Origin: Raoultibacter massiliensis
Lineage (GTDB): Bacteria > Actinomycetota > Coriobacteriia > Coriobacteriales > Eggerthellaceae
Assembly (NCBI RefSeq): GCF_900199545.1
Contig: NZ_LT962671.1
Span: 1,858,964 to 1,922,963, forward strand
Length of the DNA stretch: 64,000 bases
Direction of reading: 5' to 3'
Shown: positions 1 through 64,000 of the stretch, piece after piece
Numbering within the stretch: position 1 is the first letter of the stretch
How the letters are laid out: every line of letters begins with the position of its first letter
Program-made: the position numbers and the translations under genes
Notes under the pieces: model-generated
What the model was told of the DNA's origin: nothing
The model's database searches: none
Seen by the model: only the letters and a program-made list of their open reading frames with translations

Positions 1-1214
1 TCCGTAGGCTTCAAAGGCAGGAACTTGAGGCCGAGGAGCAGGATGAGAGCGCCGAGGCCGAACACGCCGAGCGCGATCCCGAACTCGATCGGGGTCGGCC
101 AGTAGACCATGCCCTGGTAGGCGCCCGCCATGCCGGACTCCCAGTTCGTGACCGTCATGGAGGTTACAGGACCGGGCAGATCGATGTTGACGACCTGGAA
201 GCCGCCGACCAGAAGCTGGACGCGCTTGCAGAAGATCGCGACGATCACGGCGAGCGAAGCAACGACGATCAGCTCGTTCCTGCGCAGCGCGGGCACGAAC
301 GCCACGACCGCAGCGAATACGCAGAGCACGACCTCCGCCCAGAAGAACGGAGCGAGCGGACCGGAGGTGAGCATCGCGACCACTTCGGCGCCGGAACCTC
401 CCGGGAAGCCCTCGGTGAGAAGGTCGCAGCCGAAGAAGTACAGGTCGACGAGGACGAACGCGCCGAGCATCTTGAGCATCTTCACGACGTTCGACTGGTC
501 GAGTTCCATGTAGCCCGCGCGGCGCAGCGCGATCACCACGACGAGCACGAGCGCGGTGCCGCACACGAGCGCCGACGAGACGAACCAGGGCGCCATGAGC
601 GCGGTGTGCCACATCTCGCGACCCGCATTCAGGGCGAAGATCCACGCCGTCACGCTGTGCACGAGCACGGCGGTAACGAGCGCGATGACCGAGACGACGC
701 GGAGCGCCTTGGCGGACACCTTGCCCGCCTCGTGGCGAAGCGTCGCCCAGAGGTAGACGACCGACAGAACCAGGTAGGTCGCGATAACCGCGATGTCCCA
801 CATGAGCGGGGAGCTCAGGTTCGAGTATGCGAAGAGCTCCCACAGGCGCAGGGGCTGGCCGAGGTCTACGACCACGAAGCCGATGGCGAGCACCGTGCAG
901 CAGATCGAGGTCCACACGGCCACCTTCGAGATGCCGCCGAAGCCCGGAAGCCCGAGCGCCTTGGGCACCGACGAGATGATGAGGCCGCCCGCGGACAGGC
1001 CCACGAGGAACATGAACATGGTGATGTAGAGCCCCCACGAGTCGAGGTTGCGCATGCCGGTCTGAACCATGCCGCCCGAAAGCTGCACTCCCCAGAGGAC
1101 GAGCCCCGCGACGGTCACGATCGCCGCGATGACGATGGCGACGTTGATGCCCTTGCCCCCGAATTTGGCAGCAGGAGCCGATGACGGCCTTGCCGCCCCT
1201 ATGTTCTCAGACAT
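1..1214 (-). CDS. NrfD-type quinone-interacting membrane subunit, operon A (3' end cut by window)
   Basis: Reading the minus strand from an ATG at 1214 gives MSENIGAARPS followed by a polytopic membrane protein that runs off the window edge after about 404 codons. Motifs typical of NrfD/PsrC/DmsC subunits are visible: SWGLYITMFMFLVGLSAGG near the N-terminus, then VDLGQPLRLWEL and HSVTAWIFALNAGREMWHTA. These subunits anchor the catalytic and ferredoxin subunits at the membrane and exchange electrons with the quinone pool. A good ribosome site (AAAAGGAG) lies just before the ATG, 16 bases after the stop of the ferredoxin gene, so it is the third gene of operon A. It is a diverged paralogue of the NrfD subunits of operons B and C and shares no near-identical tract with them. 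A chaperone gene probably follows outside the window, by analogy with B and C. Confidence 0.9.
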   Translation of the reverse strand, partial: MSENIGAARPSSAPAAKFGGKGINVAIVIAAIVTVAGLVLWGVQLSGGMVQTGMRNLDSWGLYITMFMFLVGLSAGGLIISSVPKALGLPGFGGISKVAVWTSICCTVLAIGFVVVDLGQPLRLWELFAYSNLSSPLMWDIAVIATYLVLSVVYLWATLRHEAGKVSAKALRVVSVIALVTAVLVHSVTAWIFALNAGREMWHTALMAPWFVSSALVCGTALVLVVVIALRRAGYMELDQSNVVKMLKMLGAFVLVDLYFFGCDLLTEGFPGGSGAEVVAMLTSGPLAPFFWAEVVLCVFAAVVAFVPALRRNELIVVASLAVIVAIFCKRVQLLVGGFQVVNIDLPGPVTSMTVTNWESGMAGAYQGMVYWPTPIEFGIALGVFGLGALILLLGLKFLPLKPT

Positions 1215-1230
1215 TGTGTTCTCCTTTTGG

Positions 1231-1875
1231 CTAGACGAGGTAGTAGACGGACGGGTTGGTGCCCTCGCTTGTCAGAAGCTGCTTATATTCCCGGGAGGCA
1301 ATAAGCTTCGATACCTCCGATTCGGGGTCGTTGAGATCGCCGAAGTAGCGGATCCTAGCCGTACACGCCTCGACGCAAGCGGGCTGAAGACCCTTAGCAA
1401 GCCTATGCCAGCACATCGTGCACTTTTCGACCACATGCTTCTGGTGCGCGGGAACATCGGCATCGCCCATCGCATGATCGATGAAACTCCGCGGCTCCTC
1501 CCAGTTGAACGAGCGCACGCCCGTGTAGGGGCAGGCGGCCATGCACATGCGGCAGCCGATGCACTTGTCGTAATCCTGGCGCACGACGCCGGTCTCGGGA
1601 TCCTTGTACGTTGCGCCTACAGGGCATACCTTCACGCAGGCGGGATTATCGCAATGCTGGCAGGCAACCGTAATGTAGTCCATCCTTAGCGTGGGATCCT
1701 CCCCCGACTTCGGATATTTTCCAGAAGGCGTATTCTGATTTACGCCGCCGTCCGTAAGAACCCTATTCCAGAAAATACCTCGGGGTACGTTGTTCTCCAC
1801 TTTGCACGAAGTCATACACGCAGAGCATCCGACGCAGTTCTTTGCGTCGATGACAAAGCCAAGCCTCTCGCTCAT
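1231..1875 (-). CDS. Four-cluster ferredoxin electron-transfer subunit (DmsB/PsrB/NrfC type), operon A
   Basis: This 214-residue protein has four cysteine groups: CVGCSACMTSC near residue 16, CQHCDNPACVKVCP, CIGCRMCMAACP, and CTMC followed by a distant CVEAC. They are expected to hold four [4Fe-4S] clusters that pass electrons between the catalytic molybdenum subunit and the NrfD membrane subunit. It has no signal peptide, which fits export by hitchhiking on the TAT signal of its partner. Its ATG overlaps the stop of the catalytic gene as ATGA, so translation is probably coupled. The family is shared by DMSO, thiosulfate, polysulfide and nitrite reductases, so it does not reveal the substrate. 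Confidence 0.94.
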   Translation of the reverse strand: MSERLGFVIDAKNCVGCSACMTSCKVENNVPRGIFWNRVLTDGGVNQNTPSGKYPKSGEDPTLRMDYITVACQHCDNPACVKVCPVGATYKDPETGVVRQDYDKCIGCRMCMAACPYTGVRSFNWEEPRSFIDHAMGDADVPAHQKHVVEKCTMCWHRLAKGLQPACVEACTARIRYFGDLNDPESEVSKLIASREYKQLLTSEGTNPSVYYLV

Positions 1876-4286
1876 CGGTTCTCGCCCTCCTCATTCCAGG
1901 GTCGGATGTCGCATATGCAGTCAGGAAAATTGTTGGCATGGGTCCATAAGCTGAAATCCGGATTAAGCAACTCGCTCCAGCTTCCTGCTTTATGCTGGCT
2001 AATTTGCCATCCTTTGGGATAAGCTACGGTTCCCGGGCGAATCCCCTCTGAATAGACGGCCCTGCCGACGGCATGGCCCCGGTCGTTGAACGCTTCGACG
2101 TAGCCGCCGTCCTCCACACCACGGGCTTGAGCGTCGATCGGGTTGACGTAAAGAATAGGCTCGGGATCGATTTCGTGCAGAATGCCAACGGTGAAATACT
2201 GGGAATGGACGCGAAAGCGACCGCGGAAACTCAAAAACGAGAGGGGATACTCTTTCATTCTTTCGTTCTCGTACCAATTTTCCGAAGGCTCTTCCCAGCG
2301 TATCATCAAATGCTCGCGCTGCACCTCTTCCTCCGTAGGAACCCTCGTGCCCACACGACCGAAATTCGCCTTAGGTGTCTCTGTATAGAACTCAGCCCTA
2401 CCGGTAGCCGTGCCAAATTTTTCGGGGTATGCAATGTGCGTTTCCTTGGGAGCCCAACGAAGAAAGCCCTTTTCTTTCAAATTCTCCCAAGAGTATCCCA
2501 TCTCCAAATTAGACGGAACCTCGAAAAGACGCCTGCAAAGCTCTTCGTCATCTTCTTCAAAGTAGCCGCCCAATCCCATCTTGTCCGCAATAATGCGCAC
2601 AATGTCGCAGTCCGACTTTGCCTCAAAAGGAGGATCAATCGCCTTCTCGTTATAGCTCATGCTAAACGTACAGCTCGCAGTAGTAAAATCTTCGCACTCG
2701 AAATGCTGTGCCGCAGGCAGTACCAAATCGGCAAATCGCGCCGTGTCGGTCATCGCCGAATCGGCCACGACAATGTAATCCAAGCTGGGGAATATGATAT
2801 CCCTCCAATCGCTTACATTAGGCGCCGTGTTCACGGGATTGGCAAAGTAAAAATACGCCATCTTTACCGGGAAATCTTGACCCATCAGTTTGCTTCCCTG
2901 AGCAATGTTTACCCAATCGATTGTCGAAAACGACATCGTCGTGTTAGCAACTGGAGACCCATACGTGTAGTCGTATCCCATGTAAAATGACCACAACATC
3001 CCATAGGTCGAGCCAGGTTTTCCGTAGTTTCCGCACAGAAAGCTCGTCATGAACCCCGCCGCCGCCATCTGCGCTCCATTTTGGTAGTTCAACGGACCGT
3101 ATCCAAGAATGGCATACACCGAACCAGACAAATAATAATCAACCAACTCATTAATTGTTTCTACGGGAATATCCGTCTTTTCGGACACGATCTCAGGCGT
3201 CCATTCGGCAATAATATCCATTTGAAGCTTCAATGCGGTAGAGCACTTTACCCCATCGACAACATACTCGGCAAACAACTCCGGTTTGGCAGCCTCATCG
3301 GCGGCTTTAAGGCTATCGCCCTCAAGAACAAGGCAATTTCCAGCATCGTCGCGCAAAAACGCCCCGTCGTCTTCGCGTACAAGAAATGGAGCGACCGTGC
3401 GATTGGCCATGAATTCCTCGTCTATGGCGCCTCTTTCCATCATGATATTCATCATGCCGAAATAGAGCAGGGTATCCGATCCAGGCCGAATGGATATCCA
3501 GCGATCAGCCTTCGATGCGATGACGGTGTAGCTTGGGTCGACGACAACGATTTTCGTTCCATTGGCTTGCGCTTTTTTCAAATGATGCCAGTGGTGGACC
3601 TGGGCATCAGTGATATTCGCACCATAGACAATAATAGTGTCGGCGTTCACGGCATCCGTGAGCTCATTTGCATCATTGCCATCTCCGATAATCTTTCCAG
3701 CGTAGCCAATAGCGATGTCATTGCAGGGCTGTGCCGTCGAAACACCGAGTAAACACTTCAGACGATTATACATAGCGGTCACCGCAGTACCGTAGTTGCC
3801 CGTCAAGCTGCAAAAAGCAACCGCCTGCTTTCCGTATTTGTCTTGGGTTTCGGTAATTTTGGTCGCAATCTCATCGATCGCCTCATCCCACGAAACCCTC
3901 TCCCATTCCCCTGCTCCGCGATCAGTACCCTCCACTCGGCGCATGGGGTATTTGAGGCGTTCCTCGTTATAGATGCGCTCAACATGAGTAAGGCCGCGCT
4001 GGCAAATGCGTGAATACTCCGGGAACTCGGGCAACTCGCGCTTTGATGTCTTCACAACCTTACCATCGCGAACGTGTACGTTTATGTTGCAGTAGCCGAA
4101 GCAATTAGGGCGGCAAACGCAACGAGCGAGGTGCTCGCCCTCAGCTTCAACCTGCCCTGGGTTATATTCAGCTAAAGCGGTCATCGAGCCCGCACCTGTT
4201 AGCGCGGCTGCTCCCGTCACTGCAGCCGTTGTCCTGAGAAAGCTTCTACGAGTGAGCCCGCCCTGCGGGCTGTTCGCTCCTGACAT
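1872..4286 (-). CDS. TAT-exported molybdopterin oxidoreductase, catalytic subunit, operon A
   Basis: An 804-residue DMSO-reductase-superfamily enzyme. The start is set at 4286, where a strong AGGAGG site precedes MSGANSPQGG; an in-frame start at 4331 would add 15 residues and lacks such a site. A twin-arginine signal (TRRSFLRTTAAV) is followed by a hydrophobic stretch ending at TALA. The [4Fe-4S] motif near residue 55 reads CVCRPNCFGYC, with a fourth Cys at SRICQRG. Molybdopterin-family blocks follow: WERVSWDEAIDEIA, VVVDPSYT, SIRPGSDTLLYFGM, and a C-terminal molydopterin-dinucleotide-binding region (VNPIDAQARGVEDGG, SYPKGWQ-like). It should act outside the membrane as a terminal reductase or dehydrogenase. 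The substrate cannot be read from the sequence. It is clearly more distant from the catalytic subunits B and C than they are from each other. Operator-like repeats lie in the 310 bases upstream. Confidence 0.93.
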   Translation of the reverse strand: MSGANSPQGGLTRRSFLRTTAAVTGAAALTGAGSMTALAEYNPGQVEAEGEHLARCVCRPNCFGYCNINVHVRDGKVVKTSKRELPEFPEYSRICQRGLTHVERIYNEERLKYPMRRVEGTDRGAGEWERVSWDEAIDEIATKITETQDKYGKQAVAFCSLTGNYGTAVTAMYNRLKCLLGVSTAQPCNDIAIGYAGKIIGDGNDANELTDAVNADTIIVYGANITDAQVHHWHHLKKAQANGTKIVVVDPSYTVIASKADRWISIRPGSDTLLYFGMMNIMMERGAIDEEFMANRTVAPFLVREDDGAFLRDDAGNCLVLEGDSLKAADEAAKPELFAEYVVDGVKCSTALKLQMDIIAEWTPEIVSEKTDIPVETINELVDYYLSGSVYAILGYGPLNYQNGAQMAAAGFMTSFLCGNYGKPGSTYGMLWSFYMGYDYTYGSPVANTTMSFSTIDWVNIAQGSKLMGQDFPVKMAYFYFANPVNTAPNVSDWRDIIFPSLDYIVVADSAMTDTARFADLVLPAAQHFECEDFTTASCTFSMSYNEKAIDPPFEAKSDCDIVRIIADKMGLGGYFEEDDEELCRRLFEVPSNLEMGYSWENLKEKGFLRWAPKETHIAYPEKFGTATGRAEFYTETPKANFGRVGTRVPTEEEVQREHLMIRWEEPSENWYENERMKEYPLSFLSFRGRFRVHSQYFTVGILHEIDPEPILYVNPIDAQARGVEDGGYVEAFNDRGHAVGRAVYSEGIRPGTVAYPKGWQISQHKAGSWSELLNPDFSLWTHANNFPDCICDIRPWNEEGENR

Positions 4287-4399
4287 TTCTCCTCCTAAAT
4301 ACTCGTCAAGACATCCCCTCGCATTGCCCATGCTTTCCGAGCGATTGCAACCTTTCGGGACATCCCCACTGTTTCCATGTCAGAATCGGCCGATTCTTT

Positions 4400-4463
4400 C
4401 TTGTCATAGTCTGCCATACGTCACTATGATTATCAATAGAATTGTATGACAGACTATGACAAG
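4400..4463. promoter_or_regulatory. Long inverted repeat, candidate GntR operator upstream of molybdoenzyme A
   Basis: Two 20-bp arms at 4400-4419 and 4444-4463 are reverse complements with one mismatch, separated by 24 AT-rich bases. Each arm holds two half-sites about one helical turn apart: TGTCATA plus GCCATAC on the left, TATGACA twice on the right. It lies about 115-180 bases before the catalytic gene of operon A. The same half-site recurs near the other two loci, which makes it a candidate binding site for the adjacent YtrA-type GntR regulator. The regulator assignment is inference. Confidence 0.7.
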
Positions 4464-4530
4464 AGTTATTCTATTTTGTAGATAATAGGAATTTACCTGC
4501 GGTTTTGTGTTTTCGCTTTGAAACGACCGC

Positions 4531-4548
4531 TATGACAGGCGTATGACA
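4531..4548. promoter_or_regulatory. Direct repeat of TATGACA between slipin and molybdoenzyme A
   Basis: TATGACA occurs at 4531-4537 and again at 4542-4548, an 11-base period. These add to the four half-sites at 4400-4463. The rest of the 4287-4596 interval is AT-rich around 4420-4500 and shows no open reading frame or terminator that I can support. Confidence 0.5.
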
Positions 4549-4596
4549 GAGACTCTCTTTGCAAGACGAACGAGGGCATAGCGGAGCACCCCTGCC

Positions 4597-5583
4597 CTAC
4601 TCGCCCCGCACGGCGCGCTCGACGGCCTCAGCGGCCTTCTCGCCCGAATCGCTCGTGAAACCCTCGGAGAACGCGCTCGGGATGACGAGCGTGCCGCCCG
4701 ACTTCTTCACGCTCTCGTAAGCGAGGTGCATGGTGCGCAGCTTCATCGCCTCGGGGTTGTCCTTGTACGCCTCCGACGCGTCGGCGAGCATGTCGGAGAT
4801 GTCCTTCTCGGCTTCGGCGAGCACCATGCGCGCGTTCTTCTCGCGCTCGGCGATGGCTTCAAGCGACATGGCTTCCTGCAGCTCTTTGGGAACCACGATG
4901 TCGCGGACTTCCACGTCGATGATGTCGATGCCCCACGGGCTCAGCTTCTCCTCGATGGCCACCTTCAGCTCCTCGTCGAGCTGATCGCGGCGCATGGCCA
5001 CCTCGGCCACCGTCGCGCGGCCGATCGCCTTGCGCATGGCGGTCTGAGCGACCCACGCCACAGCCGCCGAATAATCCTCGACCTCAACCGTCGCCTTCTT
5101 AGGGCTGAACACCATCCAGAACAGCACCGCATCCACGTTGATGGGAACCAGATCGCTCGTCAGAGTTTCTTCGGCGCCGAAGTACGTGGCCGATACGCGC
5201 TGATCGATTCGCAGCGTATAGAACTCGATGATAGGCCAGGTGAACACGATGCCTGGCCCCGCCACGCGGTTGAACTTGCCGAACCGAAGCACGACTGCCT
5301 TCTCCCATTCGAGCACGATGTGAACCGAGTTCGCAGCAAGCCACCCAACGACCACGGCAACGATGAGCGCCGCAAGGCTCACCCCGCCCAAACCGTACTC
5401 CGCAATCGCGAGCACAATGCCGAACGCCGCCAGGAACACGACGATCGCGAACACGACCGCCCCGTTGCGCGACGCCTTCCGCTTACCCGTTTCGAACCGC
5501 GGATCGCTTACCGCGGAGCCCCGCGCGCCTGCGATCGGGGGTTCCTGCACGATATCGGTGTCGTAATGCTTTCTGCGATGCAT
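4597..5583 (-). CDS. Slipin (stomatin/prohibitin, SPFH) membrane protein, cassette A
   Basis: This 328-residue protein has a basic N-terminal tail, a long hydrophobic segment at roughly residues 40-95, then a Band-7/SPFH domain. Diagnostic stretches are EWEKAVVLRFGKFNRVAGPG, RIDQRVSATYFGAEE, DVEVRDIVVPKELQEAM and an AEREKNARMVLAEAEKD coiled-coil-like tail. Slipins oligomerise in membranes and scaffold or protect partner proteins; many are paired with an NfeD protein, but none is present here. The start is supported by AAGGAGG just upstream. It lies 31 bases after the GntR gene and is the last gene of the cassette before the molybdoenzyme operon. Two paralogues occupy the same place in loci B and C, which argues for a role linked to these enzymes. 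Confidence 0.92.
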   Translation of the reverse strand: MHRRKHYDTDIVQEPPIAGARGSAVSDPRFETGKRKASRNGAVVFAIVVFLAAFGIVLAIAEYGLGGVSLAALIVAVVVGWLAANSVHIVLEWEKAVVLRFGKFNRVAGPGIVFTWPIIEFYTLRIDQRVSATYFGAEETLTSDLVPINVDAVLFWMVFSPKKATVEVEDYSAAVAWVAQTAMRKAIGRATVAEVAMRRDQLDEELKVAIEEKLSPWGIDIIDVEVRDIVVPKELQEAMSLEAIAEREKNARMVLAEAEKDISDMLADASEAYKDNPEAMKLRTMHLAYESVKKSGGTLVIPSAFSEGFTSDSGEKAAEAVERAVRGE

Positions 5584-5614
5584 CGTCTGCCTCCTTCACG
5601 GGATGCGATCCCGA

Positions 5615-6034
5615 CTATTCCCTCGCCCGTTTCGCCTTTTCGTTGTTCAAGCACTCGGTGAACTGCACTTCTATATCTTCGATCGACATGCCCAGCTCGA
5701 AGCATCGTTTGAGGTACTCGACCGTCACGATCTCGGCGGTCGAGGAGATGCTCACGCCTGGCTTGTCGCTCACGTCGCACACGAACGCGCCCTGGCGGCG
5801 CTTCGACTGGATGTAGCCGTCCTGCTCGAGGCTCATGTACACCTTGCTCACCGTGTTGTAGTTGACCTCGACATCGGCCGCCAGCCCGCGCACAGTGGGC
5901 AGCTGGTCGCCCGGCATGTAGTACCCCGACGTGATGAGGTAAATGAACCGGTTCTTCAGCTGCAACCAGATGGGAATGCTGCTCTTCTCGTCGATCTCGA
6001 ACAGCGCGGCGTTCGTGTTCTCCCTATCTCTCAA
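5615..6034 (-). CDS. Short GntR-family (YtrA-type) transcriptional regulator, cassette A
   Basis: A 139-residue regulator with the N-terminal winged helix of GntR proteins: IPIWLQLKNRFIYLI, PGDQLPTVRGLA, VNYNTVSKVYMSLEQDGYI. The region after the DNA-binding domain is only about 60 residues, as in the YtrA subfamily, which usually dimerises through short helices. No internal ATG exists before the domain, so a TTG start at 6034 is used, preceded by AGGG. It sits 21 bases after the NrfD-like gene and is probably co-transcribed with it and the slipin. Palindromes with TATGACA cores upstream of the cassette (7128-7162) and upstream of operon A (4400-4463) are its likely targets, by inference. Confidence 0.92.
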   Translation of the reverse strand: MRDRENTNAALFEIDEKSSIPIWLQLKNRFIYLITSGYYMPGDQLPTVRGLAADVEVNYNTVSKVYMSLEQDGYIQSKRRQGAFVCDVSDKPGVSISSTAEIVTVEYLKRCFELGMSIEDIEVQFTECLNNEKAKRARE

Positions 6035-6055
6035 GCGCGATACCCTGCTTCCTCA

Positions 6056-7012
6056 TCAGCTCAGACCTTCGGTCAGATCGATCGTCTCTTCCATTGCGGG
6101 CTCGAGCACCAAATCGCGGTGCACACCCGCTTCCACCATGCCGTATCGAAGGCAGAACGCCCCGATCAGCACCAAAACCGCACTCACAGCTAGCGCCGCA
6201 TGCAGATCAACCCGCCCTCGAATGCCCACGACCTCGACGACGAGCGGCGCCGCAAGCCCGCAGGCTGCGAACCCGAGCCACCACACAAGTGCCAGCTCTC
6301 CCTGCGTGAGGATCGCAAACGACTCCTGCACCCCGAAATGCCCGCTTTGCCCCGCAAGCACGACGAAACATGCAGCGCAAACGGCTTCGAGCACGATAGC
6401 TGCCGCATCCGCGCAAACGAGCACGCGAAGTACGCGGACGCAAGCACGGTCGCATTCCACGAAGAACGACACCGCGAACAAAAGCGCGATGCCGCTCGAT
6501 GCCGACGACAGGACGAACAGCGCGGGCACCAGCGGCGACGCCCAAAACGCCACGCCGCCGACCGACTGGAGCAGAAGCCCCGTGTAGAGCATCACCACCA
6601 ACGCGACCGCAACCGCAATCGCCTCAAGCGCCACCACGACCGAGCGCTTGACGAACGACAGGTACATGAACCGCACGAGCACAAGGGCCGCACCAAGCAC
6701 GCCGAGCGCGGCGAGCGCATACGAGCCGAGCGTCATGACCGACATCGTCGGGCTCAAAAACAAAGCGAGCGCCCTATCGATACGGCCGAGATCGAGCAGC
6801 AAACTCACGATGCCCACCGCAAGCGCGACGAAGCCCGCAAGAAACCCGTAATCGACGATCCGTCCTAGGGGGCGCACCGAAGGTCCGGGGCCATACGACG
6901 ACGTACCGAACGGCTGCTTCACCGCCAAAAGGTCGATGAGCGAGCACGCAGCAATCGCTCCCGCCCCAGCTCCGCCGAGGAAAAGGTAGAACACCGCAAA
7001 TGCGCCAAACAT
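6056..7012 (-). CDS. Solitary NrfD-like polytopic membrane protein, cassette A
   Basis: A 318-residue multi-spanning protein beginning MFGAFAVFYLFLGGAGAGA. The start at 7012 has GGAGGG upstream and aligns exactly with the start of the cassette B paralogue; an upstream in-frame start at 7120 would add 36 residues without a comparable site. The opening FLGGAGAG helix, LDLGRIDRAL and the MVMLYTGLLLQSV helix resemble NrfD/DmsC quinone-reactive subunits. No ferredoxin or catalytic gene lies next to it inside the cassette, unlike the NrfD of the molybdoenzyme operon. It is the first gene of the NrfD-like/GntR/slipin cassette. A role as quinone or redox sensor, or as an alternative anchor, is speculative. 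Confidence 0.85.
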   Translation of the reverse strand: MFGAFAVFYLFLGGAGAGAIAACSLIDLLAVKQPFGTSSYGPGPSVRPLGRIVDYGFLAGFVALAVGIVSLLLDLGRIDRALALFLSPTMSVMTLGSYALAALGVLGAALVLVRFMYLSFVKRSVVVALEAIAVAVALVVMLYTGLLLQSVGGVAFWASPLVPALFVLSSASSGIALLFAVSFFVECDRACVRVLRVLVCADAAAIVLEAVCAACFVVLAGQSGHFGVQESFAILTQGELALVWWLGFAACGLAAPLVVEVVGIRGRVDLHAALAVSAVLVLIGAFCLRYGMVEAGVHRDLVLEPAMEETIDLTEGLS

Positions 7013-7127
7013 GCCTTCCCTCCAAACGAGACCGTGTATAAGCCCGGACCGACCAGAATGGCACAAGCAGCTCACACCATCCTGCAAATACCTTTCTGCA
7101 TCTGAACCAGTATGCCACAAAAAGAAG

Positions 7128-7162
7128 CTCCCGTATATGACACGGTGTCATATACGGGAGCA
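7128..7162. promoter_or_regulatory. Perfect 17-bp-arm palindrome upstream of cassette A
   Basis: The arms at 7128-7144 and 7146-7162 are exact reverse complements separated by one base, with the core ATATGACAC/GTGTCATAT. It lies about 115 bases before the NrfD-like start on the minus strand. The symmetry and TATGACA core are typical of a dimeric GntR operator. No U-tract follows on the minus strand, so a terminator is less likely. A near half-site (TATGCCA) lies at 7112-7118. Confidence 0.75.
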
Positions 7163-7422
7163 AGAGCGTCTCCCGTTTTTCCAAGTACTTATAGCTATTG
7201 CTCTTTAGTTGACGCCTCAGCCCGCAGATACAGATTTTAGCCTTTGGACCGAACCGAACCCGAAGACGGCATCTCTCGCCTCAACACCTTGGTGCTGGCA
7301 ACCCGCTGGCAATCCGCATTCGGCTCTCGTGCTTTCATCTGCCAACCTATTACCGTTATAATCTTCCCTAACGCTATCCGGATACGTCGCGCACCGCACA
7401 AGTGCGCTCATGAGGGGTTCCT

Positions 7423-9513
7423 ATGTGGTTCACGCTGCTTTTCGCCGTTGCCGTATGCATTGCGGTGCTGTACGTCCCCGGTTACTTGGTCGGGCGCTCG
7501 CTTTCGTTCGAGCGCACCGTCTCGCTTGCCGTCGCTCCCGCTTTCTCGCTTTTGGCGCTGGTTATCCTGGGCGTTGCTTTTCGCATGGCAGGCATAAGCT
7601 GCCATGCACTGGTGCTTGCGGGATCGGCAGGAGCGATCGGGCTGATCGCTTTCGGGCTGGCTTACGGCATCCGGCGCAAAAGCACGCCCGCGACAGCGGC
7701 CCTTCCCCTCAATGAACCCGAGAAATCGCGCGGCCGGCATGCCGCACCGATCAACGCAACCCCCGAAACCGACAGCGCCCCCTCATCCCGCTTCACCTGG
7801 CAGGCCTTCGCCCTGTACGCAGGCGTAGCCCTCGTCGTAACCGCATTCGTGTTCCTCACCGCCATCGACGGGTTCGACTCTTTCGCACGGAAAGACGACA
7901 CCACCGTGCATCTGTCCATCGTCCGCGCGTTTTTGGATACGGGAACCTATTCCACGTTGAACAGCGGCTCCTTCGTCGATCAGGGAACCGCGGGGGCCTA
8001 CTACCCCTCTGCCTGGCACATCGTCGTAGCCATAGCCGCATCGTGCGTTGGCGGCGAGGTGGCTGTTGCCACCAACGCCGCCACGCTCGCTTTCACCGTC
8101 GCCGTGCTTCCACTGGGAATGTGCCTGCTGCTGCGCACCGTGTTCCCGAATCGGCGCGAGGTCGTTTTGGCCGGATCGCTATTCGCGGTGAGCTTCGCCA
8201 TCCTGCCGTGGGGCTTTCTGACGAAAGGCCAGCTTCTGCCCAACATGGCGGCCTTCGCTCTCATCCCCGCCGCCATAGCGCTGTTCATATCCGCCATCGA
8301 AGCGAACCGCAGGGGCGAACGAGCGCAATGTGCTGTGGGAGCGGTTCTTGCGCTCGCCTCCATTGCGCTCTGCCAGCCGAACGGCGCGTTCACCTGCGTT
8401 ATCGGAATGGCGTCCTATGCCCTGTGCCGCATATTTCGCAGCCCGGATGACGAACGGGCAACCGTCACGCCGAAGAAGATCGCCTGCGCGGCCGGCCTTG
8501 CGGCAGGCGCCTGCGCATTGTGGGCGATCCTGTATTTCGCTCCCCCCTTGCGCAGCGTGGTCACCTACGGGCCATGGGACACCCTGCTGCCATTTCCCGA
8601 AGCGGTACTGTCCGTTCTGTCGTTCATGTACGTGAAATGGGGCGGCATCCAGCCGTTTCTATCCGTCATGGTGCTTTTCGGCCTGATAGCATCGCTGCGC
8701 AATCGCCGCTGGCTCTGGCTTGCCGTCGCCTACGCGGTCACGCTCGTCATCTACATGGGAAACGTATGCACCGATGGAGTTTTGCGACAGGTGATTTCTG
8801 GATTTTGGTACTCGGACTACTACCGCACGGGCGCCATGAACGCCCTGTTCGCCATCCCCTTGGCGGCACTCGGGTTCGCCTGGCTTATGCGCCTTCTCGG
8901 CTCGGCGCTTTCGCGGCTGCCGAAGCTCAAAGGGCGCGAAAGCGCCTGCGCGGCCTTGGTGCTCACGATTGCCTTCGCGGTCTGCCAAGCAGTGCCCTTC
9001 CAGATAAGCCTCGGGAAGCGCACAATAGAAAACGGACTGCCCGCCATGCGGCATCAGGTGGTGGATCTCTATTCATGGGACGACATCTACACTGCAGAAG
9101 AACGCGCTTTCGTGCAACGGGCGACCGGCCTCGTTGAAAAAGGCGCCATGGTCGTCAACGTTCCCAACGACGGAACGGCCTGGTGCTACGGAACCGATGG
9201 CCTGTCGGTGCTGTTCCGCCGCACCGGCGACAACGGCAGCAACCCGTTTCCCTCCGCAACGAACGAGATCATCCGCACGCGGCTGGCGAATATATCCACC
9301 GACGTCGAGGTGCAAGAGGCGGTGCGGCAGGTGGACGCGCGATACCTCATCCTGCTCGACGATCTCGCGGGGGATAACCCCACGGTAACCGACCAACGCT
9401 ACGAAGCCGCCAAATGGGCGGGAGTGGAATCGGTCACGCCCGAAACGCCTGGGTTCACGCTGCTTCTCAGCGAAGGCGACATGAGGCTCTACGAGATCAA
9501 CGGGTTCGAGTAA
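7423..9513 (+). CDS. Large polytopic membrane protein, DUF6541-like, function unknown
   Basis: A 696-residue protein with more than ten predicted membrane helices, starting MWFTLLFAVAVCIAVLYVPG after a GAGGGG ribosome site. It resembles the actinobacterial DUF6541 group: an N-terminal pair of helices, a loop with DGFDSFARKDDTTVHLS and YYPSAWHIVVA, and a C-terminal extracytoplasmic domain from about residue 540 (LYSWDDIYTAEERAFVQRAT, VVNVPNDGTAWCYGTDGLSV). Such proteins resemble lipid-linked-sugar glycosyltransferases (GT-C fold) with an acidic residue in the first large loop, so a role in cell-envelope glycan transfer is possible but unproven. It is the only plus-strand gene between loci A and B and has no operon partner. 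Confidence 0.65.
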   Translation: MWFTLLFAVAVCIAVLYVPGYLVGRSLSFERTVSLAVAPAFSLLALVILGVAFRMAGISCHALVLAGSAGAIGLIAFGLAYGIRRKSTPATAALPLNEPEKSRGRHAAPINATPETDSAPSSRFTWQAFALYAGVALVVTAFVFLTAIDGFDSFARKDDTTVHLSIVRAFLDTGTYSTLNSGSFVDQGTAGAYYPSAWHIVVAIAASCVGGEVAVATNAATLAFTVAVLPLGMCLLLRTVFPNRREVVLAGSLFAVSFAILPWGFLTKGQLLPNMAAFALIPAAIALFISAIEANRRGERAQCAVGAVLALASIALCQPNGAFTCVIGMASYALCRIFRSPDDERATVTPKKIACAAGLAAGACALWAILYFAPPLRSVVTYGPWDTLLPFPEAVLSVLSFMYVKWGGIQPFLSVMVLFGLIASLRNRRWLWLAVAYAVTLVIYMGNVCTDGVLRQVISGFWYSDYYRTGAMNALFAIPLAALGFAWLMRLLGSALSRLPKLKGRESACAALVLTIAFAVCQAVPFQISLGKRTIENGLPAMRHQVVDLYSWDDIYTAEERAFVQRATGLVEKGAMVVNVPNDGTAWCYGTDGLSVLFRRTGDNGSNPFPSATNEIIRTRLANISTDVEVQEAVRQVDARYLILLDDLAGDNPTVTDQRYEAAKWAGVESVTPETPGFTLLLSEGDMRLYEINGFE

Positions 9514-9519
9514 GAAAAA

Positions 9520-9565
9520 CGAGCACGAGGGCAAGCGCCGACCAGCAGCCATAGCCTCGTGCTCG
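9520..9565 (-). terminator. Rho-independent terminator of operon B
   Basis: The arms CGAGCACGAGG (9520-9530) and CCTCGTGCTCG (9555-9565) are perfect complements with a 24-base loop. On the minus strand the stem is followed by TTTTTC, directly after the chaperone stop at 9571. It also lies just after the end of the converging plus-strand gene. Confidence 0.75.
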
Positions 9566-9570
9566 AACCG

Positions 9571-10266
9571 TTAATCCCGATCTCGCGCCAACCCCACATG
9601 CCACATCAGCACTCTTTCCGCAAGCCCGAGCACCGCAACGAAATAGCCGTCGGGGTACGCTCGGGCAACGCGATCTCGAAAAGCGCCGATCCAACCCAGA
9701 GGATGTCGCTCGATGAAGTCAAGAGCGGCCCGAACGTCCGAGTCCGCCGGATCGGGCGCGCCGACGGCCTCGCCATCGATTTCATCCGACCCGTACTCGA
9801 CGGATGAACCCAAAGAGGCGCAGCGCGTCGAAAGATAGAGCAGCTCGATCCCCATATGGTCTTCGTACTGGTGGTTCTCGTTGCTCAGCTCAAGACCCGC
9901 CTCGCGAAGCAGGCGCTTCATCTCAAACGTCGGCTCGCCGAATCCAACAGTCACGTTTTCCGATCGATACATCGTCTCCCAAGGCGGTGCCGCAGGGGAA
10001 GGCGGTCCAATGAACAGGCGCGTGTACTCGACCGACACGCGCTCAACAGGATCCTTGCCCCCAGCCGCGCAGGCGACCGAGGCTTCGGCATAGCGTCTGC
10101 AGCCGGCAACGGCTTCGGCAATCCCATCGTTCCCGAAGTCGGGAAAGGATCCCCAAAACCCGGGGTCAATGCCCACCGTAGCAGTTTGCGTCATTGGCTT
10201 GAGCAGCGAGTTGCCGATAAAACCATACACGTCGGCCAAATCGCTCCAGGGAATGTTGGCTGCCAT
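9571..10266 (-). CDS. TorD/DmsD-like molybdoenzyme chaperone, operon B
   Basis: A 231-residue protein starting MAANIPWSDLADVYGFIG, with AAGGAG before the ATG at 10266. Features of the TorD/NarJ family are visible: VSVEYTRLFIGPPSPAAPPWETMY, EATFEMKRLLREAGLEL-like helices and NENHQYEDHMGIELLYLS. These proteins bind the TAT signal and help insert the cofactor into their cognate catalytic subunit before export. It is the last gene of operon B, 118 bases after the NrfD gene. The C-terminal half differs considerably from the operon C chaperone, which fits pairing with different catalytic partners. Confidence 0.9.
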   Translation of the reverse strand: MAANIPWSDLADVYGFIGNSLLKPMTQTATVGIDPGFWGSFPDFGNDGIAEAVAGCRRYAEASVACAAGGKDPVERVSVEYTRLFIGPPSPAAPPWETMYRSENVTVGFGEPTFEMKRLLREAGLELSNENHQYEDHMGIELLYLSTRCASLGSSVEYGSDEIDGEAVGAPDPADSDVRAALDFIERHPLGWIGAFRDRVARAYPDGYFVAVLGLAERVLMWHVGLARDRD

Positions 10267-10344
10267 TGCCGTCTCCTTTACCCGCAGGCGCCGCCATCGG
10301 CCCCCACGATCGACCGCCAACTGGCGGATGGTCGCATGAAGTGC

Positions 10345-10374
10345 GGCTGCCTGCACAACACAGCACAGGCAGCC
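10345..10374 (-). other. Intercistronic hairpin between the NrfD and chaperone genes of operon B
   Basis: GGCTGCCTG at 10345-10353 pairs perfectly with CAGGCAGCC at 10366-10374. There is no U-tract, so an mRNA-stabilising or processing hairpin is more likely than a terminator. It may lower chaperone expression relative to the upstream genes. Confidence 0.45.
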
Positions 10375-10384
10375 TGAACGAATA

Positions 10385-11602
10385 CTATGCCGCTTCGCCA
10401 GCCAGCCCGCTTTCGGCCGGCCCGGCACCCGCACCAGCACGGTTGCCGGGAAGCAGCTTCTTGCAAAGGAGCATGAACGCCAACACACCCAGCGACACGG
10501 CCCCGATGACCACGACGATCTCGACCCACGTGGGCGCATACGCGCTAGCAAGGGCCCATGCGTCGGTGCCCGCAGCATGGGCGGCCGCAGATGATCCCGA
10601 GATCACGCCGGGCGCACCCGCCACGTTGAACTCGACGAACGAGGCGAGCAAAAGCCACACGCGCTTGCAGAACACGCCGACGACCACGCAGACGCTCGCC
10701 GCAGCAACAAGCCCCATGCGAGCGCGGTTCTTCGCGAACAGGAGGATCGCAAGCGGGATCAGGATGCCCACGATGATCTCGAACCAGAAGAACGGAGCGG
10801 TTGCACCCGTCGCCATAATGGACAGCGTCTCGGCGCCGGCAGCTCCGGGATAAGCCATCGTGAGCACCTCGCAGCCGATGAGGAAACCGTCGATGGCGAT
10901 GCAGGTCGCGAGCAGGCCCGCGAGGTTCGTCAGGAGTTTCTTATCGGTCTTAAAAAGGCCCGATTTGTTCAGCCCCATGAGCGAGAGCAGCAGCGCGAGA
11001 CCCGAATCCATAGCTGACACCACGAACAGCGGCGCCATGATGGCCGAGTACCAGCCCTCCTTGGCGATCTCGAGCCCGAAGATCCAGGCGGTCACGCTGT
11101 GCACGAGGATGGCGACGGGCAGCGCGAAGCGGGATACCACGGCCACGCGGTCCTGCGCCCCGGGCTTCCTCGAGGTCATGAACGCGAGGTACACGACGTT
11201 GATGGCGAGGTACAGCGTGATCACGCAGATGTCCCAGAACAGCGGCGAGGCCGGGTTGGGCGAGACGACGATCCGCCACACCCTCTGGATGCCGCCCAGG
11301 TCGATGAGGACGAACATGCCCGCCACGCAGATGCACACCGTGGAGAGGATGACGGCCGGAAGCGCCACCTTCTTGTACTCCTTCACATGGAACACGCTCG
11401 CCGACGAGGCCACGATGAGGCCCCCCGCCGAGAGCCCCACGAAGAACATGAAGCAGGTGATGTAGAGGCCCCACGACGTGCCGTTGCTCATGCCCGTCAC
11501 GCCGAGGCCGTTCATGAGCTGGTAGATCCAGGCGGCGACACCCGCCGCCGTCAGCGCCGCGAGCACGCCCGCGGCAGCTTTGAATTTAGCTGAAGTTTGC
11601 AT
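10385..11602 (-). CDS. NrfD-type quinone-interacting membrane subunit, operon B
   Basis: A 405-residue polytopic protein beginning MQTSAKFKAAAG; an AAGGGG site lies eight bases before the ATG at 11602, and a GTG three codons upstream is less likely. NrfD motifs include SWGLYITCFMFFVGLSAGG, VLIDLGGIQRVW, PLFWDICVITLYLAINVVY and HSVTAWIFGLEIAKEGW. It should link the ferredoxin subunit to menaquinone. It lies 12 bases after the ferredoxin gene. Bases 11031-11545 are almost identical to 25672-26186 in the operon C paralogue, whereas the C-terminal half has diverged; this suggests recent recombination between the operons. Confidence 0.93.
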   Translation of the reverse strand: MQTSAKFKAAAGVLAALTAAGVAAWIYQLMNGLGVTGMSNGTSWGLYITCFMFFVGLSAGGLIVASSASVFHVKEYKKVALPAVILSTVCICVAGMFVLIDLGGIQRVWRIVVSPNPASPLFWDICVITLYLAINVVYLAFMTSRKPGAQDRVAVVSRFALPVAILVHSVTAWIFGLEIAKEGWYSAIMAPLFVVSAMDSGLALLLSLMGLNKSGLFKTDKKLLTNLAGLLATCIAIDGFLIGCEVLTMAYPGAAGAETLSIMATGATAPFFWFEIIVGILIPLAILLFAKNRARMGLVAAASVCVVVGVFCKRVWLLLASFVEFNVAGAPGVISGSSAAAHAAGTDAWALASAYAPTWVEIVVVIGAVSLGVLAFMLLCKKLLPGNRAGAGAGPAESGLAGEAA

Positions 11603-11614
11603 TGTGCGCACCCC

Positions 11615-12232
11615 TTAGTTGAAGTAATGGACTTGCGGACGCGTGCCCTGCTCTTCCAAGAGCACGCCGGCCTTCTTTTCGCGGATGAGCTTCGAGATCT
11701 CGCTCTCGGGATCATCGAGATCGCCGAATGTGCGGGCTTTTGTGGGGCAGCACACGACGCACATGGGCTCTTTTCCTAGGTCGGTGCGCTCCTTGCACAT
11801 CGTGCACTTCTCGGCCACGCCCTTAGGGCGCACCGGCACGTCTTTGTCCCCGTAGTTGAAGTCGGGGTCGCGCCTGGGCTCCTCCCAGTTGAACACGCGG
11901 GCGTTGTAGGGGCAGGCGGCCATGCACATGCGGCACCCGATGCACTTGTCGTAGTCTATCTCCACGCGCCCCATCTCGTCCTTGTAGGTGGCGCCCGTCG
12001 GGCACACCTTCAGGCAGGCCGGGTTCTCGCAGTGCTGGCAGGCGATGGGCAGGTACGTGCGGGTAAGGTTCGGATACTCCCCGAGGGCTCCGTCGACAAC
12101 GTCGCATCCTTCGGTCAGCACCCGGTTCCAGAGCATTCCCATCGGCACGTTGTTTTGCATCTTGCAAGCATTTGCGCAGGTGTGGCACCCAATGCAGCGA
12201 TCCAGGTTGATCGCGATCCCAAGTTTCGTCAT
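11615..12232 (-). CDS. Four-cluster ferredoxin electron-transfer subunit, operon B
   Basis: A 205-residue protein (MTKLGIAINLDRC) with cysteine groups CIGCHTCANAC, CQHCENPACLKVCP, CIGCRMCMAACP and CTMC plus CVVCCP, expected to hold four [4Fe-4S] clusters. The ATG at 12232 follows GGTGAG and makes it the same length as the operon C subunit; a GTG at 12241 is the alternative. It starts ten bases after the catalytic gene's stop codon. Bases 11781-12049 are nearly identical to 26423-26691 in operon C, with about four differences by eye. Confidence 0.94.
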   Translation of the reverse strand: MTKLGIAINLDRCIGCHTCANACKMQNNVPMGMLWNRVLTEGCDVVDGALGEYPNLTRTYLPIACQHCENPACLKVCPTGATYKDEMGRVEIDYDKCIGCRMCMAACPYNARVFNWEEPRRDPDFNYGDKDVPVRPKGVAEKCTMCKERTDLGKEPMCVVCCPTKARTFGDLDDPESEISKLIREKKAGVLLEEQGTRPQVHYFN

Positions 12233-12241
12233 TGCGCTCAC

Positions 12242-14653
12242 CTACGCTTTCTTCACTTCGACAAGGGTGTCGTTAAAAGGAATAACCGGGCCGAACACGA
12301 GCATGTCGCCTCGTTCGATGGTCGTATCGTTCGTAACGTCTTGAATGTTTCCGCCGTCCATGTACTTCGACCACATGCCTTCGTATATGCGAGCGATGCC
12401 GGGACGAACCGATGCGTTGACGCGAACGGGGCAAGAGAAGCTACCGCGATCGTTGAACACAGTTACCGCATCGCCGTCTGTAAGCGACCGCGTTTCCATG
12501 TCCGCCGGGTTGAGTTCGAGATACGGTGTATAATGCTGCTGGATCCACGTCGCATCGCAGAATTGCGAGTGGATGTGGAAGCGGGTCCTCGCCTGAACGA
12601 ACTGGAGCGGATAGGTGTCCATCCGGGAATTACCGTCGAACAGCTCGAGGTTCTCCTCCCAGGTCGGCAACGCCTGACCGAAGTCGACCAGATCGCTGTA
12701 GTACAAATCCAGCTTGCCTGAAGGCGTGCTGTACTGCTGGTCAGCATACCCGATGCGGGGCTCCTCGATGCCCGGCAGCGGAAGAACTCCCTGGTTGCTA
12801 ACGAGATCGGAAAGCTTCACGCCCCGCAGGGTCTCGTCTTCCGACTCCTCGATCTGAAAGCGAACGTAGTCCTCAGCCGTCTTCGGAAGCGCGCCTTCGA
12901 GCCCCAAGCTTTTCGCAATCTCGTACTGAATCTGGAAATCCGTCTTGCTCTCGAACAGCGGGTCGATCACTTTCTCGCGAAGGCGAAGATGATTGTACGC
13001 GCACTTCACGCCGCCGATCTCCTCGTCGCACTCGAACTTCGTGCAAGCAGGCAGCACGATGTCGGCGTACTGAACGCTATCTGAATTGAATATCTCGATT
13101 CCGAGGATGAAATCTACGGTATCGAGCCATTCACGCGTCAAATTCATGTTGGCGAAATAGGTTTGGAAGGTGTTGCCGATGGAGATGACCGCATGCGTGT
13201 TGTTCGGCTCGGTGCGGAACCTGTACGACGGCATCTCAGACGGAGCGGCGATCATATCCTCAGGCAGCGGCCACATCGCAAGCTCGGCTCCATACCCCGA
13301 ACCGCCGAGGTAGTTGCCCATGCCGCGCCCCGTAGAGCCAACGTTGCCGGTCAGCGCGCCGAGCAGCGCAAGCGCGTGCCCGGTTATGTCAGCATTGGAA
13401 TACTTGTCGCTTCCGCCATATCCTACGGCAAGCGAAGCCGGACCGCCCGTCGCATACTGATCAGCCAGCGATTCGATGGTAGCCTCGTCGATCCCCGTCT
13501 TTTCCGCAGCCCAGGAAACGGTGTGCTGTTTCTGGTTTGCAAACAGCTGTTGGAAGACCGGCTCGTAAACGACACCGTCAACGGTGAAAGAGCCTTCGAG
13601 GACAGGTTCGACACCCTCGTCGAGGTAGCTCTTCACACTCTGCGTCGCACCATCCCATACCATATAGGGATTTTCTTCCCCCGTTTCAGGCTCCCCTGCT
13701 TCCGAGATGATCTCATCATGGTCGCGAAGCACGGTTCCGTCTTCGACGGAAACGAGGAACGGCATCGTCGTGTTCGCTTTCAGGAAACCTTCGTCGTACA
13801 GCTTTTCATCGAGAATACGGCTCACCATGCCGAGGAAAAGCGCCGCGTCGGTACCAGGCTTTATGGGTATCCAGCGGTGCGCCTTGGAAGCCGTCGTCGA
13901 ATAATGCGGATCGACGACAACGATCTCGCAACCCGCCTCTTTCGCATCGAAGAACGCCGTAGCCTGCATCATGGACGACTCGAGCGGATTGGAACTCGTG
14001 ATGATCAGGAGCTTGGAGTTCTTCCAGTCGCGTATTTCGTTCGTTGCGGCACCGGCTGTGATGTCGCCGAGCGCTGGATCGAATCCGTTTCCGACCCCGA
14101 TATCGAGACCGTCTCCCAGACCACTCGTGGAAGCTCCGAGCACGTCCACCAGCAGCGGATACTCAGGCGCTCCCGAGCATGCTACATGAACGCTTGCATT
14201 GCCGTATTTCGAGCGAACCTCAGACAGTTTCTCTCCGACCGTTTTCATGGCTTCGTCCCAGGTGATCGACTCGAATTCTCCCGATCCGCGCTCTCCCACG
14301 CGCTTGAGCGGAGTCTGGAGTCGCTCGATGCCGTAGACATGCTGCACCTCGGACAGTCCCTTCAGACAGCACTGCGCATAGTACGGATCGAGGGCATCGT
14401 TCGGCTGGATGAGGCTGATGCGCCCATCCCTCACCGTGCATGCCAAACTGCAATTGCCCATACACGCCTCATGGTGATACGTATAAGCGACGTGCTCCTC
14501 AGATTCGGCATGCGCTTTTGCAGGCGCGAGCCAGTCATCCGCAGTAACCATGCCCGCAGCACCCGCAAGGCCCAACGCCCCCGCAGCGGCGCCCGAGACC
14601 TTCAGAAAGCCCCTTCGCGTAAGCTTGCCATGCGAGCCTTTAGCTTCTGACAT
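12242..14653 (-). CDS. TAT-exported molybdopterin oxidoreductase, catalytic subunit, operon B
   Basis: An 803-residue DMSO-reductase-superfamily enzyme. The N-terminus has a twin-arginine signal (TRRGFLKVSGAAAGALG) ending around KAHAES, so it is exported. The cluster motif is CMGNCSLAC followed by a fourth Cys at AQCCLKG. Core blocks include ITWDEAMKTVGEKL, VVVDPHYSTTASKAHRWIP, KPGTDAALFLGM, YADIVLPACTKFE and a C-terminal dinucleotide-binding region (LELNPADMETRSLTDGD, VFNDRGSF). It is a close paralogue of the operon C subunit, sharing the same KRVGERGSGEF stretch and the C-terminal FNDTLVEVKKA. The ribosome site AGGAGG sits in the same context at all three catalytic genes. The substrate is unknown. 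Confidence 0.93.
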   Translation of the reverse strand: MSEAKGSHGKLTRRGFLKVSGAAAGALGLAGAAGMVTADDWLAPAKAHAESEEHVAYTYHHEACMGNCSLACTVRDGRISLIQPNDALDPYYAQCCLKGLSEVQHVYGIERLQTPLKRVGERGSGEFESITWDEAMKTVGEKLSEVRSKYGNASVHVACSGAPEYPLLVDVLGASTSGLGDGLDIGVGNGFDPALGDITAGAATNEIRDWKNSKLLIITSSNPLESSMMQATAFFDAKEAGCEIVVVDPHYSTTASKAHRWIPIKPGTDAALFLGMVSRILDEKLYDEGFLKANTTMPFLVSVEDGTVLRDHDEIISEAGEPETGEENPYMVWDGATQSVKSYLDEGVEPVLEGSFTVDGVVYEPVFQQLFANQKQHTVSWAAEKTGIDEATIESLADQYATGGPASLAVGYGGSDKYSNADITGHALALLGALTGNVGSTGRGMGNYLGGSGYGAELAMWPLPEDMIAAPSEMPSYRFRTEPNNTHAVISIGNTFQTYFANMNLTREWLDTVDFILGIEIFNSDSVQYADIVLPACTKFECDEEIGGVKCAYNHLRLREKVIDPLFESKTDFQIQYEIAKSLGLEGALPKTAEDYVRFQIEESEDETLRGVKLSDLVSNQGVLPLPGIEEPRIGYADQQYSTPSGKLDLYYSDLVDFGQALPTWEENLELFDGNSRMDTYPLQFVQARTRFHIHSQFCDATWIQQHYTPYLELNPADMETRSLTDGDAVTVFNDRGSFSCPVRVNASVRPGIARIYEGMWSKYMDGGNIQDVTNDTTIERGDMLVFGPVIPFNDTLVEVKKA

Positions 14654-14795
14654 TTCTCCTCCTAAAATCTGGCAGGATATCTATCGATCTGCCCTCCTGC
14701 AAGCGATCGCGATTACGCTTAGCAGGTGCAATTCCGTAGATCACCCCATCGTCTGCATCGGAATTGGCCAAATTCGTCTGACTCGCACTATACGA

Positions 14796-14834
14796 AATAA
14801 TCATATGACAATCAATAATTGTCATATGATTATT
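14796..14834. promoter_or_regulatory. Perfect palindrome upstream of molybdoenzyme B
   Basis: Exact 17-bp arms lie at 14796-14812 and 14818-14834 with a 5-base spacer; the core is TCATATGACA/TGTCATATGA. It lies about 145 bases before the catalytic gene, in a 283-base AT-rich interval after the slipin gene. It matches the TATGACA half-site of loci A and C and is the likely operator for the adjacent GntR protein. The rest of the interval 14654-14936 shows nothing else I can support. Confidence 0.72.
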
Positions 14835-14936
14835 TTTGCAATATTTATTCTATTTTTGAAATAATATCTATCTGGTGATTTATGTATTTCCCCAGATCGC
14901 AAAATATAGTTTTACCGAATTATCTTCTCGATTGTC

Positions 14937-15953
14937 CTACTTCTCGCCCATGACGCCCTTCATGCTGTCGGGCAAAACGTCGCCGAATCCCTCCGAGAAC
15001 GAACTCGGCACCACTACGGTTCCCCCAGTCTCACGCACGCTTTCGTAGAGCAGATGCATGGCACGCAAACGCAGCGCGGCGTCGTTTTTCGCATAGGAGT
15101 CGCCCATGTCGTCCATCATCTCGCAGATGTCCTGCTCGGCCTCCATGAGGATGATGCGAGCCTTCTTGCGCTGCTCGGCCTGCGCCTCGAGCGACATGAC
15201 CTCCTGAAGTTCCTTGGGCAGCAAGATATCGCGCACCTCGACCGACAGGATCGTGATGCCCCACGGCGCCACCTTCTCTTCAAGTATGCGCTTCAGCTCG
15301 CGGTCGAGCTGCTCGCGGCGAATCGCCACCTCGGCAACGCCCGCGCGCCCGATCGCATCGCGCAGCGCCGTCTGCGCCGCCAATTCGACGGTCCGCGTGA
15401 AATCCCCCACCTCGGTGCACGCCGCCTTCGCATCCCACACCATCCAAAACAAAACGGCGTTCACATCGAGGGGCACGAGATCGGCCGTAAGAGTTTCTTC
15501 CGCACCGAACGATGTGGCGCGCACGCGCCCGTCGACGCGCATGGTATTCTGCTCGATTATGGGCATCGTCCAAAAAAGCCCGGGGCCCGAAACGCGGTTG
15601 AACTTGCCGAACCTGAGCACCACGACCTTTTCCCACTGCTGAGCTATGTGCACCGAAGACATCACAAGCAAAGCCACCACGAGCGCCGAAAGCAGCGACG
15701 CCACACCGACCTGCGCCGTCGCCACCCAAAAAGCGCCAATTACCGCGCAAAACGCCACCAAGAAGATAACGGCCGAAAACAATACCACACCTGCATTCGA
15801 CGCACGCTCGCCCATGACTTCGGTACTAGCTTCGGGAACAACCTGAAATCGCTGCTTTCGCCTTGCGCGACTCGGCCCTCCCTCGCAGGATCGCGCGGCC
15901 GCTTGCCCCGCAGAGAACCCTGCCGCATACACGTTGTCTTTTCCGATTCCCAT
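14937..15953 (-). CDS. Slipin (stomatin/prohibitin, SPFH) membrane protein, cassette B
   Basis: A 338-residue paralogue of the cassette A slipin. It has a longer basic N-terminal tail (RSCEGGPSRARRKQRF), hydrophobic helices at about residues 55-100, and a Band-7 domain with QQWEKVVVLRFGKFNRVSGPG, GAEETLTADLVPLDVNAVLF and VEVRDILLPKELQEVMSLEAQAEQRKKARI. It starts six bases after the GntR stop, so co-transcription and possibly coupling are likely. It is followed by the palindrome and the operon B catalytic gene. As in A and C, no NfeD partner is nearby. Confidence 0.92.
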   Translation of the reverse strand: MGIGKDNVYAAGFSAGQAAARSCEGGPSRARRKQRFQVVPEASTEVMGERASNAGVVLFSAVIFLVAFCAVIGAFWVATAQVGVASLLSALVVALLVMSSVHIAQQWEKVVVLRFGKFNRVSGPGLFWTMPIIEQNTMRVDGRVRATSFGAEETLTADLVPLDVNAVLFWMVWDAKAACTEVGDFTRTVELAAQTALRDAIGRAGVAEVAIRREQLDRELKRILEEKVAPWGITILSVEVRDILLPKELQEVMSLEAQAEQRKKARIILMEAEQDICEMMDDMGDSYAKNDAALRLRAMHLLYESVRETGGTVVVPSSFSEGFGDVLPDSMKGVMGEK

Positions 15954-15959
15954 GGCGGC

Positions 15960-16445
15960 CTACCTTTCGCCCTCGCGCTTCGCGCGCTTTACACCAACAT
16001 CGATCGTCACTATTCGACCCGAGCCTTCGGGCAACGGCGCCTCGCTCGCATCCGCTTGCCTCTCGGCAACTTTGATCTGCTTGATCTTCTTGGACATGCA
16101 TTTCTCGATATCGTCGAGAGACAAACCGAGATCGCGACATGCAGCCACGCAATCATCCATGAGGCGCTCGATCTCTTTCGTGTATTCCTCGTCCATTTCG
16201 GCATCGAGATCGCGAACGAACACACCCCGGCCGCGCGTCGATTCCAGATACCCATCGGATACCAGGCTCAAGTACGCCTTGTTCACCGTGTTGTAATTGA
16301 TCGATATGTCCGATGCCAGCCCGCGCACCGTAGGCAATTGATCGCCCGGCTTGAAATACCCCGAATTGATGAGGTATATCAGCCGCTGGCGCAATTGCAC
16401 CCACAAAGGCACATCGCTTGTCGTATCAACCTCAAATGGAAACAT
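15960..16445 (-). CDS. Short GntR-family (YtrA-type) transcriptional regulator, cassette B
   Basis: A 161-residue regulator with VPLWVQLRQRLIYLINSGYF, PGDQLPTVRGLASDI and INYNTVNKAYLSLVSDGYL, the winged-helix domain of GntR proteins. The C-terminal part is longer and more acidic-basic than in the A and C paralogues (a helical EYTKEIERLMDDCVAACRDLG segment and a tail ending KRAKREGER). The ATG follows AAGGTGAG. It is separated from the NrfD-like gene by 141 bases that hold a tandem repeat, so it may have its own promoter. Likely target: the palindrome at 14796-14834. Confidence 0.92.
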   Translation of the reverse strand: MFPFEVDTTSDVPLWVQLRQRLIYLINSGYFKPGDQLPTVRGLASDISINYNTVNKAYLSLVSDGYLESTRGRGVFVRDLDAEMDEEYTKEIERLMDDCVAACRDLGLSLDDIEKCMSKKIKQIKVAERQADASEAPLPEGSGRIVTIDVGVKRAKREGER

Positions 16446-16460
16446 ATCTCACCTTACATC

Positions 16461-16506
16461 CGTTTCGTTATCGTCCGCGCCGTCGTTTCGTTATCGTCCG
16501 CGCCGA
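16461..16506. repeat. Two-copy 23-bp tandem repeat upstream of GntR B
   Basis: A 23-base unit starting CGTTTCGTTATCGTCCGCGC at 16461 is repeated at 16484. It lies in the gap between the NrfD-like stop and the GntR start, 15-60 bases before the latter, where it could hold a duplicated regulatory site or be a replication-slippage duplication. Confidence 0.6.
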
Positions 16507-16586
16507 CCTACCGCCGTAACCCGCCTCTTACCGCACGCCGCATCCGCTTCCACTCCACGCACACCGCGCCGCATCCACTCGCCGCA

Positions 16587-17555
16587 TCATCCGCCCGCCG
16601 CAAAGGCGATCACGGGATGCATGCCAGCCTCAACGATGCAGAAACGCATGACGAACCCGCCGAGCAGCACGCAAGCACTCGCCGCAAGCGCCAGCCCACG
16701 CGGTTTCGCCTCGTCGCTTAGCAGCACGACCTCGAGCAGGAGGGGCAGCGCAAGCCCCATGCCCGCAAAACCAAACCACCAAAGCCCGGCGTTCGCCCCT
16801 GCGACCAATTCCGTATACGAGCTTGCCGCCGCCTGTGCCGTTCCGCTCGCAGACGCACCCGCAGCAGCGGCACACGCGACGAGGAATGCCGCAACGGACA
16901 GAGCCTCGAGCACGATGACGGCTGCATCGGCAAACACCGCCCGCCTGAACAACGGGGCAAACGCAGCGCCTGCGCTTCCCAGGTGGGCAACGCCCGCAAC
17001 CAGCGCGATGCCGCACGAAAGGCTCGACAGCACGAACACCGCCGGAAGCCAGAATACCGCCCAAAGCGGCACCGCCGCCAAGCTCTGCAACAGCAAACCC
17101 GTGTACACCATCACGATAAGCGCGATGGGGATCAAGAGGATCTCGGCCACCCGAACGAAGCCTTGCGAAACGCCGCGAACGACGCCCGCCCAAGCAAGCG
17201 CGAGCACAAGGGCGAGCACGAAACATGCCGCAAACGCATAGGCCCCGACCGCGATATGCGAAAACGTGGGCGACACCAGCAGAAGCAGCAACCGGTCCGC
17301 CCTGCCCAGATCGGCTGCCAGGCACAGCATACCCAGCAGCATCGCAACCAGCGAACACGCGTAGGCAGGCGCGAACAGACTTCGATACGCGGAGGGCGCC
17401 GCGAAAGCCGTGCGAACGCCTCGCCTCGCGCGACCCGACCGCACAACAATCACACGTTCGCGAGGTACGAACAGCCCCGCGACCGCAAGCACGAGGCATG
17501 CGCCCGACCCCGCCCCACCGAGGAACAGATAGAGTATGATCGGCATATCGAACAC
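16587..17555 (-). CDS. Solitary NrfD-like polytopic membrane protein, cassette B
   Basis: A 322-residue multi-spanning protein with the opening FDMPIILYLFLGGAGSGACL, LAADLGRADRLLLLLVSP and LIVMVYTGLLLQSLAAVP, all matching the cassette A paralogue. A GTG start at 17555 is chosen because GAGGGG lies eight bases upstream and the N-terminus then aligns residue for residue with cassette A; the ATG at 17546 would be too far from that site. It is Ala/Leu/Val-rich with about nine helices. It lacks a neighbouring ferredoxin gene of its own. A weak TATCATAAGACA half-site lies at about 17664. Confidence 0.82.
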   Translation of the reverse strand: MFDMPIILYLFLGGAGSGACLVLAVAGLFVPRERVIVVRSGRARRGVRTAFAAPSAYRSLFAPAYACSLVAMLLGMLCLAADLGRADRLLLLLVSPTFSHIAVGAYAFAACFVLALVLALAWAGVVRGVSQGFVRVAEILLIPIALIVMVYTGLLLQSLAAVPLWAVFWLPAVFVLSSLSCGIALVAGVAHLGSAGAAFAPLFRRAVFADAAVIVLEALSVAAFLVACAAAAGASASGTAQAAASSYTELVAGANAGLWWFGFAGMGLALPLLLEVVLLSDEAKPRGLALAASACVLLGGFVMRFCIVEAGMHPVIAFAAGG

Positions 17556-17805
17556 AGGCCCGTCCCCTCATGGCGCGATCGTCAGATAGTCGTGCGGCTT
17601 TCTTGCCCTTTCTCGCGGCCGGCCGCATCGCAAGATTCGTACGACCGCCAGCGGTATCCGATTATCATAAGACAATAACCCCGCCCGTTGTAGGGGAATC
17701 AGAAGGAAAACGCATTCGGAGCGAGAAAAGGCGCCTACCCGCGCCTCCCCCCCCCGAGCAGCCCCCGCCCGCAAAAGCGCGCCGGCTTCGAAACCGAAAA
17801 CCGCG

Positions 17806-17844
17806 CAAAACCGAACCGACCCCGAATCGCCTTTTTCTGCACGA
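17806..17844 (-). repeat. Solo end of the ~225-bp intergenic element family
   Basis: Read on the minus strand, this stretch starts CTCGTGCAGAAAAAGG and ends with CGGTTTTG. It matches the outer and inner parts of the inverted ends of the elements at 17914 and 23792. No partner arm was found within 250 bases to its left, so it looks like a remnant. Confidence 0.45.
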
Positions 17845-17913
17845 GAGTGCACTGGGGGAAACCGCGCCACCGCGCACCCGTCTGCGCAGAAAAAACGGTT
17901 GCCGCAGGGCACT

Positions 17914-18138
17914 CGTGAGAAAAACAGCCACCTGAGGACAGGTTTTTTCGGTTTTGTACGCTTTCGCGCATACTCAAGGACCCATACCCAGGGGAAAGAA
18001 AAGGCCTTTATTGGTAAGGTCAGAAGAAAACAAGGTCAAACGATCGAATTTCCCGGCCTCGATTTACGCGTTCCCATCCTGGAATTTGAGGCACGCAAAA
18101 CCGAAAAAACCTGTCCTCAAGTCGTCTTTTTTCTCACG
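17914..18138. repeat. Intergenic element E1 with 43-nt inverted ends
   Basis: Arms at 17914-17956 and 18096-18138 are reverse complements with about five mismatches, both running from CGTGAGAAAAA through GAGGACAGG to TTTCGGTTTTG. The central 139 bases share recognisable similarity with E2 (GAAAGAAAAGG, ATTGGTAAGGTCA, AAGGTC). The total is 225 bases, with no supported coding region. It lies in the 793-base divergent gap between the cassette B NrfD-like gene and the alcohol dehydrogenase; the rest of that gap shows only the solo end at 17806. It could be a MITE-like element or a structured RNA. Confidence 0.65.
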
Positions 18139-18348
18139 GGGGACACGCACGCGGCTCGGGGCCAGCGCCACGAGCCGCGACTACGGCATCGGCTACGGCA
18201 TCGAGAGCACGGGAGACACGCATGCATGCAGCTCGGCAGCTCGGCAGCTCGGGAATCGGCCGCCCCGCTCCCAGCCTTGCCCTCCCACCCCCCGCGCGAT
18301 ACCATATCCGCAGCAAAACGCACGCCGATCGCAAGCCGAGGAGCAACC

Positions 18349-19413
18349 ATGCACAACGCCGCGCAAACCATGAAAGCCGTCGTTTACGACGGTAAGGGGC
18401 ACATCGAGCTCGCCGACCGTGCGCTGCCGCGCATCGTCGAAGACACCGATGCGATCGTTCGCGTGACGCGCTCCTCCATCTGCACGAGCGATCTGCACAT
18501 CATCCACGGCGCGGTTTCCCGGGCGCTGCCCGACACAGTGCTCGGACACGAGTTTGTCGGCATCGTCGAAGAGGTCGGCTCCACCGTCAAAGCCATTGCA
18601 CCAGGCGATCGCGTGGCCGTGAACGTAGAAACGTTTTGCGGCGAGTGCTTCTTCTGCAAACGGGGCTACGTCAACAACTGCGTTCAGGGCGGCTGGGAGC
18701 TCGGATGCCGCATCGACGGCTGCCAGGCGGAATACGTGCGCGTTCCCTTCGCCGACAACGGCTGCACGCCCATTCCCGAATCCGTCACCGACGAAGACGC
18801 CCTGTTCTTGGGCGATGTTCTTGCAACGGGCTACTTCGGTGCCGAAATCGCCGAGATCACGCCGGGCGACACCGTCGCCGTCATCGGCGCGGGACCGGTC
18901 GGCCTCTGCGCCATGATGTGCGCCCGCGCGTTCGGCGCGACCACGATCATCGCGCTTGACATCGACCGATCGCGCTTGGACCGAGCCAGCAGAGAGGGCA
19001 TCGCCGATATCGTACTCGACCCGAACGAGATCGACCCCGAAGAAACCGTTCGCTCGCTCACCGAGGGCCGCGGCGCCGACGCGGTCATCGAATGCGCGGG
19101 CACGCCTGCCACGTTCGAAACGGCCTGGAAGATCGCCCGTCCCAACGCCGTCGTTTCGGTGATGGCGCTCTACGAGGAAGATCAGGTACTGCCGCTTCCG
19201 AAGATGTACGGAAAGAACCTCGTCTTCAAAACCGGTGGCGTCGACGCGCACTGCCTCGGCCGCGTGATGGCGCTCATCGAGGCGGGACGCATCGACACCA
19301 CCCCGCTCATCACGCATCGCTTCCCCCTCGATCGGGCGATGGAGGCCTACCGCACGTTCGAAGCGCATGAAGACGGGTGCATGAAAGTGGTGCTCACGCC
19401 GATCGGGGAATGA
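18349..19413 (+). CDS. Zinc-dependent medium-chain alcohol dehydrogenase
   Basis: A 354-residue MDR-family enzyme beginning MHNAAQTMKAVVYDGKG; GAGGAG precedes the ATG at 18349. Catalytic-zinc ligands lie in ICTSDLHI and GHEFVGIVEEVG, a structural-zinc-like cluster in CGECFFCKRGYVNNC, and the NAD(P) fold in VAVIGAGPVGLCAMMCARAFG. The order and spacing resemble the bacterial alcohol dehydrogenases acting on isopropanol or butanediol (DLHIIHG, WELGCRIDGCQAEYVRVPFAD). It should oxidise alcohols or reduce ketones/aldehydes in the cytoplasm. It stands alone between the E1 element and the chagasin-like gene. Confidence 0.92.
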   Translation: MHNAAQTMKAVVYDGKGHIELADRALPRIVEDTDAIVRVTRSSICTSDLHIIHGAVSRALPDTVLGHEFVGIVEEVGSTVKAIAPGDRVAVNVETFCGECFFCKRGYVNNCVQGGWELGCRIDGCQAEYVRVPFADNGCTPIPESVTDEDALFLGDVLATGYFGAEIAEITPGDTVAVIGAGPVGLCAMMCARAFGATTIIALDIDRSRLDRASREGIADIVLDPNEIDPEETVRSLTEGRGADAVIECAGTPATFETAWKIARPNAVVSVMALYEEDQVLPLPKMYGKNLVFKTGGVDAHCLGRVMALIEAGRIDTTPLITHRFPLDRAMEAYRTFEAHEDGCMKVVLTPIGE

Positions 19414-19575
19414 AGACCGACAGAGACGGCATCGGGCATAGCGCTCCGAAGAAGCCCCTTCGTTGCAATACGGTTCCAGCAGAAAAACGAACAGATTACC
19501 TTTGCCTGACCAAATGGCAATTGCTCATATACTGGCAGCAAGCAGGCACGAACAAGCAAGGGTCAGGAGAAGAAA

Positions 19576-20034
19576 ATGAACACATCGGCAAAAACCAAAC
19601 TGCTCCCCAGAATAGGCATCGTCGTCGCAGGCGTCGCAGCGCTCGCGATTGCCGCAGCGCTTTCTTCATGCGCGGCAACGCCCCAGCAAACCATAAAAAT
19701 CCAGCTTCAATCGAATGCGGGAACCGGATACGAATGGGTCGTCGACGGCGAAACGCCGAGCACCCTGCAGCAGGTCGAATCGAACGTCGAACCGCAGGGC
19801 GACGAGGATCTCGTCGGAGGGCCTCTCGTCACCACCTACATTTTCCAAAGCCAAGCCGAAGGCGACGGAACCATCTCGTTCAGGCTCGAGCGCGCAGGAG
19901 TTCCCGCCGATGACGATCTTCAAGTCACGTACCGCTTCACTGTAGACAAGAACCTCGATGTTACGTTCGACGGCTCTGAAGGCGCCTATCTCGAAGGCGA
20001 AGAGATTCCCGCACCTGAAATCTACGCACAGTAA
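19576..20034 (+). CDS. Chagasin-like (I42) protease-inhibitor lipoprotein
   Basis: A 152-residue protein with a signal sequence (residues 1-30) and a lipobox-like LSSC, so it is probably lipid-anchored outside the membrane. The mature domain carries NAGTGYEWVVDGE, matching the N-P-T-T-G-Y loop that inserts into the active site of cysteine proteases in chagasins, and a later GDGTISFRLERAG region. It starts after an AGGAGAAG site. Family membership is based on motif and length only, so confidence is moderate. It is a single gene followed by a terminator. Confidence 0.65.
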   Translation: MNTSAKTKLLPRIGIVVAGVAALAIAAALSSCAATPQQTIKIQLQSNAGTGYEWVVDGETPSTLQQVESNVEPQGDEDLVGGPLVTTYIFQSQAEGDGTISFRLERAGVPADDDLQVTYRFTVDKNLDVTFDGSEGAYLEGEEIPAPEIYAQ

Positions 20035-20105
20035 GCAATCGGCCGACCCGCCGGAGCCGCCTGCAACGACAATGCAGCGCGCTCGGCGCATCGAAACGGC
20101 AAAGC

Positions 20106-20150
20106 AAACAGGCGGGCTCGCACGGCGACACGGCGGGCTCGCCTGTTTTT
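20106..20150 (+). terminator. Terminator of the chagasin-like gene
   Basis: AAACAGGCG (20106-20114) pairs with CGCCTGTTT (20140-20148), and the run of T continues to 20150. The loop contains a second copy of GGCGGGCTCG. Confidence 0.65.
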
Positions 20151-20199
20151 CGCATTGCATCTGCGCCCTTGCGGTATCATAAAGATCGATCAGGAAAGG

Positions 20200-22041
20200 A
20201 TGCCCGTGGCGATTCTCATTACAGCGAAAGACGTCGAACTCGAATTCCCAACGAAGCGCGTGTTCGATTCGGTGACCCTTGGCGTAAACACAGCCGATCG
20301 CATCGGCATCGTCGGCAAGAACGGCGACGGCAAATCCACGCTGCTCTCATTGCTCGACGGCTCGCTTGCACCCGATGCCGGGGAGATCATCCGCCGCGGA
20401 GGAGTCACGGTGGGCAGGCTCGCCCAAGCCGACAACCTGAACGACGAGGACACCGTGGAGCATGCGGTCGTCGGCGATGCGCCCGAATACACCTGGGCAT
20501 CGGATCGGTCGATCCGCGAGATCATCGCAGCGCTTCTGGGCGACATCCCTTGGAACGGAATCGTCGGCGAGCTATCGGGCGGCCAGCGCCGCAGGGTCGA
20601 TCTCGCTCGGCTCCTCATCGGCGACTGGGACGTGCTCATGCTCGACGAACCGACGAATCACCTCGATGTCAAGGCCATATCCTGGCTTGCCGAACACCTG
20701 CGCGGACGATGGCCGCAAGGCGAGGGCGCTTTGCTCGTGGTCACACACGACCGCTGGTTTCTCGACGAGGTATGCACGTCGATGTGGGAGGTGCATGACG
20801 GCATCGTCGAGCCGTTCGAGGGCGGTTATTCCGCTTATATCCTGCAACGCGTCGAACGCGATCGACAGGCCCAGGTCGCCGAACAGAAGCGCAGGAACCT
20901 CGCCCGAAAAGAACTCGCCTGGCTCTCTCGCGGCGCACGCGCTCGCTCATCGAAGCCCAAATTCCATCTCGATATCGCACGCGAGCTCATCGCCGACGAG
21001 CCACCTGTTCGCAACCCGCTCGAACTCAAACGCGTTGCGGTGGCTCGGCTCGGAAAGCAGGTCATCGACCTACTCGGCGTATCCGAGTCTTTCGGAGAGA
21101 AAACGGTGCTCGACGATGTGACCTGGCTCATCGGACCCGGCGATCGATACGGCATTCTCGGGGAAAACGGTGCGGGGAAAACCACGCTGCTGCGCGTCAT
21201 ACAGGGAGATCTTCCGCCCACGAAAGGGCGTGTGAAAATCGGCAAAACCGTGAAGGTCGCCGTGCTCTCCCAGCGCCTCGACGAACTTGACGATCTCGCA
21301 AGCGACCGAGTGCGCGAGGTGCTTGCGCGCTATCATACGCGCTACGTTATCGACGGGAAGAGCATCACCCCCGCCCAACTGCTCGAGCGGCTCGGGTTCG
21401 AGCGAAGCCACCTGCAGGCCCGCATCGCCGACCTTTCGGGTGGGCAAAAACGACGTCTCCAGCTTCTGCTCACGCTGCTTCAAGAACCCAACGTGCTCAT
21501 CCTCGACGAACCCGGCAACGACATGGACACCGACATGCTTGCCGTTATGGAAGACCTGCTCGACTCGTGGCCGGGAACGCTCATCCTCGTCAGCCACGAC
21601 CGCTACCTCATGGAACGCGTGACCGACGATCAATACGCGCTGATCGACGGCCAAATTCGCCATATGCCAGGCGGCGTCGACGAATTCCTGCGCGCACTCG
21701 ACGAGAGAGATGCGGCACCGAAATCAGCCGCAGGGGCAAGCGCGGCGAAGGCAGCTGGGCAAACTGCCGCAGAGTCCCCCGCCGACTCCGCCGACGAGAG
21801 GTCCCGGGCAGCCCTCGTCGGCGGCGATGCCTACCAAGCACGCAAGACCCTCGCCTCCACCGAGCGCAAGATATCCTCGCTCGAAGCGCAGATCGAGAAA
21901 ACGCGCGCCGCCATGCACGACATCGACCCGACCGATTTCATCGCGCTCGGCGACAAACAGGCGGAGATACAGACGATCCAAGAGCAGATCAACGAACTCG
22001 AAGAGCTCTGGATAGATCTTTCCGAAAAGCTCGGAGATTGA
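20200..22041 (+). CDS. ABC-F family ATPase (Uup-like)
   Basis: A 613-residue protein with two ATPase domains and no membrane segment. Domain 1 has GKNGDGKST, LSGGQRRRVDLARLL and DEPTNHLD; domain 2 has GENGAGKTT, LSGGQKRRLQ and the unusual DEPGNDMD in place of EPTN. A Pro-tRNA-interaction-like linker (RKELAWLSRGARARSSKPK) joins them, and the C-terminus is a coiled coil (STERKISSLEAQIEKTRAAM). These features fit translation-associated ABC-F factors of the Uup branch. The start is ATG at 20200 or GTG at 20206, both near AGGAAAGGA. It forms no operon with its neighbours. Confidence 0.93.
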   Translation: MPVAILITAKDVELEFPTKRVFDSVTLGVNTADRIGIVGKNGDGKSTLLSLLDGSLAPDAGEIIRRGGVTVGRLAQADNLNDEDTVEHAVVGDAPEYTWASDRSIREIIAALLGDIPWNGIVGELSGGQRRRVDLARLLIGDWDVLMLDEPTNHLDVKAISWLAEHLRGRWPQGEGALLVVTHDRWFLDEVCTSMWEVHDGIVEPFEGGYSAYILQRVERDRQAQVAEQKRRNLARKELAWLSRGARARSSKPKFHLDIARELIADEPPVRNPLELKRVAVARLGKQVIDLLGVSESFGEKTVLDDVTWLIGPGDRYGILGENGAGKTTLLRVIQGDLPPTKGRVKIGKTVKVAVLSQRLDELDDLASDRVREVLARYHTRYVIDGKSITPAQLLERLGFERSHLQARIADLSGGQKRRLQLLLTLLQEPNVLILDEPGNDMDTDMLAVMEDLLDSWPGTLILVSHDRYLMERVTDDQYALIDGQIRHMPGGVDEFLRALDERDAAPKSAAGASAAKAAGQTAAESPADSADERSRAALVGGDAYQARKTLASTERKISSLEAQIEKTRAAMHDIDPTDFIALGDKQAEIQTIQEQINELEELWIDLSEKLGD

Positions 22042-22051
22042 CGAAAGGGCC

Positions 22052-22080
22052 CGCGTTGCGCCCACGGCGCGCGCAACGCG
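22052..22080. other. GC-rich hairpin after the ABC-F gene
   Basis: CGCGTTGCGC at 22052-22061 and GCGCAACGCG at 22071-22080 form a perfect 10-bp stem just after the stop at 22041. There is no U-tract. The remaining 357 bases before the helicase hold no supported gene and probably contain the helicase promoter and leader. Confidence 0.4.
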
Positions 22081-22437
22081 CAGTACGCCTAAGCACGCAA
22101 AAACGGGCTGTGTCGAGTACCCGCAAGAAGCAAGCAGGCGGCGGGGCAATCCAGCAAGCCCCGAACCTCATCTACGCCATTGTGGTGTTTCCCCCACAAC
22201 TTAGCTTTCTTTTGCCGACGCCAGCCGAAAAGAGCCCGCGCTCGACCATACTGGAAGATGGCTTAACACGAAATTCGTTTTTCCTCGCATTCTCATCTAT
22301 GCAGATTCACGCGGCTCATGTGAAGCTCGGCACGCACTGCGGTGCGGCCACTCGGCAACCATGACGCATTCAACCTCATCTCGCCGAACGCAAGCACGCG
22401 CTGCGGCGCGTGGCCCTTATGTATTTTGGAGAACCAT

Positions 22438-23682
22438 TTGAACGCAACATTTGAAGCCCTCGGCCTATCCGAGGCAACCCTGTCCGCCGTCGAGCGGATG
22501 GGCTTTTCCGTACCCACCCCCGTGCAGGAGCAGGCGATACCGCTCGCCCTCGAAGGCCGCGACGTCGTGGCCGCCGCCAAAACCGGCACGGGTAAAACCG
22601 CAGCGTTCTCGCTGCCCATGATCGAGCGCATCGGGCGCTCCAAGCGCCCCGGCTCGCCGAAGGCTCTCATCGTAACGCCCACGAGGGAACTCGCCATGCA
22701 GATCGACGCCGCATGCTACACGCTCGCCAAAAGCTCGAATCACCGCGTGCTTACCGTCGTTGGAGGAATGCCCTACAAAGCGCAGATCGCAAAGCTCAAG
22801 CGCGGCGTCGACATCCTCATCGCCACGCCGGGCAGGCTCCACGACCTCATGGAACGCGGGCTCGTCAAACTCGACGGCATCGAAGTGCTGGTGCTCGACG
22901 AAGCCGACCGCATGCTCGACATGGGATTTTGGCCGACCATGAAGAAGGTCGTGGCCGCCACGCCCGCAACGCGCCAGACGCTTTTGTTCTCGGCAACGCT
23001 CGATCGCAAAGTCATGCAGAACATCTCACCCATCCTCAAAGATCCTGCATTCGTCGAGATCGCGCATAAGGGAGAAACCGCCGATACGGTCGATCAGTTC
23101 GTCATGCCGATCACCCAGGCGAAAAAGCCCGCTCTTCTGCGCGCCGTGCTCGAGAACAAGGGCAGCGAGCGCATCATCGTGTTCGCGCGCACCAAGAACC
23201 GCTCTGAAATCTGCGCGCGGCAGTTGCGCGAGGCGGGCTATCGCGTAGATTCCATCCACTCCGACAAGTCACAGGCCCAGCGCAAGCGCGCGCTTGACGC
23301 CTTCACCAAAGGCAAGGTCGACATCCTCGTAGCGACCGACGTGCTCGCCCGCGGCATCGACGTGTCGAACGTCGACCACGTGATCAACTACGACCTGCCC
23401 GATTGTCCCGAGGATTACGTGCACCGCATCGGGCGCACCGGGCGCGCGGGCGAACAAGGATTCGCCATTTCGTTCGTGAGTCCCGAGTCGAAAACCGCAC
23501 TTCGCGACATCGAGAAGCTCCTCGGCAAGAAAATCCCGTCGATCAAGATCGACAACTACGACAACTCCGATGCGGAAAAAGCTCTCGCCAGCCAGTACGT
23601 CCCGAAATCGAATCAGCGCAGCGCGTCGTCGTTTTCGCGCGACATGCGCCCCGGAAGAGGCCGCCGCGGCGGCAGGCGATAG
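22438..23682 (+). CDS. DEAD-box ATP-dependent RNA helicase (RhlE-like)
   Basis: A 414-residue helicase. The TTG at 22438 is taken as start because GGAG lies six bases upstream and the next residues give the expected NATFEALGLSEATL with a Q motif (PTPVQEQAIP). Motif order: AAKTGTGKT, PTRELA, TPGRLHDL, DEADRML, SAT, then VATDVLARGIDV and HRIGRTGRAG. The short basic C-terminus (SFSRDMRPGRGRRGGRR) resembles RhlE-type proteins acting in ribosome assembly or RNA decay. It is a single gene with a terminator. The 396-base leader could mediate cold or translational regulation, but no specific structure was found. Confidence 0.93.
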   Translation: MNATFEALGLSEATLSAVERMGFSVPTPVQEQAIPLALEGRDVVAAAKTGTGKTAAFSLPMIERIGRSKRPGSPKALIVTPTRELAMQIDAACYTLAKSSNHRVLTVVGGMPYKAQIAKLKRGVDILIATPGRLHDLMERGLVKLDGIEVLVLDEADRMLDMGFWPTMKKVVAATPATRQTLLFSATLDRKVMQNISPILKDPAFVEIAHKGETADTVDQFVMPITQAKKPALLRAVLENKGSERIIVFARTKNRSEICARQLREAGYRVDSIHSDKSQAQRKRALDAFTKGKVDILVATDVLARGIDVSNVDHVINYDLPDCPEDYVHRIGRTGRAGEQGFAISFVSPESKTALRDIEKLLGKKIPSIKIDNYDNSDAEKALASQYVPKSNQRSASSFSRDMRPGRGRRGGRR

Positions 23683-23708
23683 CGCCCGCCGCAACCGCAC
23701 GACAAGCA

Positions 23709-23738
23709 GCGGGCCGCTCTCTTGGGCGGCCCGCTTTT
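23709..23738 (+). terminator. Terminator of the helicase gene
   Basis: GCGGGCCGC (23709-23717) pairs with GCGGCCCGC (23726-23734) and is followed by TTTT. Confidence 0.8.
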
Positions 23739-23791
23739 CGTATGATATCCGATACGGGACTGTGCTCCAGAAAAGAAGCCGACCAGGCGCT

Positions 23792-24018
23792 CGTGCAGAA
23801 AAGGGGCACCTGAGTGCAGATATTTGCGGTTTTGCGTTCCTGCGAGCATCCCCGAGCGCCACGATTCCCGCCCGAAGAAAAAGCGATTATCGGTAAGATC
23901 ATAAGGGTACCAGGTCGCAGGATCGCCGCATTGCGGCACGATAAGCATTGCCACTGGACACGGAAATCTAAGCGTACAAAACCGCAAATTTCTGCACCAA
24001 CTCGGGGTTTTTCTCACG
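23792..24018. repeat. Intergenic element E2 with ~43-nt inverted ends
   Basis: The left end 23792-23834 runs CGTGCAGAAAA ... TGCAGATATTTGCGGTTTTG; the right end 23977-24018 is its imperfect reverse complement. The length is 227 bases, nearly the same as E1. The interior shares GAAGAAAAAG, ATCGGTAAGATCA and CAGGTC-like stretches with E1. It lies between convergent genes, after the helicase terminator. Confidence 0.65.
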
Positions 24019-24030
24019 AGACAGACCGCG

Positions 24031-24251
24031 CGCAAGAAAGACCACCTGGGTACAGATATTTGCGGTTTAGGCGCTCGGAAAGAAACATCCGCTCGACTCC
24101 TTCCCCAACGAGTTGTCCGTGACACCAGATCAGCGAGGTAGCGCGAACGCCGCACCGTTCGCCCTAGCGCAAAGCAGGCCAAAAGCCCGCCAACAAACAG
24201 CGGCTCAGCGCCCAAACCGAAAATTTCTGCACCTGGCCCTGGTCTTTTCCG
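24031..24251. repeat. Intergenic element E3, third member, adjacent to E2
   Basis: The left end 24031-24069 (ACCACCTGGG, ACAGATATTTGCGGTTT) and right end 24213-24251 (CAAACCGAAAATTTCTGCAC, CTGGTCTTTTCCG) form imperfect inverted ends like E1 and E2. The size is 221 bases, but the interior differs from E1 and E2. It starts only 12 bases after E2, giving a tandem arrangement. Confidence 0.55.
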
Positions 24252-24286
24252 TACGGCGCATCGTCGCCGCACGGAAAAGACCAGGG
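24237..24286. other. Very stable hairpin at the right end of E3
   Basis: A perfect 16-bp stem (24237-24252 with 24271-24286) extends inward by CGGCG/CGCCG around a 6-base loop. It overlaps the E3 right end and lies beyond the operon C terminator. No U-tract is present on either side. Confidence 0.6.
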
Positions 24287-24295
24287 CAAACGAAA

Positions 24296-24321
24296 GCGGG
24301 CCGCGAATCAACGCAGCCCGC
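24296..24321 (-). terminator. Probable terminator of operon C
   Basis: On the minus strand, GCGGGC and GCCCGC (24316-24321 and 24296-24301) flank a 14-base loop and are followed by TTTCGTTT. It lies 21 bases beyond the chaperone stop at 24342. The stem is short, so confidence is moderate. Confidence 0.5.
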
Positions 24322-24341
24322 CCCTCCCGTTTGCGGAAACT

Positions 24342-24989
24342 CTATTGCTCGGCGAGTTGCCCTTCGTGCCATTCGAGCACGCCCTGCGCGAGCTCGAGCA
24401 AGCCGGCATAGTACCCGTCAGCCCGTTCGGACTCCACGCGACCGCGCAGCGTTTCGATCCACGAGAGCGGATGCTCCTCGACGAATGCCCCCAGCTCGCC
24501 CGCGTCGGGAACGCTCGGCTCCCCCGCAGCGATCCTTCTGCACATCTCCGAGAGATACAAAAGCTCGATTCCCATATGGTCCTCGTACTGGTTGTTCTCG
24601 TTAGAGAGCTCCAAGCCCGCCTCGCGCAAGATGGCCTTCATCTGGAAAGTCGCCTCGCCGAATCCGACCGACACGCCGTCCGCGCGGCTCATCGTCTCCC
24701 ACGGGGGAGCCGCTGGCGAAGGAGGCCCGATGAACAGGCGTGTGTACTCGACCGCAACTCGCTCGACAGCCTTCGCCTCATCCATATCGGCGGCAGTCTC
24801 GGCGTACGCCTTGAGCTTCGTTAGCGCAGCATCGACGCGTTCGTTGTCGAACAGGCGCGGAAACCCATCCCAGAATTCGGGATCCAAGCCGACCGTCGGC
24901 GTCTGGCTCATGGGTTTCAGCAGCGAATTCCCTATGAAGCCGTACACCTCGCCGAGCACCTGCCACAAGCCGCTATCCATCACGCTCAT
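24342..24989 (-). CDS. TorD/DmsD-like molybdoenzyme chaperone, operon C
   Basis: A 215-residue protein beginning MSVMDSGLWQVLGEVYGFIG; AAGGAGG precedes the ATG at 24989. It shares EYTRLFIGPPSPAAPPWETM and NENNQYEDHMGIELLYLSE with the operon B chaperone, the conserved helical core of TorD-type maturation factors. It should bind the TAT signal of the operon C catalytic subunit and assist cofactor loading. It is the final gene of operon C, 27 bases after the NrfD gene. Confidence 0.9.
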   Translation of the reverse strand: MSVMDSGLWQVLGEVYGFIGNSLLKPMSQTPTVGLDPEFWDGFPRLFDNERVDAALTKLKAYAETAADMDEAKAVERVAVEYTRLFIGPPSPAAPPWETMSRADGVSVGFGEATFQMKAILREAGLELSNENNQYEDHMGIELLYLSEMCRRIAAGEPSVPDAGELGAFVEEHPLSWIETLRGRVESERADGYYAGLLELAQGVLEWHEGQLAEQ

Positions 24990-25016
24990 CGAATCCTCCT
25001 TCGGTTTCCGCAATCG

Positions 25017-26243
25017 CTATGCAGCCGAAGCCGAAGCAACGACATCTTTAGCGCCGGCGTCTTCATCGGGTTGCCGAGAAGAGCCAAGTAGCTTCTTCGA
25101 AAGCAGCATGAACGCCAACGCACCCAGCGACACGACTCCGATGACCACAACGATCTCGACCCACGTGGGCGCATACGCACCTGTAAGAGCCCAGATATCG
25201 GTGCCCGCAGCATGCGCCGCGCCGCTCGACCCCGAGGGAATCCCCGGAGCACCGTACACGTTCGGGTGAATGAACGACGTGAACAAAAGCCACACGCGCT
25301 TGAAGAACACGCCGACGACGACGCAGACGGAAGATCCCAGAACAAGCCCCGTCTTCTGGCGATTCTTCGCAAACACGAGGATCGCGAACGGGATGAGCAG
25401 CCCAATGATGATCTCGCCCCAGAAGAACAGAGCCGTCGAGCCGGTGAACATTTCGCCGAGCAGAGCCATGCCACCCGCAGCCTGCGGATACGCAACCGTA
25501 AGCAGTTCGCAGCCGATGAGGAACGCATCGATCGCAATGCAGGTAGCCAGCAATCCGGCAAGGTTCGCGATGAGCTTCTTGTCTACCTCGAACACGCCCG
25601 CCTTCTTCAATCCCGCGAGTGCGAGAATGAGCAACGCAAGGCCCGAATCCAAAGCGGATGCCACGAAAATAGGCGCCATGATGGCCGAGTACCAGCCCTC
25701 CTTGGCGATCTCGAGCCCGAAGATCCAGGCCGTCACGCTGTGCACGAGGATGGCGACGGGCAGCGCGAAGCGGGAGACCACCGCCACGCGGTCCTGGGCG
25801 CCGGGCTTCCTCGAGGTCATGAACGCGAGGTACACGACGTTGATGGCGAGGTACAGCGTGATCACGCAGATGTCCCAGAACAGCGGCGAGGCCGGGTTCG
25901 GGGAGGCGACGATCCACCACACCCTCTGGATGCCGCCCAGGTCGATGAGGACGAACATGCCCGCCACGCAGATGCACACCGTGGAGAGGATGACGGCCGG
26001 AAGCGCCACCTTCTTGTACTCCTTCACATGGAACACGCTCGCGGACGAGGCCACGATGAGGCCCCCCGCCGAGAGCCCCACGAAGAACATGAAGCAGGTG
26101 ATGTAGAGGCCCCACGACGTGCCGTTGCTCATGCCCGTCACGCCGAGGCCGTTCATGAGCTGGTAGATCCAGGCGGCGACGCCCGCAATGGTAAGGGCAG
26201 CCAGCACAACGGCAGAAACCTTAAACGCGTTTGATGTTTTCAT
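25017..26243 (-). CDS. NrfD-type quinone-interacting membrane subunit, operon C
   Basis: A 408-residue polytopic protein (MKTSNAFKVSAVVLAALT) with the same NrfD motifs as the operon B subunit: SWGLYITCFMFFVGLSAGG, VLIDLGGIQRVW, HSVTAWIFGLEIAKEGW. Bases 25672-26186, encoding roughly residues 20-190, match 11031-11545 of operon B at about 98 percent by eye, while the remaining half (KKAGVFEVDKKL, GLLIPFAILVFAKNRQK, LFTSFIHPNVYG) is clearly diverged. It is the menaquinone-facing anchor of the complex. Confidence 0.93.
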   Translation of the reverse strand: MKTSNAFKVSAVVLAALTIAGVAAWIYQLMNGLGVTGMSNGTSWGLYITCFMFFVGLSAGGLIVASSASVFHVKEYKKVALPAVILSTVCICVAGMFVLIDLGGIQRVWWIVASPNPASPLFWDICVITLYLAINVVYLAFMTSRKPGAQDRVAVVSRFALPVAILVHSVTAWIFGLEIAKEGWYSAIMAPIFVASALDSGLALLILALAGLKKAGVFEVDKKLIANLAGLLATCIAIDAFLIGCELLTVAYPQAAGGMALLGEMFTGSTALFFWGEIIIGLLIPFAILVFAKNRQKTGLVLGSSVCVVVGVFFKRVWLLFTSFIHPNVYGAPGIPSGSSGAAHAAGTDIWALTGAYAPTWVEIVVVIGVVSLGALAFMLLSKKLLGSSRQPDEDAGAKDVVASASAA

Positions 26244-26256
26244 TGTTCCTCACCCC

Positions 26257-26874
26257 TTACTCGTAGTAGTAGATTTGCGGCTCGGTGCCCTTTTCTTCGA
26301 GCAAGCGCGTCGAGCGCCTCTCACGAAGAATGCGCGAGATCTCGCTGTCGGGATCATCGAGATCGCCGAACACGCGAGCTTTCGAAAGACAGCAGCGCAC
26401 GCACATGGGCTCCTCGCCGCGGTCGGTGCGCTCCTTGCACATCGTGCACTTCTCGGCCACGCCCTTAGGGCGCACCGGCACGTCTTTGTCCCCGTAGTTG
26501 AAGTCGGGGTCGCGCCTGGGCTCCCCCCAGTTGAACACGCGGGCGTTGTAGGGGCAGGCGGCCATGCACATGCGGCAGCCGATGCACTTGTCGTAGTCTA
26601 TCTCCACGCGCCCCACCTCGTCTTTGTAGGTGGCGCCCGTCGGGCACACCTTCAGGCAGGCCGGGTTCTCGCAGTGCTGGCAGGCGATGGGAATGGTCAC
26701 GCGCGTGAGGTTCGGATACGTGCCCTGAGCTCCAACTTCCGCATCGCAGCCTTCGTTGACGACGCGAACCCACATCATGCCCATAGGCACGTTGTTTTGC
26801 ATCTTGCATGCCACCGCGCAGGTATTGCACCCCGTGCAACGATCCAGATTGATGGCTATCCCATATCTCGTCAT
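26257..26874 (-). CDS. Four-cluster ferredoxin electron-transfer subunit, operon C
   Basis: A 205-residue protein (MTRYGIAINLDRC) with CTGCNTCAVAC, CQHCENPACLKVCP, CIGCRMCMAACP and CTMC plus CVRCC groups for four [4Fe-4S] clusters. It lies eight bases after the catalytic gene with AGGTAGGG before the ATG. The central part (26423-26691) is nearly identical to operon B, whereas both termini differ: the N-terminal cluster and the C-terminal ILRERRSTRLLEEKGTEP. This mosaic fits gene conversion. Confidence 0.94.
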   Translation of the reverse strand: MTRYGIAINLDRCTGCNTCAVACKMQNNVPMGMMWVRVVNEGCDAEVGAQGTYPNLTRVTIPIACQHCENPACLKVCPTGATYKDEVGRVEIDYDKCIGCRMCMAACPYNARVFNWGEPRRDPDFNYGDKDVPVRPKGVAEKCTMCKERTDRGEEPMCVRCCLSKARVFGDLDDPDSEISRILRERRSTRLLEEKGTEPQIYYYE

Positions 26875-26882
26875 AACCCTAC

Positions 26883-29303
26883 CTACGCTTTCTTCACTTC
26901 GATAAGCGTGTCATTGAACGGTATAACCCTTCCTTTGACAAGTGCTTTCCCTCGGGGGTTTACGGCATCGTTTGTAACGTTTTGAAGATTTCCGAAGTTC
27001 ATGTACTTTCCCCAAATGCCCTCTACGATAACGGCCATACCCGGACGAACCGCCTCAGTGGCAACGCATTCGCAACTAAAGGAGCCGCGATCGTTGAATG
27101 CCTCGACCATATCTCCCGAGGAGAGTCCGCGAGTAGCAAGATCGGCTGGATTCATCTCGATTGTCGGTTTGTAGTACTGGCGCATCCACGTAGCGTCCAT
27201 AAAGTTCTGGTGGATGAAGTACTTCGATCGGCGTTGCGTCATATGGAGCGGATATGTCTCGCGCAGCGGATTATCCGCATAGGCCTCGTTAGGAGCTTCG
27301 TACCGAGGCAGAGCCTGATCGTAGCTGACCAGGTTCTCGTAATACACATCGATCTTCCCCGACGTGGTTTTATACGTTTGGTTGCTGTAGCTTCGCGCAA
27401 TCTCCGGTTGATTTTTAAGCGCCACGACTCCGTTGTTCGCGATGAGTTCATCCAGAGTGATTCCGGCAAGCGCCTTGTCGGTTGACTTGTCGAGCTGATA
27501 CCGGGCAAGCTCCTCTTGGCTTTCAGGCATTACGTCTCCAAAACCTAAGCGCTTTGCCATTTCGCATTCGATCCAAAAGTCCGTTTTGCTCTCAAAGAGG
27601 GGTTCCAGAACTTTTTGCTGGAGCAGCACGTGCCCTCGCAACGCACGCACGAAACCGACCTCTTCGTCCAGCTCGAAGTGGGAACATACGGGAAGAACGA
27701 TGTCGGCCCAGTCCACCGATGGCGTGTGCCATATATCTTGGACGACGACGAAATCGAGCGTTTTGGCCCATTCATCGGTACGGTTCTGATTGCCGGCAAT
27801 CTGCTGGAAGGCGCCGTTTTGCACCCACATGAACTTGATGCCGCTTTCTTCATCGCGATAATCGACACTGTCTTTGGCCGCTTTCGCAATCGTGCATTCT
27901 TCCGGCAAAGGCCAGCTCGCAAGCTTTCCTGCTCCAAATATTTTCTGATAAGCGTTCACATAGGCGCCCGCACCCCATCCGGGGATATCGGTTCCGAACG
28001 ATCCCACCAACGTAGCGAGCAGGACAGCAGCATGACCTGCCACATCCGCATTGTAGAATTTTTCGCCGCCACCGAATCCGAACGACAGAATCGAAGGACC
28101 ATGATTCGCATACTTGTCGGTGATTTCGAAGAGCACCTCTTCGTCGATGTTCGTGGTTTCAGCAGCCCATGAAGCCGTATACTGCTTTTGGTTCTCTTTC
28201 AGCAGCTTGAAAACGGTCGCGTACGCTTCGCCATCGATGGTCGTCTCGAAGTCGAGTGCGGGAACCACGCCTTCCGCATTGTATTCTGCTACCGAATTGG
28301 TGTTCTCGTCCCATACCAAGAACGGATTCTCGCTTCCCGCCTGCTCGATGCTGGCAGCAGGATCCCTTCTCAAAAGCGATCCATCAGCACGGTTGACCAA
28401 AAACGGCATGCTCGTATTCTCCTTGAGATACGGCGCGTTATACCACTCGTTATCCAGAATGATCGATATCATCCCCAAGTAAAGCGCAGGATCGGTACCC
28501 GCAACCATGGGTATCCACCGCGAGCTTTTGGCTGCGGTAACGCAGAAATTAGGGTCGAGCGTGATTATCTCGGCACCCGCCTCTTTGGCTTCGAAGAAGT
28601 ACTTCGCCGTCACCATGCAGGTTTCCAGCATATTGCACCCGACGTTCAAAATGGTTTTGGCGTTTTTCCAATCGGTTACCTCGTTCGATGACGCTCCCTG
28701 CTGGCCAGACTCGGCCAATGCCGGCGAAAACCCGTTTCCCAAACCGATATCGATTCCGCGGCGAGGCTTTTCCTGCCCCCTCAGAAGCTTGGGAAGAGAT
28801 GTGGTCAGTGAATCGACCGCCGTCTGAAACGCGATAGCCTGGGATCCATGCGTATCCCAGGTTTCCTTAACTTTTTCGGCGATGGTATCAAGCGCTTCAT
28901 CCCAGGTGATCTCAACGAATTCGCCTGACCCCCGTTCGCCTACGCGCTTCAGCGGGACCTGAAGTCGATCGACGCTGTACGTATGCTGAATTTCAGAAAT
29001 GCCTTTAAGGCAAACGGTTTCGTTTCTCTTATCCGGCCAATCGTTGGGCTCGATAAGCGCGAGTCGCCCATCGCGTACCGTGCACTTCAAATGACAGTTG
29101 CACTGGCAGTGGCGATAATGGAAGGTGTAGCCCGTTTTTTCTTCTACTGGTTCAGCGGCGTTCGCCCTCGAAGGCGCCAACCAGCTTTCGGCAGTTGCCA
29201 TACCGGCAGCGCCCGCTAGGCCCAAAGCGCCCGTCACAACGCCCGCCGTCTTGAGGAAACCTCTTCGAGTCAGCCCGCCGCGCAGGCTTTTCTCTTCTGT
29301 CAT
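26883..29303 (-). CDS. TAT-exported molybdopterin oxidoreductase, catalytic subunit, operon C
   Basis: An 806-residue paralogue of the operon B enzyme. It has a twin-arginine signal (TRRGFLKTAGVVTGALG), a cluster motif CQCNCHLKC with a fourth Cys at TVCLKG, and the blocks EITWDEALDTIAEKV, TLDPNFCVTAAKSSRWIP, AGTDPALYLGM, WADIVLPVCSHFELDEE and EMNPADLATRGLSSGD. A Cys replaces the Tyr/Ser of B in the DPNFCV block. Membership of the Mo-bis-MGD family is clear; the substrate is not. The start has the same AGGAGG context as the A and B catalytic genes. Confidence 0.93.
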   Translation of the reverse strand: MTEEKSLRGGLTRRGFLKTAGVVTGALGLAGAAGMATAESWLAPSRANAAEPVEEKTGYTFHYRHCQCNCHLKCTVRDGRLALIEPNDWPDKRNETVCLKGISEIQHTYSVDRLQVPLKRVGERGSGEFVEITWDEALDTIAEKVKETWDTHGSQAIAFQTAVDSLTTSLPKLLRGQEKPRRGIDIGLGNGFSPALAESGQQGASSNEVTDWKNAKTILNVGCNMLETCMVTAKYFFEAKEAGAEIITLDPNFCVTAAKSSRWIPMVAGTDPALYLGMISIILDNEWYNAPYLKENTSMPFLVNRADGSLLRRDPAASIEQAGSENPFLVWDENTNSVAEYNAEGVVPALDFETTIDGEAYATVFKLLKENQKQYTASWAAETTNIDEEVLFEITDKYANHGPSILSFGFGGGEKFYNADVAGHAAVLLATLVGSFGTDIPGWGAGAYVNAYQKIFGAGKLASWPLPEECTIAKAAKDSVDYRDEESGIKFMWVQNGAFQQIAGNQNRTDEWAKTLDFVVVQDIWHTPSVDWADIVLPVCSHFELDEEVGFVRALRGHVLLQQKVLEPLFESKTDFWIECEMAKRLGFGDVMPESQEELARYQLDKSTDKALAGITLDELIANNGVVALKNQPEIARSYSNQTYKTTSGKIDVYYENLVSYDQALPRYEAPNEAYADNPLRETYPLHMTQRRSKYFIHQNFMDATWMRQYYKPTIEMNPADLATRGLSSGDMVEAFNDRGSFSCECVATEAVRPGMAVIVEGIWGKYMNFGNLQNVTNDAVNPRGKALVKGRVIPFNDTLIEVKKA

Positions 29304-29341
29304 TTCTCCTCCTAAACGCTACGTCGGAATCCGGTGCGAAG

Positions 29342-29615
29342 TGTCATATAGTAAGTAATATAATACTATTTCGCTTGGCAAAACCGCGCGCCGTATCCCA
29401 TCCACACATTCAAAGACCGGCCTAATCTTCTTTTGTCATATTATCATATTGTAATAGTTCAATATAGCAATTTAACTATTCTAATTTAAAGATAATCAAG
29501 AGCTGCCATGCAATGCCGCCTTATCAGGTTGTTTACTGGTTGCACCACAAAAAACGGTGGGAGAAATCGCTTGATTCAGCATTTCTCCCACCGTTTTGAT
29601 CTCTTGTCATATAGT
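29342..29615. promoter_or_regulatory. AT-rich control region of molybdoenzyme C with dispersed TGTCATA half-sites
   Basis: TGTCATATAGT occurs at 29342-29352 and again at 29605-29615; TGTCATA lies at 29434-29440 and a variant TATCATA at 29442-29448. The first copy is followed by a loosely symmetrical ACTATT at 29364. The half-site matches loci A and B, but here there is no perfect palindrome. The stretch 29400-29510 is strikingly AT-rich for this genome. The promoter of operon C should lie here. Confidence 0.5.
29551..29597 (-). terminator. Strong terminator after the cassette C slipin
   Basis: Perfect 17-bp arms at 29551-29567 and 29581-29597 flank a 13-base loop; on the minus strand the stem ends in a run of T. 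It should end the cassette transcript, which implies that operon C is transcribed separately from the cassette. Confidence 0.85.
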
Positions 29616-29690
29616 TCAATACGCCGCATCACGCATCCCGTGATCGCTCAACGGGCCATGCCCTCTCGCAAGCGGTTCGATGCCTAGCCG

Positions 29691-30629
29691 CTAGTCGCCG
29701 CCTAATATCTTGCTCACATCGAACCCGTCGGCAAGAGAGCTCGGCGCGAGCACCATGCCGTTTCCGTCCTTGGCGCTTTCGTACGCAAGGTTCATAGCAC
29801 GCAGTTTCATCGCTTTGGGATTCTTGTCGTATACATCTGCGGCCTCTACGAACATCTCGGAAATGTCCTTCTCGACTTCGGCGAGGATCACGCGGGCGTT
29901 GCGCTCGCGTTCGGCTTGCGCCTCTTTCGAAAGCGCATTCTGAAGCTCGAGCGGTATCACGATATCGCGGATCTCCACCGACATGACGGTGATCCCCCAC
30001 TGCTCGCACTTAGCGCCCATGACTTCTTGCAACTCGCGATCGATCTGCTTGCGGCGCATCGAAAGATCGGCAAGATTTACCTGCCCGATCGCATCGCGCA
30101 TGGCGGTCTGGGCCGACCAGAGCACGGCCTTCGGATAGTTCTCGACTTCCAAGCAGGCCTTCTCCGCATCCCATACCATCCAGAACAAGATGGCGTCGAC
30201 GTCGACGGGAACCAGATCAGCGGTAAGCGCTGCCTCCGCAGAGAACGACGAGGTCATCACGCGGTGGTCGACATGGATGGCCGCGTATTCCACGAAGGGG
30301 ATGAGGAAGAATACCCCAGGTCCCGCCACGCGGTTGAATCTGCCCAGCCGAAGCACCGTCACGCGCTCCCACTGCGGCGCAATACGAACGCACGATGCGA
30401 GAAGCAACCCAACCGCCACCGCGACAACCACCGTAACAACCGACAACCACGCGAACGTCGCAATGAACACCACGCCGAATCCGATCGCGAACATCACGAT
30501 CGCGAAAACGTACACCCCCGCACGGGTGGCCTCGTTCGGCTCGAGCTCGGTAGCCGCGACCGTCCTGCGGTTGTCGGCCTTGACGTCGGATACGTCCTTT
30601 TTCTTCCCGCTTCGAAAGTTAAATTTCAT
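29691..30629 (-). CDS. Slipin (stomatin/prohibitin, SPFH) membrane protein, cassette C
   Basis: A 312-residue paralogue of the A and B slipins. It has a basic N-terminus (MKFNFRSGKKKDVSD), hydrophobic helices at about residues 34-78 and a Band-7 domain with PQWERVTVLRLGRFNRVAGPG, EAALTADLVPVDVDAILF and SVEIRDIVIPLELQNALSKEAQAERERNARV. It follows the GntR gene by 14 bases with GGGGGTG before the ATG. The tail (SSLADGFDVSKILGGD) parallels SAFSEGF in A and SSFSEGF in B. No NfeD partner was found. Confidence 0.92.
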   Translation of the reverse strand: MKFNFRSGKKKDVSDVKADNRRTVAATELEPNEATRAGVYVFAIVMFAIGFGVVFIATFAWLSVVTVVVAVAVGLLLASCVRIAPQWERVTVLRLGRFNRVAGPGVFFLIPFVEYAAIHVDHRVMTSSFSAEAALTADLVPVDVDAILFWMVWDAEKACLEVENYPKAVLWSAQTAMRDAIGQVNLADLSMRRKQIDRELQEVMGAKCEQWGITVMSVEIRDIVIPLELQNALSKEAQAERERNARVILAEVEKDISEMFVEAADVYDKNPKAMKLRAMNLAYESAKDGNGMVLAPSSLADGFDVSKILGGD

Positions 30630-30643
30630 ACTCGCACCCCCGA

Positions 30644-31039
30644 TTACTCAGTAAGCTTAAGACGCCGTTCGACAAGAGCGGATATCTCTTGCCGAGGAAT
30701 GCCGAGCTCGCGGCATTGGCGGATAAAGTCGTCGATAAGGGAATCGGCTTCGTTTTCCGCCGAACCCTCGTTTTTGAGATACGCGTCGGATACGAACGTA
30801 CCTCGCCCGCGAAACGACGCGATGTAGCCGTCCCGCTCGATGTCCTGATACACCTTGCTGACCGTGTTGTAGTTGATTCCCAGGCTGACCGCTAGCTCCC
30901 GCACCGTCGGAAGCTTATCGCCAGGCGCGAAGCCCCCCGAACTGATGAGGTACACCAGCCTGTTGCGCAGCTGCAGCCAGATGGGAATGCCGCTGTCGGC
31001 GTCGATAGTGATCTGTATTGTCTGATTCGCCTTGTCCAA
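30644..31039 (-). CDS. Short GntR-family (YtrA-type) transcriptional regulator, cassette C
   Basis: A 131-residue regulator with IPIWLQLRNRLVYLISSGGF, PGDKLPTVRELAVSLG and INYNTVSKVYQDIERDGYI. The DNA-binding residues around NYNTVSKVY are almost the same in all three GntR paralogues, which predicts similar operators. A TTG start at 31039 is used (AGGGT upstream), since no ATG precedes the domain. An inverted TGCCATA/TATGACA pair 60-80 bases upstream suggests autoregulation. Confidence 0.92.
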   Translation of the reverse strand: MDKANQTIQITIDADSGIPIWLQLRNRLVYLISSGGFAPGDKLPTVRELAVSLGINYNTVSKVYQDIERDGYIASFRGRGTFVSDAYLKNEGSAENEADSLIDDFIRQCRELGIPRQEISALVERRLKLTE

Positions 31040-31098
31040 AATACCCTACAAACTGCCTTCGAAAATGTCTTCATCATGATACAGGAGGCCGCGGCAAT

Positions 31099-31118
31099 TG
31101 CCATATAAAAGTATGACA
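31099..31118. promoter_or_regulatory. Inverted TGCCATA/TATGACA pair upstream of GntR C
   Basis: TGCCATA (31099-31105) and TATGACA (31112-31118) are inverted with one mismatch across a 6-base spacer. It abuts the stop of the NrfD-like gene. It resembles the left arm of the locus A operator, which also holds a CCATAC variant. Confidence 0.5.
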
Positions 31119-31119
31119 A

Positions 31120-32028
31120 TCACGCAAAACCACCGAGGGTCATCGGGGTGAACAACGCAGCGTTCACAATGCAGTAGCGAACGAAAAACCCGCCCGCCAA
31201 CACGCCGGCAGACGAGACGAGGATCAAAGCCGTGCCCCGTACCTTCGTTGCCAAGATGTGGACGAGCAAGGGCCCGATCAATCCGCACGCAACGACCCCA
31301 ACCCAGAAGAACGCGGCCAGATCGCCGAACAGCAGCATTTCACACGACGCGCGCGCCGCCTCGCTGAACAGGAAGCGACCCACCAGAAACGCCGCAACTA
31401 CGATGCACTCGAAAATCCCGAGCACCGCTCCCACAGCCCAAAGCGAACGCGCCGTCTTCTGCACGTGCTTCGCCATCAGCGCATCGACGACGAGAATCGC
31501 CGCCAGCCCCGTCGCAATCGACGAAACGACGAACAGCACGGGCAGAAGCCATGTGTACCAGAAATCGATCGCCACCAAATCGGAAAGAAGCAGACCCGTG
31601 TACGTCATGACCCCGATCGCCAGAAAACCCCCGACAATCCACGACGTCCAGAGCAGCCATTGCGGGACTTCGCGCATGAACAAGCCGCACAGCGCCGCGG
31701 CGCACGAAACGATGAAAAACAACATCACGAGCCAAGCCCCGGTTGCGACGATCGACTCGAACGGAGCCAAGAGCACAAGCCAAGCCCGCTCGGGAGATCC
31801 CAGGTCGAGCACCAGAAAAAGCGCAGCGAGCGCCACCGTAACGGGAGCGATCAGAAACCCGCTCTGCGCACTGCCCGCAAGCTCTTCGCAAGATCGGGTC
31901 CGCCTTACGGCATCGACGGCGCAGCAGATCGAGGCAACGAGGAAGGCGCCGCTCGCGACACCCGCCAAAAAGAGATACCACACGATGTACGAGCTGAAAA
32001 CCAAGAAATCCCCTAGCAGCACCCGCAA
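31120..32028 (-). CDS. Solitary NrfD-like polytopic membrane protein, cassette C
   Basis: A protein of about 302 residues with nine or so helices. The opening SSYIVWYLFLAGVASGAFLV, then LDLGSPERAWLVLLAPFES, GVMTYTGLLLSDL and FVRYCIVNAALF parallel the A and B cassette proteins (C-termini FCLRYGMVEAGV and FVMRFCIVEAGM). The start is uncertain: TTG at 32028, or GTG at 32022 with AAGG at a better distance. It is the first gene of cassette C. Confidence 0.82.
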   Translation of the reverse strand: MRVLLGDFLVFSSYIVWYLFLAGVASGAFLVASICCAVDAVRRTRSCEELAGSAQSGFLIAPVTVALAALFLVLDLGSPERAWLVLLAPFESIVATGAWLVMLFFIVSCAAALCGLFMREVPQWLLWTSWIVGGFLAIGVMTYTGLLLSDLVAIDFWYTWLLPVLFVVSSIATGLAAILVVDALMAKHVQKTARSLWAVGAVLGIFECIVVAAFLVGRFLFSEAARASCEMLLFGDLAAFFWVGVVACGLIGPLLVHILATKVRGTALILVSSAGVLAGGFFVRYCIVNAALFTPMTLGGFA

Positions 32029-32054
32029 AGCCTTCCCTGTCCTGTCTCACCCAT

Positions 32055-32085
32055 TGTACCACCTTTGTCATAAAGGATTAGTACA
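32055..32085. promoter_or_regulatory. Operator-like symmetry upstream of cassette C
   Basis: TGTAC at 32055-32059 and GTACA at 32081-32085 are inverted, and CCTTT/AAAGG flank a central GTCAT (32063-32077); a TGTCATA half-site lies at 32066-32072. It is about 30-60 bases before the NrfD-like start, a typical position for a repressor site. Confidence 0.45.
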
Positions 32086-32237
32086 TTGGGGTCGGGCAGT
32101 GATTCGATAGGAACGCCGAATCTCGATAGACGCAAATGTAAAGCATAAGGCGATCGCACTGAGATCCTGCGACGATCCCGATTTCGAGCGCTCTTCAGCC
32201 AACAACGCTATAATACCCACGACAAGGGAGGATAGAC

Positions 32238-33146
32238 ATGACCGCAAAGGGGCTGTTCTGCATTTTCGCCGCTGCCGTCTGCTTCGGGATGATGCCGGTT
32301 TGGGCCAAGCTCGCCTACGAAACGGGCATGGATCCCCTAGCTCTTATCGTGCTGCGCACGGTTTTCGCCACGATCGTACTCCTCGTTTGGTTCGTTCTCA
32401 AAAGACGCCCGCCTGTCGTACCTCGCGGCAGCCGAGTGCCGACGCTTACAACATGCTGCCTGTACGCAGCGATGATGATCTCGTATTTCTACGCGTGCCA
32501 GGATCTCGACTCGGGCATCGCCAACGCCCTGTACCACCTGTACCCCGTCATCATCGCCGTCCTGTCGGTTATGCTGGGTAAAAGCAGAGCAACCCTTCGG
32601 ACCTGGCTTACGCTCGCGATAGCCCTTGTCGGGTTCACGCTATTGGCGAACATCGGCAGCGCCGCCGTCCGAGCCGAAAGCGTAGCGCTCATCCTTCTTG
32701 CCGCCGTATTGTTTGCGCTGTACTCGCTCAAACTCGACACGGACAAGATGGAATCGATCGATCCGTTCGCGCTTACGTTCTACATCTGCGTAACATCATG
32801 CGTCGTCGCGGGAGGATTATGGTTTGCCAACGGAAGCGCGCCTTTCGCGATCTCGGCTGGCGCACTGGCATATGCACTGCTCATCGCCCTGTTCTCTACC
32901 GTTTTCGGCCTTGCCGCCTATATTGAGGCAACACAGATCCTCGGCCCGGTCAAGGCAAGCATACTCAGCAACGCCGAAGTCGTCATCACGTTCGCTGCGG
33001 GAGCTTTGCTCCTCAGCGAATCGATAAGCGCCGAATCTGCGGTCGGCTGCGCGTTGATCGTTGCGGCATGCGTGCTGGCATGCGCGCGGCAAAGCAAGGA
33101 AAACAGCCTCGAATCGGCAGGGAAAGAACGAACACGGGAGGGATAG
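32238..33146 (+). CDS. EamA/DMT-superfamily transporter
   Basis: A 302-residue membrane protein with ten predicted helices and two EamA repeats, beginning MTAKGLFCIFAAAVCFGMMP after GGGAGG. The stretches LRTVFATIVLLVWF and GPVKASILSNAEVVITFAAG are typical of drug/metabolite exporters. The substrate is unknown. It is followed three bases later by a MerR gene and then by a flavoprotein reductase, so it may move the substrate or product of that enzyme. A TATAAT at 32209-32214 could be its -10 box. Confidence 0.88.
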   Translation: MTAKGLFCIFAAAVCFGMMPVWAKLAYETGMDPLALIVLRTVFATIVLLVWFVLKRRPPVVPRGSRVPTLTTCCLYAAMMISYFYACQDLDSGIANALYHLYPVIIAVLSVMLGKSRATLRTWLTLAIALVGFTLLANIGSAAVRAESVALILLAAVLFALYSLKLDTDKMESIDPFALTFYICVTSCVVAGGLWFANGSAPFAISAGALAYALLIALFSTVFGLAAYIEATQILGPVKASILSNAEVVITFAAGALLLSESISAESAVGCALIVAACVLACARQSKENSLESAGKERTREG

Positions 33147-33149
33147 GCC

Positions 33150-33968
33150 ATGCCGCTCTACGACGACGAGACGAAGTACTCGGTAAAAGAAACGTCCCGT
33201 ATCCTGGGAATCAGCGAGCAGTCCCTGCGCTACTACGACCGCATCGGGTTGCTCGCGCCGTATTACCGCGACCCCGACAACCTCTATCGGTACTACACCA
33301 TAAACCAGTTCTACCAGCTCGAAATGTTCAAATACGCCAAATGGCTCGGCCTTCCCGTTCCGGAGTACCGCTCGATCTTCATCACGAAAAGCCAAATCGA
33401 GTCGGGTGATTACAGCGAAACCGAAAACGCCCTATCGCACCTCCTCGAGCAAAACGTTCGGGAGCGCGAACGACTCGATCGATGCATAGCCGACATCGAA
33501 CGCATGCAGCTTAACATGGATGTCCTCAAGCGCAACCGCATAGACGGAGAACCGTTCGCGGAGACCCTGCCCCTGCGATGCGCCTATGCAATCGACCATA
33601 ATCCCGACCTGCCCTTCGAGCAGACGAGCATCCGCATGCGCAAAACGCGCACGAAGTACCAAGACCACCTGACCGAGCACTACGGATTCTTGCTAAATGC
33701 GGAAGCCGCACGCAAGGGGCGCATCGAAATCGTCAAGCAGTACGTGGTCCTCGATGCCTATTTCGACGAATCAGACGAGATCATCCATCTGCCCGAAGGA
33801 GCGTACGCGAATTTTCTCTACCACGGCTTTTGCCCCGAAGAGCATATGGCAAGCCTGTCTCGCTATCTTGAAAACAAGCCCCTCGATCTGGGATATCTCA
33901 TTGCAGACGAAGTGAACTTCTATGATGAGGTGAAAGAGATCATCCATGCGGTGCGGGTACCCGAATAA
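33150..33968 (+). CDS. MerR-family transcriptional regulator with unknown effector domain
   Basis: A 272-residue protein. Residues 10-80 are a MerR winged helix (YSVKETSRILGISEQSLRYYDRIGLLAP), then a helical linker (QNVRERERLDRCIADIERMQ) and a C-terminal domain of about 150 residues that I do not recognise beyond a general effector-binding role. It is co-transcribed with the EamA transporter (three-base gap). A promoter with MerR geometry lies immediately downstream, before the flavoprotein gene, its likely target. Confidence 0.9.
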   Translation: MPLYDDETKYSVKETSRILGISEQSLRYYDRIGLLAPYYRDPDNLYRYYTINQFYQLEMFKYAKWLGLPVPEYRSIFITKSQIESGDYSETENALSHLLEQNVRERERLDRCIADIERMQLNMDVLKRNRIDGEPFAETLPLRCAYAIDHNPDLPFEQTSIRMRKTRTKYQDHLTEHYGFLLNAEAARKGRIEIVKQYVVLDAYFDESDEIIHLPEGAYANFLYHGFCPEEHMASLSRYLENKPLDLGYLIADEVNFYDEVKEIIHAVRVPE

Positions 33969-33986
33969 AAAACTTCAACAAATCGC

Positions 33987-34017
33987 TTGACCTGTCACTT
34001 AGTGCAACCCTCAGAAT
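33987..34017 (+). promoter_or_regulatory. MerR-type promoter of the flavoprotein reductase
   Basis: TTGACC (33987-33992) and CAGAAT (34012-34017) are separated by 19 bases instead of the usual 17. The spacer is centred on CACTTAGTG, a dyad. Over-long spacers with a central dyad are the hallmark of promoters that MerR proteins activate by twisting the DNA. Confidence 0.7.
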
Positions 34018-34054
34018 CGGCTCGCCTTCAAATCAAGGAGAGAAAGGGACGCAC

Positions 34055-35857
34055 ATGGAAGAAAAAGAATACACCCTCACCCGTAAATCGTTTCTGAAAG
34101 GCGCAGCGTTCGCCGGTTTCGCCGCGCTGGCAGGCGGATCGCTCGGCGCATGCGCACCGAACGGATCGGGAAACGCACCCGAGAAAGCAGCGCCTAAAAA
34201 CTCGATCAGCGGAACGTACGTGGGAACCGCCGAGGGGATGGGCGGCGACCTGCGTATGGAAGTTACGCTCGACGAGGGGCGCATCGTCGACGTGCGGCCG
34301 CATCGCAACAACGAGACGCCCGGCTTGACGGATCTGTCGTTTCGGCTCATGCCGCAAGAGATGGTCGCGAACCAGAGCTTCGAGGTCGACAACGTGACGG
34401 GAGCGACCATGACCTCGACGGCCATAAAGAACGCCGTCAAAAACGCTCTCGAAAACGCAGGGGCCGACACGAAGGATTACAACGAAAAGGTCGAGCGCAA
34501 GAAGGATGCCGAAGACGAGACCGTTGAAACCGAGTTCGTCGTGGTCGGCAGCGGCGGCGCCGGGCTGAGCGCTGCGGTTACGCTTGCCCAAAACGGCAAA
34601 CAGGTCGTAATCGTCGAGAAAATGCCGCGTCTCGGAGGCAACACGCTCGTATGCGGCGCGCTCATGAACGCGTGGGACCCCATCCGAACGAAAGGCACCG
34701 AGTACGAAACGAACACCGTGCAGGACTTCATCGATTGGACCTGGGAGGGCGGCAACGAAGCAGGCAAGATGGATCTCATCCAAGCCTTCGCCGAACAATC
34801 GTGGCCTACAACGCAATGGCTCGTCGACGAGATCGGCGTCGTATTCTACAAAGACCTGCAAGGCGCCTGGGGTCACATGCCCGAAGATCCCAACGGACTG
34901 GGCTTCATCTACCCGCTCGTAAAGAAAGTCGAAGAGTTCGCCGTGCCCTGCTTCCTCAATGCCTCGCTCACAGAGATCTCGATGGCAGACGGCCGCGCGG
35001 CGGGCATAGTGGCGGAGAAAGACGGCGGCGGAATCCTTACGGTCAACGCGTCGAAAGGCGTTATCCTCGCCACCGGCGGCCTCGGGCACAACCTGGAAAT
35101 GGTCAAGGAACTCGATCCCCGCTACGAGAACGTCAACCTCTCAACCAATCCCGTCAACGCAACCGGCGAGTGCTTCGCCATCGCCGAGGCGGCGGGGGCG
35201 AACCTCATCAATATGGATTCCATCCAGGCCGTCCACTTCGCCGACCCCGCTTCGGGTCAAGTCGACTGGGATATCGAAAGCGCAAACAGCATCTTCGTAA
35301 ACAAGGAGGGCAAGCGCTTCATGAACGAGGAGATGCCGCGCGACGACTCGGTCGCTGGGCTTTCCCAGCAAACCGACCAGCTGATGTTCACGATCAGCGA
35401 CTCTAGGGATTGGCCCACGATGGACACGGTCACTGGCTTCGGCGTAACCATCGGCGAATGCATCGAACGCGGGAAGGCGTACAAAGCCGATACGCTGGAA
35501 GAATTGGCCGCCATGCTCGAGATAGACCCCGACGGCCTCGTCGCCACCGTGAACGAGTACAACGCCATGGTAGAAGCCGGGGAGGATACGGCGTTTCATC
35601 TGGAAACCATCGGCCGCAGGTCGAAGATCGAGGAAGGTCCGTTCTACTCTTCGAAGTTGACCATCGCCATCCACTACACCAACGGTGGAATCGAAATCGA
35701 CCCGCAAGCGCACGTCCTCGACGCAAGCGGCGCGATCATTCCCGGCCTGTACGCCGCAGGCGAATGCACGGGCGGCGTCATGGGCACGAACCGCATGGGA
35801 GGCAACTCCGTAGCCGACGTCATGATCTTCGGACGCATTGCGGGAATGGCCGAATAA
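34055..35857 (+). CDS. Exported FMN/FAD fumarate-reductase-like flavoprotein (probable lipoprotein)
   Basis: A 600-residue enzyme. It begins with a TAT-like signal (TRKSFLKGAAFAGFAALAG) and a lipobox-like LGAC near residue 33. An FMN-binding domain follows (about 50-125) with the covalent flavin site NVTGATMTS, then an FAD domain (TEFVVVGSGGAGLSAAVTLAQNG). The C-terminal half has the conserved HYTNGG and GTNRMGGN blocks holding the substrate-binding His and Arg of soluble fumarate reductases. It should reduce an unsaturated carboxylate (fumarate, urocanate or another enoate) outside the membrane. There is no haem domain, so electrons must come from a membrane partner not seen here. An ApbE-type flavin transferase is needed and is not in the window. 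Confidence 0.92.
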   Translation: MEEKEYTLTRKSFLKGAAFAGFAALAGGSLGACAPNGSGNAPEKAAPKNSISGTYVGTAEGMGGDLRMEVTLDEGRIVDVRPHRNNETPGLTDLSFRLMPQEMVANQSFEVDNVTGATMTSTAIKNAVKNALENAGADTKDYNEKVERKKDAEDETVETEFVVVGSGGAGLSAAVTLAQNGKQVVIVEKMPRLGGNTLVCGALMNAWDPIRTKGTEYETNTVQDFIDWTWEGGNEAGKMDLIQAFAEQSWPTTQWLVDEIGVVFYKDLQGAWGHMPEDPNGLGFIYPLVKKVEEFAVPCFLNASLTEISMADGRAAGIVAEKDGGGILTVNASKGVILATGGLGHNLEMVKELDPRYENVNLSTNPVNATGECFAIAEAAGANLINMDSIQAVHFADPASGQVDWDIESANSIFVNKEGKRFMNEEMPRDDSVAGLSQQTDQLMFTISDSRDWPTMDTVTGFGVTIGECIERGKAYKADTLEELAAMLEIDPDGLVATVNEYNAMVEAGEDTAFHLETIGRRSKIEEGPFYSSKLTIAIHYTNGGIEIDPQAHVLDASGAIIPGLYAAGECTGGVMGTNRMGGNSVADVMIFGRIAGMAE

Positions 35858-35887
35858 TCACCACCCTGCCGCACGCCTCCCGAACGA

Positions 35888-35915
35888 GAAGGCCGCATCC
35901 CTCGATGCGGCCTTC
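35888..35915 (+). terminator. Hairpin terminator after the flavoprotein gene
   Basis: GAAGGCCGCAT (35888-35898) pairs perfectly with ATGCGGCCTTC (35905-35915), 31 bases after the stop. The U-tract is poor (CATCAC follows). On the minus strand it could also serve the converging regulator gene. Confidence 0.6.
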
Positions 35916-35948
35916 ATCACGCTGCGATGCAAACGAAAAACCCGCGCC

Positions 35949-37238
35949 CTACTGCGCCTCTACATCGATGACCGCATCCGATTTCTTGCGGCGGCGCCAC
36001 CAGCGGGATAGCGAATGCACCGCCCACTCGACTATGGGGATGGTCAGAAACGCGACCCAAGCCGGATGCGGCGCATTGAGTACGAACGCCATCCAGAGGA
36101 ACCACGCCACCACCGCAATCGGATAGACGCCACCGACAAAGTGCGCAATCTTCTTCGATTCGATCGTATGCCCGATCATGTAGTAAACGGGTATGGTGAA
36201 AAACACGAACAAGCCCGTTCCCCACTCGTTCGCCGTGAACCCGATAAGCAGGTAGGCGATGATGACGACGAGCGGAAAGGGGAACTTCATCCAGGCACGC
36301 ACGCGATAATGCTTGCGCACGGGGATGCTCTTCCCCACTTCGCTTCCGTAGCGAGCGCGCGCCTCTTCAAGCGTCTCGAAGTATTCGCCCTTGACCGTGT
36401 ATCCGCTCGGCCTGCCCCAGTGGCCGCCGTGTCCGCCATGTCCGTACTTTTCCTGCGCGTCGCGCCAATCATCGAAATGCTCGCCGTTGATGACGACTCC
36501 ATCGCCCGTCCATGCAACGGTGTTGCCCTCGTCATCGCCTGCAGCGCACCAATCCTCGCCGTGCCGCCCGTTCGAACCCGTCCGGCTTTCACAACCGCTC
36601 TTGCGCCCGCGATTCTGCCCTTCCGTCACATGTACGCCGCCCCAGCCCACATGAACCTCGTCGCCGTCCTTGGAGTCCTTCACATGGACACCGTCGCGCC
36701 ACGATACATGCACGTAGTCATCGCCGTCGAGCACATGGATGCCGTCGAATCCGACGTGCACCTTTTCCGGAGCGCCCTTGCTCGTCCACCCGGCCCGCGC
36801 CCGGCTTTCGCCGTCGGTCGGCACAGCGTCTTCGGCCGAAGCGGCGGCTCCCGAAGCGCCAGCCGCGGGATCGGCTGCGCCCGTCGGCTCCGTTGCGCCC
36901 GAAAACCCAGCGGCGCCCGTTGGCATGCCGGCACCGGCAGCGCTCGAGAACCCCTCAAAGTCCGCAGCGCCCGCAACGGCGCGCTCTGCCGCACGGTCCG
37001 CCTGCTCGAACTCGACATCTTCCTCGATGCTCCCGTCTACGTACAGAAGGTCGTCGAGCGAAACCCCGTACAGCTTCGCGAGGGCAATAAGGTTATCGGT
37101 ATCGGGAGAAGACTCGGATCGCTCCCATTTCGAAACCGCTTGCCGGGAAACCCCGAGCTTTTGCGCCAAGCCTTCTTGGGAAAGCCCCGCTTCCTTACGC
37201 CGTGCCGCGAGGCGCTCCGCGATCTCTACGTTCATCAT
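35949..37238 (-). CDS. XRE-family regulator fused to VHV repeats and a C-terminal membrane domain
   Basis: A 429-residue protein. Residues 5-65 are a Cro/CI helix-turn-helix (RRKEAGLSQEGLAQKLGVSRQ, SKWERSES). Residues 80-150 are Ala/Gly/Pro/Thr-rich and probably unstructured. Residues 155-215 hold imperfect repeats of a V-H-V-x-[FW]-x-G-[IV]-H-V type, a His-rich strand pattern. Further His/Gly stretches (KYGHGGHGGHWGRPSG) precede four or so membrane helices from about residue 330. A DNA-binding head, spacer and membrane tail suggest a membrane-tethered sensor. The His content could bind metal, by inference. It is a single gene; a palindrome upstream may be its operator. Confidence 0.8.
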   Translation of the reverse strand: MMNVEIAERLAARRKEAGLSQEGLAQKLGVSRQAVSKWERSESSPDTDNLIALAKLYGVSLDDLLYVDGSIEEDVEFEQADRAAERAVAGAADFEGFSSAAGAGMPTGAAGFSGATEPTGAADPAAGASGAAASAEDAVPTDGESRARAGWTSKGAPEKVHVGFDGIHVLDGDDYVHVSWRDGVHVKDSKDGDEVHVGWGGVHVTEGQNRGRKSGCESRTGSNGRHGEDWCAAGDDEGNTVAWTGDGVVINGEHFDDWRDAQEKYGHGGHGGHWGRPSGYTVKGEYFETLEEARARYGSEVGKSIPVRKHYRVRAWMKFPFPLVVIIAYLLIGFTANEWGTGLFVFFTIPVYYMIGHTIESKKIAHFVGGVYPIAVVAWFLWMAFVLNAPHPAWVAFLTIPIVEWAVHSLSRWWRRRKKSDAVIDVEAQ

Positions 37239-37308
37239 CGACCCTTTCTTCGGTATTCATTCATCTTACCTTATCCAAGCTTACGGTTGCGGCTTACCCG
37301 ATTCGACC

Positions 37309-37324
37309 AATTCCAGTTGGAATT
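37309..37324. promoter_or_regulatory. Palindrome upstream of the membrane XRE regulator
   Basis: AATTCCA and TGGAATT flank two bases, 71-86 bases before the regulator start on the minus strand. It may be an autoregulatory XRE operator. The remaining 37239-37688 interval holds the divergent promoter region and nothing else I can support. Confidence 0.35.
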
Positions 37325-37688
37325 TTAGGAAACTATTGGTTGCGGAGCCTCTATAAGAACTTGACCAGGTATTTCTTCCAGGTCACTTTCATAATGTCGC
37401 CTGTTTCGCATTTCATCGTAAACGAATTACGCATATCTCGACCCGGTAGCCGCCAATCCCCATCGCCTCCGCGCACCCGAAAAGCGCCGCAGGCGACAGC
37501 TCGATGCCCAACGTCGAACGCCCGGCATCGCGGCGGAGGCGGCACTCCGATCCTGCGCACTTCGCCAAGCCAAGGGCGGCGCCCTCAGATAGAGCTTGCG
37601 TCGAATCGCCCATCGGCCGAATCGGAAACCGAGCGTCCATGCTATGCTTTTACGATGCCCGCTCGAACCTATTCCGAAGGGATCAGCC

Positions 37689-38780
37689 ATGCCAAGCGAT
37701 CAGCCCCACAGCGACCAACCCGATTCGAACGGTACCGCAAAACCAGACCAAAGCCAACAGCCCGATGCGGCGGGAACCACAGCGTCAAGCCGGCCTCCGC
37801 AATCAATCCCGCAGCCACCGCCACCGCAGGTATCGTCGCAGTCCGCCCCTCAAGCCACCGGCCGGCAAGCGCCGCAGCCGCCGGCTCCCGCATACCAGCC
37901 GGCGCAACAGCCCTACCGACAGCAATACGGCCAATCCCCAAACGGACAGCCCTGGCAATCGCCCGGACAGACCCCGAATGCCTACGTTCCGGCGAATTAC
38001 GCCGGCCAGCCCAGCCAACCGCCGCTCCCCGCAACTTCAGCCGTCAAGATGGCATGGGAAGACCTCCGCAGATCCCCAGGCTGGTTTGCACGCATTGCGC
38101 TACTCGGCCTCGTCATGATCGTCCCCATCGTCAACTTCTTCGCGCTCGGATACATGATGCTCTGGGCAAACGATGCCGCCCGCGGCTTGCGCAACCCGCT
38201 TCTTAAAAGCACGTTCGCAAAAGGCTCCTTCACGCTCGGTTTCTACGCTTTCGCAATCTCCCTCGTTGTCGCCATCGTCATGGGAGCCATCGCCTGGATG
38301 CCCGTCATCGGCTGGATATCCTCTTTGGCATTCGTCGTCGTGAGCCCGTTCATGGCGCTCGCCATCACGCGCGTCGCAGTGAGAAACCAAATGGGAGCCG
38401 CGTTCGATCTTCCCGAAATCTGGCGGACGTTCCGAAGCAACGCAGGCGCCGCCCTGGCCTCGTACTGGCTGCCGAGCCTCATTGCAGCAGCCCTTTGCGT
38501 GCTGCCCGTCCTCATCTTCGCATTCGCAGCCGTACTCCTTGTTTTCGCTGCCGAAGCAGGTTCTCACAGCACAACCGATGCCCTGTTGATAGCGATTGGA
38601 CTTATGGGGACAATCGGCTTCGGCGCCGTCATCGGCTATGCAGTCGCCGTTGTGGCCGCCGCAGCCGGCCTCGTCACCTACCGTGCGATGGGGCACCTTG
38701 TCGCCCTGCGCGCGCCCGATTGGGCAAACGTCGACAAGTCATCGACATACGCATATCCCCCAAGCCCGCCTCGTAACTGA
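37689..38780 (+). CDS. Proline/glutamine-rich membrane protein, DUF4013-like
   Basis: A 363-residue protein; GAAGGGA precedes the ATG at 37689. The first 120 residues are a Pro/Gln/Ser-rich cytoplasmic tail (QPPPPQVSSQ, PAYQPAQQPYRQQYGQS). Four to five membrane segments follow from about 130, with WARIALLGLVMIVPIVNFFALGYM-like and EIWRTFRSNAGAALASYWLPS regions resembling DUF4013. Its function is unknown. It stands alone, 71 bases before the aminopeptidase gene. Confidence 0.65.
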   Translation: MPSDQPHSDQPDSNGTAKPDQSQQPDAAGTTASSRPPQSIPQPPPPQVSSQSAPQATGRQAPQPPAPAYQPAQQPYRQQYGQSPNGQPWQSPGQTPNAYVPANYAGQPSQPPLPATSAVKMAWEDLRRSPGWFARIALLGLVMIVPIVNFFALGYMMLWANDAARGLRNPLLKSTFAKGSFTLGFYAFAISLVVAIVMGAIAWMPVIGWISSLAFVVVSPFMALAITRVAVRNQMGAAFDLPEIWRTFRSNAGAALASYWLPSLIAAALCVLPVLIFAFAAVLLVFAAEAGSHSTTDALLIAIGLMGTIGFGAVIGYAVAVVAAAAGLVTYRAMGHLVALRAPDWANVDKSSTYAYPPSPPRN

Positions 38781-38851
38781 AACCCGAATCGGATGCCGCG
38801 AGAAGGCGGCACCGCTCTGAATACCCGCACCAACGAAAGGCAGCGCAACCC

Positions 38852-40102
38852 ATGAGCAACCCCGAACTTCAAACCAACCTCGAAAAATACGCCCGCCTCA
38901 TCATCGATGCCGGATGCAACCTGCAGCCCGGCCAAGAGCTCTTCTTGTCCTCATCAGTCGAAACGGCCGATTTCGCCCGACTCGTCACCCGCATCGCATA
39001 CGAGCGCGGCGCCCGGCACGTTACCGTCAAGTACACCGATGAGAAAATCTCGCGCTTGCACTACGATAACTGCGCACTCGAAGTATTCGAGACCATGCCC
39101 GAATGGGCGGCGCTGTTGAACAACTCGATGGTGCGCGAGGGAGCAGCCATTCTCTCGATCATATCCGACGACCCCGAGGCGATGACGGGGATAGATCCGG
39201 CGAAGGCCGTCGCCAACGCACGTGCCGCGCATGCCGCATGCCGCGAATTCTACGACGCGCTCGACTTCGGCCGCAACGTCTGGTGCATAGCCGGCGCAGC
39301 CGCACCCGCATGGGCGCGCAAGGTGTTTCCCGGCATGACCGATTGCGAAGCCGTCGACAAGCTGTGGGACGCGATCTTCACGACAACGCGCGTCTACGCG
39401 GAAAACCCCCTTGCCGCGTGGGAGGAGCACCGCGCAAGCTTCGCCGCCCGCACCAGACTTTTGAACGACCAGCGATTCGATGCGCTGCACTACGCAAACG
39501 CAGCAGGAACCGATTTCACGGTCGGGCTTACGAAAAAGCACCTTTGGAACGGGGGAGGCGATATCACCGTCGACAAAACGCCGTTTTTCCCCAACATCCC
39601 CACCGAGGAGATCTTCACCACGCCCGATCGCCTGCGTGCCGACGGCACTGTGGTGTCGGCGCTCCCCCTCATCCACAACGGCACGCTCATCGACGGGTTC
39701 AGCATCACGTTCGAGAACGGCGCCGTTATCGACTTCTCGGCCGAGCAAGGATACGAAACCCTTAAATCCATCATCGAGACCGACGAGAACGCACGCCGCC
39801 TCGGCGAAGTCGCGCTTGTCCCCTTCGCATCGCCCATACGAGAAACCGGCATCCTGTTCTTCAACACGCTCTACGACGAGAACGCATCGTGCCACCTTGC
39901 ACTCGGTCAGGGCTTTCCGGATTGCTACGAGGGCGGCACCGAAATGGATTCAGAGGCGCTGCTCGAGGCGGGCGTCAACAAGAGCGCGACGCACGTGGAT
40001 TTCATGATAGGCACCGAGGATCTTCAGATCGAGGGGATCAAGGCCGACGGCGAGGTTGTTTCTGTATTCGAGAAGGGAAACTGGGCGGGCATCTTCGCAT
40101 AG
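38852..40102 (+). CDS. M29-family aminopeptidase
   Basis: A 416-residue metallopeptidase beginning MSNPELQTNLEKYARLIIDAGCNLQPGQ after GAAAGG. Family marks are NIPTEEIFTTPDRLRADGTV, the SAEQGYETL stretch, HLALGQGFP and a C-terminal THVDFMIGTEDL; the Glu, His, Tyr and Asp residues in these blocks form the dinuclear metal site. The length is typical for AmpS/PepS enzymes, which remove N-terminal residues from peptides in the cytoplasm. Confidence 0.93.
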   Translation: MSNPELQTNLEKYARLIIDAGCNLQPGQELFLSSSVETADFARLVTRIAYERGARHVTVKYTDEKISRLHYDNCALEVFETMPEWAALLNNSMVREGAAILSIISDDPEAMTGIDPAKAVANARAAHAACREFYDALDFGRNVWCIAGAAAPAWARKVFPGMTDCEAVDKLWDAIFTTTRVYAENPLAAWEEHRASFAARTRLLNDQRFDALHYANAAGTDFTVGLTKKHLWNGGGDITVDKTPFFPNIPTEEIFTTPDRLRADGTVVSALPLIHNGTLIDGFSITFENGAVIDFSAEQGYETLKSIIETDENARRLGEVALVPFASPIRETGILFFNTLYDENASCHLALGQGFPDCYEGGTEMDSEALLEAGVNKSATHVDFMIGTEDLQIEGIKADGEVVSVFEKGNWAGIFA

Positions 40103-40152
40103 AGCCGCAGCGAGACGCCGACGCAAGCCGGGATGTACGCGGATTCTGCAAG

Positions 40153-40413
40153 CTATTCGGTATTTTCCAACAACGGATCCGCGTCTTCCGACACGGTGAT
40201 GCCTTTGCCGTTCGGAACGTATTCCAGGATGTCTCCCGGCTGGCATTCGAGTGTCTTGCAGATCATCTCGAGCGTTGAGAAACGGATCGCTTTGATTTTC
40301 CCCGTTTTAATACGTGACATGTTGACGTTCGATATGCCGACTTTATCGGAGAGCTCGTTGAGAGATATTTTCCGATCCGCCATAATGCGATCAAGCCTGA
40401 GAATGATTGGCAT
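40153..40413 (-). CDS. Small XRE-family (Cro/CI-like) regulator
   Basis: An 86-residue protein made almost entirely of one helix-turn-helix domain (RKISLNELSDKVGISNVNMSRIKTGKIKAIRFSTL), similar to YozG-type regulators. Those usually precede a DUF2975 membrane gene, which is absent here. Its 3' end faces the aminopeptidase gene. The target is unknown. Confidence 0.85.
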   Translation of the reverse strand: MPIILRLDRIMADRKISLNELSDKVGISNVNMSRIKTGKIKAIRFSTLEMICKTLECQPGDILEYVPNGKGITVSEDADPLLENTE

Positions 40414-40645
40414 GTCTACCTAGCCCGCCTACCGTGTTCTATCCGAAGTTTTTCGATCATATACGCTCACGTCGGTGCTGCATCTGCGCTGCATCGGCAG
40501 AATCCGCGCGTGATTCTAAGGTTTATTCGTTCGAATATCAAGGTATCAGATATGCGAAGCCGCATGCAACACGATACCCTTACAACAAGGATACAAAAGC
40601 GAACATCGAAAACCGTGAAACCATCGAAGCGTTCGCGCGTGCATC

Positions 40646-41899
40646 CTAGCGTCTGCCCTGCATTGCGATAGCCGAATTGAGCATGGAGCCGAAGCCGCTG
40701 AAGAACTCCTTCATCATAACGCAATAGGAATCGGGAGATTTCAAACTTTCATACTCGTACAACGAACGCGCTCGGCATCCACCGCCGCACAGCCGCTCGT
40801 ATTCGCACCCTGCGCAATCTTCGAAATCCTCGGTTCGCAGACTGCGGAAGCCGCGGCCGACTTCGCTTGTCAGCACCCCGTGCAGCGTGTCGGTGAACAG
40901 ATTGCCCATTGCAAGGTCTTTCCGATGGAGCATATGACATGGGTAAACGGTGCCATCCGCCCCCACGCTCACCGTTCTGAACCCCGCGCCGCACGAACCC
41001 TTGACGGTCAGGTTGGCTCCAATCGGCGAATCGGAAACGGGCAACGGACCGCCTTCTCCGAGCGTCAGCATCGACCGCGCGAGCTTCTTCAGCTCCCCTT
41101 CGCCGGGGATGAGCTCCTTGAGTGCCCCGTCGTTGCACGGACACGACAGCAGACTGAACGAGATAGTGGCGCCCAACCGTTCGGCCATGGAAAGATAGCT
41201 GCGCACGTCGTCCACGTTCTTCGCATGGATGGTCGCGATGATGTGGGCGGGGATGCTCGCCGCCTTAACGGCCTCGACTGCGCCGACGAGTTCGGCGTAT
41301 CGCTGCTCGCCCCGGATGTACGCTTTCGAATCAGCCGAGCATCCGTCGAAGGAAATCGACACGCGGTCGACGAAGGGCGCAACGCGCTTGAGCTGATGAG
41401 CGGCGAGGCCGACGCCGTTCGAGAGCACGACCACCTGGGGTACGCCGCATTCTATTTTCGCGAACGCCGCGATGGCGGCAAGATCGTCGCGCAGAAACGG
41501 CTCGCCGCCCGAGATCACGATCTGGCCAATTCCCGCAGATGCGAGCTGGGCTATGGCATGGTTGATCTTCTCGGTCGGCGCGTCTGCAAGCGCGTTGCGA
41601 TCGTCATCGAGCGAGTAGCAACCGACGCACTGCAGATTGCATCGCTGCGTGATGTGAATATACGCCGATTTGAGCGCGTCGTCTTGCTTCTTGTATCCGA
41701 AGAACCCGCCAATGCCCAAATGCTGGAAGAGAGCTTCGTCGACCGCGACGATTTCCGCAGGCGGAACATCTTCGCGCATGAGCCGTTGGCAGATCTCCTT
41801 GCCCTCGGGCGTCAATCCGATAGCATAGCCTGTGTTCATGTTGCCAATCATCGGGATGCCTTCGAAATCGAACAGAACCGCTTGATCGCCGAATCTCAT
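40646..41899 (-). CDS. Radical SAM/SPASM peptide-maturase-like enzyme
   Basis: A 417-residue protein; AAGGGG precedes the ATG at 41899. Residues 1-75 (MRFGDQAVLFDFEGIPMIGNMNTGYAIGL-like) resemble a PqqD/RRE precursor-recognition fold. The radical SAM core has CNLQCVGC (CxxxCxxC) near residue 93, VISGGEPFLRDDL, and a SPASM end with CGAG, CHMLHRKDLAMGNL, CAGCEYERLCGGGC and a last Cys in SYCVMM for auxiliary clusters. Such enzymes usually install crosslinks in ribosomally made peptides. A short divergent gene (42116) encodes a 79-residue membrane peptide; whether it is a substrate is unknown. No peptidase or exporter is adjacent. Confidence 0.88.
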   Translation of the reverse strand: MRFGDQAVLFDFEGIPMIGNMNTGYAIGLTPEGKEICQRLMREDVPPAEIVAVDEALFQHLGIGGFFGYKKQDDALKSAYIHITQRCNLQCVGCYSLDDDRNALADAPTEKINHAIAQLASAGIGQIVISGGEPFLRDDLAAIAAFAKIECGVPQVVVLSNGVGLAAHQLKRVAPFVDRVSISFDGCSADSKAYIRGEQRYAELVGAVEAVKAASIPAHIIATIHAKNVDDVRSYLSMAERLGATISFSLLSCPCNDGALKELIPGEGELKKLARSMLTLGEGGPLPVSDSPIGANLTVKGSCGAGFRTVSVGADGTVYPCHMLHRKDLAMGNLFTDTLHGVLTSEVGRGFRSLRTEDFEDCAGCEYERLCGGGCRARSLYEYESLKSPDSYCVMMKEFFSGFGSMLNSAIAMQGRR

Positions 41900-42115
41900 C
41901 CGAACCCCTTCTCTCGTGCAATGCCCGCGGCGAATCACCGACGGCCTCGTCGTATACATGATGGGTCATACCATTTTGTGATGTTTATCATTATGTACGA
42001 GATAAGTCAAAAAACCTACTGATATTTTTATCGTTTTATGATAAATTCTTAAACCTAATCGTTTGCGTAGCTAGTTGTATACCAGGCAGAGTCAGTACTG
42101 AACGAGGAGCGACCC
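41900..42115. promoter_or_regulatory. AT-rich divergent promoter region
   Basis: These 216 bases are far more AT-rich than the surroundings, especially 41975-42060, and separate the radical SAM gene from the small membrane peptide. TTTATC and GATAAA recur, including the loosely inverted TTTATCGTTTTATGATAAA at 42027-42045. The region probably holds both promoters; no specific boxes can be fixed. Confidence 0.4.
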
Positions 42116-42355
42116 ATGTTCGAGGGTTTCATCATTTCAGATATCTCGGAGGTACTCTTCCCTCTCTGCCACGTACTTGGCTACGTGGCGATTATAGGTT
42201 CGGTATCCGCGATGGTGATCAAACTCGTGCGTTTCAGAACGCAGCAGCCCGATACGGGCGTGCTTGCGGCAACTGAATGCAAGATCACCCTGTTTTGCTG
42301 CACGACGTTCATGCTCATAGGCATAATGATCGTCGTCTTCTTCAACAGCATATAG
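42116..42355 (+). CDS. Small two-helix membrane protein of unknown function
   Basis: A 79-residue protein starting MFEGFIISDISEVLFPLC, with GAGGAG at a good distance before the ATG. Two hydrophobic helices (about residues 12-40 and 56-77) flank a short polar loop (RFRTQQPDTGVLAATECK). It contains four Cys. It is divergent from the radical SAM gene and shares its AT-rich promoter region. No family is recognised. Confidence 0.6.
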   Translation: MFEGFIISDISEVLFPLCHVLGYVAIIGSVSAMVIKLVRFRTQQPDTGVLAATECKITLFCCTTFMLIGIMIVVFFNSI

Positions 42356-42407
42356 GCATTCCCCCGCCCGGGACCCCACCCACTACTTGCAACCGGGCAC
42401 CAGCCAC

Positions 42408-43043
42408 CTACAGCAGACAGGGCACATCGCGGATACCGGCACACGCGAAATCGGGATGTTCCGCCAGCAGCACCGTTTCGGAGAACATACCCCACAGCGC
42501 AGCCGCCGTCTTGCATCCGGCGCCGTTGCCCGCCTGAATATCGTAGGGGCTGTCGCCAACGTACAGGCATTCTTTCGCGTCATGGCCCAAAAGCTCTGCG
42601 CCATGGGAAACGGGACCCGGATGCGGCTTGTGCTCGGGCCAATCATCCGATCCGATCATGCAGTTCAGATAGCCGTCGAGCCCGAACAGCTGCAGTCCCT
42701 GCATGGCCGCATCATGGCGCTTCGAAGTGACGACGCCGAGCGGATACCCCTCGGCGCGCAGCTCGTCGAGCGTTTCTTCGACGCCTCCGAACGGACGCAC
42801 CATGTCATCGTGCTTGACGGCGTTGTATTCGCGATACACGCGGAGCAATTCGTCATGAAGTTCCCTATCGCTCGTGAAATCCCACATCTGCACAGAGAGG
42901 GGCTGGCCGACCTTGGCCATGAGGCGCTCGGGGGGAATATCCTCCCGAAGCACCGTCTTCACCGCATGCTGCATCGATTCGAGAATGAGATCGTGCGTAT
43001 CGAGCAGAGTCCCATCAAGATCGAATAGGATAGCTTTGATCAT
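42408..43043 (-). CDS. HAD-family phosphatase (phosphoglycolate/pyrophosphatase-like)
   Basis: A 211-residue HAD hydrolase. DLDGTLLDT near residue 7 gives the nucleophile and acid/base Asp pair; VVTSKRH holds the motif II Ser (and possibly a Lys), HKPHPGP the motif III Lys, and YVGDSPYDIQAGNGAG the motif IV acids. A helical cap lies between. It may hydrolyse phosphoglycolate, pyrophosphate or a sugar phosphate. ATG at 43043 is chosen; a TTG at 43058 overlapping the proS stop is possible. It ends the rseP-ispG-proS operon. Confidence 0.88.
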   Translation of the reverse strand: MIKAILFDLDGTLLDTHDLILESMQHAVKTVLREDIPPERLMAKVGQPLSVQMWDFTSDRELHDELLRVYREYNAVKHDDMVRPFGGVEETLDELRAEGYPLGVVTSKRHDAAMQGLQLFGLDGYLNCMIGSDDWPEHKPHPGPVSHGAELLGHDAKECLYVGDSPYDIQAGNGAGCKTAAALWGMFSETVLLAEHPDFACAGIRDVPCLL

Positions 43044-43054
43044 CGGAACCGCGA

Positions 43055-44806
43055 TCAATCCGAGAACAGACTGCCGAAAGCGCCGATACCCGAACCCTTG
43101 ATGTTGCGCTTCGTAAAAGCAAGCGCTTCGGCAACCGCCTCGATCGAGATATCGCGCTTTTCGCCAGTCCTACGCAGCTTGATCTCCACTTTGTCCTCCT
43201 TCAAACCGCGTTTGCCCACAACGATCTGCAGGGGCCACCCGATCAGATCGGCATCGGCGAACTTCACACCGGCGCGCTCGTCGCGATCGTCGATAACGAC
43301 CTCGAAGCCCGCTCGGGCGATATCGGCGGCAAGCCGTTCGGCCGCAGGCTGCACCTCTTCATCGCCCACGTTAAGAGGAATGACGCATACGTGCGCGGGG
43401 GCAACCGAAACGGGCCAGTAGATGCCGTTCTCGTCGTTGTGCTGTTCGACGATGGCCGCCATGGAGCGGGATACGCCCACGCCGTAGCAGCCCATGAGGA
43501 ACGGCTGCTCGGAGCCGTCTTCGGCCGAGAACGTCGCCCCCATAGATTTGGAGTACTTGTCGCCGAGCTGGAAGACCTGCGACACCTCGATGCCGCGGGC
43601 GCCTTCGAGCGGAAGACCGCATTTCGGACAGCAATCGCCCGGCTTCACCACCACGAGATCGGCCCATTCGTCAACCTCGAAATCGGTGCCGGGCGCCGCG
43701 CCGATGTAGTGGTAGCCGTCCTCGTTCGCACCGACGACCCAGCGGGATATCGCCTGCAGGCTCTTGGCGGCGACAACGCGCACGCCCTCGGGAAGACCGA
43801 CGGGACCCATCGACCCTTTGTGCAGGCCAGCCGCTTCCATTTCCTGGTCGGTCAAAAGCTCGAAGCCATCAACCACGCGGGCCGCTTTGAGCTCGTTGAG
43901 ATCGTGATCGCCTGGCACGAAGAAAACAGTGATCGCACCGTCTTTGCCCTTGCCGGAAAGCGCCTTGACCGTCGATGATTCGGGAATGTCGAGAAGCGCG
44001 GCCAGCTCGGCGATGGTATGCACACCGGGCGTTGCGATTTTCGTGAGCTTGTCTGCGGCAGTGTACTCGGTCGGGCGGGCAAGGCCCTCCCCTGCCTCGG
44101 TGTTGGCAGCGTACCCGCAGGAGCAATGCACGAGCTCGGCTTCACCCGCATCGGCAAGCGCCATGAATTCGCAGGTCACGCTGCCGCCGATCTGGCCAGA
44201 ATCAGCCTCAACCGGACGGTAGTCAAGATCCATCCGATCACAGATCCTGCCGTAGGCGGCGCTCATGTCGTCGTAGGTCTGCTGGAGCGATTCCTGCGAA
44301 TCATGGAAGCTGTAAGCATCCTTCATGATGAATTCGCGACCGCGAAGCAGACCGAACCGGGGGCGGATCTCGTCGCGGAATTTCACCTGGATCTGATAGA
44401 GCGAAAGCGGAAGCTGCTTGTAGGAGCGAAGCTCGTTTCGAACGAGCGCCGTGATAATCTCCTCGTGAGTGGGTCCAAGGCAGAATTGGCGATCATGGCG
44501 ATCGTCAAGACGCATGAGCTCGGGGCCGTAATCGTCCCATCGGCCGCTCTCATGCCACAGCTCTGCGGGCTGAAGTACCGGCATCATGATTTCCTGAGCG
44601 CCGATTCCATCCATTTCGGAACGTACGATGTTCTCAACCTTGGCGAGCACCCTCTTGCCAAGCGGAAGGAAGGTATAGACGCCCGACGCAGCCTTGCGGA
44701 TCATACCAGCGCGAACAAGCAGGCGATGGCTTGCAATCTCGGCGTCGGCAGGATCTTCCTTCAAAGTGGGAACGTAGAGTTCGCTCATACGCATGATATC
44801 TGTCAT
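43055..44806 (-). CDS. proS: Prolyl-tRNA synthetase
   Basis: A 583-residue class II synthetase that charges tRNA-Pro. It is of the long bacterial type, with the editing (INS) domain inserted in the middle (about residues 225-400). Seen: RPRFGLLRGREFIMKDAYSFH (motif 2 region), TCEFMALADAGEAELVHC, FLMGCYGVGVSRSMAAIVEQ (motif 3) and a C-terminal anticodon-binding domain. The ATG at 44806 overlaps the ispG stop as ATGA, which fixes the start and implies coupling. Confidence 0.96.
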   Translation of the reverse strand: MTDIMRMSELYVPTLKEDPADAEIASHRLLVRAGMIRKAASGVYTFLPLGKRVLAKVENIVRSEMDGIGAQEIMMPVLQPAELWHESGRWDDYGPELMRLDDRHDRQFCLGPTHEEIITALVRNELRSYKQLPLSLYQIQVKFRDEIRPRFGLLRGREFIMKDAYSFHDSQESLQQTYDDMSAAYGRICDRMDLDYRPVEADSGQIGGSVTCEFMALADAGEAELVHCSCGYAANTEAGEGLARPTEYTAADKLTKIATPGVHTIAELAALLDIPESSTVKALSGKGKDGAITVFFVPGDHDLNELKAARVVDGFELLTDQEMEAAGLHKGSMGPVGLPEGVRVVAAKSLQAISRWVVGANEDGYHYIGAAPGTDFEVDEWADLVVVKPGDCCPKCGLPLEGARGIEVSQVFQLGDKYSKSMGATFSAEDGSEQPFLMGCYGVGVSRSMAAIVEQHNDENGIYWPVSVAPAHVCVIPLNVGDEEVQPAAERLAADIARAGFEVVIDDRDERAGVKFADADLIGWPLQIVVGKRGLKEDKVEIKLRRTGEKRDISIEAVAEALAFTKRNIKGSGIGAFGSLFSD

Positions 44807-45867
44807 AGTCTTCCAATCTCCTCCATCAAAGCATCCACAATATCGCCCTCGTCGACCTTGCGCAAGGTCTTTCCCTGGGCGAATATCACTCCTGAGCCCT
44901 TGCCGCACGCCACGCCGATATCGGCATCGGCAGCTTCGCCGGGACCGTTCACCACGCACCCCATTACGGCAACCTTCACCGGCAGCGAAACCGATCGCAA
45001 CCGTCCCTCGACCTCTTTCGCAAGCGCGATGAGATCAACCTGGCAGCGTCCGCATGTCGGGCAGCTGATTATTTCGGGGGATCGCCTCCGCAAATCGAGC
45101 GCCGCCAACAGCGTCCAGCACGCGCGAACCTCCTCAACCGGATCGTCGGTGAGCGAAATGCGCAGCGTGTCGCCGATGCCCTCTTCGAGCAAAATGCCCA
45201 ACCCGCTCGCGGATTTGATGATGCCCTGGAAGAGCGTACCCGCCTCCGTTACGCCGATATGCAGCGGCACGGCGGGAATCTCAGCGGAAAGCATCCTGTA
45301 CGTTGCCACCGTCGTCATGACGTCATGCGCTTTCGCAGAGACAACTATATCGTAAAATCCCTGTTCTTCGAAGTGTTTTACATAATCGGCAGCCGAGCGA
45401 GCAAGTTTTTCCGGCAATGCGAGATCGGCTCGGGCGGCCAATTCGGAATCGAGGGACCCCGCGTTCACGCCAATACGGATGGGGATGCGCGCCTCGCGAG
45501 CCGCCGCTATCACCCTGTCCGTTTCGGCCAGACCGCCGATGTTTCCCGGGTTGATGCGCAGCTTCGCCGCCCCGCGCTTCGCGGCTTCGATGGCTATATC
45601 GGCATCGAAATGAACGTCGGCGACCACGGGAAGCGGTGATGCCGCGCATACGGCTTCGAACGAATCGAGGCATGATTTGCGCGGGATGGCCATGCGCACG
45701 ATTTCGCAACCGGCCTCTGCCAACCGCTCGATCTGGGCAAGGTTGGCCGTCACGTCGTCGGCCGCAGCGTTGAGCATCGACTGCACCGCGCATGGCGCGC
45801 CTTTGCCCACGGGCACTGCGCCCACCATCACGCGGCGCGTTTTCGCATTAGGCCTTTGCGATTCCAT
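44803..45867 (-). CDS. ispG: 4-hydroxy-3-methylbut-2-enyl diphosphate synthase (flavodoxin/ferredoxin type)
   Basis: A 354-residue [4Fe-4S] enzyme of the MEP isoprenoid pathway that converts ME-cPP to HMBPP. The cluster ligands are in CPTCGRC and CVVNGPGE, and the N-terminal TIM barrel is marked by RRVMVGAVPVGKGAPCAVQSM and KLRINPGNIGG. The length is the short bacterial form. ATG 45867 follows AAGGGGG. It lies 16 bases after rseP and is coupled to proS. Confidence 0.96.
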   Translation of the reverse strand: MESQRPNAKTRRVMVGAVPVGKGAPCAVQSMLNAAADDVTANLAQIERLAEAGCEIVRMAIPRKSCLDSFEAVCAASPLPVVADVHFDADIAIEAAKRGAAKLRINPGNIGGLAETDRVIAAAREARIPIRIGVNAGSLDSELAARADLALPEKLARSAADYVKHFEEQGFYDIVVSAKAHDVMTTVATYRMLSAEIPAVPLHIGVTEAGTLFQGIIKSASGLGILLEEGIGDTLRISLTDDPVEEVRACWTLLAALDLRRRSPEIISCPTCGRCQVDLIALAKEVEGRLRSVSLPVKVAVMGCVVNGPGEAADADIGVACGKGSGVIFAQGKTLRKVDEGDIVDALMEEIGRL

Positions 45868-45883
45868 TGGCACCCCCTTACCG

Positions 45884-46975
45884 TTAACCCCAGTTGCCGA
45901 ATATGAACCTTTGAATATCCTGGTTGATCATCACGAGGAACAAGCCCACGAACAACAGCATGCCGACCGTGCTCATGTAGTTGAGCGCCTTGAGCGATAC
46001 GAACTTTTTCGATATCTTCTGGAAAACCTCGATGGCAAAGCGCCCGCCGTCGAGCGGGGGGATCGGAATGAGGTTCATGATGCCGAGCGAAACCGAGATC
46101 ATGGCGACGAACTGGCCGAACATGACGAGTCCGAGATCGGCGTACTCCTTCGCCATCACCGCGATACCCATAACAGAAGTGGAATTCGACACCGTATCGC
46201 CGAACGTGGCCGGGTTGAAGAGGCCGACGACGGCCGAGATAACCATGCCGATGTAGGTAAATCCCGCCTGAATCGCCTGCAGGGGGCTTACCGTCATATG
46301 CGAGACCTCCCCGGTTTGCGTGTTCGTCACATCGAATCCGATGATCGAGAACAAAACGATGAACAACAGTACGGCGAAGAGCAGGTTCACGACCGGCCCC
46401 GCCAAGATGATGACCGAGCGCTTCCAAAACGGGAGGCTGCGGTACTGCTGTTTGCGCTCGCTTTCGAAGAAACCGCGCGGATCGGCAACGATGCGCTGCT
46501 GCCCCAGCTCGTAGGCGACCGCTCCCCGTTCGAGCTCGCGTCTGCTCGGCTTGATTTCAGGTGCGCGATAGGTATTGAACTGGTCTTTCTTCGTTGGCCC
46601 GGCGATGGACCCCCATTCGGTGAGCTGCTCGAGCGCGTCGTAGGCATCATCGTCGGAGATGCCGAGCTCGGTTGCAACATCCTCCATGTTCGCAACGCCG
46701 CGCCGAAGCACGCAGGCAAGAACGCGCTCGAGATGAGGGCTTTCGCCACCGGGCTCCATTCCGCAGATGCGGGCATAGCCGCCAAGCGGAATGGCGGTCA
46801 CGCCGAACTTGGTGCCGCCTTTGGTGAAACCGATGTTGGGACCGGGCAGACCCAGCATGAATTCGGTGACGCGAACGCCGAATGCACGCGCCGCAAGGTA
46901 GTGCCCGCCCTCATGAATGAAGACGAGGAATCCGAGTACGATGATGCCGTACAAGATCATCAGGATGACGTCCAT
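45884..46975 (-). CDS. rseP: RseP-like site-2 membrane zinc protease with an atypical central domain
   Basis: A 363-residue M50 protease. The zinc motif HEGGH lies at about residue 21, and the third ligand block NLIPIPPLDGGRF near residue 300; four helices are visible. Instead of a recognisable PDZ domain, residues 75-150 hold a helical stretch (LERVLACVLRRGVANMEDVATELGISDDDAYDALEQL) that looks like a small winged helix. Such proteases cut membrane-bound anti-sigma factors or signal-peptide remnants. It sits in the usual dxr-rseP-ispG order. A promoter is proposed at 47025-47052. Confidence 0.92.
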   Translation of the reverse strand: MDVILMILYGIIVLGFLVFIHEGGHYLAARAFGVRVTEFMLGLPGPNIGFTKGGTKFGVTAIPLGGYARICGMEPGGESPHLERVLACVLRRGVANMEDVATELGISDDDAYDALEQLTEWGSIAGPTKKDQFNTYRAPEIKPSRRELERGAVAYELGQQRIVADPRGFFESERKQQYRSLPFWKRSVIILAGPVVNLLFAVLLFIVLFSIIGFDVTNTQTGEVSHMTVSPLQAIQAGFTYIGMVISAVVGLFNPATFGDTVSNSTSVMGIAVMAKEYADLGLVMFGQFVAMISVSLGIMNLIPIPPLDGGRFAIEVFQKISKKFVSLKALNYMSTVGMLLFVGLFLVMINQDIQRFIFGNWG

Positions 46976-47024
46976 ATGCTGCTCCTTATGAAAAACGGCG
47001 AAGACCGCCGATAGAGTTCACAGC

Positions 47025-47052
47025 ATATTATTATAGAAAGACTTACATTCAA
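47025..47052 (-). promoter_or_regulatory. Sigma-70-like promoter of the rseP-ispG-proS operon
   Basis: On the minus strand TTGAAT (47047-47052) and TAATAT (47025-47030) are separated by 16 bases, about 50-75 bases before the rseP start. It is in the only AT-rich part of the 306-base gap between rseP and the kinase gene; the rest of that gap holds nothing I can support. Confidence 0.5.
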
Positions 47053-47281
47053 ACGGCGCGACCCACGGTAATCCCATAAACTTCCGCAAGAATCTCCTTT
47101 GCGATCACGCCTCGTACGACCGCTGGAGTAGCCGCCCGGGGCATTCGCATGGTACGCAGGCTGCTCCTCGCATCGGAATCATCGCAGGAAGCGCGGCGTG
47201 CGCAAAAACAGTGTGCGCAGCACGGATCATCCGCACGTTAGGACGTGCCGCGCAAAACCCGACTCCAATCGAGATCCGCTC

Positions 47282-48307
47282 CTACAGCCCGAGCCCCAAC
47301 CGCGAAAATGCCTCGTCGCTCATCGTGCCACCCAGCACCATGCATACCGCGCCTGCAACCTTGTTGGCCAGACCGAGCGAATCGCCCCAGCAAAGCCCTG
47401 CGTTGCGTGCAGCCACGAGCGCCCCGAGGTGAGCATCGCCCGCCCCCACCGTGTCGACCGGATCGACCGGTTCGGTCGACACGAAAAGATGCTCGCCGCC
47501 CGCGTACAGGTGCGCGCCTCGCGATCCCTCGGTTATCACAACGGCGTTGCCGCTTTGCGCTTCGATGGCGCGGGCCGCCTCTTCGACAGACGAACGTCCC
47601 GTATATGCCATAGCCTCCAGATCGTTGAGATGCCACACGGGGCGAAGCGCGTTGATGCGTGCAGTCTTCTCGGGCCCCACGCCTTCGATGCGCGGGCCGG
47701 GTGCATAGTAGAACTCGATCTCGGGATGCGCCTCGAGAAACGAAACGATGGCTTCGCCGCCCGCCCCCTCGATCTCGTATCCGCTCGCAAGGGCTTTCCC
47801 GAACTTGCCGGCATCGATGCCCTCGAACCACGAAAGCTCGAAGCACCGCTCGATGCCGGGCGAAGTAACCATGGTGCGCTCGCCGTCGGGTTCGACGAGA
47901 CAGGTGCACGAGCCGCAATCGAGTTCGGTTTCGATTTCGAGCGCTTCGAGATTTCTTGCCGCCAACTCCCCCCGCACGAAATCCGAGAATATGCCGCTGC
48001 CGATAGGCGCGAACAGGAACCCCGGCTGGCCAAGCTGACGGATGACGTTCGCGGAATTGAATGCGCACCCGCCGGCCACCGTCTCGCGACGACTCACCAC
48101 CACGCCCTCGCCCCGCTCGGGAAGCCGCGGAACGTGGCACACGACGTCGACCATGACGGCGCCGATGGAAAGGATGGAACTGCGCGCGCTTCGCCGATCG
48201 AGGGCAACCGCGTCGACGGGCTTTGATCCGTCTTCGATAGAATCGCCTTCGATACGTCCTCCTTCAATAGGTCCGTCTTCGATAGGTTCGTCCTCGATAA
48301 CCGGCAT
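47282..48307 (-). CDS. PfkB/ribokinase-family carbohydrate kinase
   Basis: A 341-residue sugar or nucleoside kinase. The catalytic signature reads DTVGAGDAHLGALVAA near the C-terminus, with His where Phe is common, and the substrate Gly pair lies in VAGGCAFNSANVIRQLG. The start at 48307 follows GAAGGGGAAGG. The first 25 residues are imperfect five-residue repeats (EPIED, GPIEG, GRIEG, DSIED) encoded by 15-base tandem repeats, an addition not typical of the family. The gene interrupts the usual dxr-rseP neighbourhood. The substrate is unknown. Confidence 0.86.
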   Translation of the reverse strand: MPVIEDEPIEDGPIEGGRIEGDSIEDGSKPVDAVALDRRSARSSILSIGAVMVDVVCHVPRLPERGEGVVVSRRETVAGGCAFNSANVIRQLGQPGFLFAPIGSGIFSDFVRGELAARNLEALEIETELDCGSCTCLVEPDGERTMVTSPGIERCFELSWFEGIDAGKFGKALASGYEIEGAGGEAIVSFLEAHPEIEFYYAPGPRIEGVGPEKTARINALRPVWHLNDLEAMAYTGRSSVEEAARAIEAQSGNAVVITEGSRGAHLYAGGEHLFVSTEPVDPVDTVGAGDAHLGALVAARNAGLCWGDSLGLANKVAGAVCMVLGGTMSDEAFSRLGLGL

Positions 48308-48473
48308 TCGACCTTCCCCTTCTCGCCAAGCAAACAGATGCATCCAGTATAGCGCCAGGCGGCATTCGCGCAGCATCGCAAAAGCCGCCTTGCTCGACGA
48401 TGCCGCAGCCCAACATGAAATCGAGATGCCGAGCAATAGGTATGAGCTTTCCTATGCTAAAACGCCCTCTAAT

Positions 48474-48635
48474 TGGCGGTCAAGGCAAGTTTCCGTCAGC
48501 GCTGCGGCAGCGAAATCGTCTCTCGATCGGCGTTTGCGCAGGTCGCAAATTCTCAAGCAGCTCGCCGCTGCGAAAAAAGGCAGGAAACCGAGCGATTTGA
48601 TGCCGATTCTTTACAGAAGCTCGCCTTGACCGCCA
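48474..48635. repeat. 162-bp element with 20-bp inverted ends between dxr and the PfkB gene
   Basis: The left end 48474-48493 (TGGCGGTCAAGGCAAGTTTC) and right end 48616-48635 are reverse complements with two mismatches. The 122 bases inside show no coding potential that I can support. It occupies most of the 446-base gap between dxr and the kinase start and could be a small mobile-element relic or structured RNA; the remainder of the gap shows nothing else. Confidence 0.5.
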
Positions 48636-48753
48636 TTTCGGACCGCTTTTCGCCGAGGAAGATTTCGGCGGCAGCACTTTCCGACCATTTGGTATCGACG
48701 AGCAATCCGGGCGATGGCATCGAAGCGCAATTCGGGCGACGCCGCCGGAAGCC

Positions 48754-49992
48754 CTACCTTGCCGCAACCCACGCCTCGGCGGTTCTGCGGGCCCAGGCAT
48801 CGATTTCTTCGAGCTGTTCGAGGCTTTCGACCGACTGCGGATCGTGCGCTTCCATGACGGCCTCGACGCAGGCGGCGATATCAAGGTACGCACAGCATTC
48901 GGCGAGAAAGGCCGCAACCGCAACCTCGTTGGCCGCGTTCATCGCGCAAGGCAGCGTCCCGCCCGTCTCGCCCGCAATCCGCGCAAGGGCAAGGCAGCGG
49001 AAGGTGTCTGCATCGGGCGCGGCGAAATCGAGCGAACCGAGCGTGCGGAAATCCATCGGCTTCACCGGCGCATCCCAGCGATCGGGATACGACAGCGCGA
49101 ATTGGATGGGAATGCGCATGTCGGTGGTGCCGAGGTGCGCCTTTACGCTTCCGTCCGAGAATTCGACCATGGAGTGGATGGCGCTTTGCGGCTGCACAAC
49201 CACCTCGATCTTGTCGTAGGGCATGCAGAACAGATGATGCGCCTCGATGATTTCCAAGCCCTTGTTCATCAGCGTCGACGAATCGATGCTGATCTTGGCT
49301 CCCATATTCCACGTGGGGTGGGCAAGCGCCTGAGCCGGCGTGATATCGGCCAGATCGGCGCGCGTGCGTCCGCGGAAGGGTCCGCCCGAAGCCGTTACCC
49401 AAAGCTTGCTCACCTCTTCCATGCGCTCCCCGAGCAGGCATTGGTATATCGCCCCATGCTCCGAATCGATGGGCATGAGCGCACCTGCAGGTCCCGTCGC
49501 AGGAGCCGCGCCACTCGCACGCCGCTCCTCGTCGACACGCGCAGCGAGCGGCATGATGAGATCGCCGCCGACCACAAGCGATTCCTTGTTGGCAAGCGCG
49601 AGCACCTTGCCTGCGCGAAGCGTCTCGTAGCTCGCACGAAGGCCCGCCGCACCCACAAGCGCATTCACCACGATGTCCGCTTCGGGAATGCCCGTGAGAC
49701 CGACTACCGCGTCCTGCCCGAATTCGAGCGTAGCCGCCGTTTCCGCGTCGTCGGCAAGCGCGAGGTGCGCGGCGAGGGATCGCGCGGCGGGATTGCCTCG
49801 AAGGCTTTCGTCGCCCACCGCTGCATGGCGCACGCCGAATTCGCGCACCTGAGCTTCGAGCACGTCGATACGGGTCCCCAGTGCCAAGCCGACGATTTCG
49901 AGTTTATCGGAATGCTGCCGCACCACGTCGAGAGTCTGGGTTCCAATCGATCCCGACGATCCCAGTACGACGATGCGCTTTTTAGCCGACAT
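48754..49992 (-). CDS. dxr: 1-deoxy-D-xylulose 5-phosphate reductoisomerase
   Basis: A 412-residue enzyme making MEP, the first committed step of the MEP pathway. The NADPH site is GSSGSIGTQTLDV; substrate/metal blocks are ALANKESLVVGGDL, PIDSEHGAIYQCL, WVTASGGPFRGR, HPTWNMGAKISIDSSTLMNKGLE and CAMNAANEVAVAAFL. ATG 49992 follows GGAAAGGTG. A short Pro/Ala-rich insert (ERRASGAAPATGPAGAL) lies before the PIDSEH block. It is the next gene after cdsA in transcription order. Confidence 0.96.
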   Translation of the reverse strand: MSAKKRIVVLGSSGSIGTQTLDVVRQHSDKLEIVGLALGTRIDVLEAQVREFGVRHAAVGDESLRGNPAARSLAAHLALADDAETAATLEFGQDAVVGLTGIPEADIVVNALVGAAGLRASYETLRAGKVLALANKESLVVGGDLIMPLAARVDEERRASGAAPATGPAGALMPIDSEHGAIYQCLLGERMEEVSKLWVTASGGPFRGRTRADLADITPAQALAHPTWNMGAKISIDSSTLMNKGLEIIEAHHLFCMPYDKIEVVVQPQSAIHSMVEFSDGSVKAHLGTTDMRIPIQFALSYPDRWDAPVKPMDFRTLGSLDFAAPDADTFRCLALARIAGETGGTLPCAMNAANEVAVAAFLAECCAYLDIAACVEAVMEAHDPQSVESLEQLEEIDAWARRTAEAWVAAR

Positions 49993-50045
49993 GCGAATGC
50001 ACCTTTCCCGCGGTGCGCCCACGCATCCGCGCGCCCCTGCAGGGC

Positions 50046-50954
50046 TTAGACGACAAACGGAATGCAACCCCCGACCAAAAGCAGGATCGCAGATGTAACC
50101 GACACAAGGAACAGAGAGTCGGTGCGGTCGAGCAAACCCCCGTGCCCCGGCATGATCGTCCCCGAATCCTTGAAGCCCGAATTGCGCTTGATGCGGCTTT
50201 CGGCCAAATCGCCGAGCACGCCCATGAGGCCGCAGATCAAGCCGAAAGACAGAGCCTGAGCCACATCCATCGAAACGCCAGGAATGTAGGTCATGGCATA
50301 CCAGACGACCATCGAACCCACCAAACCGGCGAAAAATCCCTCCCAGCTCTTCTTGGGACTCGTGCGGGGGGCGAGCTTGTGTTTACCGAATTTGCGGCCG
50401 ATCAGGTAGGCAAACGTATCGTTGGCCCATACGCTCAAAAAGATGGCGAGCACGAGCACGCCGCCCCACGGGTCGGGAAGCGACATGCGCACGACCATGA
50501 TGCCCGAAAGGAGCAACCCTGTATAGGCTGCGCCGAAAAAGCTGACCCCCACATCGGGCACGCGGGCGCGCGTCCAGAACACGTACCACGCGATCAGCGC
50601 GATCAGCAACCCCACGCTGACGATAAGAGCCCCGTTCAATCCGAAGAAAAATACGCTTATAGGATACAGAATGGCGGCGATTATGCCGAGCAGCTCGTTG
50701 GGAAGCTTCGCGTCGGAACGCAGCATATAGTAGAATTCTCCCGCCGAAATGCCGGCCGTCGCCGCGAGCAGCACCATCGTGGTGATGTCGTTGACCAGAA
50801 TGCAGACGACCGATATGGCGATGTAGACGAACCCGGTGCGAAACCGCACCTGTATATCGGTCGGGTTTTTGAGCTTCTTGGGCGTTTTGTCGAGCGCGAA
50901 CTTCTTTATACGGCCCGTACCGCCTGGATTGTCGTTCGGATCGTCAACGGCCAT
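50046..50954 (-). CDS. cdsA: Phosphatidate cytidylyltransferase
   Basis: A 302-residue integral membrane enzyme that makes CDP-diacylglycerol from phosphatidate and CTP. The signature is complete: ESRIKRNSGFKDSGTIMPGH followed by GGLLDRTDS. About eight helices follow a soluble N-terminus of 40 residues (DPNDNPGGTGRIKKFALDKT). The start is immediately adjacent to the uppS stop, so the two are coupled. Confidence 0.95.
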   Translation of the reverse strand: MAVDDPNDNPGGTGRIKKFALDKTPKKLKNPTDIQVRFRTGFVYIAISVVCILVNDITTMVLLAATAGISAGEFYYMLRSDAKLPNELLGIIAAILYPISVFFFGLNGALIVSVGLLIALIAWYVFWTRARVPDVGVSFFGAAYTGLLLSGIMVVRMSLPDPWGGVLVLAIFLSVWANDTFAYLIGRKFGKHKLAPRTSPKKSWEGFFAGLVGSMVVWYAMTYIPGVSMDVAQALSFGLICGLMGVLGDLAESRIKRNSGFKDSGTIMPGHGGLLDRTDSLFLVSVTSAILLLVGGCIPFVV

Positions 50955-51734
50955 CTATCCCACCGCTCCGAACCGACGGTTCCTTTTCTGGTAGTCAAGC
51001 AGCGCCCGCAAGAACTCGTAGCGGTTGAAATCGGGCCACAGCACATCCGTGCAGTAGAATTCCGTATAGGCGATCTGCCATAGAAGGAAGTTCGAGACGC
51101 GCATCTCGCCGCTTGTGCGGATGAGCAGATCGGGATCGGGGATCTCCGATGTGTACAGATACCGCCCAAACGTGTCTTCGCTCAGGGCCTCGGGCTTCCC
51201 CCCCGCGGCGATCACCTCGTGCGCCTGGCGCATGTAGGCGTTGATGCCGTCGATGATTTCGTTGCGGCCGCCGTAGTTGATGGCCACCACCAGCGTCATG
51301 CCGCTGTTGCCCTTGGTTTTCTCCCATGCCGCGTCGAACGCGTCGCGCGTCTTCTTCGGCAAAGCAGATGTCCGCCCGATCGTCATGACGCGCACATGTT
51401 CCTCGTGAAGCTCGTCGACTTCGGCGAGCATCGTCTGCGCGAACAGGTCCATAAGGCCCATGACCTCTTCTTCGGGACGCTTCCAGTTCTCGGTCGAAAA
51501 CGAATAGATGGTAAGGTATTTCACGCCGATGTCGTTTGCCGCGCGAATGGTTTCGCGCACCGCTTCGATGCCGGCCGCATGCCCCTTCAGGCGATTGAGC
51601 GCACGTTTCTTCGCCCACCTGCCGTTGCCGTCCATGATGACGGCGATATGCTCGGGAATGCGCTCGGCATCGACCGCCGCAGGATCGAGCCCTGCAGGAG
51701 GATCGGGGAATATTTCGAAAAGGGGCTTGTTCAC
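50955..51734 (-). CDS. uppS: Isoprenyl transferase (undecaprenyl diphosphate synthase)
   Basis: A 259-residue cis-prenyltransferase. Marks are HIAVIMDGNGRWAKKRAL with the catalytic Asp, GHAAGIEAVRETI, YSFSTENWKRP, and the C-terminal PDLLIRTSGEMRVSNFLLWQ with its Arg/Ser/Glu residues. It produces the carrier lipid for cell-wall synthesis from IPP, which dxr and ispG nearby help make. It lies 21 bases after frr. Confidence 0.95.
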   Translation of the reverse strand: MNKPLFEIFPDPPAGLDPAAVDAERIPEHIAVIMDGNGRWAKKRALNRLKGHAAGIEAVRETIRAANDIGVKYLTIYSFSTENWKRPEEEVMGLMDLFAQTMLAEVDELHEEHVRVMTIGRTSALPKKTRDAFDAAWEKTKGNSGMTLVVAINYGGRNEIIDGINAYMRQAHEVIAAGGKPEALSEDTFGRYLYTSEIPDPDLLIRTSGEMRVSNFLLWQIAYTEFYCTDVLWPDFNRYEFLRALLDYQKRNRRFGAVG

Positions 51735-51755
51735 TGCAACCTCGGGCCTCGGAGA

Positions 51756-52313
51756 TCAGATCTCCATGACCTCGGCTTCCTTCTTCTTGAAGGCATCTTC
51801 GATCTGGGCGACATAGCTGTCGGTGAGCTTCTGGCTTTCCGCCTCGGCGCGCTTCGCATCGTCTTCGGATATCTCGGAATCCTTCTTGAGCTTATCGATC
51901 GCGGTGTTCGCATCGCGGCGTGCGTTGCGGACGGCCACGCGCGCCTCTTCGGTGTAGCTCTTGCACTGCTTCACGAGCTCGCGGCGGCGCTCCTCGGTCA
52001 GCGCCGGAAACGGCAGACGGATGACCGCACCGTCGTTTGAGGGGGAAACTCCCAGATCGGATTGCTGGATCGCATGCTCAATCGCACCGAGCGTCGATTT
52101 GTCCCACGGCTCGATGACGAGCATGTGGGCATCGGGAGTCTTGACTGCGGCCATCTGGTTGATCGGCGTGGGCACGCCGTAGTAATCGACCTTGATGCGG
52201 TCGAGCACCATCGCGTTCGCGCGCCCGGTGCGAACTGCAGCGAAACTCGAACCGAGCGATTCGATCGCCTTCATCATGCGTTCTTCGGCCTGAGCCATAA
52301 TATCGTCAACCAT
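51756..52313 (-). CDS. frr: Ribosome recycling factor
   Basis: A 185-residue protein of the usual length, which splits post-termination ribosomes together with EF-G. Conserved blocks: RTGRANAMVLDRIKVDYYGVPTPINQ, IEPWDKSTLGAIEHAIQ, SDLGVSPSNDGAVIRLPFP, LTEERRRELVKQCKSYTEEARVAVRNARRD. AAAGGA precedes the ATG. It is the second gene after pyrH. Confidence 0.96.
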   Translation of the reverse strand: MVDDIMAQAEERMMKAIESLGSSFAAVRTGRANAMVLDRIKVDYYGVPTPINQMAAVKTPDAHMLVIEPWDKSTLGAIEHAIQQSDLGVSPSNDGAVIRLPFPALTEERRRELVKQCKSYTEEARVAVRNARRDANTAIDKLKKDSEISEDDAKRAEAESQKLTDSYVAQIEDAFKKKEAEVMEI

Positions 52314-52380
52314 CTGCAGTTCCTTTCAACCGATCCCTGTGTGCGGCACCGCATCCCGAAGCGGCGCGAAGCTTTCTTGC

Positions 52381-53097
52381 TTATTGTACCGTGGTTCCGA
52401 CGTTTTCGCCTTTGAGAGCTTTGGCGATGTTACCGGGAACCGTCAAATCGAACACGATCATGGGAAGATCATTGTCCATGCACAGCGAAGTCGCCGTCGA
52501 ATCCATGACGTTGAGACCCATGGACAAGACATCGAGGTAGCTGATCTTGTCGAATTTCCTGGCATCGGGGTTGGTGCGCGGATCGCTGTCATACACGCCG
52601 TCGACCTTGGTTGCCTTGAGCAGGCACTCGGCATCGATCTCGCATGCGCGCAGCGCCGCGGTCGTGTCGGTGGTGAAGTACGGATTGCCCGTGCCGGCAG
52701 CCAGGATGACCACACGCCCCTTTTCGAGGTGGCGGATTGCCCGGCGACGGATGTAGGGCTCGGATACTTCCTGCATGTTGATGGCGCTCTGCACGCGCGA
52801 ATAGACCCCGTGGCGCTCGAAGGCGTCCTGCAGAGCAAGCGCGTTCATGACGGTCGCGAGCATGCCGATGTAATCGGCCTGGGCGCGCTCCATACCCTCG
52901 GCGCTTGCCGCCATGCCGCGGAAGATGTTGCCGCCGCCAACGACTACGGCCAGTTCGACGCCGTCTTTCACGATGTCTTTGATTTGCACGGCCAGGTCTT
53001 CGACGACCTTCGGATCGATGCCGTACCCCGCATCGCCCGCCAAAGCCTCGCCGGACAGTTTGAGAAGGACGCGCTTGTACTTGTAGCCCTCAGACAT
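52381..53097 (-). CDS. pyrH: UMP kinase
   Basis: A 238-residue amino-acid-kinase-fold enzyme that phosphorylates UMP. Seen: [72 protein letters not shown]. It is the first gene of the pyrH-frr-uppS-cdsA-dxr run. The usual upstream rpsB-tsf pair is absent; an htrA gene lies there instead. The 370 bases upstream hold the promoter region and the htrA terminator. Confidence 0.96.
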
Positions 53098-53416
53098 TCA
53101 TCGACCTTTCTATCGCATCGTTTATGAAAGCGCCGAGATCGCCGCAGACGCAAGGCCGCGCGCACGATCCGAGCATGTATTCGCCGCGACTATAGTAACC
53201 GAAAAGTCACGCATCCGCTGCGTTTTGCAGGTGGGCGCTATCGCATTTCACGTAATGAGCAGACGGGTTCGACCGCTGTCCGCCTGCCTGCCCGCCGCGC
53301 ATGCGCCAGCGCCAAAACCTACCGGCGCAACGCCCGCCCGCAGGAAGGGCGCCCGTCGCGAAACCTTTCGCAACAGACGCTTCGCCGGCGCGGCCAACGC
53401 GTGCGACACGCAAAAA

Positions 53417-53440
53417 AGACGGGTCCCGAAGGACCCGTCT
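53417..53440 (-). terminator. Terminator of htrA
   Basis: AGACGGGTCC and GGACCCGTCT pair across a tetraloop (TTCG on the minus strand), followed on the minus strand by six T. It lies 28 bases after the htrA stop. Confidence 0.85.
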
Positions 53441-53467
53441 GCGAGGTTGCCGATGAGGGCGTTTCGC

Positions 53468-54934
53468 CTACGAGGCGTAGCCGTCGCTTCCATAGCCGTT
53501 CCCGCCGTAATTGCGCAGGAGGTCCTCGATCGAACCGCCGCTTTGGCTTTGCTGCTGCGTGGCAGCCTGCGTGCTTTCATCGGAACCGAGCGTCACTTCC
53601 AGCGTTTCAGTCTGGCCGTTGCGGTTGATCTCGACTTCCGCCTTGTCACCGGGGTTCAGCGCACGGATCTGAAGCATGAGCTCGTCAGCCGAAGTGATGG
53701 TCGTGCCGTTGAACTTGGTGATGATATCGCCAACTTCGATGCCGGCCTCGGCAGCGCCGCTGCCTTCGCTCACGTTGGCCACATAGGCGCCTTCGTTAAC
53801 TGCAAGGCCGTAGCGCTTGGCGATCTGCTCGTTCACCGTCGAAAGGGATACGCCGAGCTGAGCATGGGTCGGGGTCTTGCCGTCGATGATCTGCTGCGCG
53901 ATGTTCACCGCGTAGTTGACCGGAATCGCGAATCCGACACCCGAGTAGTTGCCCGAATACGAGGTGATCAGCGTGTTGATGCCGATAAGCTTGCCGTTTG
54001 CGTCGACGAGGGCGCCGCCCGAGTTACCGGGGTTGATGGCCGCATCGGTCTGGATGAGGTTCGCATAGATCATCGTGGAGCCGTCGGTCTGCGAGTTCAT
54101 GATCTGCGAGCGGCTGGTCGCCGAAACGATGCCGGTCGCAACCGATTGCTCGAGGCCGAAGGGGCTGCCGATGGTCATAACCCATTCGCCGATGATCAGG
54201 TCGGAAGAATCGCCGATCTCGATCGGGGTCAGGCCCGAGGCGTTCTGCGCCTTGAGGACCGCGAGGTCGGAGCTCGGATCGGTGCCGACTACCTCGGCAT
54301 CGTACTGCTCGCCCTCGATGGTCACCTTGTACGCTTCGCCGCCTTCGACAACATGGTAGTTGGTGATGATGTAGCCGTCCTCCGACAAAACGACGCCGCT
54401 GCCGAGCGAGGACTGCGTAAGCGAACTCGAATCGGAATCGGCACCCATGCCGTAGCCGTACATGCCGCCAGCGGACTGGCTGGTGTACACGTCGATGGCG
54501 ACAACCGAAGGCAACGCCTTCTGGGCAACCGCCTCGGCAAGCGTCGCATCGTCGTCAGCTGCGTTGATGTTGGAGTTTCCGGTGGATCCGATAACGGTCG
54601 ACGATCCCGAATCGCCCGAATCTCCGCTTCCGCTCATCGCATTGTAGATGCCGAAGCCCGACAGCGCGATGACGCACGCGAGGGCCGCGCCCGCAAATGC
54701 GAGCAAAAACGTCTTGGGGCCGCTCGACTTCTCAGCCGGCGCTGCCGGCTGAGCCGAAGGAGCCTGGTAGGCGGGCTGCTGGTAGTAGGCCTGCTGCGAA
54801 TGCTGCGCATGATGTGCAGTCGGCTGGCCAGGTTGGGTCGGCTGGCCAGGTTGGGCCGGCTGAGCCGGTGCAGAGTACTGGCTATCGCCCTGGGGCGGCG
54901 GAACCGGAGCGCCGGTCCCATTCGTGTTGGTCAT
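53468..54934 (-). CDS. HtrA/DegP-type membrane-anchored serine protease
   Basis: A 488-residue protease; GAGGAG precedes the ATG at 54934. The first 70 residues are a Pro/Gln-rich cytoplasmic tail with PGQPTQPGQPT repeats, then one membrane helix (about 72-95). The trypsin-like domain holds the triad: His in TNYHVVEGG, Asp in SSDLAVLKAQ, Ser in GNSGGALVD. A PDZ domain follows (VANVSEGSGAAEAGIEVGDII) and a Gln/Ser/Gly-rich tail. It degrades or refolds damaged proteins outside the membrane. It is a single gene. Confidence 0.94.
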   Translation of the reverse strand: MTNTNGTGAPVPPPQGDSQYSAPAQPAQPGQPTQPGQPTAHHAQHSQQAYYQQPAYQAPSAQPAAPAEKSSGPKTFLLAFAGAALACVIALSGFGIYNAMSGSGDSGDSGSSTVIGSTGNSNINAADDDATLAEAVAQKALPSVVAIDVYTSQSAGGMYGYGMGADSDSSSLTQSSLGSGVVLSEDGYIITNYHVVEGGEAYKVTIEGEQYDAEVVGTDPSSDLAVLKAQNASGLTPIEIGDSSDLIIGEWVMTIGSPFGLEQSVATGIVSATSRSQIMNSQTDGSTMIYANLIQTDAAINPGNSGGALVDANGKLIGINTLITSYSGNYSGVGFAIPVNYAVNIAQQIIDGKTPTHAQLGVSLSTVNEQIAKRYGLAVNEGAYVANVSEGSGAAEAGIEVGDIITKFNGTTITSADELMLQIRALNPGDKAEVEINRNGQTETLEVTLGSDESTQAATQQQSQSGGSIEDLLRNYGGNGYGSDGYAS

Positions 54935-55348
54935 TGCTTTCACTCTCCTCTGGTGTGGTAAATACATGCAGTGCCATTTGTGATGACGTCACCTTACCAC
55001 CGCTTTTTCCCGCTCAACCCACACGCAACCAATCCGTCATCGTCGTGTCATGGAATTACATCAGATGGAGTACATCCCCGGTATGAGGCCTTGACCTCGG
55101 AATTGTATGAGCTTATATTGCATCGCCTGATGAACGTATGCATGCGGCGGGAAAACCCCGCCGTGCGCTTTCGCCCGCCCCACGGCGCCCTTCGCGGTGA
55201 TTTTCCGATGAACGGACAGGCGCTACCCGAAACAACCCGTTATCATTGGTTCGACGCTCGGTCCGCGCCCCGCGTAAGAGCGCGGCCCGAAGCCATGCGA
55301 CGATCGGATCCGATCGCCCTGACTGCAGACGCCGATAAGGGGATTTGA

Positions 55349-55870
55349 GTGATCATGGCAACACAGACGCAACCGACGACGGCCGAACGGATGAAAAAGC
55401 TCTACGTGCGCGTGCTTCTTCGCATGCTGCCCTTCCTTGTGAACAACATGCGCTACGTGTCGCGAAAGGTTCAGGCCGAAATCGATTACCTCGACGCGGG
55501 GTACACGTTCATGCTCGACGTGATGGGCGCCGACCTTTGCTGCATCTGCCGCAAAACCGAGAAGGGAACGTTTCGGCGCGTGCCGAAACAGGAAGTCGCA
55601 ACCGATGTCGAACCGGGAAGCGGCCTTCCGAGCTCGCGCAACGATGCCGTCACCGTCGACTACGTAATCGCATTCCGCTCGCTCGACTACGCCTTCCAGT
55701 GCTTCTCGGGCGGCGAATCGCTTCAAGACGCGCTCGCCGAACGGGCGTTCACCACACGCGGGCCCAACAACACCGGCGTCTCGCTTACCTATATGTTCAC
55801 GGCGCTCCTCCGCTCGTTCTTCTTCTGGCGCCGCGCCTATCGAAACCAATCCGTTGCAAGCACCCACTAG
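55349..55870 (+). CDS. Unknown 173-residue protein of the alcohol/aldehyde operon
   Basis: I do not recognise this protein. The GTG at 55349 follows AAGGGGA by five bases; ATG at 55355 is the alternative. It has an amphipathic N-terminal helix (ERMKKLYVRVLLRMLPFLVNNM), a Cys-rich stretch DLCCICRKTEKG that could bind metal, and an aromatic helix near the C-terminus (FTALLRSFFFWRRAY). Its pairing with two dehydrogenases (nine-base gap to the next) suggests a cofactor, assembly or carrier role. The 414 bases upstream (54935-55348) hold the divergent htrA promoter and nothing else I can support. Confidence 0.7.
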   Translation: MIMATQTQPTTAERMKKLYVRVLLRMLPFLVNNMRYVSRKVQAEIDYLDAGYTFMLDVMGADLCCICRKTEKGTFRRVPKQEVATDVEPGSGLPSSRNDAVTVDYVIAFRSLDYAFQCFSGGESLQDALAERAFTTRGPNNTGVSLTYMFTALLRSFFFWRRAYRNQSVASTH

Positions 55871-55879
55871 GAGGTAACC

Positions 55880-57055
55880 GTGAAAGGGTTCGAGTATTCC
55901 TGTCCCACTAAAATCGTCTGCGGCAAAGGATCGCTGGCGAAGATCGCCGATGAGCTGCATGGCCAGGGAATCGCCAAACCGCTCGTCATGACCGATCAAG
56001 GTCTCGTGAAGCTCGGAGTTGCCGACAACCTGTTCAAAGAGCTTTCGTCTGCGGGCGTTCCCTACGAGGTGTACGACAGCGTACCGCCCGATTCGTCGAT
56101 GAACGTGGTAAACGAAGTCGCCGCACTCTATACCGAAAAGGGCTGCGACGGATTCATCGCGCTCGGCGGCGGCTCGGTCATCGACACCGCCAAAGGCGCA
56201 GCGGCTTCGCTTTCCGCACAGGGCGTCGACTTCTCAACGCTGCAGGGTTCTGAGATTCTCCAAAACGACCTGCCTCCCTTCATCGCTATCCCGACCACTG
56301 CGGGCACCGGCAGCGAAGTCACCCTCGTGGCCGTTGTCGCCGACACCGAAAAGCACGTCAAGCTCTCGTTCACATCGTACAAGCTGGTTCCCCACGTTGC
56401 CATACTCGACCCCGTGCTCACAAGCTCGCTTCCGCCGAAGCTTACCGCCACAACTGGAATGGACGCGCTCACACATGCGATCGAGGCCTATACCTCCATC
56501 CAGAAGAATCCCGTGAGCGACGCATTCGCGCGTTGTGCAATCGCGCTTATCGCCGATAACCTGTACACGGCTTGCGCCGACGGAAAAAACGCCGACGCCC
56601 GCACGTCGCTCGCACTTGGCAGCCTCATGGCGGGAGCCTCGTTCTCGAACGCCATGGTGGGCATCGTGCATGCCATCGGACACTCGCTCGGCGGACTCGC
56701 GCACATTCCCCACGGCCAGGCGATGATGTTGCTTCTGCCCCATTGCGTCGATTACAACATCTCGCAGGGATTTCATGCCGGAATGTACGGCGAACTGCTC
56801 CGCGACCTCGATGAGGCGTGCTACATCGCCTCGGAACCCGACAACCGCGACATGGTGTTCGCCCGCAAGCTCCATGAGATGAACGAACGGTTCCACACCG
56901 AATACGGCGTGCCCATCAAACTGCGCGACCTCGGCGTCGAGCCCGAACAGTTCGAAGCGATCGCCAAACAGGCGCGCTACGACGGTGCGGCCCTGTATAA
57001 CGACAGCGAGATCACGATCGACGTGGCTATGGGCATTCTCAACGCCGCGTACTAG
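55880..57055 (+). CDS. Iron-containing (group III) alcohol dehydrogenase
   Basis: A 391-residue Fe-ADH with GTG start right after AGGAGG. The NAD-binding GGGSVIDTAKG, the PTTAGTGSE block, and the metal ligands in MDALTHAIEAY, HAIGHSLGGLAHIPHGQ are all present. It interconverts alcohols and aldehydes in the cytoplasm. It is translated nine bases before the aldehyde dehydrogenase, so the two may run a two-step alcohol-to-acid (or reverse) pathway. Confidence 0.95.
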   Translation: MKGFEYSCPTKIVCGKGSLAKIADELHGQGIAKPLVMTDQGLVKLGVADNLFKELSSAGVPYEVYDSVPPDSSMNVVNEVAALYTEKGCDGFIALGGGSVIDTAKGAAASLSAQGVDFSTLQGSEILQNDLPPFIAIPTTAGTGSEVTLVAVVADTEKHVKLSFTSYKLVPHVAILDPVLTSSLPPKLTATTGMDALTHAIEAYTSIQKNPVSDAFARCAIALIADNLYTACADGKNADARTSLALGSLMAGASFSNAMVGIVHAIGHSLGGLAHIPHGQAMMLLLPHCVDYNISQGFHAGMYGELLRDLDEACYIASEPDNRDMVFARKLHEMNERFHTEYGVPIKLRDLGVEPEQFEAIAKQARYDGAALYNDSEITIDVAMGILNAAY

Positions 57056-57064
57056 GAGGAGACG

Positions 57065-58474
57065 ATGGGACAGCAACCGCAATTCGAAAGCGTCGCGGAC
57101 GTTGAGGCGCAGGCACGGAAAATGCGCGATTTCTTCACCGCGGGCAAGACGTTGCCCGTCGAACACCGGCGTCAAGCACTCACGCAGCTCAAAGCGTACC
57201 TCAAAGCAAACGAGGAACGAATACTCGATGCGCTGCAAGACGATCTGGGCAAAGCCCACTTCGAGGGCTACGCGACCGAACTCGGGTTGGTCTACGACGA
57301 GATCAACATATGCCTCAAGCACCTCAACAGCTGGTCGAAGCCCCGTCGCGTCGCAACGCCCATCGTGCATTTCCATTCGACGTCGAAAGTATATCCGAGC
57401 CCCTTGGGCGTCGTGCTCGTGCTCTCGCCCTGGAACTACCCTGTTCAGCTTGCGCTCGTGCCGATGGTCGATGCCATCGCTGCCGGCAACTGCGTGGCGC
57501 TCAAACCGTCACGCACGTCGAAGGCAACGAGCCAGCTTCTGATTGAGATACTCGCCTCCGTGTTCCCTCCTGAATTCGTATGCGGCTTTCCCGGATCGGG
57601 CAGCATGAACGATTGGCTGCTCGAAGCGCGCTGGGATCAGATCTTCTTCACCGGCAGCCCGAACGTCGGCCACACCATCATGGAGGCGGCCGCCAAGCAT
57701 CTTACGCCCGTCGTGCTCGAGCTCGGCGGCAAAAGCCCTTGCATCGTCGACAAAACCGCCAACATCAAGCGAGCAGCGCAGCGTATCGCATGGGGCAAGG
57801 GCATCAACACCGGCCAGACCTGCGTAGCGCCCGACTACTTCCTCGTGCACGAAGATGTCGTCGACGAGCTCGTGGCAAAGCTCGACGCATGCTTCCATCA
57901 GTATTACAGCGAAAACATTCTCGCCTGCGATGAATGGCCGCGCATGATAAACCGCCATCACTTCGATCGCGTCATGAGCCTCATCGAGAACCGCAACCCG
58001 AACGCAACCGTCGCGTTTGGCGGGCACGGCGATGCGGAAACGCTCAAGATCGAACCCACGTGCCTGCGGGGCGTAACGCTCGACGATCCGGTCATGGGCG
58101 AAGAGATATTCGGACCCGTGCTGCCCGTGCTTACCTACAAAACGCTCGACGAGGCGTTCGGCATTATCCGCACGTTCGAGAAGCCGCTTGCCACCTACGT
58201 GTTCTCCGACGACAAAGACATCCAGCAACGCGTGATCCGCGAACTGCCCTTCGGCGGCGCGACCGTCAACGATGTGGTCATTCATCTCGCCAACAACCAC
58301 ATGGGCTTCGGCGGGGTCGGCAACTCGGGCATGGGCGCCTACCACGGCAAAGTCGGATTCGATTGTTTCACGCATTACAAATCAACGCTCAAGAAGGGCA
58401 CCTGGCTCGAGCTCCCCGTGCGCGTTCCCCCGTTCGGAGACAAGATCAAGCTTTTGCGCATGCTCATGAGGTAG
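57065..58474 (+). CDS. NAD(P)-dependent aldehyde dehydrogenase
   Basis: A 469-residue ALDH of the short class-3 type. Marks: LSPWNYPVQLALVPMVDAI, FTGSPNVGHTIMEAA, LELGGKSPCIV with the active Glu, and NTGQTCVAPDYFLV with the catalytic Cys. The C-terminus (ELPVRVPPFGDKIKLLRMLM) ends with an amphipathic helix that may touch the membrane. AGGAGGAG precedes the ATG. It is the last gene of the operon. Confidence 0.95.
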   Translation: MGQQPQFESVADVEAQARKMRDFFTAGKTLPVEHRRQALTQLKAYLKANEERILDALQDDLGKAHFEGYATELGLVYDEINICLKHLNSWSKPRRVATPIVHFHSTSKVYPSPLGVVLVLSPWNYPVQLALVPMVDAIAAGNCVALKPSRTSKATSQLLIEILASVFPPEFVCGFPGSGSMNDWLLEARWDQIFFTGSPNVGHTIMEAAAKHLTPVVLELGGKSPCIVDKTANIKRAAQRIAWGKGINTGQTCVAPDYFLVHEDVVDELVAKLDACFHQYYSENILACDEWPRMINRHHFDRVMSLIENRNPNATVAFGGHGDAETLKIEPTCLRGVTLDDPVMGEEIFGPVLPVLTYKTLDEAFGIIRTFEKPLATYVFSDDKDIQQRVIRELPFGGATVNDVVIHLANNHMGFGGVGNSGMGAYHGKVGFDCFTHYKSTLKKGTWLELPVRVPPFGDKIKLLRMLMR

Positions 58475-58656
58475 GGAGATGCGTGCTTCCGCTTAATCGC
58501 CTACATCGCAATCTGCATCGGAGTCGTGCTCGTCCAAGTCAGGCAAACCCGTCGAGGCTAATGCGACAGCGCTATGCTGGGGTTGAGGTTAAGCGCACCG
58601 AATCCGACCTGTCGGCAAAAGCAGTTTCGCGCAGAAGGCCAGCGCGGGAAAACCTA

Positions 58657-58977
58657 TCAATCCTCGAAAACATCGAATCCGAATTCGTCGACATCCTGCG
58701 TTTCATGGACAACGCGCCAAACCGTCAGCGTCTCGGCTGAGTAGGTGTAGTAGATCCAGTGCCTCTTGGCGAGCACCTTGCGATAGCCGCCCTGCTCAAG
58801 CGCATCATCGAATACAGGCTTGCCCGATTCCGGGAACATCGCAACCCTCTCGATTGCAGAAAAGATGGCATCGGCGGTTGCGCGAGCGGCAGATGGAGAT
58901 CCAAGCACCACCGCCTGATACGTTATCGTTCCGTCGATATCGATTTCCGCACGAAGGCGATACTCGATCTCACGCAT
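58657..58977 (-). CDS. RelE/ParE-family toxin
   Basis: A 106-residue protein with the ParE-like pattern SPSAARATADAIFSAIERVAMFPESG and RKVLAKRHWIYYTYSAETLTVWRVVH. The N-terminus (MREIEYRLRAEIDIDGTI) is unusual. Its start overlaps the antitoxin stop by eight bases. It should be an mRNA interferase or gyrase poison neutralised by the adjacent protein. Confidence 0.82.
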   Translation of the reverse strand: MREIEYRLRAEIDIDGTITYQAVVLGSPSAARATADAIFSAIERVAMFPESGKPVFDDALEQGGYRKVLAKRHWIYYTYSAETLTVWRVVHETQDVDEFGFDVFED

Positions 58978-59272
58978 CGCGCCGCTCGGCCGCCTCGATC
59001 AGCGTAGCGATACGCAACTTCATTTGATCATGGGCAATGGTTTGGGATACGTACTTCGCCTCGATTTCCGCTTCCCGCAGCTTCCGAACGGCCCGTTCGT
59101 GCTGCAAGCGATCTTCGTATGCGGAACTGTCGATGACGACCAGCGACGCAACGCCGTTTTTCGTCATAACAATAGGCTCGCGGGTTTCTTTCGCTTCGGC
59201 TTCGACCTCATTGAGCTTGGTCCGAAGATCGCTTATCGGACGAATGCTTGGCAAGGCGAACGGCAACGGCAT
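58970..59272 (-). CDS. Phd/YefM-family antitoxin
   Basis: A 100-residue protein; ATG 59272 follows AAGGGAG. The N-terminal half has the Phd pattern RPISDLRTKLNEVEAEAKETREPIVMTKNGVASLVVIDSSAYE that binds DNA and represses the operon; the C-terminal helix should wrap the toxin. It is the first gene of the pair. Confidence 0.88.
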   Translation of the reverse strand: MPLPFALPSIRPISDLRTKLNEVEAEAKETREPIVMTKNGVASLVVIDSSAYEDRLQHERAVRKLREAEIEAKYVSQTIAHDQMKLRIATLIEAAERRDA

Positions 59273-59321
59273 AACAGCTCCCTTCGGTGTCACTTATTTA
59301 TACACTAATTTGTAATAGGCA

Positions 59322-59362
59322 GCAAGGGCCGATCTCGCCTAACTCGCAAGATCGGCCCTTGC
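59322..59362 (-). terminator. Hairpin after the MerR gene
   Basis: A perfect 14-bp stem (59322-59335 with 59349-59362) lies ten bases after the MerR stop at 59373. There is no clear U-tract, so it may be a weak terminator or shield the 3' end. It also separates the antitoxin promoter. Confidence 0.55.
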
Positions 59363-59372
59363 GCGAAGATGC

Positions 59373-60182
59373 CTATTTCTTCTCGATCGGAACCTGCACC
59401 TCGGTCAGCCAGTCGGCTTCCTCGCTCTGGTTCCAGATGCCGTCGATGTAGCTTTCGCGCGGGCTCTCGACGATTCGATACCCGTTCTTCTCCACCCAAT
59501 CGAGCACGAACGCATACGCCTGCGGAAGATCGGCGTACGGTCCCTTGTGCATGATCGAAGCAACGCTCACCGGGTTCGTTTCGTGAAAGTAGATCCCATC
59601 CACCTCGGTGCCGTATGACGTGACGGCCTCGTTGTATTGGATGCTGATATCCTTTTCCTTGTATTCGCCATCGAGATACGTAATGAAGCAGTACTCGGGA
59701 TCGGCGCATTTCAAATCGGGGTTCGCCGATCTGACGGCACGGCCGATAGCCGGAATGACCTCGAAGTACGCCGTGTAGTCGGGAACGGTCAGTTCCTTCG
59801 TGTACACGATGCAGCTGGGAATATCTTTGATCGTTACCTGGTAGTCCATGAAAAACTCCTTGTCTTCGTTGTCCAAGATGAATGCAATGCGTGCGAGCCG
59901 TTCTTCGCGTTCGCGGAGCTCCCGGGCAACCTCGGCTTGTCTCCGCTCAAGGATACCGCGGATGCCGGCACCGTCGAACACGGCCGCAACCTCGTCAACC
60001 GAAAGACCTGCTTGACGTAGAGACTGGATGCGGTGCAGCTCGACAAGCTGCCGCGTCGTGTAGAGGCGATAGCCCGTCGACCGATCGACGGCCTCCGGGC
60101 GCAAAAGACCGATCCTGTCGTAGTAATGCAGCGTCTTCACCGTCGTCTTGCCCATCTTCGAGAAACTCCCTATGTAGAGCAT
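59373..60182 (-). CDS. MerR-family regulator with GyrI-like effector domain
   Basis: A 269-residue protein; AAGGAGG precedes ATG 60182. Residues 1-70 are the MerR helix-turn-helix (MGKTTVKTLHYYDRIGLLRPEAVDRSTGYRLYT in part), followed by a coiled-coil dimer helix and, from about 115, a GyrI/AraC-type small-molecule domain (YQVTIKDIPSCIVYT, ASIMHKGPYADLPQAYAFVLDWV). It resembles multidrug-sensing BmrR/TipA-like activators. It is divergent from a cytoplasmic molybdoenzyme, its possible target, and appears to control its own promoter. Confidence 0.9.
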   Translation of the reverse strand: MLYIGSFSKMGKTTVKTLHYYDRIGLLRPEAVDRSTGYRLYTTRQLVELHRIQSLRQAGLSVDEVAAVFDGAGIRGILERRQAEVARELREREERLARIAFILDNEDKEFFMDYQVTIKDIPSCIVYTKELTVPDYTAYFEVIPAIGRAVRSANPDLKCADPEYCFITYLDGEYKEKDISIQYNEAVTSYGTEVDGIYFHETNPVSVASIMHKGPYADLPQAYAFVLDWVEKNGYRIVESPRESYIDGIWNQSEEADWLTEVQVPIEKK

Positions 60183-60204
60183 GTCCTCACCTCCTTCGCA
60201 TTGC

Positions 60205-60235
60205 ATTCAACCGTCTCCCCCAAGAGGAGGGTCAA
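60205..60235 (-). promoter_or_regulatory. MerR-type promoter of the MerR gene
   Basis: On the minus strand TTGACC (60230-60235) and TTGAAT (60205-60210) are 19 bases apart. The spacer contains the imperfect dyad CTCCTCTTGGGGGAG. This geometry matches autoregulated MerR promoters; the leader before the ATG at 60182 would be short. Confidence 0.7.
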
Positions 60236-60395
60236 GAAGTTTTTTGCATTTTCGCACAGTTTTCCACCGGCTACGGGCGCAATCGCAAGAAGGCTTCGGT
60301 GGATCAGAGGCGCAGAAACGCCCCAAAGCCCTATCCGAAACACCCCGAAAGAGGTACCATACCCGAAAGACGAGCGGCACGGGAAGAAGGTTCTC

Positions 60396-62552
60396 ATGAC
60401 TGATATCGACCCCGGGGGATTCAGGCACAGCACGTGCGTATTCTGCGACGGGGGATGCGCCGTCGCCATTCGAAACGACGAAGGCATCGCCGTTTCCCCG
60501 CTCGACCCAAACCTGCCCGCCATCTGCTCGAAAGCGCACCTGTGGCGCGACTACCGCAACCACCCCGACCGCATCACGAAACCGCGAAAGAACGTAGGAT
60601 CGCGAACGAACCCCGTTTGGCGGGAGATCGAATGGGGCCAGGCCCTTGACGAAATAGCCGAGCGCCTTGCTGCAATCATCGAGAAATACGGCGCCGAAGC
60701 GTTTGCCGTATCCGAAATGCCCCTCAACATCGGGTTCGGCGGCATCACGAGACGATTCATGAACCACCTCGGAAGCCCGAACTACATCGCACCGGTCCTC
60801 CTCTGCATGGGCAACACCGCTCAGGTGCACCGTGCGACGTACGGCTGGTACACCGCCGCCGATTGGGAGCACGCCGACCTTATCGTCTACTTCGGACAGA
60901 ATCGCGGGCCGGAGCTTTGGCCCGCCGAATTCCTCAAACTGAAAGCGGCGCTGGCACGGGGAGCGAAGCTCATCGAGGTCGACCCCCGCATCACCGATAC
61001 CGCGCTGCTTGCCGATCATCACCTCCGCATCAATTACGGAACCGACGGGGCATTGCTGCTCGCCTGGATCAACGTCATCATCGAAGAAGGCCTGTACGAC
61101 CGCGAATTCGTCGAGAATCGCACCATCGGATTCGAAGAGCTTGCCGAACGCGCCCGCGCCTATTCGCCCGAAACCGCGGCATCCCTCTGCGGAATCGACG
61201 CCGAAACGATTCGGACGACCGCCCGGCTTTACGCGAACGCCAACGCCGCCATCATCCCATGGGGCGTGGTCGGCGACATGCAGAAAAACTCCACCTCCGT
61301 TCTGCGCTGCCAGTGCATCCTGCGGGCTTTGTGCGGATTCGTGAACAAATCGGAGCATGTGGTCGGCCCCAGCACCGGCCCCGTTTCCAATACCCAGCTC
61401 GCCGATTACGAAGCCCTTTCCCAGGAACAGCGCGACAAGCAGATCGGCTCCGAGGCCTACCCGCTCCTCAGCTTCAAGGGAATGGATCTCTACGAGAAGC
61501 CCTGCCGCTCGGCGGGTCTGGATCACGTGCCCGACATCATGGGCTGCAGTTGCACCGCCCATCCCGCAAGCCTTTTCGAAGCCATGCGAACGGCGCGGCC
61601 CTACCCGATCAAGGCGTTTTTCGCCGTCGGCAACAACACGGTTATGAGCTACGCGAACCAGCAGGGAATCATCGAGGCGCTACTCGCCCAGGAGCTGGTC
61701 GTCGTATACGATCACTGGATGACGCCGACCGCGCAGCTTGCGGATTACGTTCTTCCGGGCGATGCGTGGATGGAGCGCGATATCATGGGACCCACCTTCG
61801 ACGTCGCTCCCGTCGCCACGTTCTGCCAAGCCTTTTGCGAGCCTGCAGGAGAATGCCGGGATTGGTATTTCGTCATCAAGGAGCTCGCCGATCGAATGGG
61901 TTTGGACGAGGCGTTTCCCTGGCGCGATTGCTACGAGCTGTACGATTTTCGGCTGGCGCCGATCGGGAAAACGTGGGCAGAGGCGAGCGAGCGGCCAGCA
62001 GAACCCTGCCGCCCGATCGCCGCTGGCGCGTTTCTCACCCCGTCGGGCAAGGTCGAGCTGAAAAGCTCGGTGCTCGAAGCGCTCGGCTGCGACCCCCTCC
62101 CGTCCTACGAAGACCCGAGCGAACCCGACGCAGACGAAACGGAGTATCCGCTGACCGTGTTCGCCGGAGTGCGCGAGAAATGTTCGTACAACACCAACCA
62201 CCACCAGATACCGGCCCTCAGAATGAGGGAGCCCGAACCCGAAGCGTACCTCAATCCTGCAGACGCCGAGCGCTTCGGAATAGACGAAGGCGACTGGACG
62301 ACGGTAACGACAGCGCATGGATCGGTTCGGCTGCTAGCCGTAATCGACGAACGGCAACCCAAAGGCACGCTGAGGGTTCCCCATGGCTGGTGGAAGCCCG
62401 AAACGCCGCAGGGACTCGGCAAGGGATTGAGCGGCGCATGCCTTTACAACGACGGCATGCTGTTTTCCGACGAGCCATGGAACCTCGACCCCGCACAGGG
62501 GCTTCCGAATCTCCGCGGAGGGATTCGGGCGAAAATCGAACGGGTGCGCTAG
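60396..62552 (+). CDS. Cytoplasmic molybdopterin oxidoreductase, single-subunit
   Basis: A 718-residue DMSO-reductase-superfamily protein. ATG 60396 follows GAAGAAGG; no TAT signal is present, so it is cytoplasmic. The cluster motif CVFCDGGC near residue 13 with a fourth Cys in AICSKAH resembles formate-dehydrogenase and acetylene-hydratase relatives. Other blocks: WGQALDEIAERLAAIIEKYG, LLCMGNTAQVHRATYG (a candidate Mo-ligand region), VYFGQNRGPELWP, TALLADHHLRINYGTDGALLLAW and a C-terminal domain with AYLNPADAERFGIDEGD. No ferredoxin, NrfD or chaperone gene is nearby. Related cytoplasmic enzymes in this family carry out hydration or dehydroxylation reactions as well as redox, so the activity is open. 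It is divergent from a MerR gene. Confidence 0.92.
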   Translation: MTDIDPGGFRHSTCVFCDGGCAVAIRNDEGIAVSPLDPNLPAICSKAHLWRDYRNHPDRITKPRKNVGSRTNPVWREIEWGQALDEIAERLAAIIEKYGAEAFAVSEMPLNIGFGGITRRFMNHLGSPNYIAPVLLCMGNTAQVHRATYGWYTAADWEHADLIVYFGQNRGPELWPAEFLKLKAALARGAKLIEVDPRITDTALLADHHLRINYGTDGALLLAWINVIIEEGLYDREFVENRTIGFEELAERARAYSPETAASLCGIDAETIRTTARLYANANAAIIPWGVVGDMQKNSTSVLRCQCILRALCGFVNKSEHVVGPSTGPVSNTQLADYEALSQEQRDKQIGSEAYPLLSFKGMDLYEKPCRSAGLDHVPDIMGCSCTAHPASLFEAMRTARPYPIKAFFAVGNNTVMSYANQQGIIEALLAQELVVVYDHWMTPTAQLADYVLPGDAWMERDIMGPTFDVAPVATFCQAFCEPAGECRDWYFVIKELADRMGLDEAFPWRDCYELYDFRLAPIGKTWAEASERPAEPCRPIAAGAFLTPSGKVELKSSVLEALGCDPLPSYEDPSEPDADETEYPLTVFAGVREKCSYNTNHHQIPALRMREPEPEAYLNPADAERFGIDEGDWTTVTTAHGSVRLLAVIDERQPKGTLRVPHGWWKPETPQGLGKGLSGACLYNDGMLFSDEPWNLDPAQGLPNLRGGIRAKIERVR

Positions 62553-62611
62553 CCAACGGGGCTGGGAACTTCATCCTTTCGAATGCGGAGGCCCGAGATT
62601 GCCACCCGGGT

Positions 62612-63037
62612 CTACCGCGCCGCCGGCTCGAAAGGGTTAACTGCTTCGATTCCTAGATAGTCGAAATCTTTTATGTTGCGCGTAGCAAGCACTGCGCTGT
62701 TACGCTGGCATATGGCGGCAATCATGAGATCTTCCATGGTAGGTGTTCGCCCACTGGCAAGAGCCAGCTCATGGAGGCGGGCGCACAGATAGCCACTGAA
62801 CGCGTCGAACGAGAATGTTTTATCGGAGCAGTCGAGCGCTATGGCGCCTATCGTTTCCTCCAAACGTCGTCTTCGCTTTCCTTCCGGAAGTCGGAGCATG
62901 CCGAAGTACAGCTCTTTTATCGTAACCGAAGTAAGATAAACATCACCTTCATGATCGAAAAACCAATCAACGACTTCAACGGAGGGTTCTTTCTTCATGA
63001 GTTCGGACACTACATTGGTGTCGGCGACATACTTCAT
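62612..63037 (-). CDS. PIN-domain toxin of the FitB/VapC type
   Basis: A 141-residue PIN nuclease; the start is set at MKYVADTNVVSELMKKEP (63037). The acidic residues are visible at ADTN, VTIKELYFG, TMEDLMIAAI and LATRNIKDFDYLG. It should be an RNase blocked by the adjacent antitoxin. Its ATG overlaps the antitoxin stop by four bases. Confidence 0.9.
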   Translation of the reverse strand: MKYVADTNVVSELMKKEPSVEVVDWFFDHEGDVYLTSVTIKELYFGMLRLPEGKRRRRLEETIGAIALDCSDKTFSFDAFSGYLCARLHELALASGRTPTMEDLMIAAICQRNSAVLATRNIKDFDYLGIEAVNPFEPAAR

Positions 63038-63276
63038 AGCCAGCCTTCGGTATCGAGAACGCGAGCAGAATGGCGCGCGGGAACCTCTATTTCGATGCCG
63101 TCGGACAACGCAGCGGCATTGCGCAACAGAGAAACCCAATCGCAAGTATCTTCGTCCAAGGCAGACTCGATAATGGCTCGCGCCTCTGCTTGCTGCGACC
63201 GGCCGTTTCGAGCCGCGCGGGCGACAAGAGCACGTTTCGTCTCGTAATCGATATTCCGAATAAGCAAATCGGACAT
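63034..63276 (-). CDS. FitA-type ribbon-helix-helix antitoxin
   Basis: An 80-residue protein; AAGGAGG precedes ATG 63276. The N-terminus (LLIRNIDYETKRALVARAARNGRSQQAEARAII) matches FitA-like DNA-binding antitoxins, and the C-terminal tail should insert into the toxin. It is the first gene of the FitAB-like pair. Confidence 0.88.
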   Translation of the reverse strand: MSDLLIRNIDYETKRALVARAARNGRSQQAEARAIIESALDEDTCDWVSLLRNAAALSDGIEIEVPARHSARVLDTEGWL

Positions 63277-63588
63277 AGCTCCTCCTTGTGTCATGAGAAG
63301 AATGATATCAACGATATCAGCAGTTAGCAAGCTTTAAAAGCGGTCCTCTACATACCAATGAGCACAACGTTGTCGAGTGAGTTTTGGCGCGACCGAACAA
63401 CGTTCCCGTTACCCATAGCCTTTCCCACCCGCTCCCAGCCGGTTTCGTGCAGCACAAACCGCCGAACCCGTCCGCATCGATTCATGCAGCTCTTCCGCAA
63501 TAGGGGGCCAGACACTCGACGGGCAAGTCAACCTGTGGCAGAATCGGCTGTTGGACCCATAGACCCGAACAAGAGAAGGATGCACGTC

Positions 63589-64000
63589 ATGCAACTGCCA
63601 GGACTCGTTACCGTTGAACCCGATCAAATCGAAACCATCGAAAAGCTCGCTTGCATGATGGGGAAAAGCTTCATGGAAGAACTCTGGACCGAAGCATGGC
63701 TCGAAGCGCTTGACGAAATCGGCACGACCGCCGATCGCAAGCTCGAGATATCGCGCGCCATCATGAAGTACGACTTCATCGTGGGAACCCCCTTCGAATG
63801 CTGCTACATGCTGCCCGACATGGCTGCAGGAACAGGCGCTTACCTTTCAAGCGATCTCAAGGGCAACATCTGGAGCGATCTCGAAGACCAGGCAACCGAG
63901 ATGATGGCAGAAGCGGTACTGACCGAAGAAGAAAAAACGGCGCTCTACAAGCGCGCCGTGGAAATGGAGCCGATCTCCAACTTCAAATGGATGATCCCGG
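63589..64000 (+). CDS. Unknown protein, 3' end cut by window
   Basis: About 137 codons are visible from ATG 63589 (AGAAGG nine bases upstream; an in-frame ATG at 63580 is too close to it). The protein begins MQLPGLVTVEPDQIETIEKL and continues with acidic helices (EELWTEAWLEALDEIG, WSDLEDQATEMMAEAVLTEEEK). It could be an acetyltransferase-like protein, but the motif evidence is weak and no family is assigned. The 312 bases before it (63277-63588) show nothing supported. Confidence 0.65.
   Translation, partial: MQLPGLVTVEPDQIETIEKLACMMGKSFMEELWTEAWLEALDEIGTTADRKLEISRAIMKYDFIVGTPFECCYMLPDMAAGTGAYLSSDLKGNIWSDLEDQATEMMAEAVLTEEEKTALYKRAVEMEPISNFKWMIP

Follow-up and report, generated by a model that had tools for sequence, protein, structure and literature searches.

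Why does one set of three genes, encoding a NrfD-like membrane protein, a short GntR regulator and a slipin, stand three times in the window (the whole 64-kb stretch of Raoultibacter massiliensis DNA that was analysed), each time in front of a molybdoenzyme? The preliminary description had placed three such cassettes on the minus strand, which was confirmed from coordinates and Pfam matches, and had put each directly upstream of an exported molybdoenzyme operon; these operons were indeed found on the same strand after gaps of 266, 284 and 388 nt.

Three cassettes and three molybdoenzyme operons

The Band_7, GntR and NrfD models of Pfam matched above their cut-offs in all three window copies, and no FeS gene was detected by Pfam inside these three cassettes. 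The genes of the cassettes and of the adjacent operons were as follows.

4597..5583, minus strand, copy A slipin (PF01145)
5615..6034, minus strand, copy A short (YtrA-type) GntR (PF00392; PDB relatives of the three-copy profile: 6sbs, 3neu, 4ham)
6056..7120, minus strand, copy A NrfD-like membrane protein (Pfam NrfD above cut-off)
14937..15953, minus strand, copy B slipin (PF01145; 98% identity with 'slipin family protein [Raoultibacter massiliensis]', P0121)
15960..16445, minus strand, copy B GntR (PF00392)
16587..17555, minus strand, copy B NrfD-like protein (PF03916)
29691..30629, minus strand, copy C slipin (PF01145)
30644..31039, minus strand, copy C GntR (PF00392)
31120..32028, minus strand, copy C NrfD-like protein (PF03916, 130.4 bits)
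1..1214, minus strand, operon A own NrfD, incomplete at the window's left edge (open frame; placed by the tree among the operon NrfDs)
1231..1875, minus strand, operon A FeS subunit (PF13247)
1872..4331, minus strand, operon A molybdopterin oxidoreductase with RR leader (PF00384, PF01568, PF04879)
9571..10578, minus strand, operon B TorD-like chaperone, start probably later (PF02613)
10385..11611, minus strand, operon B own NrfD (PF03916, 148.5 bits)
11615..12241, minus strand, operon B FeS subunit (PF13247)
12242..14653, minus strand, operon B molybdopterin oxidoreductase (PF00384)
24342..25013, minus strand, operon C TorD-like chaperone (PF02613)
25017..26243, minus strand, operon C own NrfD (PF03916)
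26257..26874, minus strand, operon C FeS subunit (PF13247)
26883..29303, minus strand, operon C molybdopterin oxidoreductase (PF00384)

Each operon was composed of a molybdopterin oxidoreductase gene with an RR leader (TRRSFL or TRRGFL), an FeS gene and a NrfD gene, with a TorD-like gene additionally present in operons B and C. The Pfam TAT model matched the operon A enzyme only below cut-off. In copy A the NrfD start is probably near 7012 (MFGAF..., by comparison with the relative P0006) and not the TTG at 7120. The copies have diverged: compared with A, the B and C slipins shared 54 and 49% identity, the GntRs 44 and 47%, the NrfD-like proteins 39 and 32%, and the Mo subunits of the operons 33 and 29%.

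Recurrence of the cassette and its GntR regulator

A genome-neighbourhood search for the triplet in relatives revealed a recurrent module tied to molybdoenzymes. The 86 modules compared comprised 83 from 80 fetched loci and the window's three, the 80 loci being the best of 553 confirmed and biased towards near relatives. Architecture was counted with profiles made from window genes, for NrfD also from a set of NrfD relatives, and a Mo gene was allowed up to 3 kb after or up to 5 kb before the slipin; distances between genes in this comparison are approximate, with ORFs taken from the longest start. GntR stood immediately before slipin in 84/86 modules, NrfD no more than 1.3 kb away in 77/86, and a neighbouring molybdoenzyme gene was read from the same strand in 74/86; the triplet is conserved beside molybdoenzymes, the point on which the preliminary description had staked its candidate module. 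All three genes were present in 34 of 35 further loci fetched from two genus searches (68 matches). The three-gene cassette is one recurrent module, usually beside a molybdenum enzyme. There were 1 to 11 copies per genome, and gene order was variable (NrfD-GntR-slipin, GntR-slipin-NrfD, and NrfD-slipin-GntR in L122 of Eggerthella lenta).

A chance neighbourhood in genomes rich in molybdoenzymes could be imagined, for there were 36 PF00384 matches in E. lenta. Against this, a Mo gene followed the slipin within 1 kb on the same strand for five of the six E. lenta cassettes, with a probability of about 3e-9 under a simple model (34 Mo genes, 3-kb reach assumed), and coincidence is hardly credible.

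The GntR proteins were short (139, 161 and 131 aa in copies A, B and C), with a small C-terminal domain and an N-terminal GntR winged HTH, PF00392 being above cut-off in all three window copies and in E. lenta L120. Only sub-threshold HTH families were matched besides GntR, and no LuxR match was obtained in the cassette proteins of the window copies (Pfam/NCBIfam). Bacillus YtrA is a regulator of the YtrA subfamily of GntR, and the feature of that subfamily, an operon with membrane-protein genes, was found here too, as seen from the slipin and NrfD counts above. The short GntR is likely to be a local regulator of its adjacent enzyme, judging from the shared DNA sites described below and the conserved neighbourhood. 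One Cys was observed in the C-terminal part of GntR (98/119) and one in slipin (75/86). A thiol switch was considered, but the copy A slipin lacks this Cys, and the idea is kept as a lead.

A predicted operator before cassette and enzyme

Many cassettes had a common site upstream, which recurred upstream of the enzyme operons belonging to them. It was composed of TATGACA half-sites, often forming a 12-bp palindrome, TRTCMTAKGAYA, that was paired at a distance of 21 bp. The sites in the window were as follows.

4402..4548, copy A, upstream of the Mo operon: cluster of five TATGACA half-sites (4402, 4445, 4455, 4531, 4542)
7136..7152, copy A site before NrfD: TATGACA-N3-TGTCATA
14799-14810 and 14820-14831, copy B, upstream of the Mo operon: a pair of sites 21 bp apart, one mismatch each
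17663..17674, copy B, upstream of NrfD: coding-strand sequence TGTCTTATGATA, one mismatch to TRTCMTAKGAYA
29342..29611, copy C, upstream of the Mo operon: half-sites at 29342, 29434 and 29605
31112..31118, copy C, between NrfD and GntR: one half-site
32066..32072, copy C, upstream of NrfD: one half-site

TATGACA occurred 17 times in the window, compared with 2.65 expected by chance, and 14 of the 17 were in cassette regulatory gaps. Among 7-mers it also showed the largest excess relative to background when the regulatory regions of the 86 modules were taken together. The N3 form before NrfD was found also in L001-L006 and in E. lenta; a stretch like TTTTRTGNNATACTG came next in E. lenta and in the five of these loci listed in full (L001, L002, L004, L005, L006). 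The loci on which the 12-mer was defined are also those that show its initial enrichment, and the reversed 12-mer occurred three times in each set of five genomes (discovery set and test set). In five whole genomes other than the discovery genomes, 14/15 palindromes and 9/9 inverted pairs were at cassettes or their enzyme operons, these genomes belonging to the discovery genera, so that orthologous sites were counted again; the reversed-pattern controls there gave 3 for the palindrome and 0 for the inverted pair. In L126 and L127, where one cassette stood before two Mo operons, the site was present on both operons. Palindromic sites at the cassette of GntR itself were thus found and were partly conserved, and binding of GntR to them is predicted.

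It is very unlikely that these sites belong to another regulator, such as a 12-TM LuxR protein, with GntR merely nearby. Proteins of that kind (DadR, HcdR, CadR) do activate other E. lenta reductases (PMC9734109), but the sites are found upstream of the cassette as well, hardly occur away from cassettes in the ten genomes scanned, and change their form with the class of GntR, which argues against such an assignment: the 12-mer was present in 24/25 cases of one class vs 0/8 of another, and the N3 pair in 0/25 vs 7/8 (Fisher test, kinship ignored).

The scanned regions of 17/86 modules held no TA[TG]GA[CT]A half-site, the 12-mer, the N3 pair or TATGACA was found in 0/8 of the GntR class NTVSKAYM, and 3/6 E. 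lenta cassettes had neither TATGACA nor the 12-mer (up to one mismatch). Outside cassettes, the inverted pairs in L081 and L082 (spacers 7 and 6) overlapped or adjoined long ORFs and were left out of the targets, and one 12-mer, in L129, lay inside an ORF. The copy A upstream palindrome (7127-7161) was also terminator-like by score. Promoter-like matches were few and barely above chance, and no conclusion was drawn from them.

Candidate roles of the membrane partners

The cassette NrfD matched PF03916 and had the ActC/PsrC-type helix-bundle fold by fold comparison, with a conserved polar core. Y179, D110, R116, S205 and R325 were invariant in 45 sequences and are candidate quinone-binding residues. 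A PDB sequence search with the cassette NrfD gave no match, and the operon NrfD profile matched ActC chains and not PsrC, so that the comparison was made at the level of the fold. The cassette NrfD thus shares Pfam family and fold with the NrfD/PsrC/ActC subunits, but was set apart from the operon NrfDs, the two lying on opposite sides of one branch of the tree.

For the 32 modules with both NrfDs, divergence was correlated among NrfD, GntR and slipin (r 0.74-0.91) and among Mo, FeS and operon NrfD (r 0.70-0.89), shared ancestry included in both, with r of only 0.20-0.44 between cassette genes and enzyme genes. Given the slipin distance, the partial r of the cassette NrfD was -0.01 with Mo, -0.02 with FeS and 0.13 with operon NrfD, so the co-divergence with FeS or Mo awaited of an enzyme anchor was absent in these 32 modules. 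The cassette diverges apart from Mo, FeS and operon NrfD, which suggests that its NrfD goes with the switch where operon subunits exist. Two candidates were discarded: the NrfD-GntR fusion P0092 as proof of contact, in which the NrfD end loses its family likeness before GntR (a frameshift by eye), and P0118 (NrfD with a thioredoxin domain), which looks like a chimera.

The best explanation, which we hold to be somewhat probable, is a local regulatory cassette, in which GntR represses itself and the enzyme, while NrfD and slipin are its partners in the membrane, through which the signal would come. GntR would bind the palindromes upstream of the cassette it belongs to and of the neighbouring molybdoenzyme operon(s), as predicted from the DNA, and may repress both by analogy with YtrA proteins. 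Comparison shows that NrfD, GntR and slipin are kept and diverge together, separately from the Mo, FeS and NrfD of the enzyme where present. No ligand domain is recognised in GntR, and for this reason the signal might reach it through the membrane partners: NrfD, keeping the fold of a quinone subunit, would report the quinone/redox or turnover state, and slipin would gather NrfD, perhaps also GntR, at the membrane, so that the operators are freed and cassette and enzyme are made. Sensing of the quinone pool by NrfD and slipin is what we infer.

Alternatively, NrfD and slipin could be effectors, i.e. another quinone-facing anchor and a scaffold for the molybdoenzyme, with GntR answering some other cytoplasmic or membrane signal. 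The retained fold and polar core fit such a role, for which there would be room since operon-type NrfD was not found in 25/60 downstream Mo operons (some end at contig ends), and a single NrfD stood within a Mo-Fe-TorD-NrfD-GntR-slipin run in one architecture (L011-L014, L016, L017, L019, L021). It is made rather doubtful by the missing co-divergence described above, by the 35/60 operons which already have their own NrfD, and by a DmsC-like gene before Mo in others (1/3 scanned above the Pfam DmsC cut-off, 2/3 unmatched). In addition, the E. lenta 21-dehydroxylation cluster was reported to be expressed as Elen_2451-2454 (PMC11835702), which by our mapping excludes the neighbouring NrfD.

For slipin, a quality-control or FtsH-modulating (HflK/C-like) function for these membrane enzymes is improbable. 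HflK and HflC were the best NCBIfam matches of the three slipins, but far under the cut-off (78 vs 159.4 bits for copy A), and the nearest solved relative of the three-copy profile was stomatin (E about 1e-41), followed by QmcA (3e-26), HflC/HflK (1e-12 to 1e-11) and flotillin (1e-4), so by best E-values slipin sides with stomatin rather than with HflK/C or flotillin. In the annotations of the 120 slipin relatives listed, out of 3615, no slipin-GntR fusion was found. Cac6, a SPFH protein beside the cgr cluster proposed to interact with reductases (PMC5953540), is not one of these slipins by our test, because no module-type slipin (E <= 1e-40) was present near cgr2 (2.96 Mb) in genome G159. For slipin itself, the cassette offers a short list of likely partners.

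That no system of this composition had been described was the earlier claim, and it stood in part: our literature search by composition found no published description of the triplet or of its operator, while a SPFH protein beside a Mo enzyme in E. lenta (PMC11835702) and one beside cgr (PMC5953540) had already been noted. The nearest likeness is YtrASa of Sulfolobus, a short GntR with a membrane-protein gene in its operon, which acts as a repressor of its own operon and of a single further locus for a membrane protein, by way of a 14-bp semi-palindrome accompanied by additional half-sites (PMC6746942). The cassette differs in having NrfD and slipin as partners, a molybdoenzyme operon as second target and many copies per genome. 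The 12-TM LuxR proteins share membrane-linked, local reductase control in the same bacteria (PMC9734109), but they are one-protein activators answering substrate, unlike a separate GntR which probably represses and acts with two membrane proteins. Eggerthellaceae have many molybdoenzymes, and transformation of drugs, diet compounds and steroids has been reported for some of them; for the choice among them in expression, the literature found describes 12-TM LuxR cases only, and the cassette would be a second, widespread candidate control system with a predicted operator.

In E. lenta L120, the cassette abuts a series of FdhD, FeS, Mo and SPFH genes that agrees with the steroid 21-dehydroxylation cluster reported for this species, mapped to Elen_2451-2454 by gene content and order. 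Elen_2454 was noted as a SPFH band 7 protein with Mo, FeS and FdhD as neighbours, and the GntR and NrfD just past it, and the site, are unmentioned in the available part of that report (PMC11835702). On sequence grounds, the cassette GntR is a likely regulator of this cluster. A more specific reading is possible and is offered tentatively, namely a new class of membrane redox switch. A quinone-binding subunit of a respiratory enzyme would have turned sensor and, using slipin as a scaffold, would govern a GntR repressor that is itself ligand-less; each copy would be wired to its own reductase, and one of them to the steroid 21-dehydroxylation cluster. If true, expression of that cluster would be tied to the hydrogen-fed quinone pool.

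Three cassettes ahead of molybdoenzyme operons

The preliminary description reported three NrfD-like/GntR/slipin cassettes in the window (copies A, B and C), and gene reading and domain matches bore out their positions and contents. It also placed each directly ahead of an exported-type molybdoenzyme operon, which is true of all three, the enzyme carrying an RR leader. Each cassette runs from the NrfD-like gene through GntR to the slipin (SPFH) gene on the minus strand. After a gap of 266, 284 and 388 nt (copies A, B and C) follows the operon, also on the minus strand, in which genes for an FeS protein and an NrfD accompany that of the leader-bearing molybdopterin oxidoreductase (Mo). The proteins of copies B and C share 29-54% identity with their copy A counterparts. 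Raoultibacter is the probable source of the window, the copy B slipin having 98% identity to a protein that carries the name R. massiliensis. Other genes of the window were also observed:

7423-9513 (+), large DUF6541 protein, divergent from cassette A, with an intergenic region common to both
33150-33968, MerR-type gene near the following reductase
34055-35857 (+), flavoprotein reductase with FMN-bind and FAD_binding_2

Conservation, gene order and spread

A scan with the window's three slipins confirmed at least 553 relatives, and the best 80 loci were used; the names on these best 80 of at least 553 loci were all Coriobacteriia. The preliminary description made the proposed module depend on conservation of the triplet beside molybdoenzymes in related genomes, and the neighbourhood search found it conserved. 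Among 86 modules (83 in the 80 loci and three in the window), GntR was immediately upstream of slipin in 84, NrfD at most 1.3 kb away in 77, and a same-strand Mo gene present in 74 (60 at most 3 kb downstream, 14 upstream only). For the other 12 modules, Mo was on the opposite strand in five (L035, L045, L073, L076, L079), six lay close to where a contig or the fetched DNA ends (first module of L002, L009, L018, L036, first module of L052, L058), and the Mo operon of L004 lay slightly past the 5-kb limit.

With N, R and S for NrfD, GntR and slipin, the orders were N-R-S (62), R-S (10), T-N-R-S (8) and, more rarely, N-T-R-S (2, plus one longer run starting thus), R-S-N (2) and S alone (1); N-S-R occurred in Eggerthella lenta locus L122. 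Two genus searches gave 68 matches, from which 35 loci were fetched, 5 from Gordonibacter (genus of G001) and 30 from Eggerthella (genus of G009), with all three genes in 34.

Module-type slipins were detected in 4 of 149 genomes drawn from the phylum, with whole matches of at least 355 bits; G001 gave a partial match of 197 bits, and all other slipins among the matches listed reached at most 193. Four Eggerthella genomes examined carried 6, 10, 11 and 11 copies, and the remaining genomes seen with the module 1 to 9.

Eight loci (L011-L014, L016, L017, L019, L021) showed a single run Mo-FeS-TorD-NrfD-GntR-slipin, in which the sole NrfD found was of cassette type; this architecture is possibly the ancestral form. 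A DmsC-like membrane gene stood between slipin and Mo in L022, L025, L026, L031 and L054 (of three scanned, one matched Pfam DmsC). In E. lenta L125 (G159:826000-837000) a GntR-slipin pair lay directly behind a hydantoinase-like gene, with FeS and NrfD genes 3 kb further on; no NrfD or Mo gene adjoining the pair was found.

Shared DNA sites and the GntR proteins

TATGACA-type half-sites were found in the gaps of all three copies, ahead of the copy B NrfD as a variant only. The window held 17 TATGACA against a chance mean of 2.65 (maximum of 100 shuffles, 7), 14 of them in cassette or pre-Mo gaps. With no preset motif, TATGACA was the top 7-mer by excess over background and present in 55 of the 86 modules; per GntR class, other words ranked first. 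Over these modules the density of TATGACA was 2.28/kb between slipin and Mo (73 in 31,982 nt) and 0.77/kb ahead of the cassette (23 in 29,882 nt), compared with 0.10/kb elsewhere (129 in 1,328,533 nt, the window being included once per module); the NrfD-GntR gaps, 12,670 nt in all, held three and the slipin genes none. No TA[TG]GA[CT]A half-site was present in the scanned regions of 17 modules. The exact 12-bp palindrome TRTCMTAKGAYA was counted 35 times in regulatory regions versus 2 in 1,145,525 nt elsewhere, in the discovery data themselves. Of 34 spacings between consecutive palindromes ahead of Mo (at most one mismatch), 20 were 21 bp, so two dimers could occupy the same helix face.

Five genomes other than those of the discovery loci (G007, G008, G158-G160) served as test. 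Exact 60-mers common with the 80 loci, sampled every 60 nt, were absent from all nine G158, nine G160 and three G008 loci and present in 3 of 12 G159 loci (L109, L121, L124) and in L087, the one locus of G007; the test genomes are relatives, not copies. Here 14 of 15 exact palindromes lay at a cassette or a Mo operon following one, and one within an unrelated ORF (reversed control, 3); all nine inverted pairs TATGACA-N3..9-TGTCATA were by position at cassettes or their Mo operons (control, 0). The discovery set overlaps with G001-G005; there all 7 palindromes (3 for the reversed pattern) and 5 of the 7 inverted pairs (none for the control) were at cassettes. In L126 (5650-14662) and L127 (5829-14865) one cassette is followed by two tandem Mo operons, with sites ahead of the cassette and of each operon, which ties the site to the promoter rather than to the slipin.

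By sequence comparison, site form tracks the GntR class, named by recognition-helix residues: class NTVNKAYL (copy B) had the palindrome in 24 of 25 and the TATGACA-N3-TGTCATA pair in 0 of 25, and class NTVSKVYM (copy A) in 0 of 8 and 7 of 8 (Fisher 6e-7 and 2e-6, shared ancestry ignored). What counts against GntR as the reader of the site is that none of the forms occurred in the eight NTVSKAYM cases or in 3 of 6 E. lenta cassettes, and that the 17 modules mentioned above had no half-site. The common site was also absent for the GntRs of L022, L025, L026, L031 and L054, which may use another. Copy-A-type sites lay immediately 5' of a TTTTRTGNNATACTG-like stretch that is conserved and looks like an extended -10, so GntR binding could block the promoter. 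At the sequence level, the proposal that GntR locally regulates its own enzyme has good support; the other half, a putative membrane sensor, may reasonably be proposed.

The palindrome upstream of copy A (7127-7161, -) extends to a 16-pair stem and a T-run with a terminator-like score; the relatives compared keep the core, with four Ts instead of five. One Cys is conserved in the GntR C-terminal part (98 of 119) and one in slipins (75 of 86), which could form a thiol link; copy A slipin is without it, which counts against this.

Literature and the E. lenta 21-dehydroxylation cluster

The module is real and widespread, and no description of it as such was found in the literature searched, with subscription papers largely outside. 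There, no paper combined any three of Eggerthella, NrfD, GntR and SPFH, the combinations slipin+NrfD+molybdopterin, stomatin+NrfD and slipin+GntR+membrane were not found, nor were Elen_2455 and Elen_2456 mentioned. The terms GntR, SPFH and NrfD were absent from the main texts of the Eggerthella/Gordonibacter papers checked and of the E. lenta LuxR paper (PMC9734109).

Of the papers searched, PMC11835702 alone mentions Elen_2453 and Elen_2454. It describes Elen_2454 (SPFH), Elen_2453 (Mo), Elen_2452 (FeS) and Elen_2451 (FdhD) as the cluster that McCurry et al. reported for 21-dehydroxylation. Five of the six E. lenta cassettes had a same-strand Mo gene at most 1 kb behind slipin. One of the six, L120, reads NrfD-GntR-slipin-Mo-FeS-FdhD and matches that description of Elen_2451-2454, as mapped by gene content and order rather than locus tags; its TATGACA half-sites lay ahead of the Mo gene and at the GntR start.
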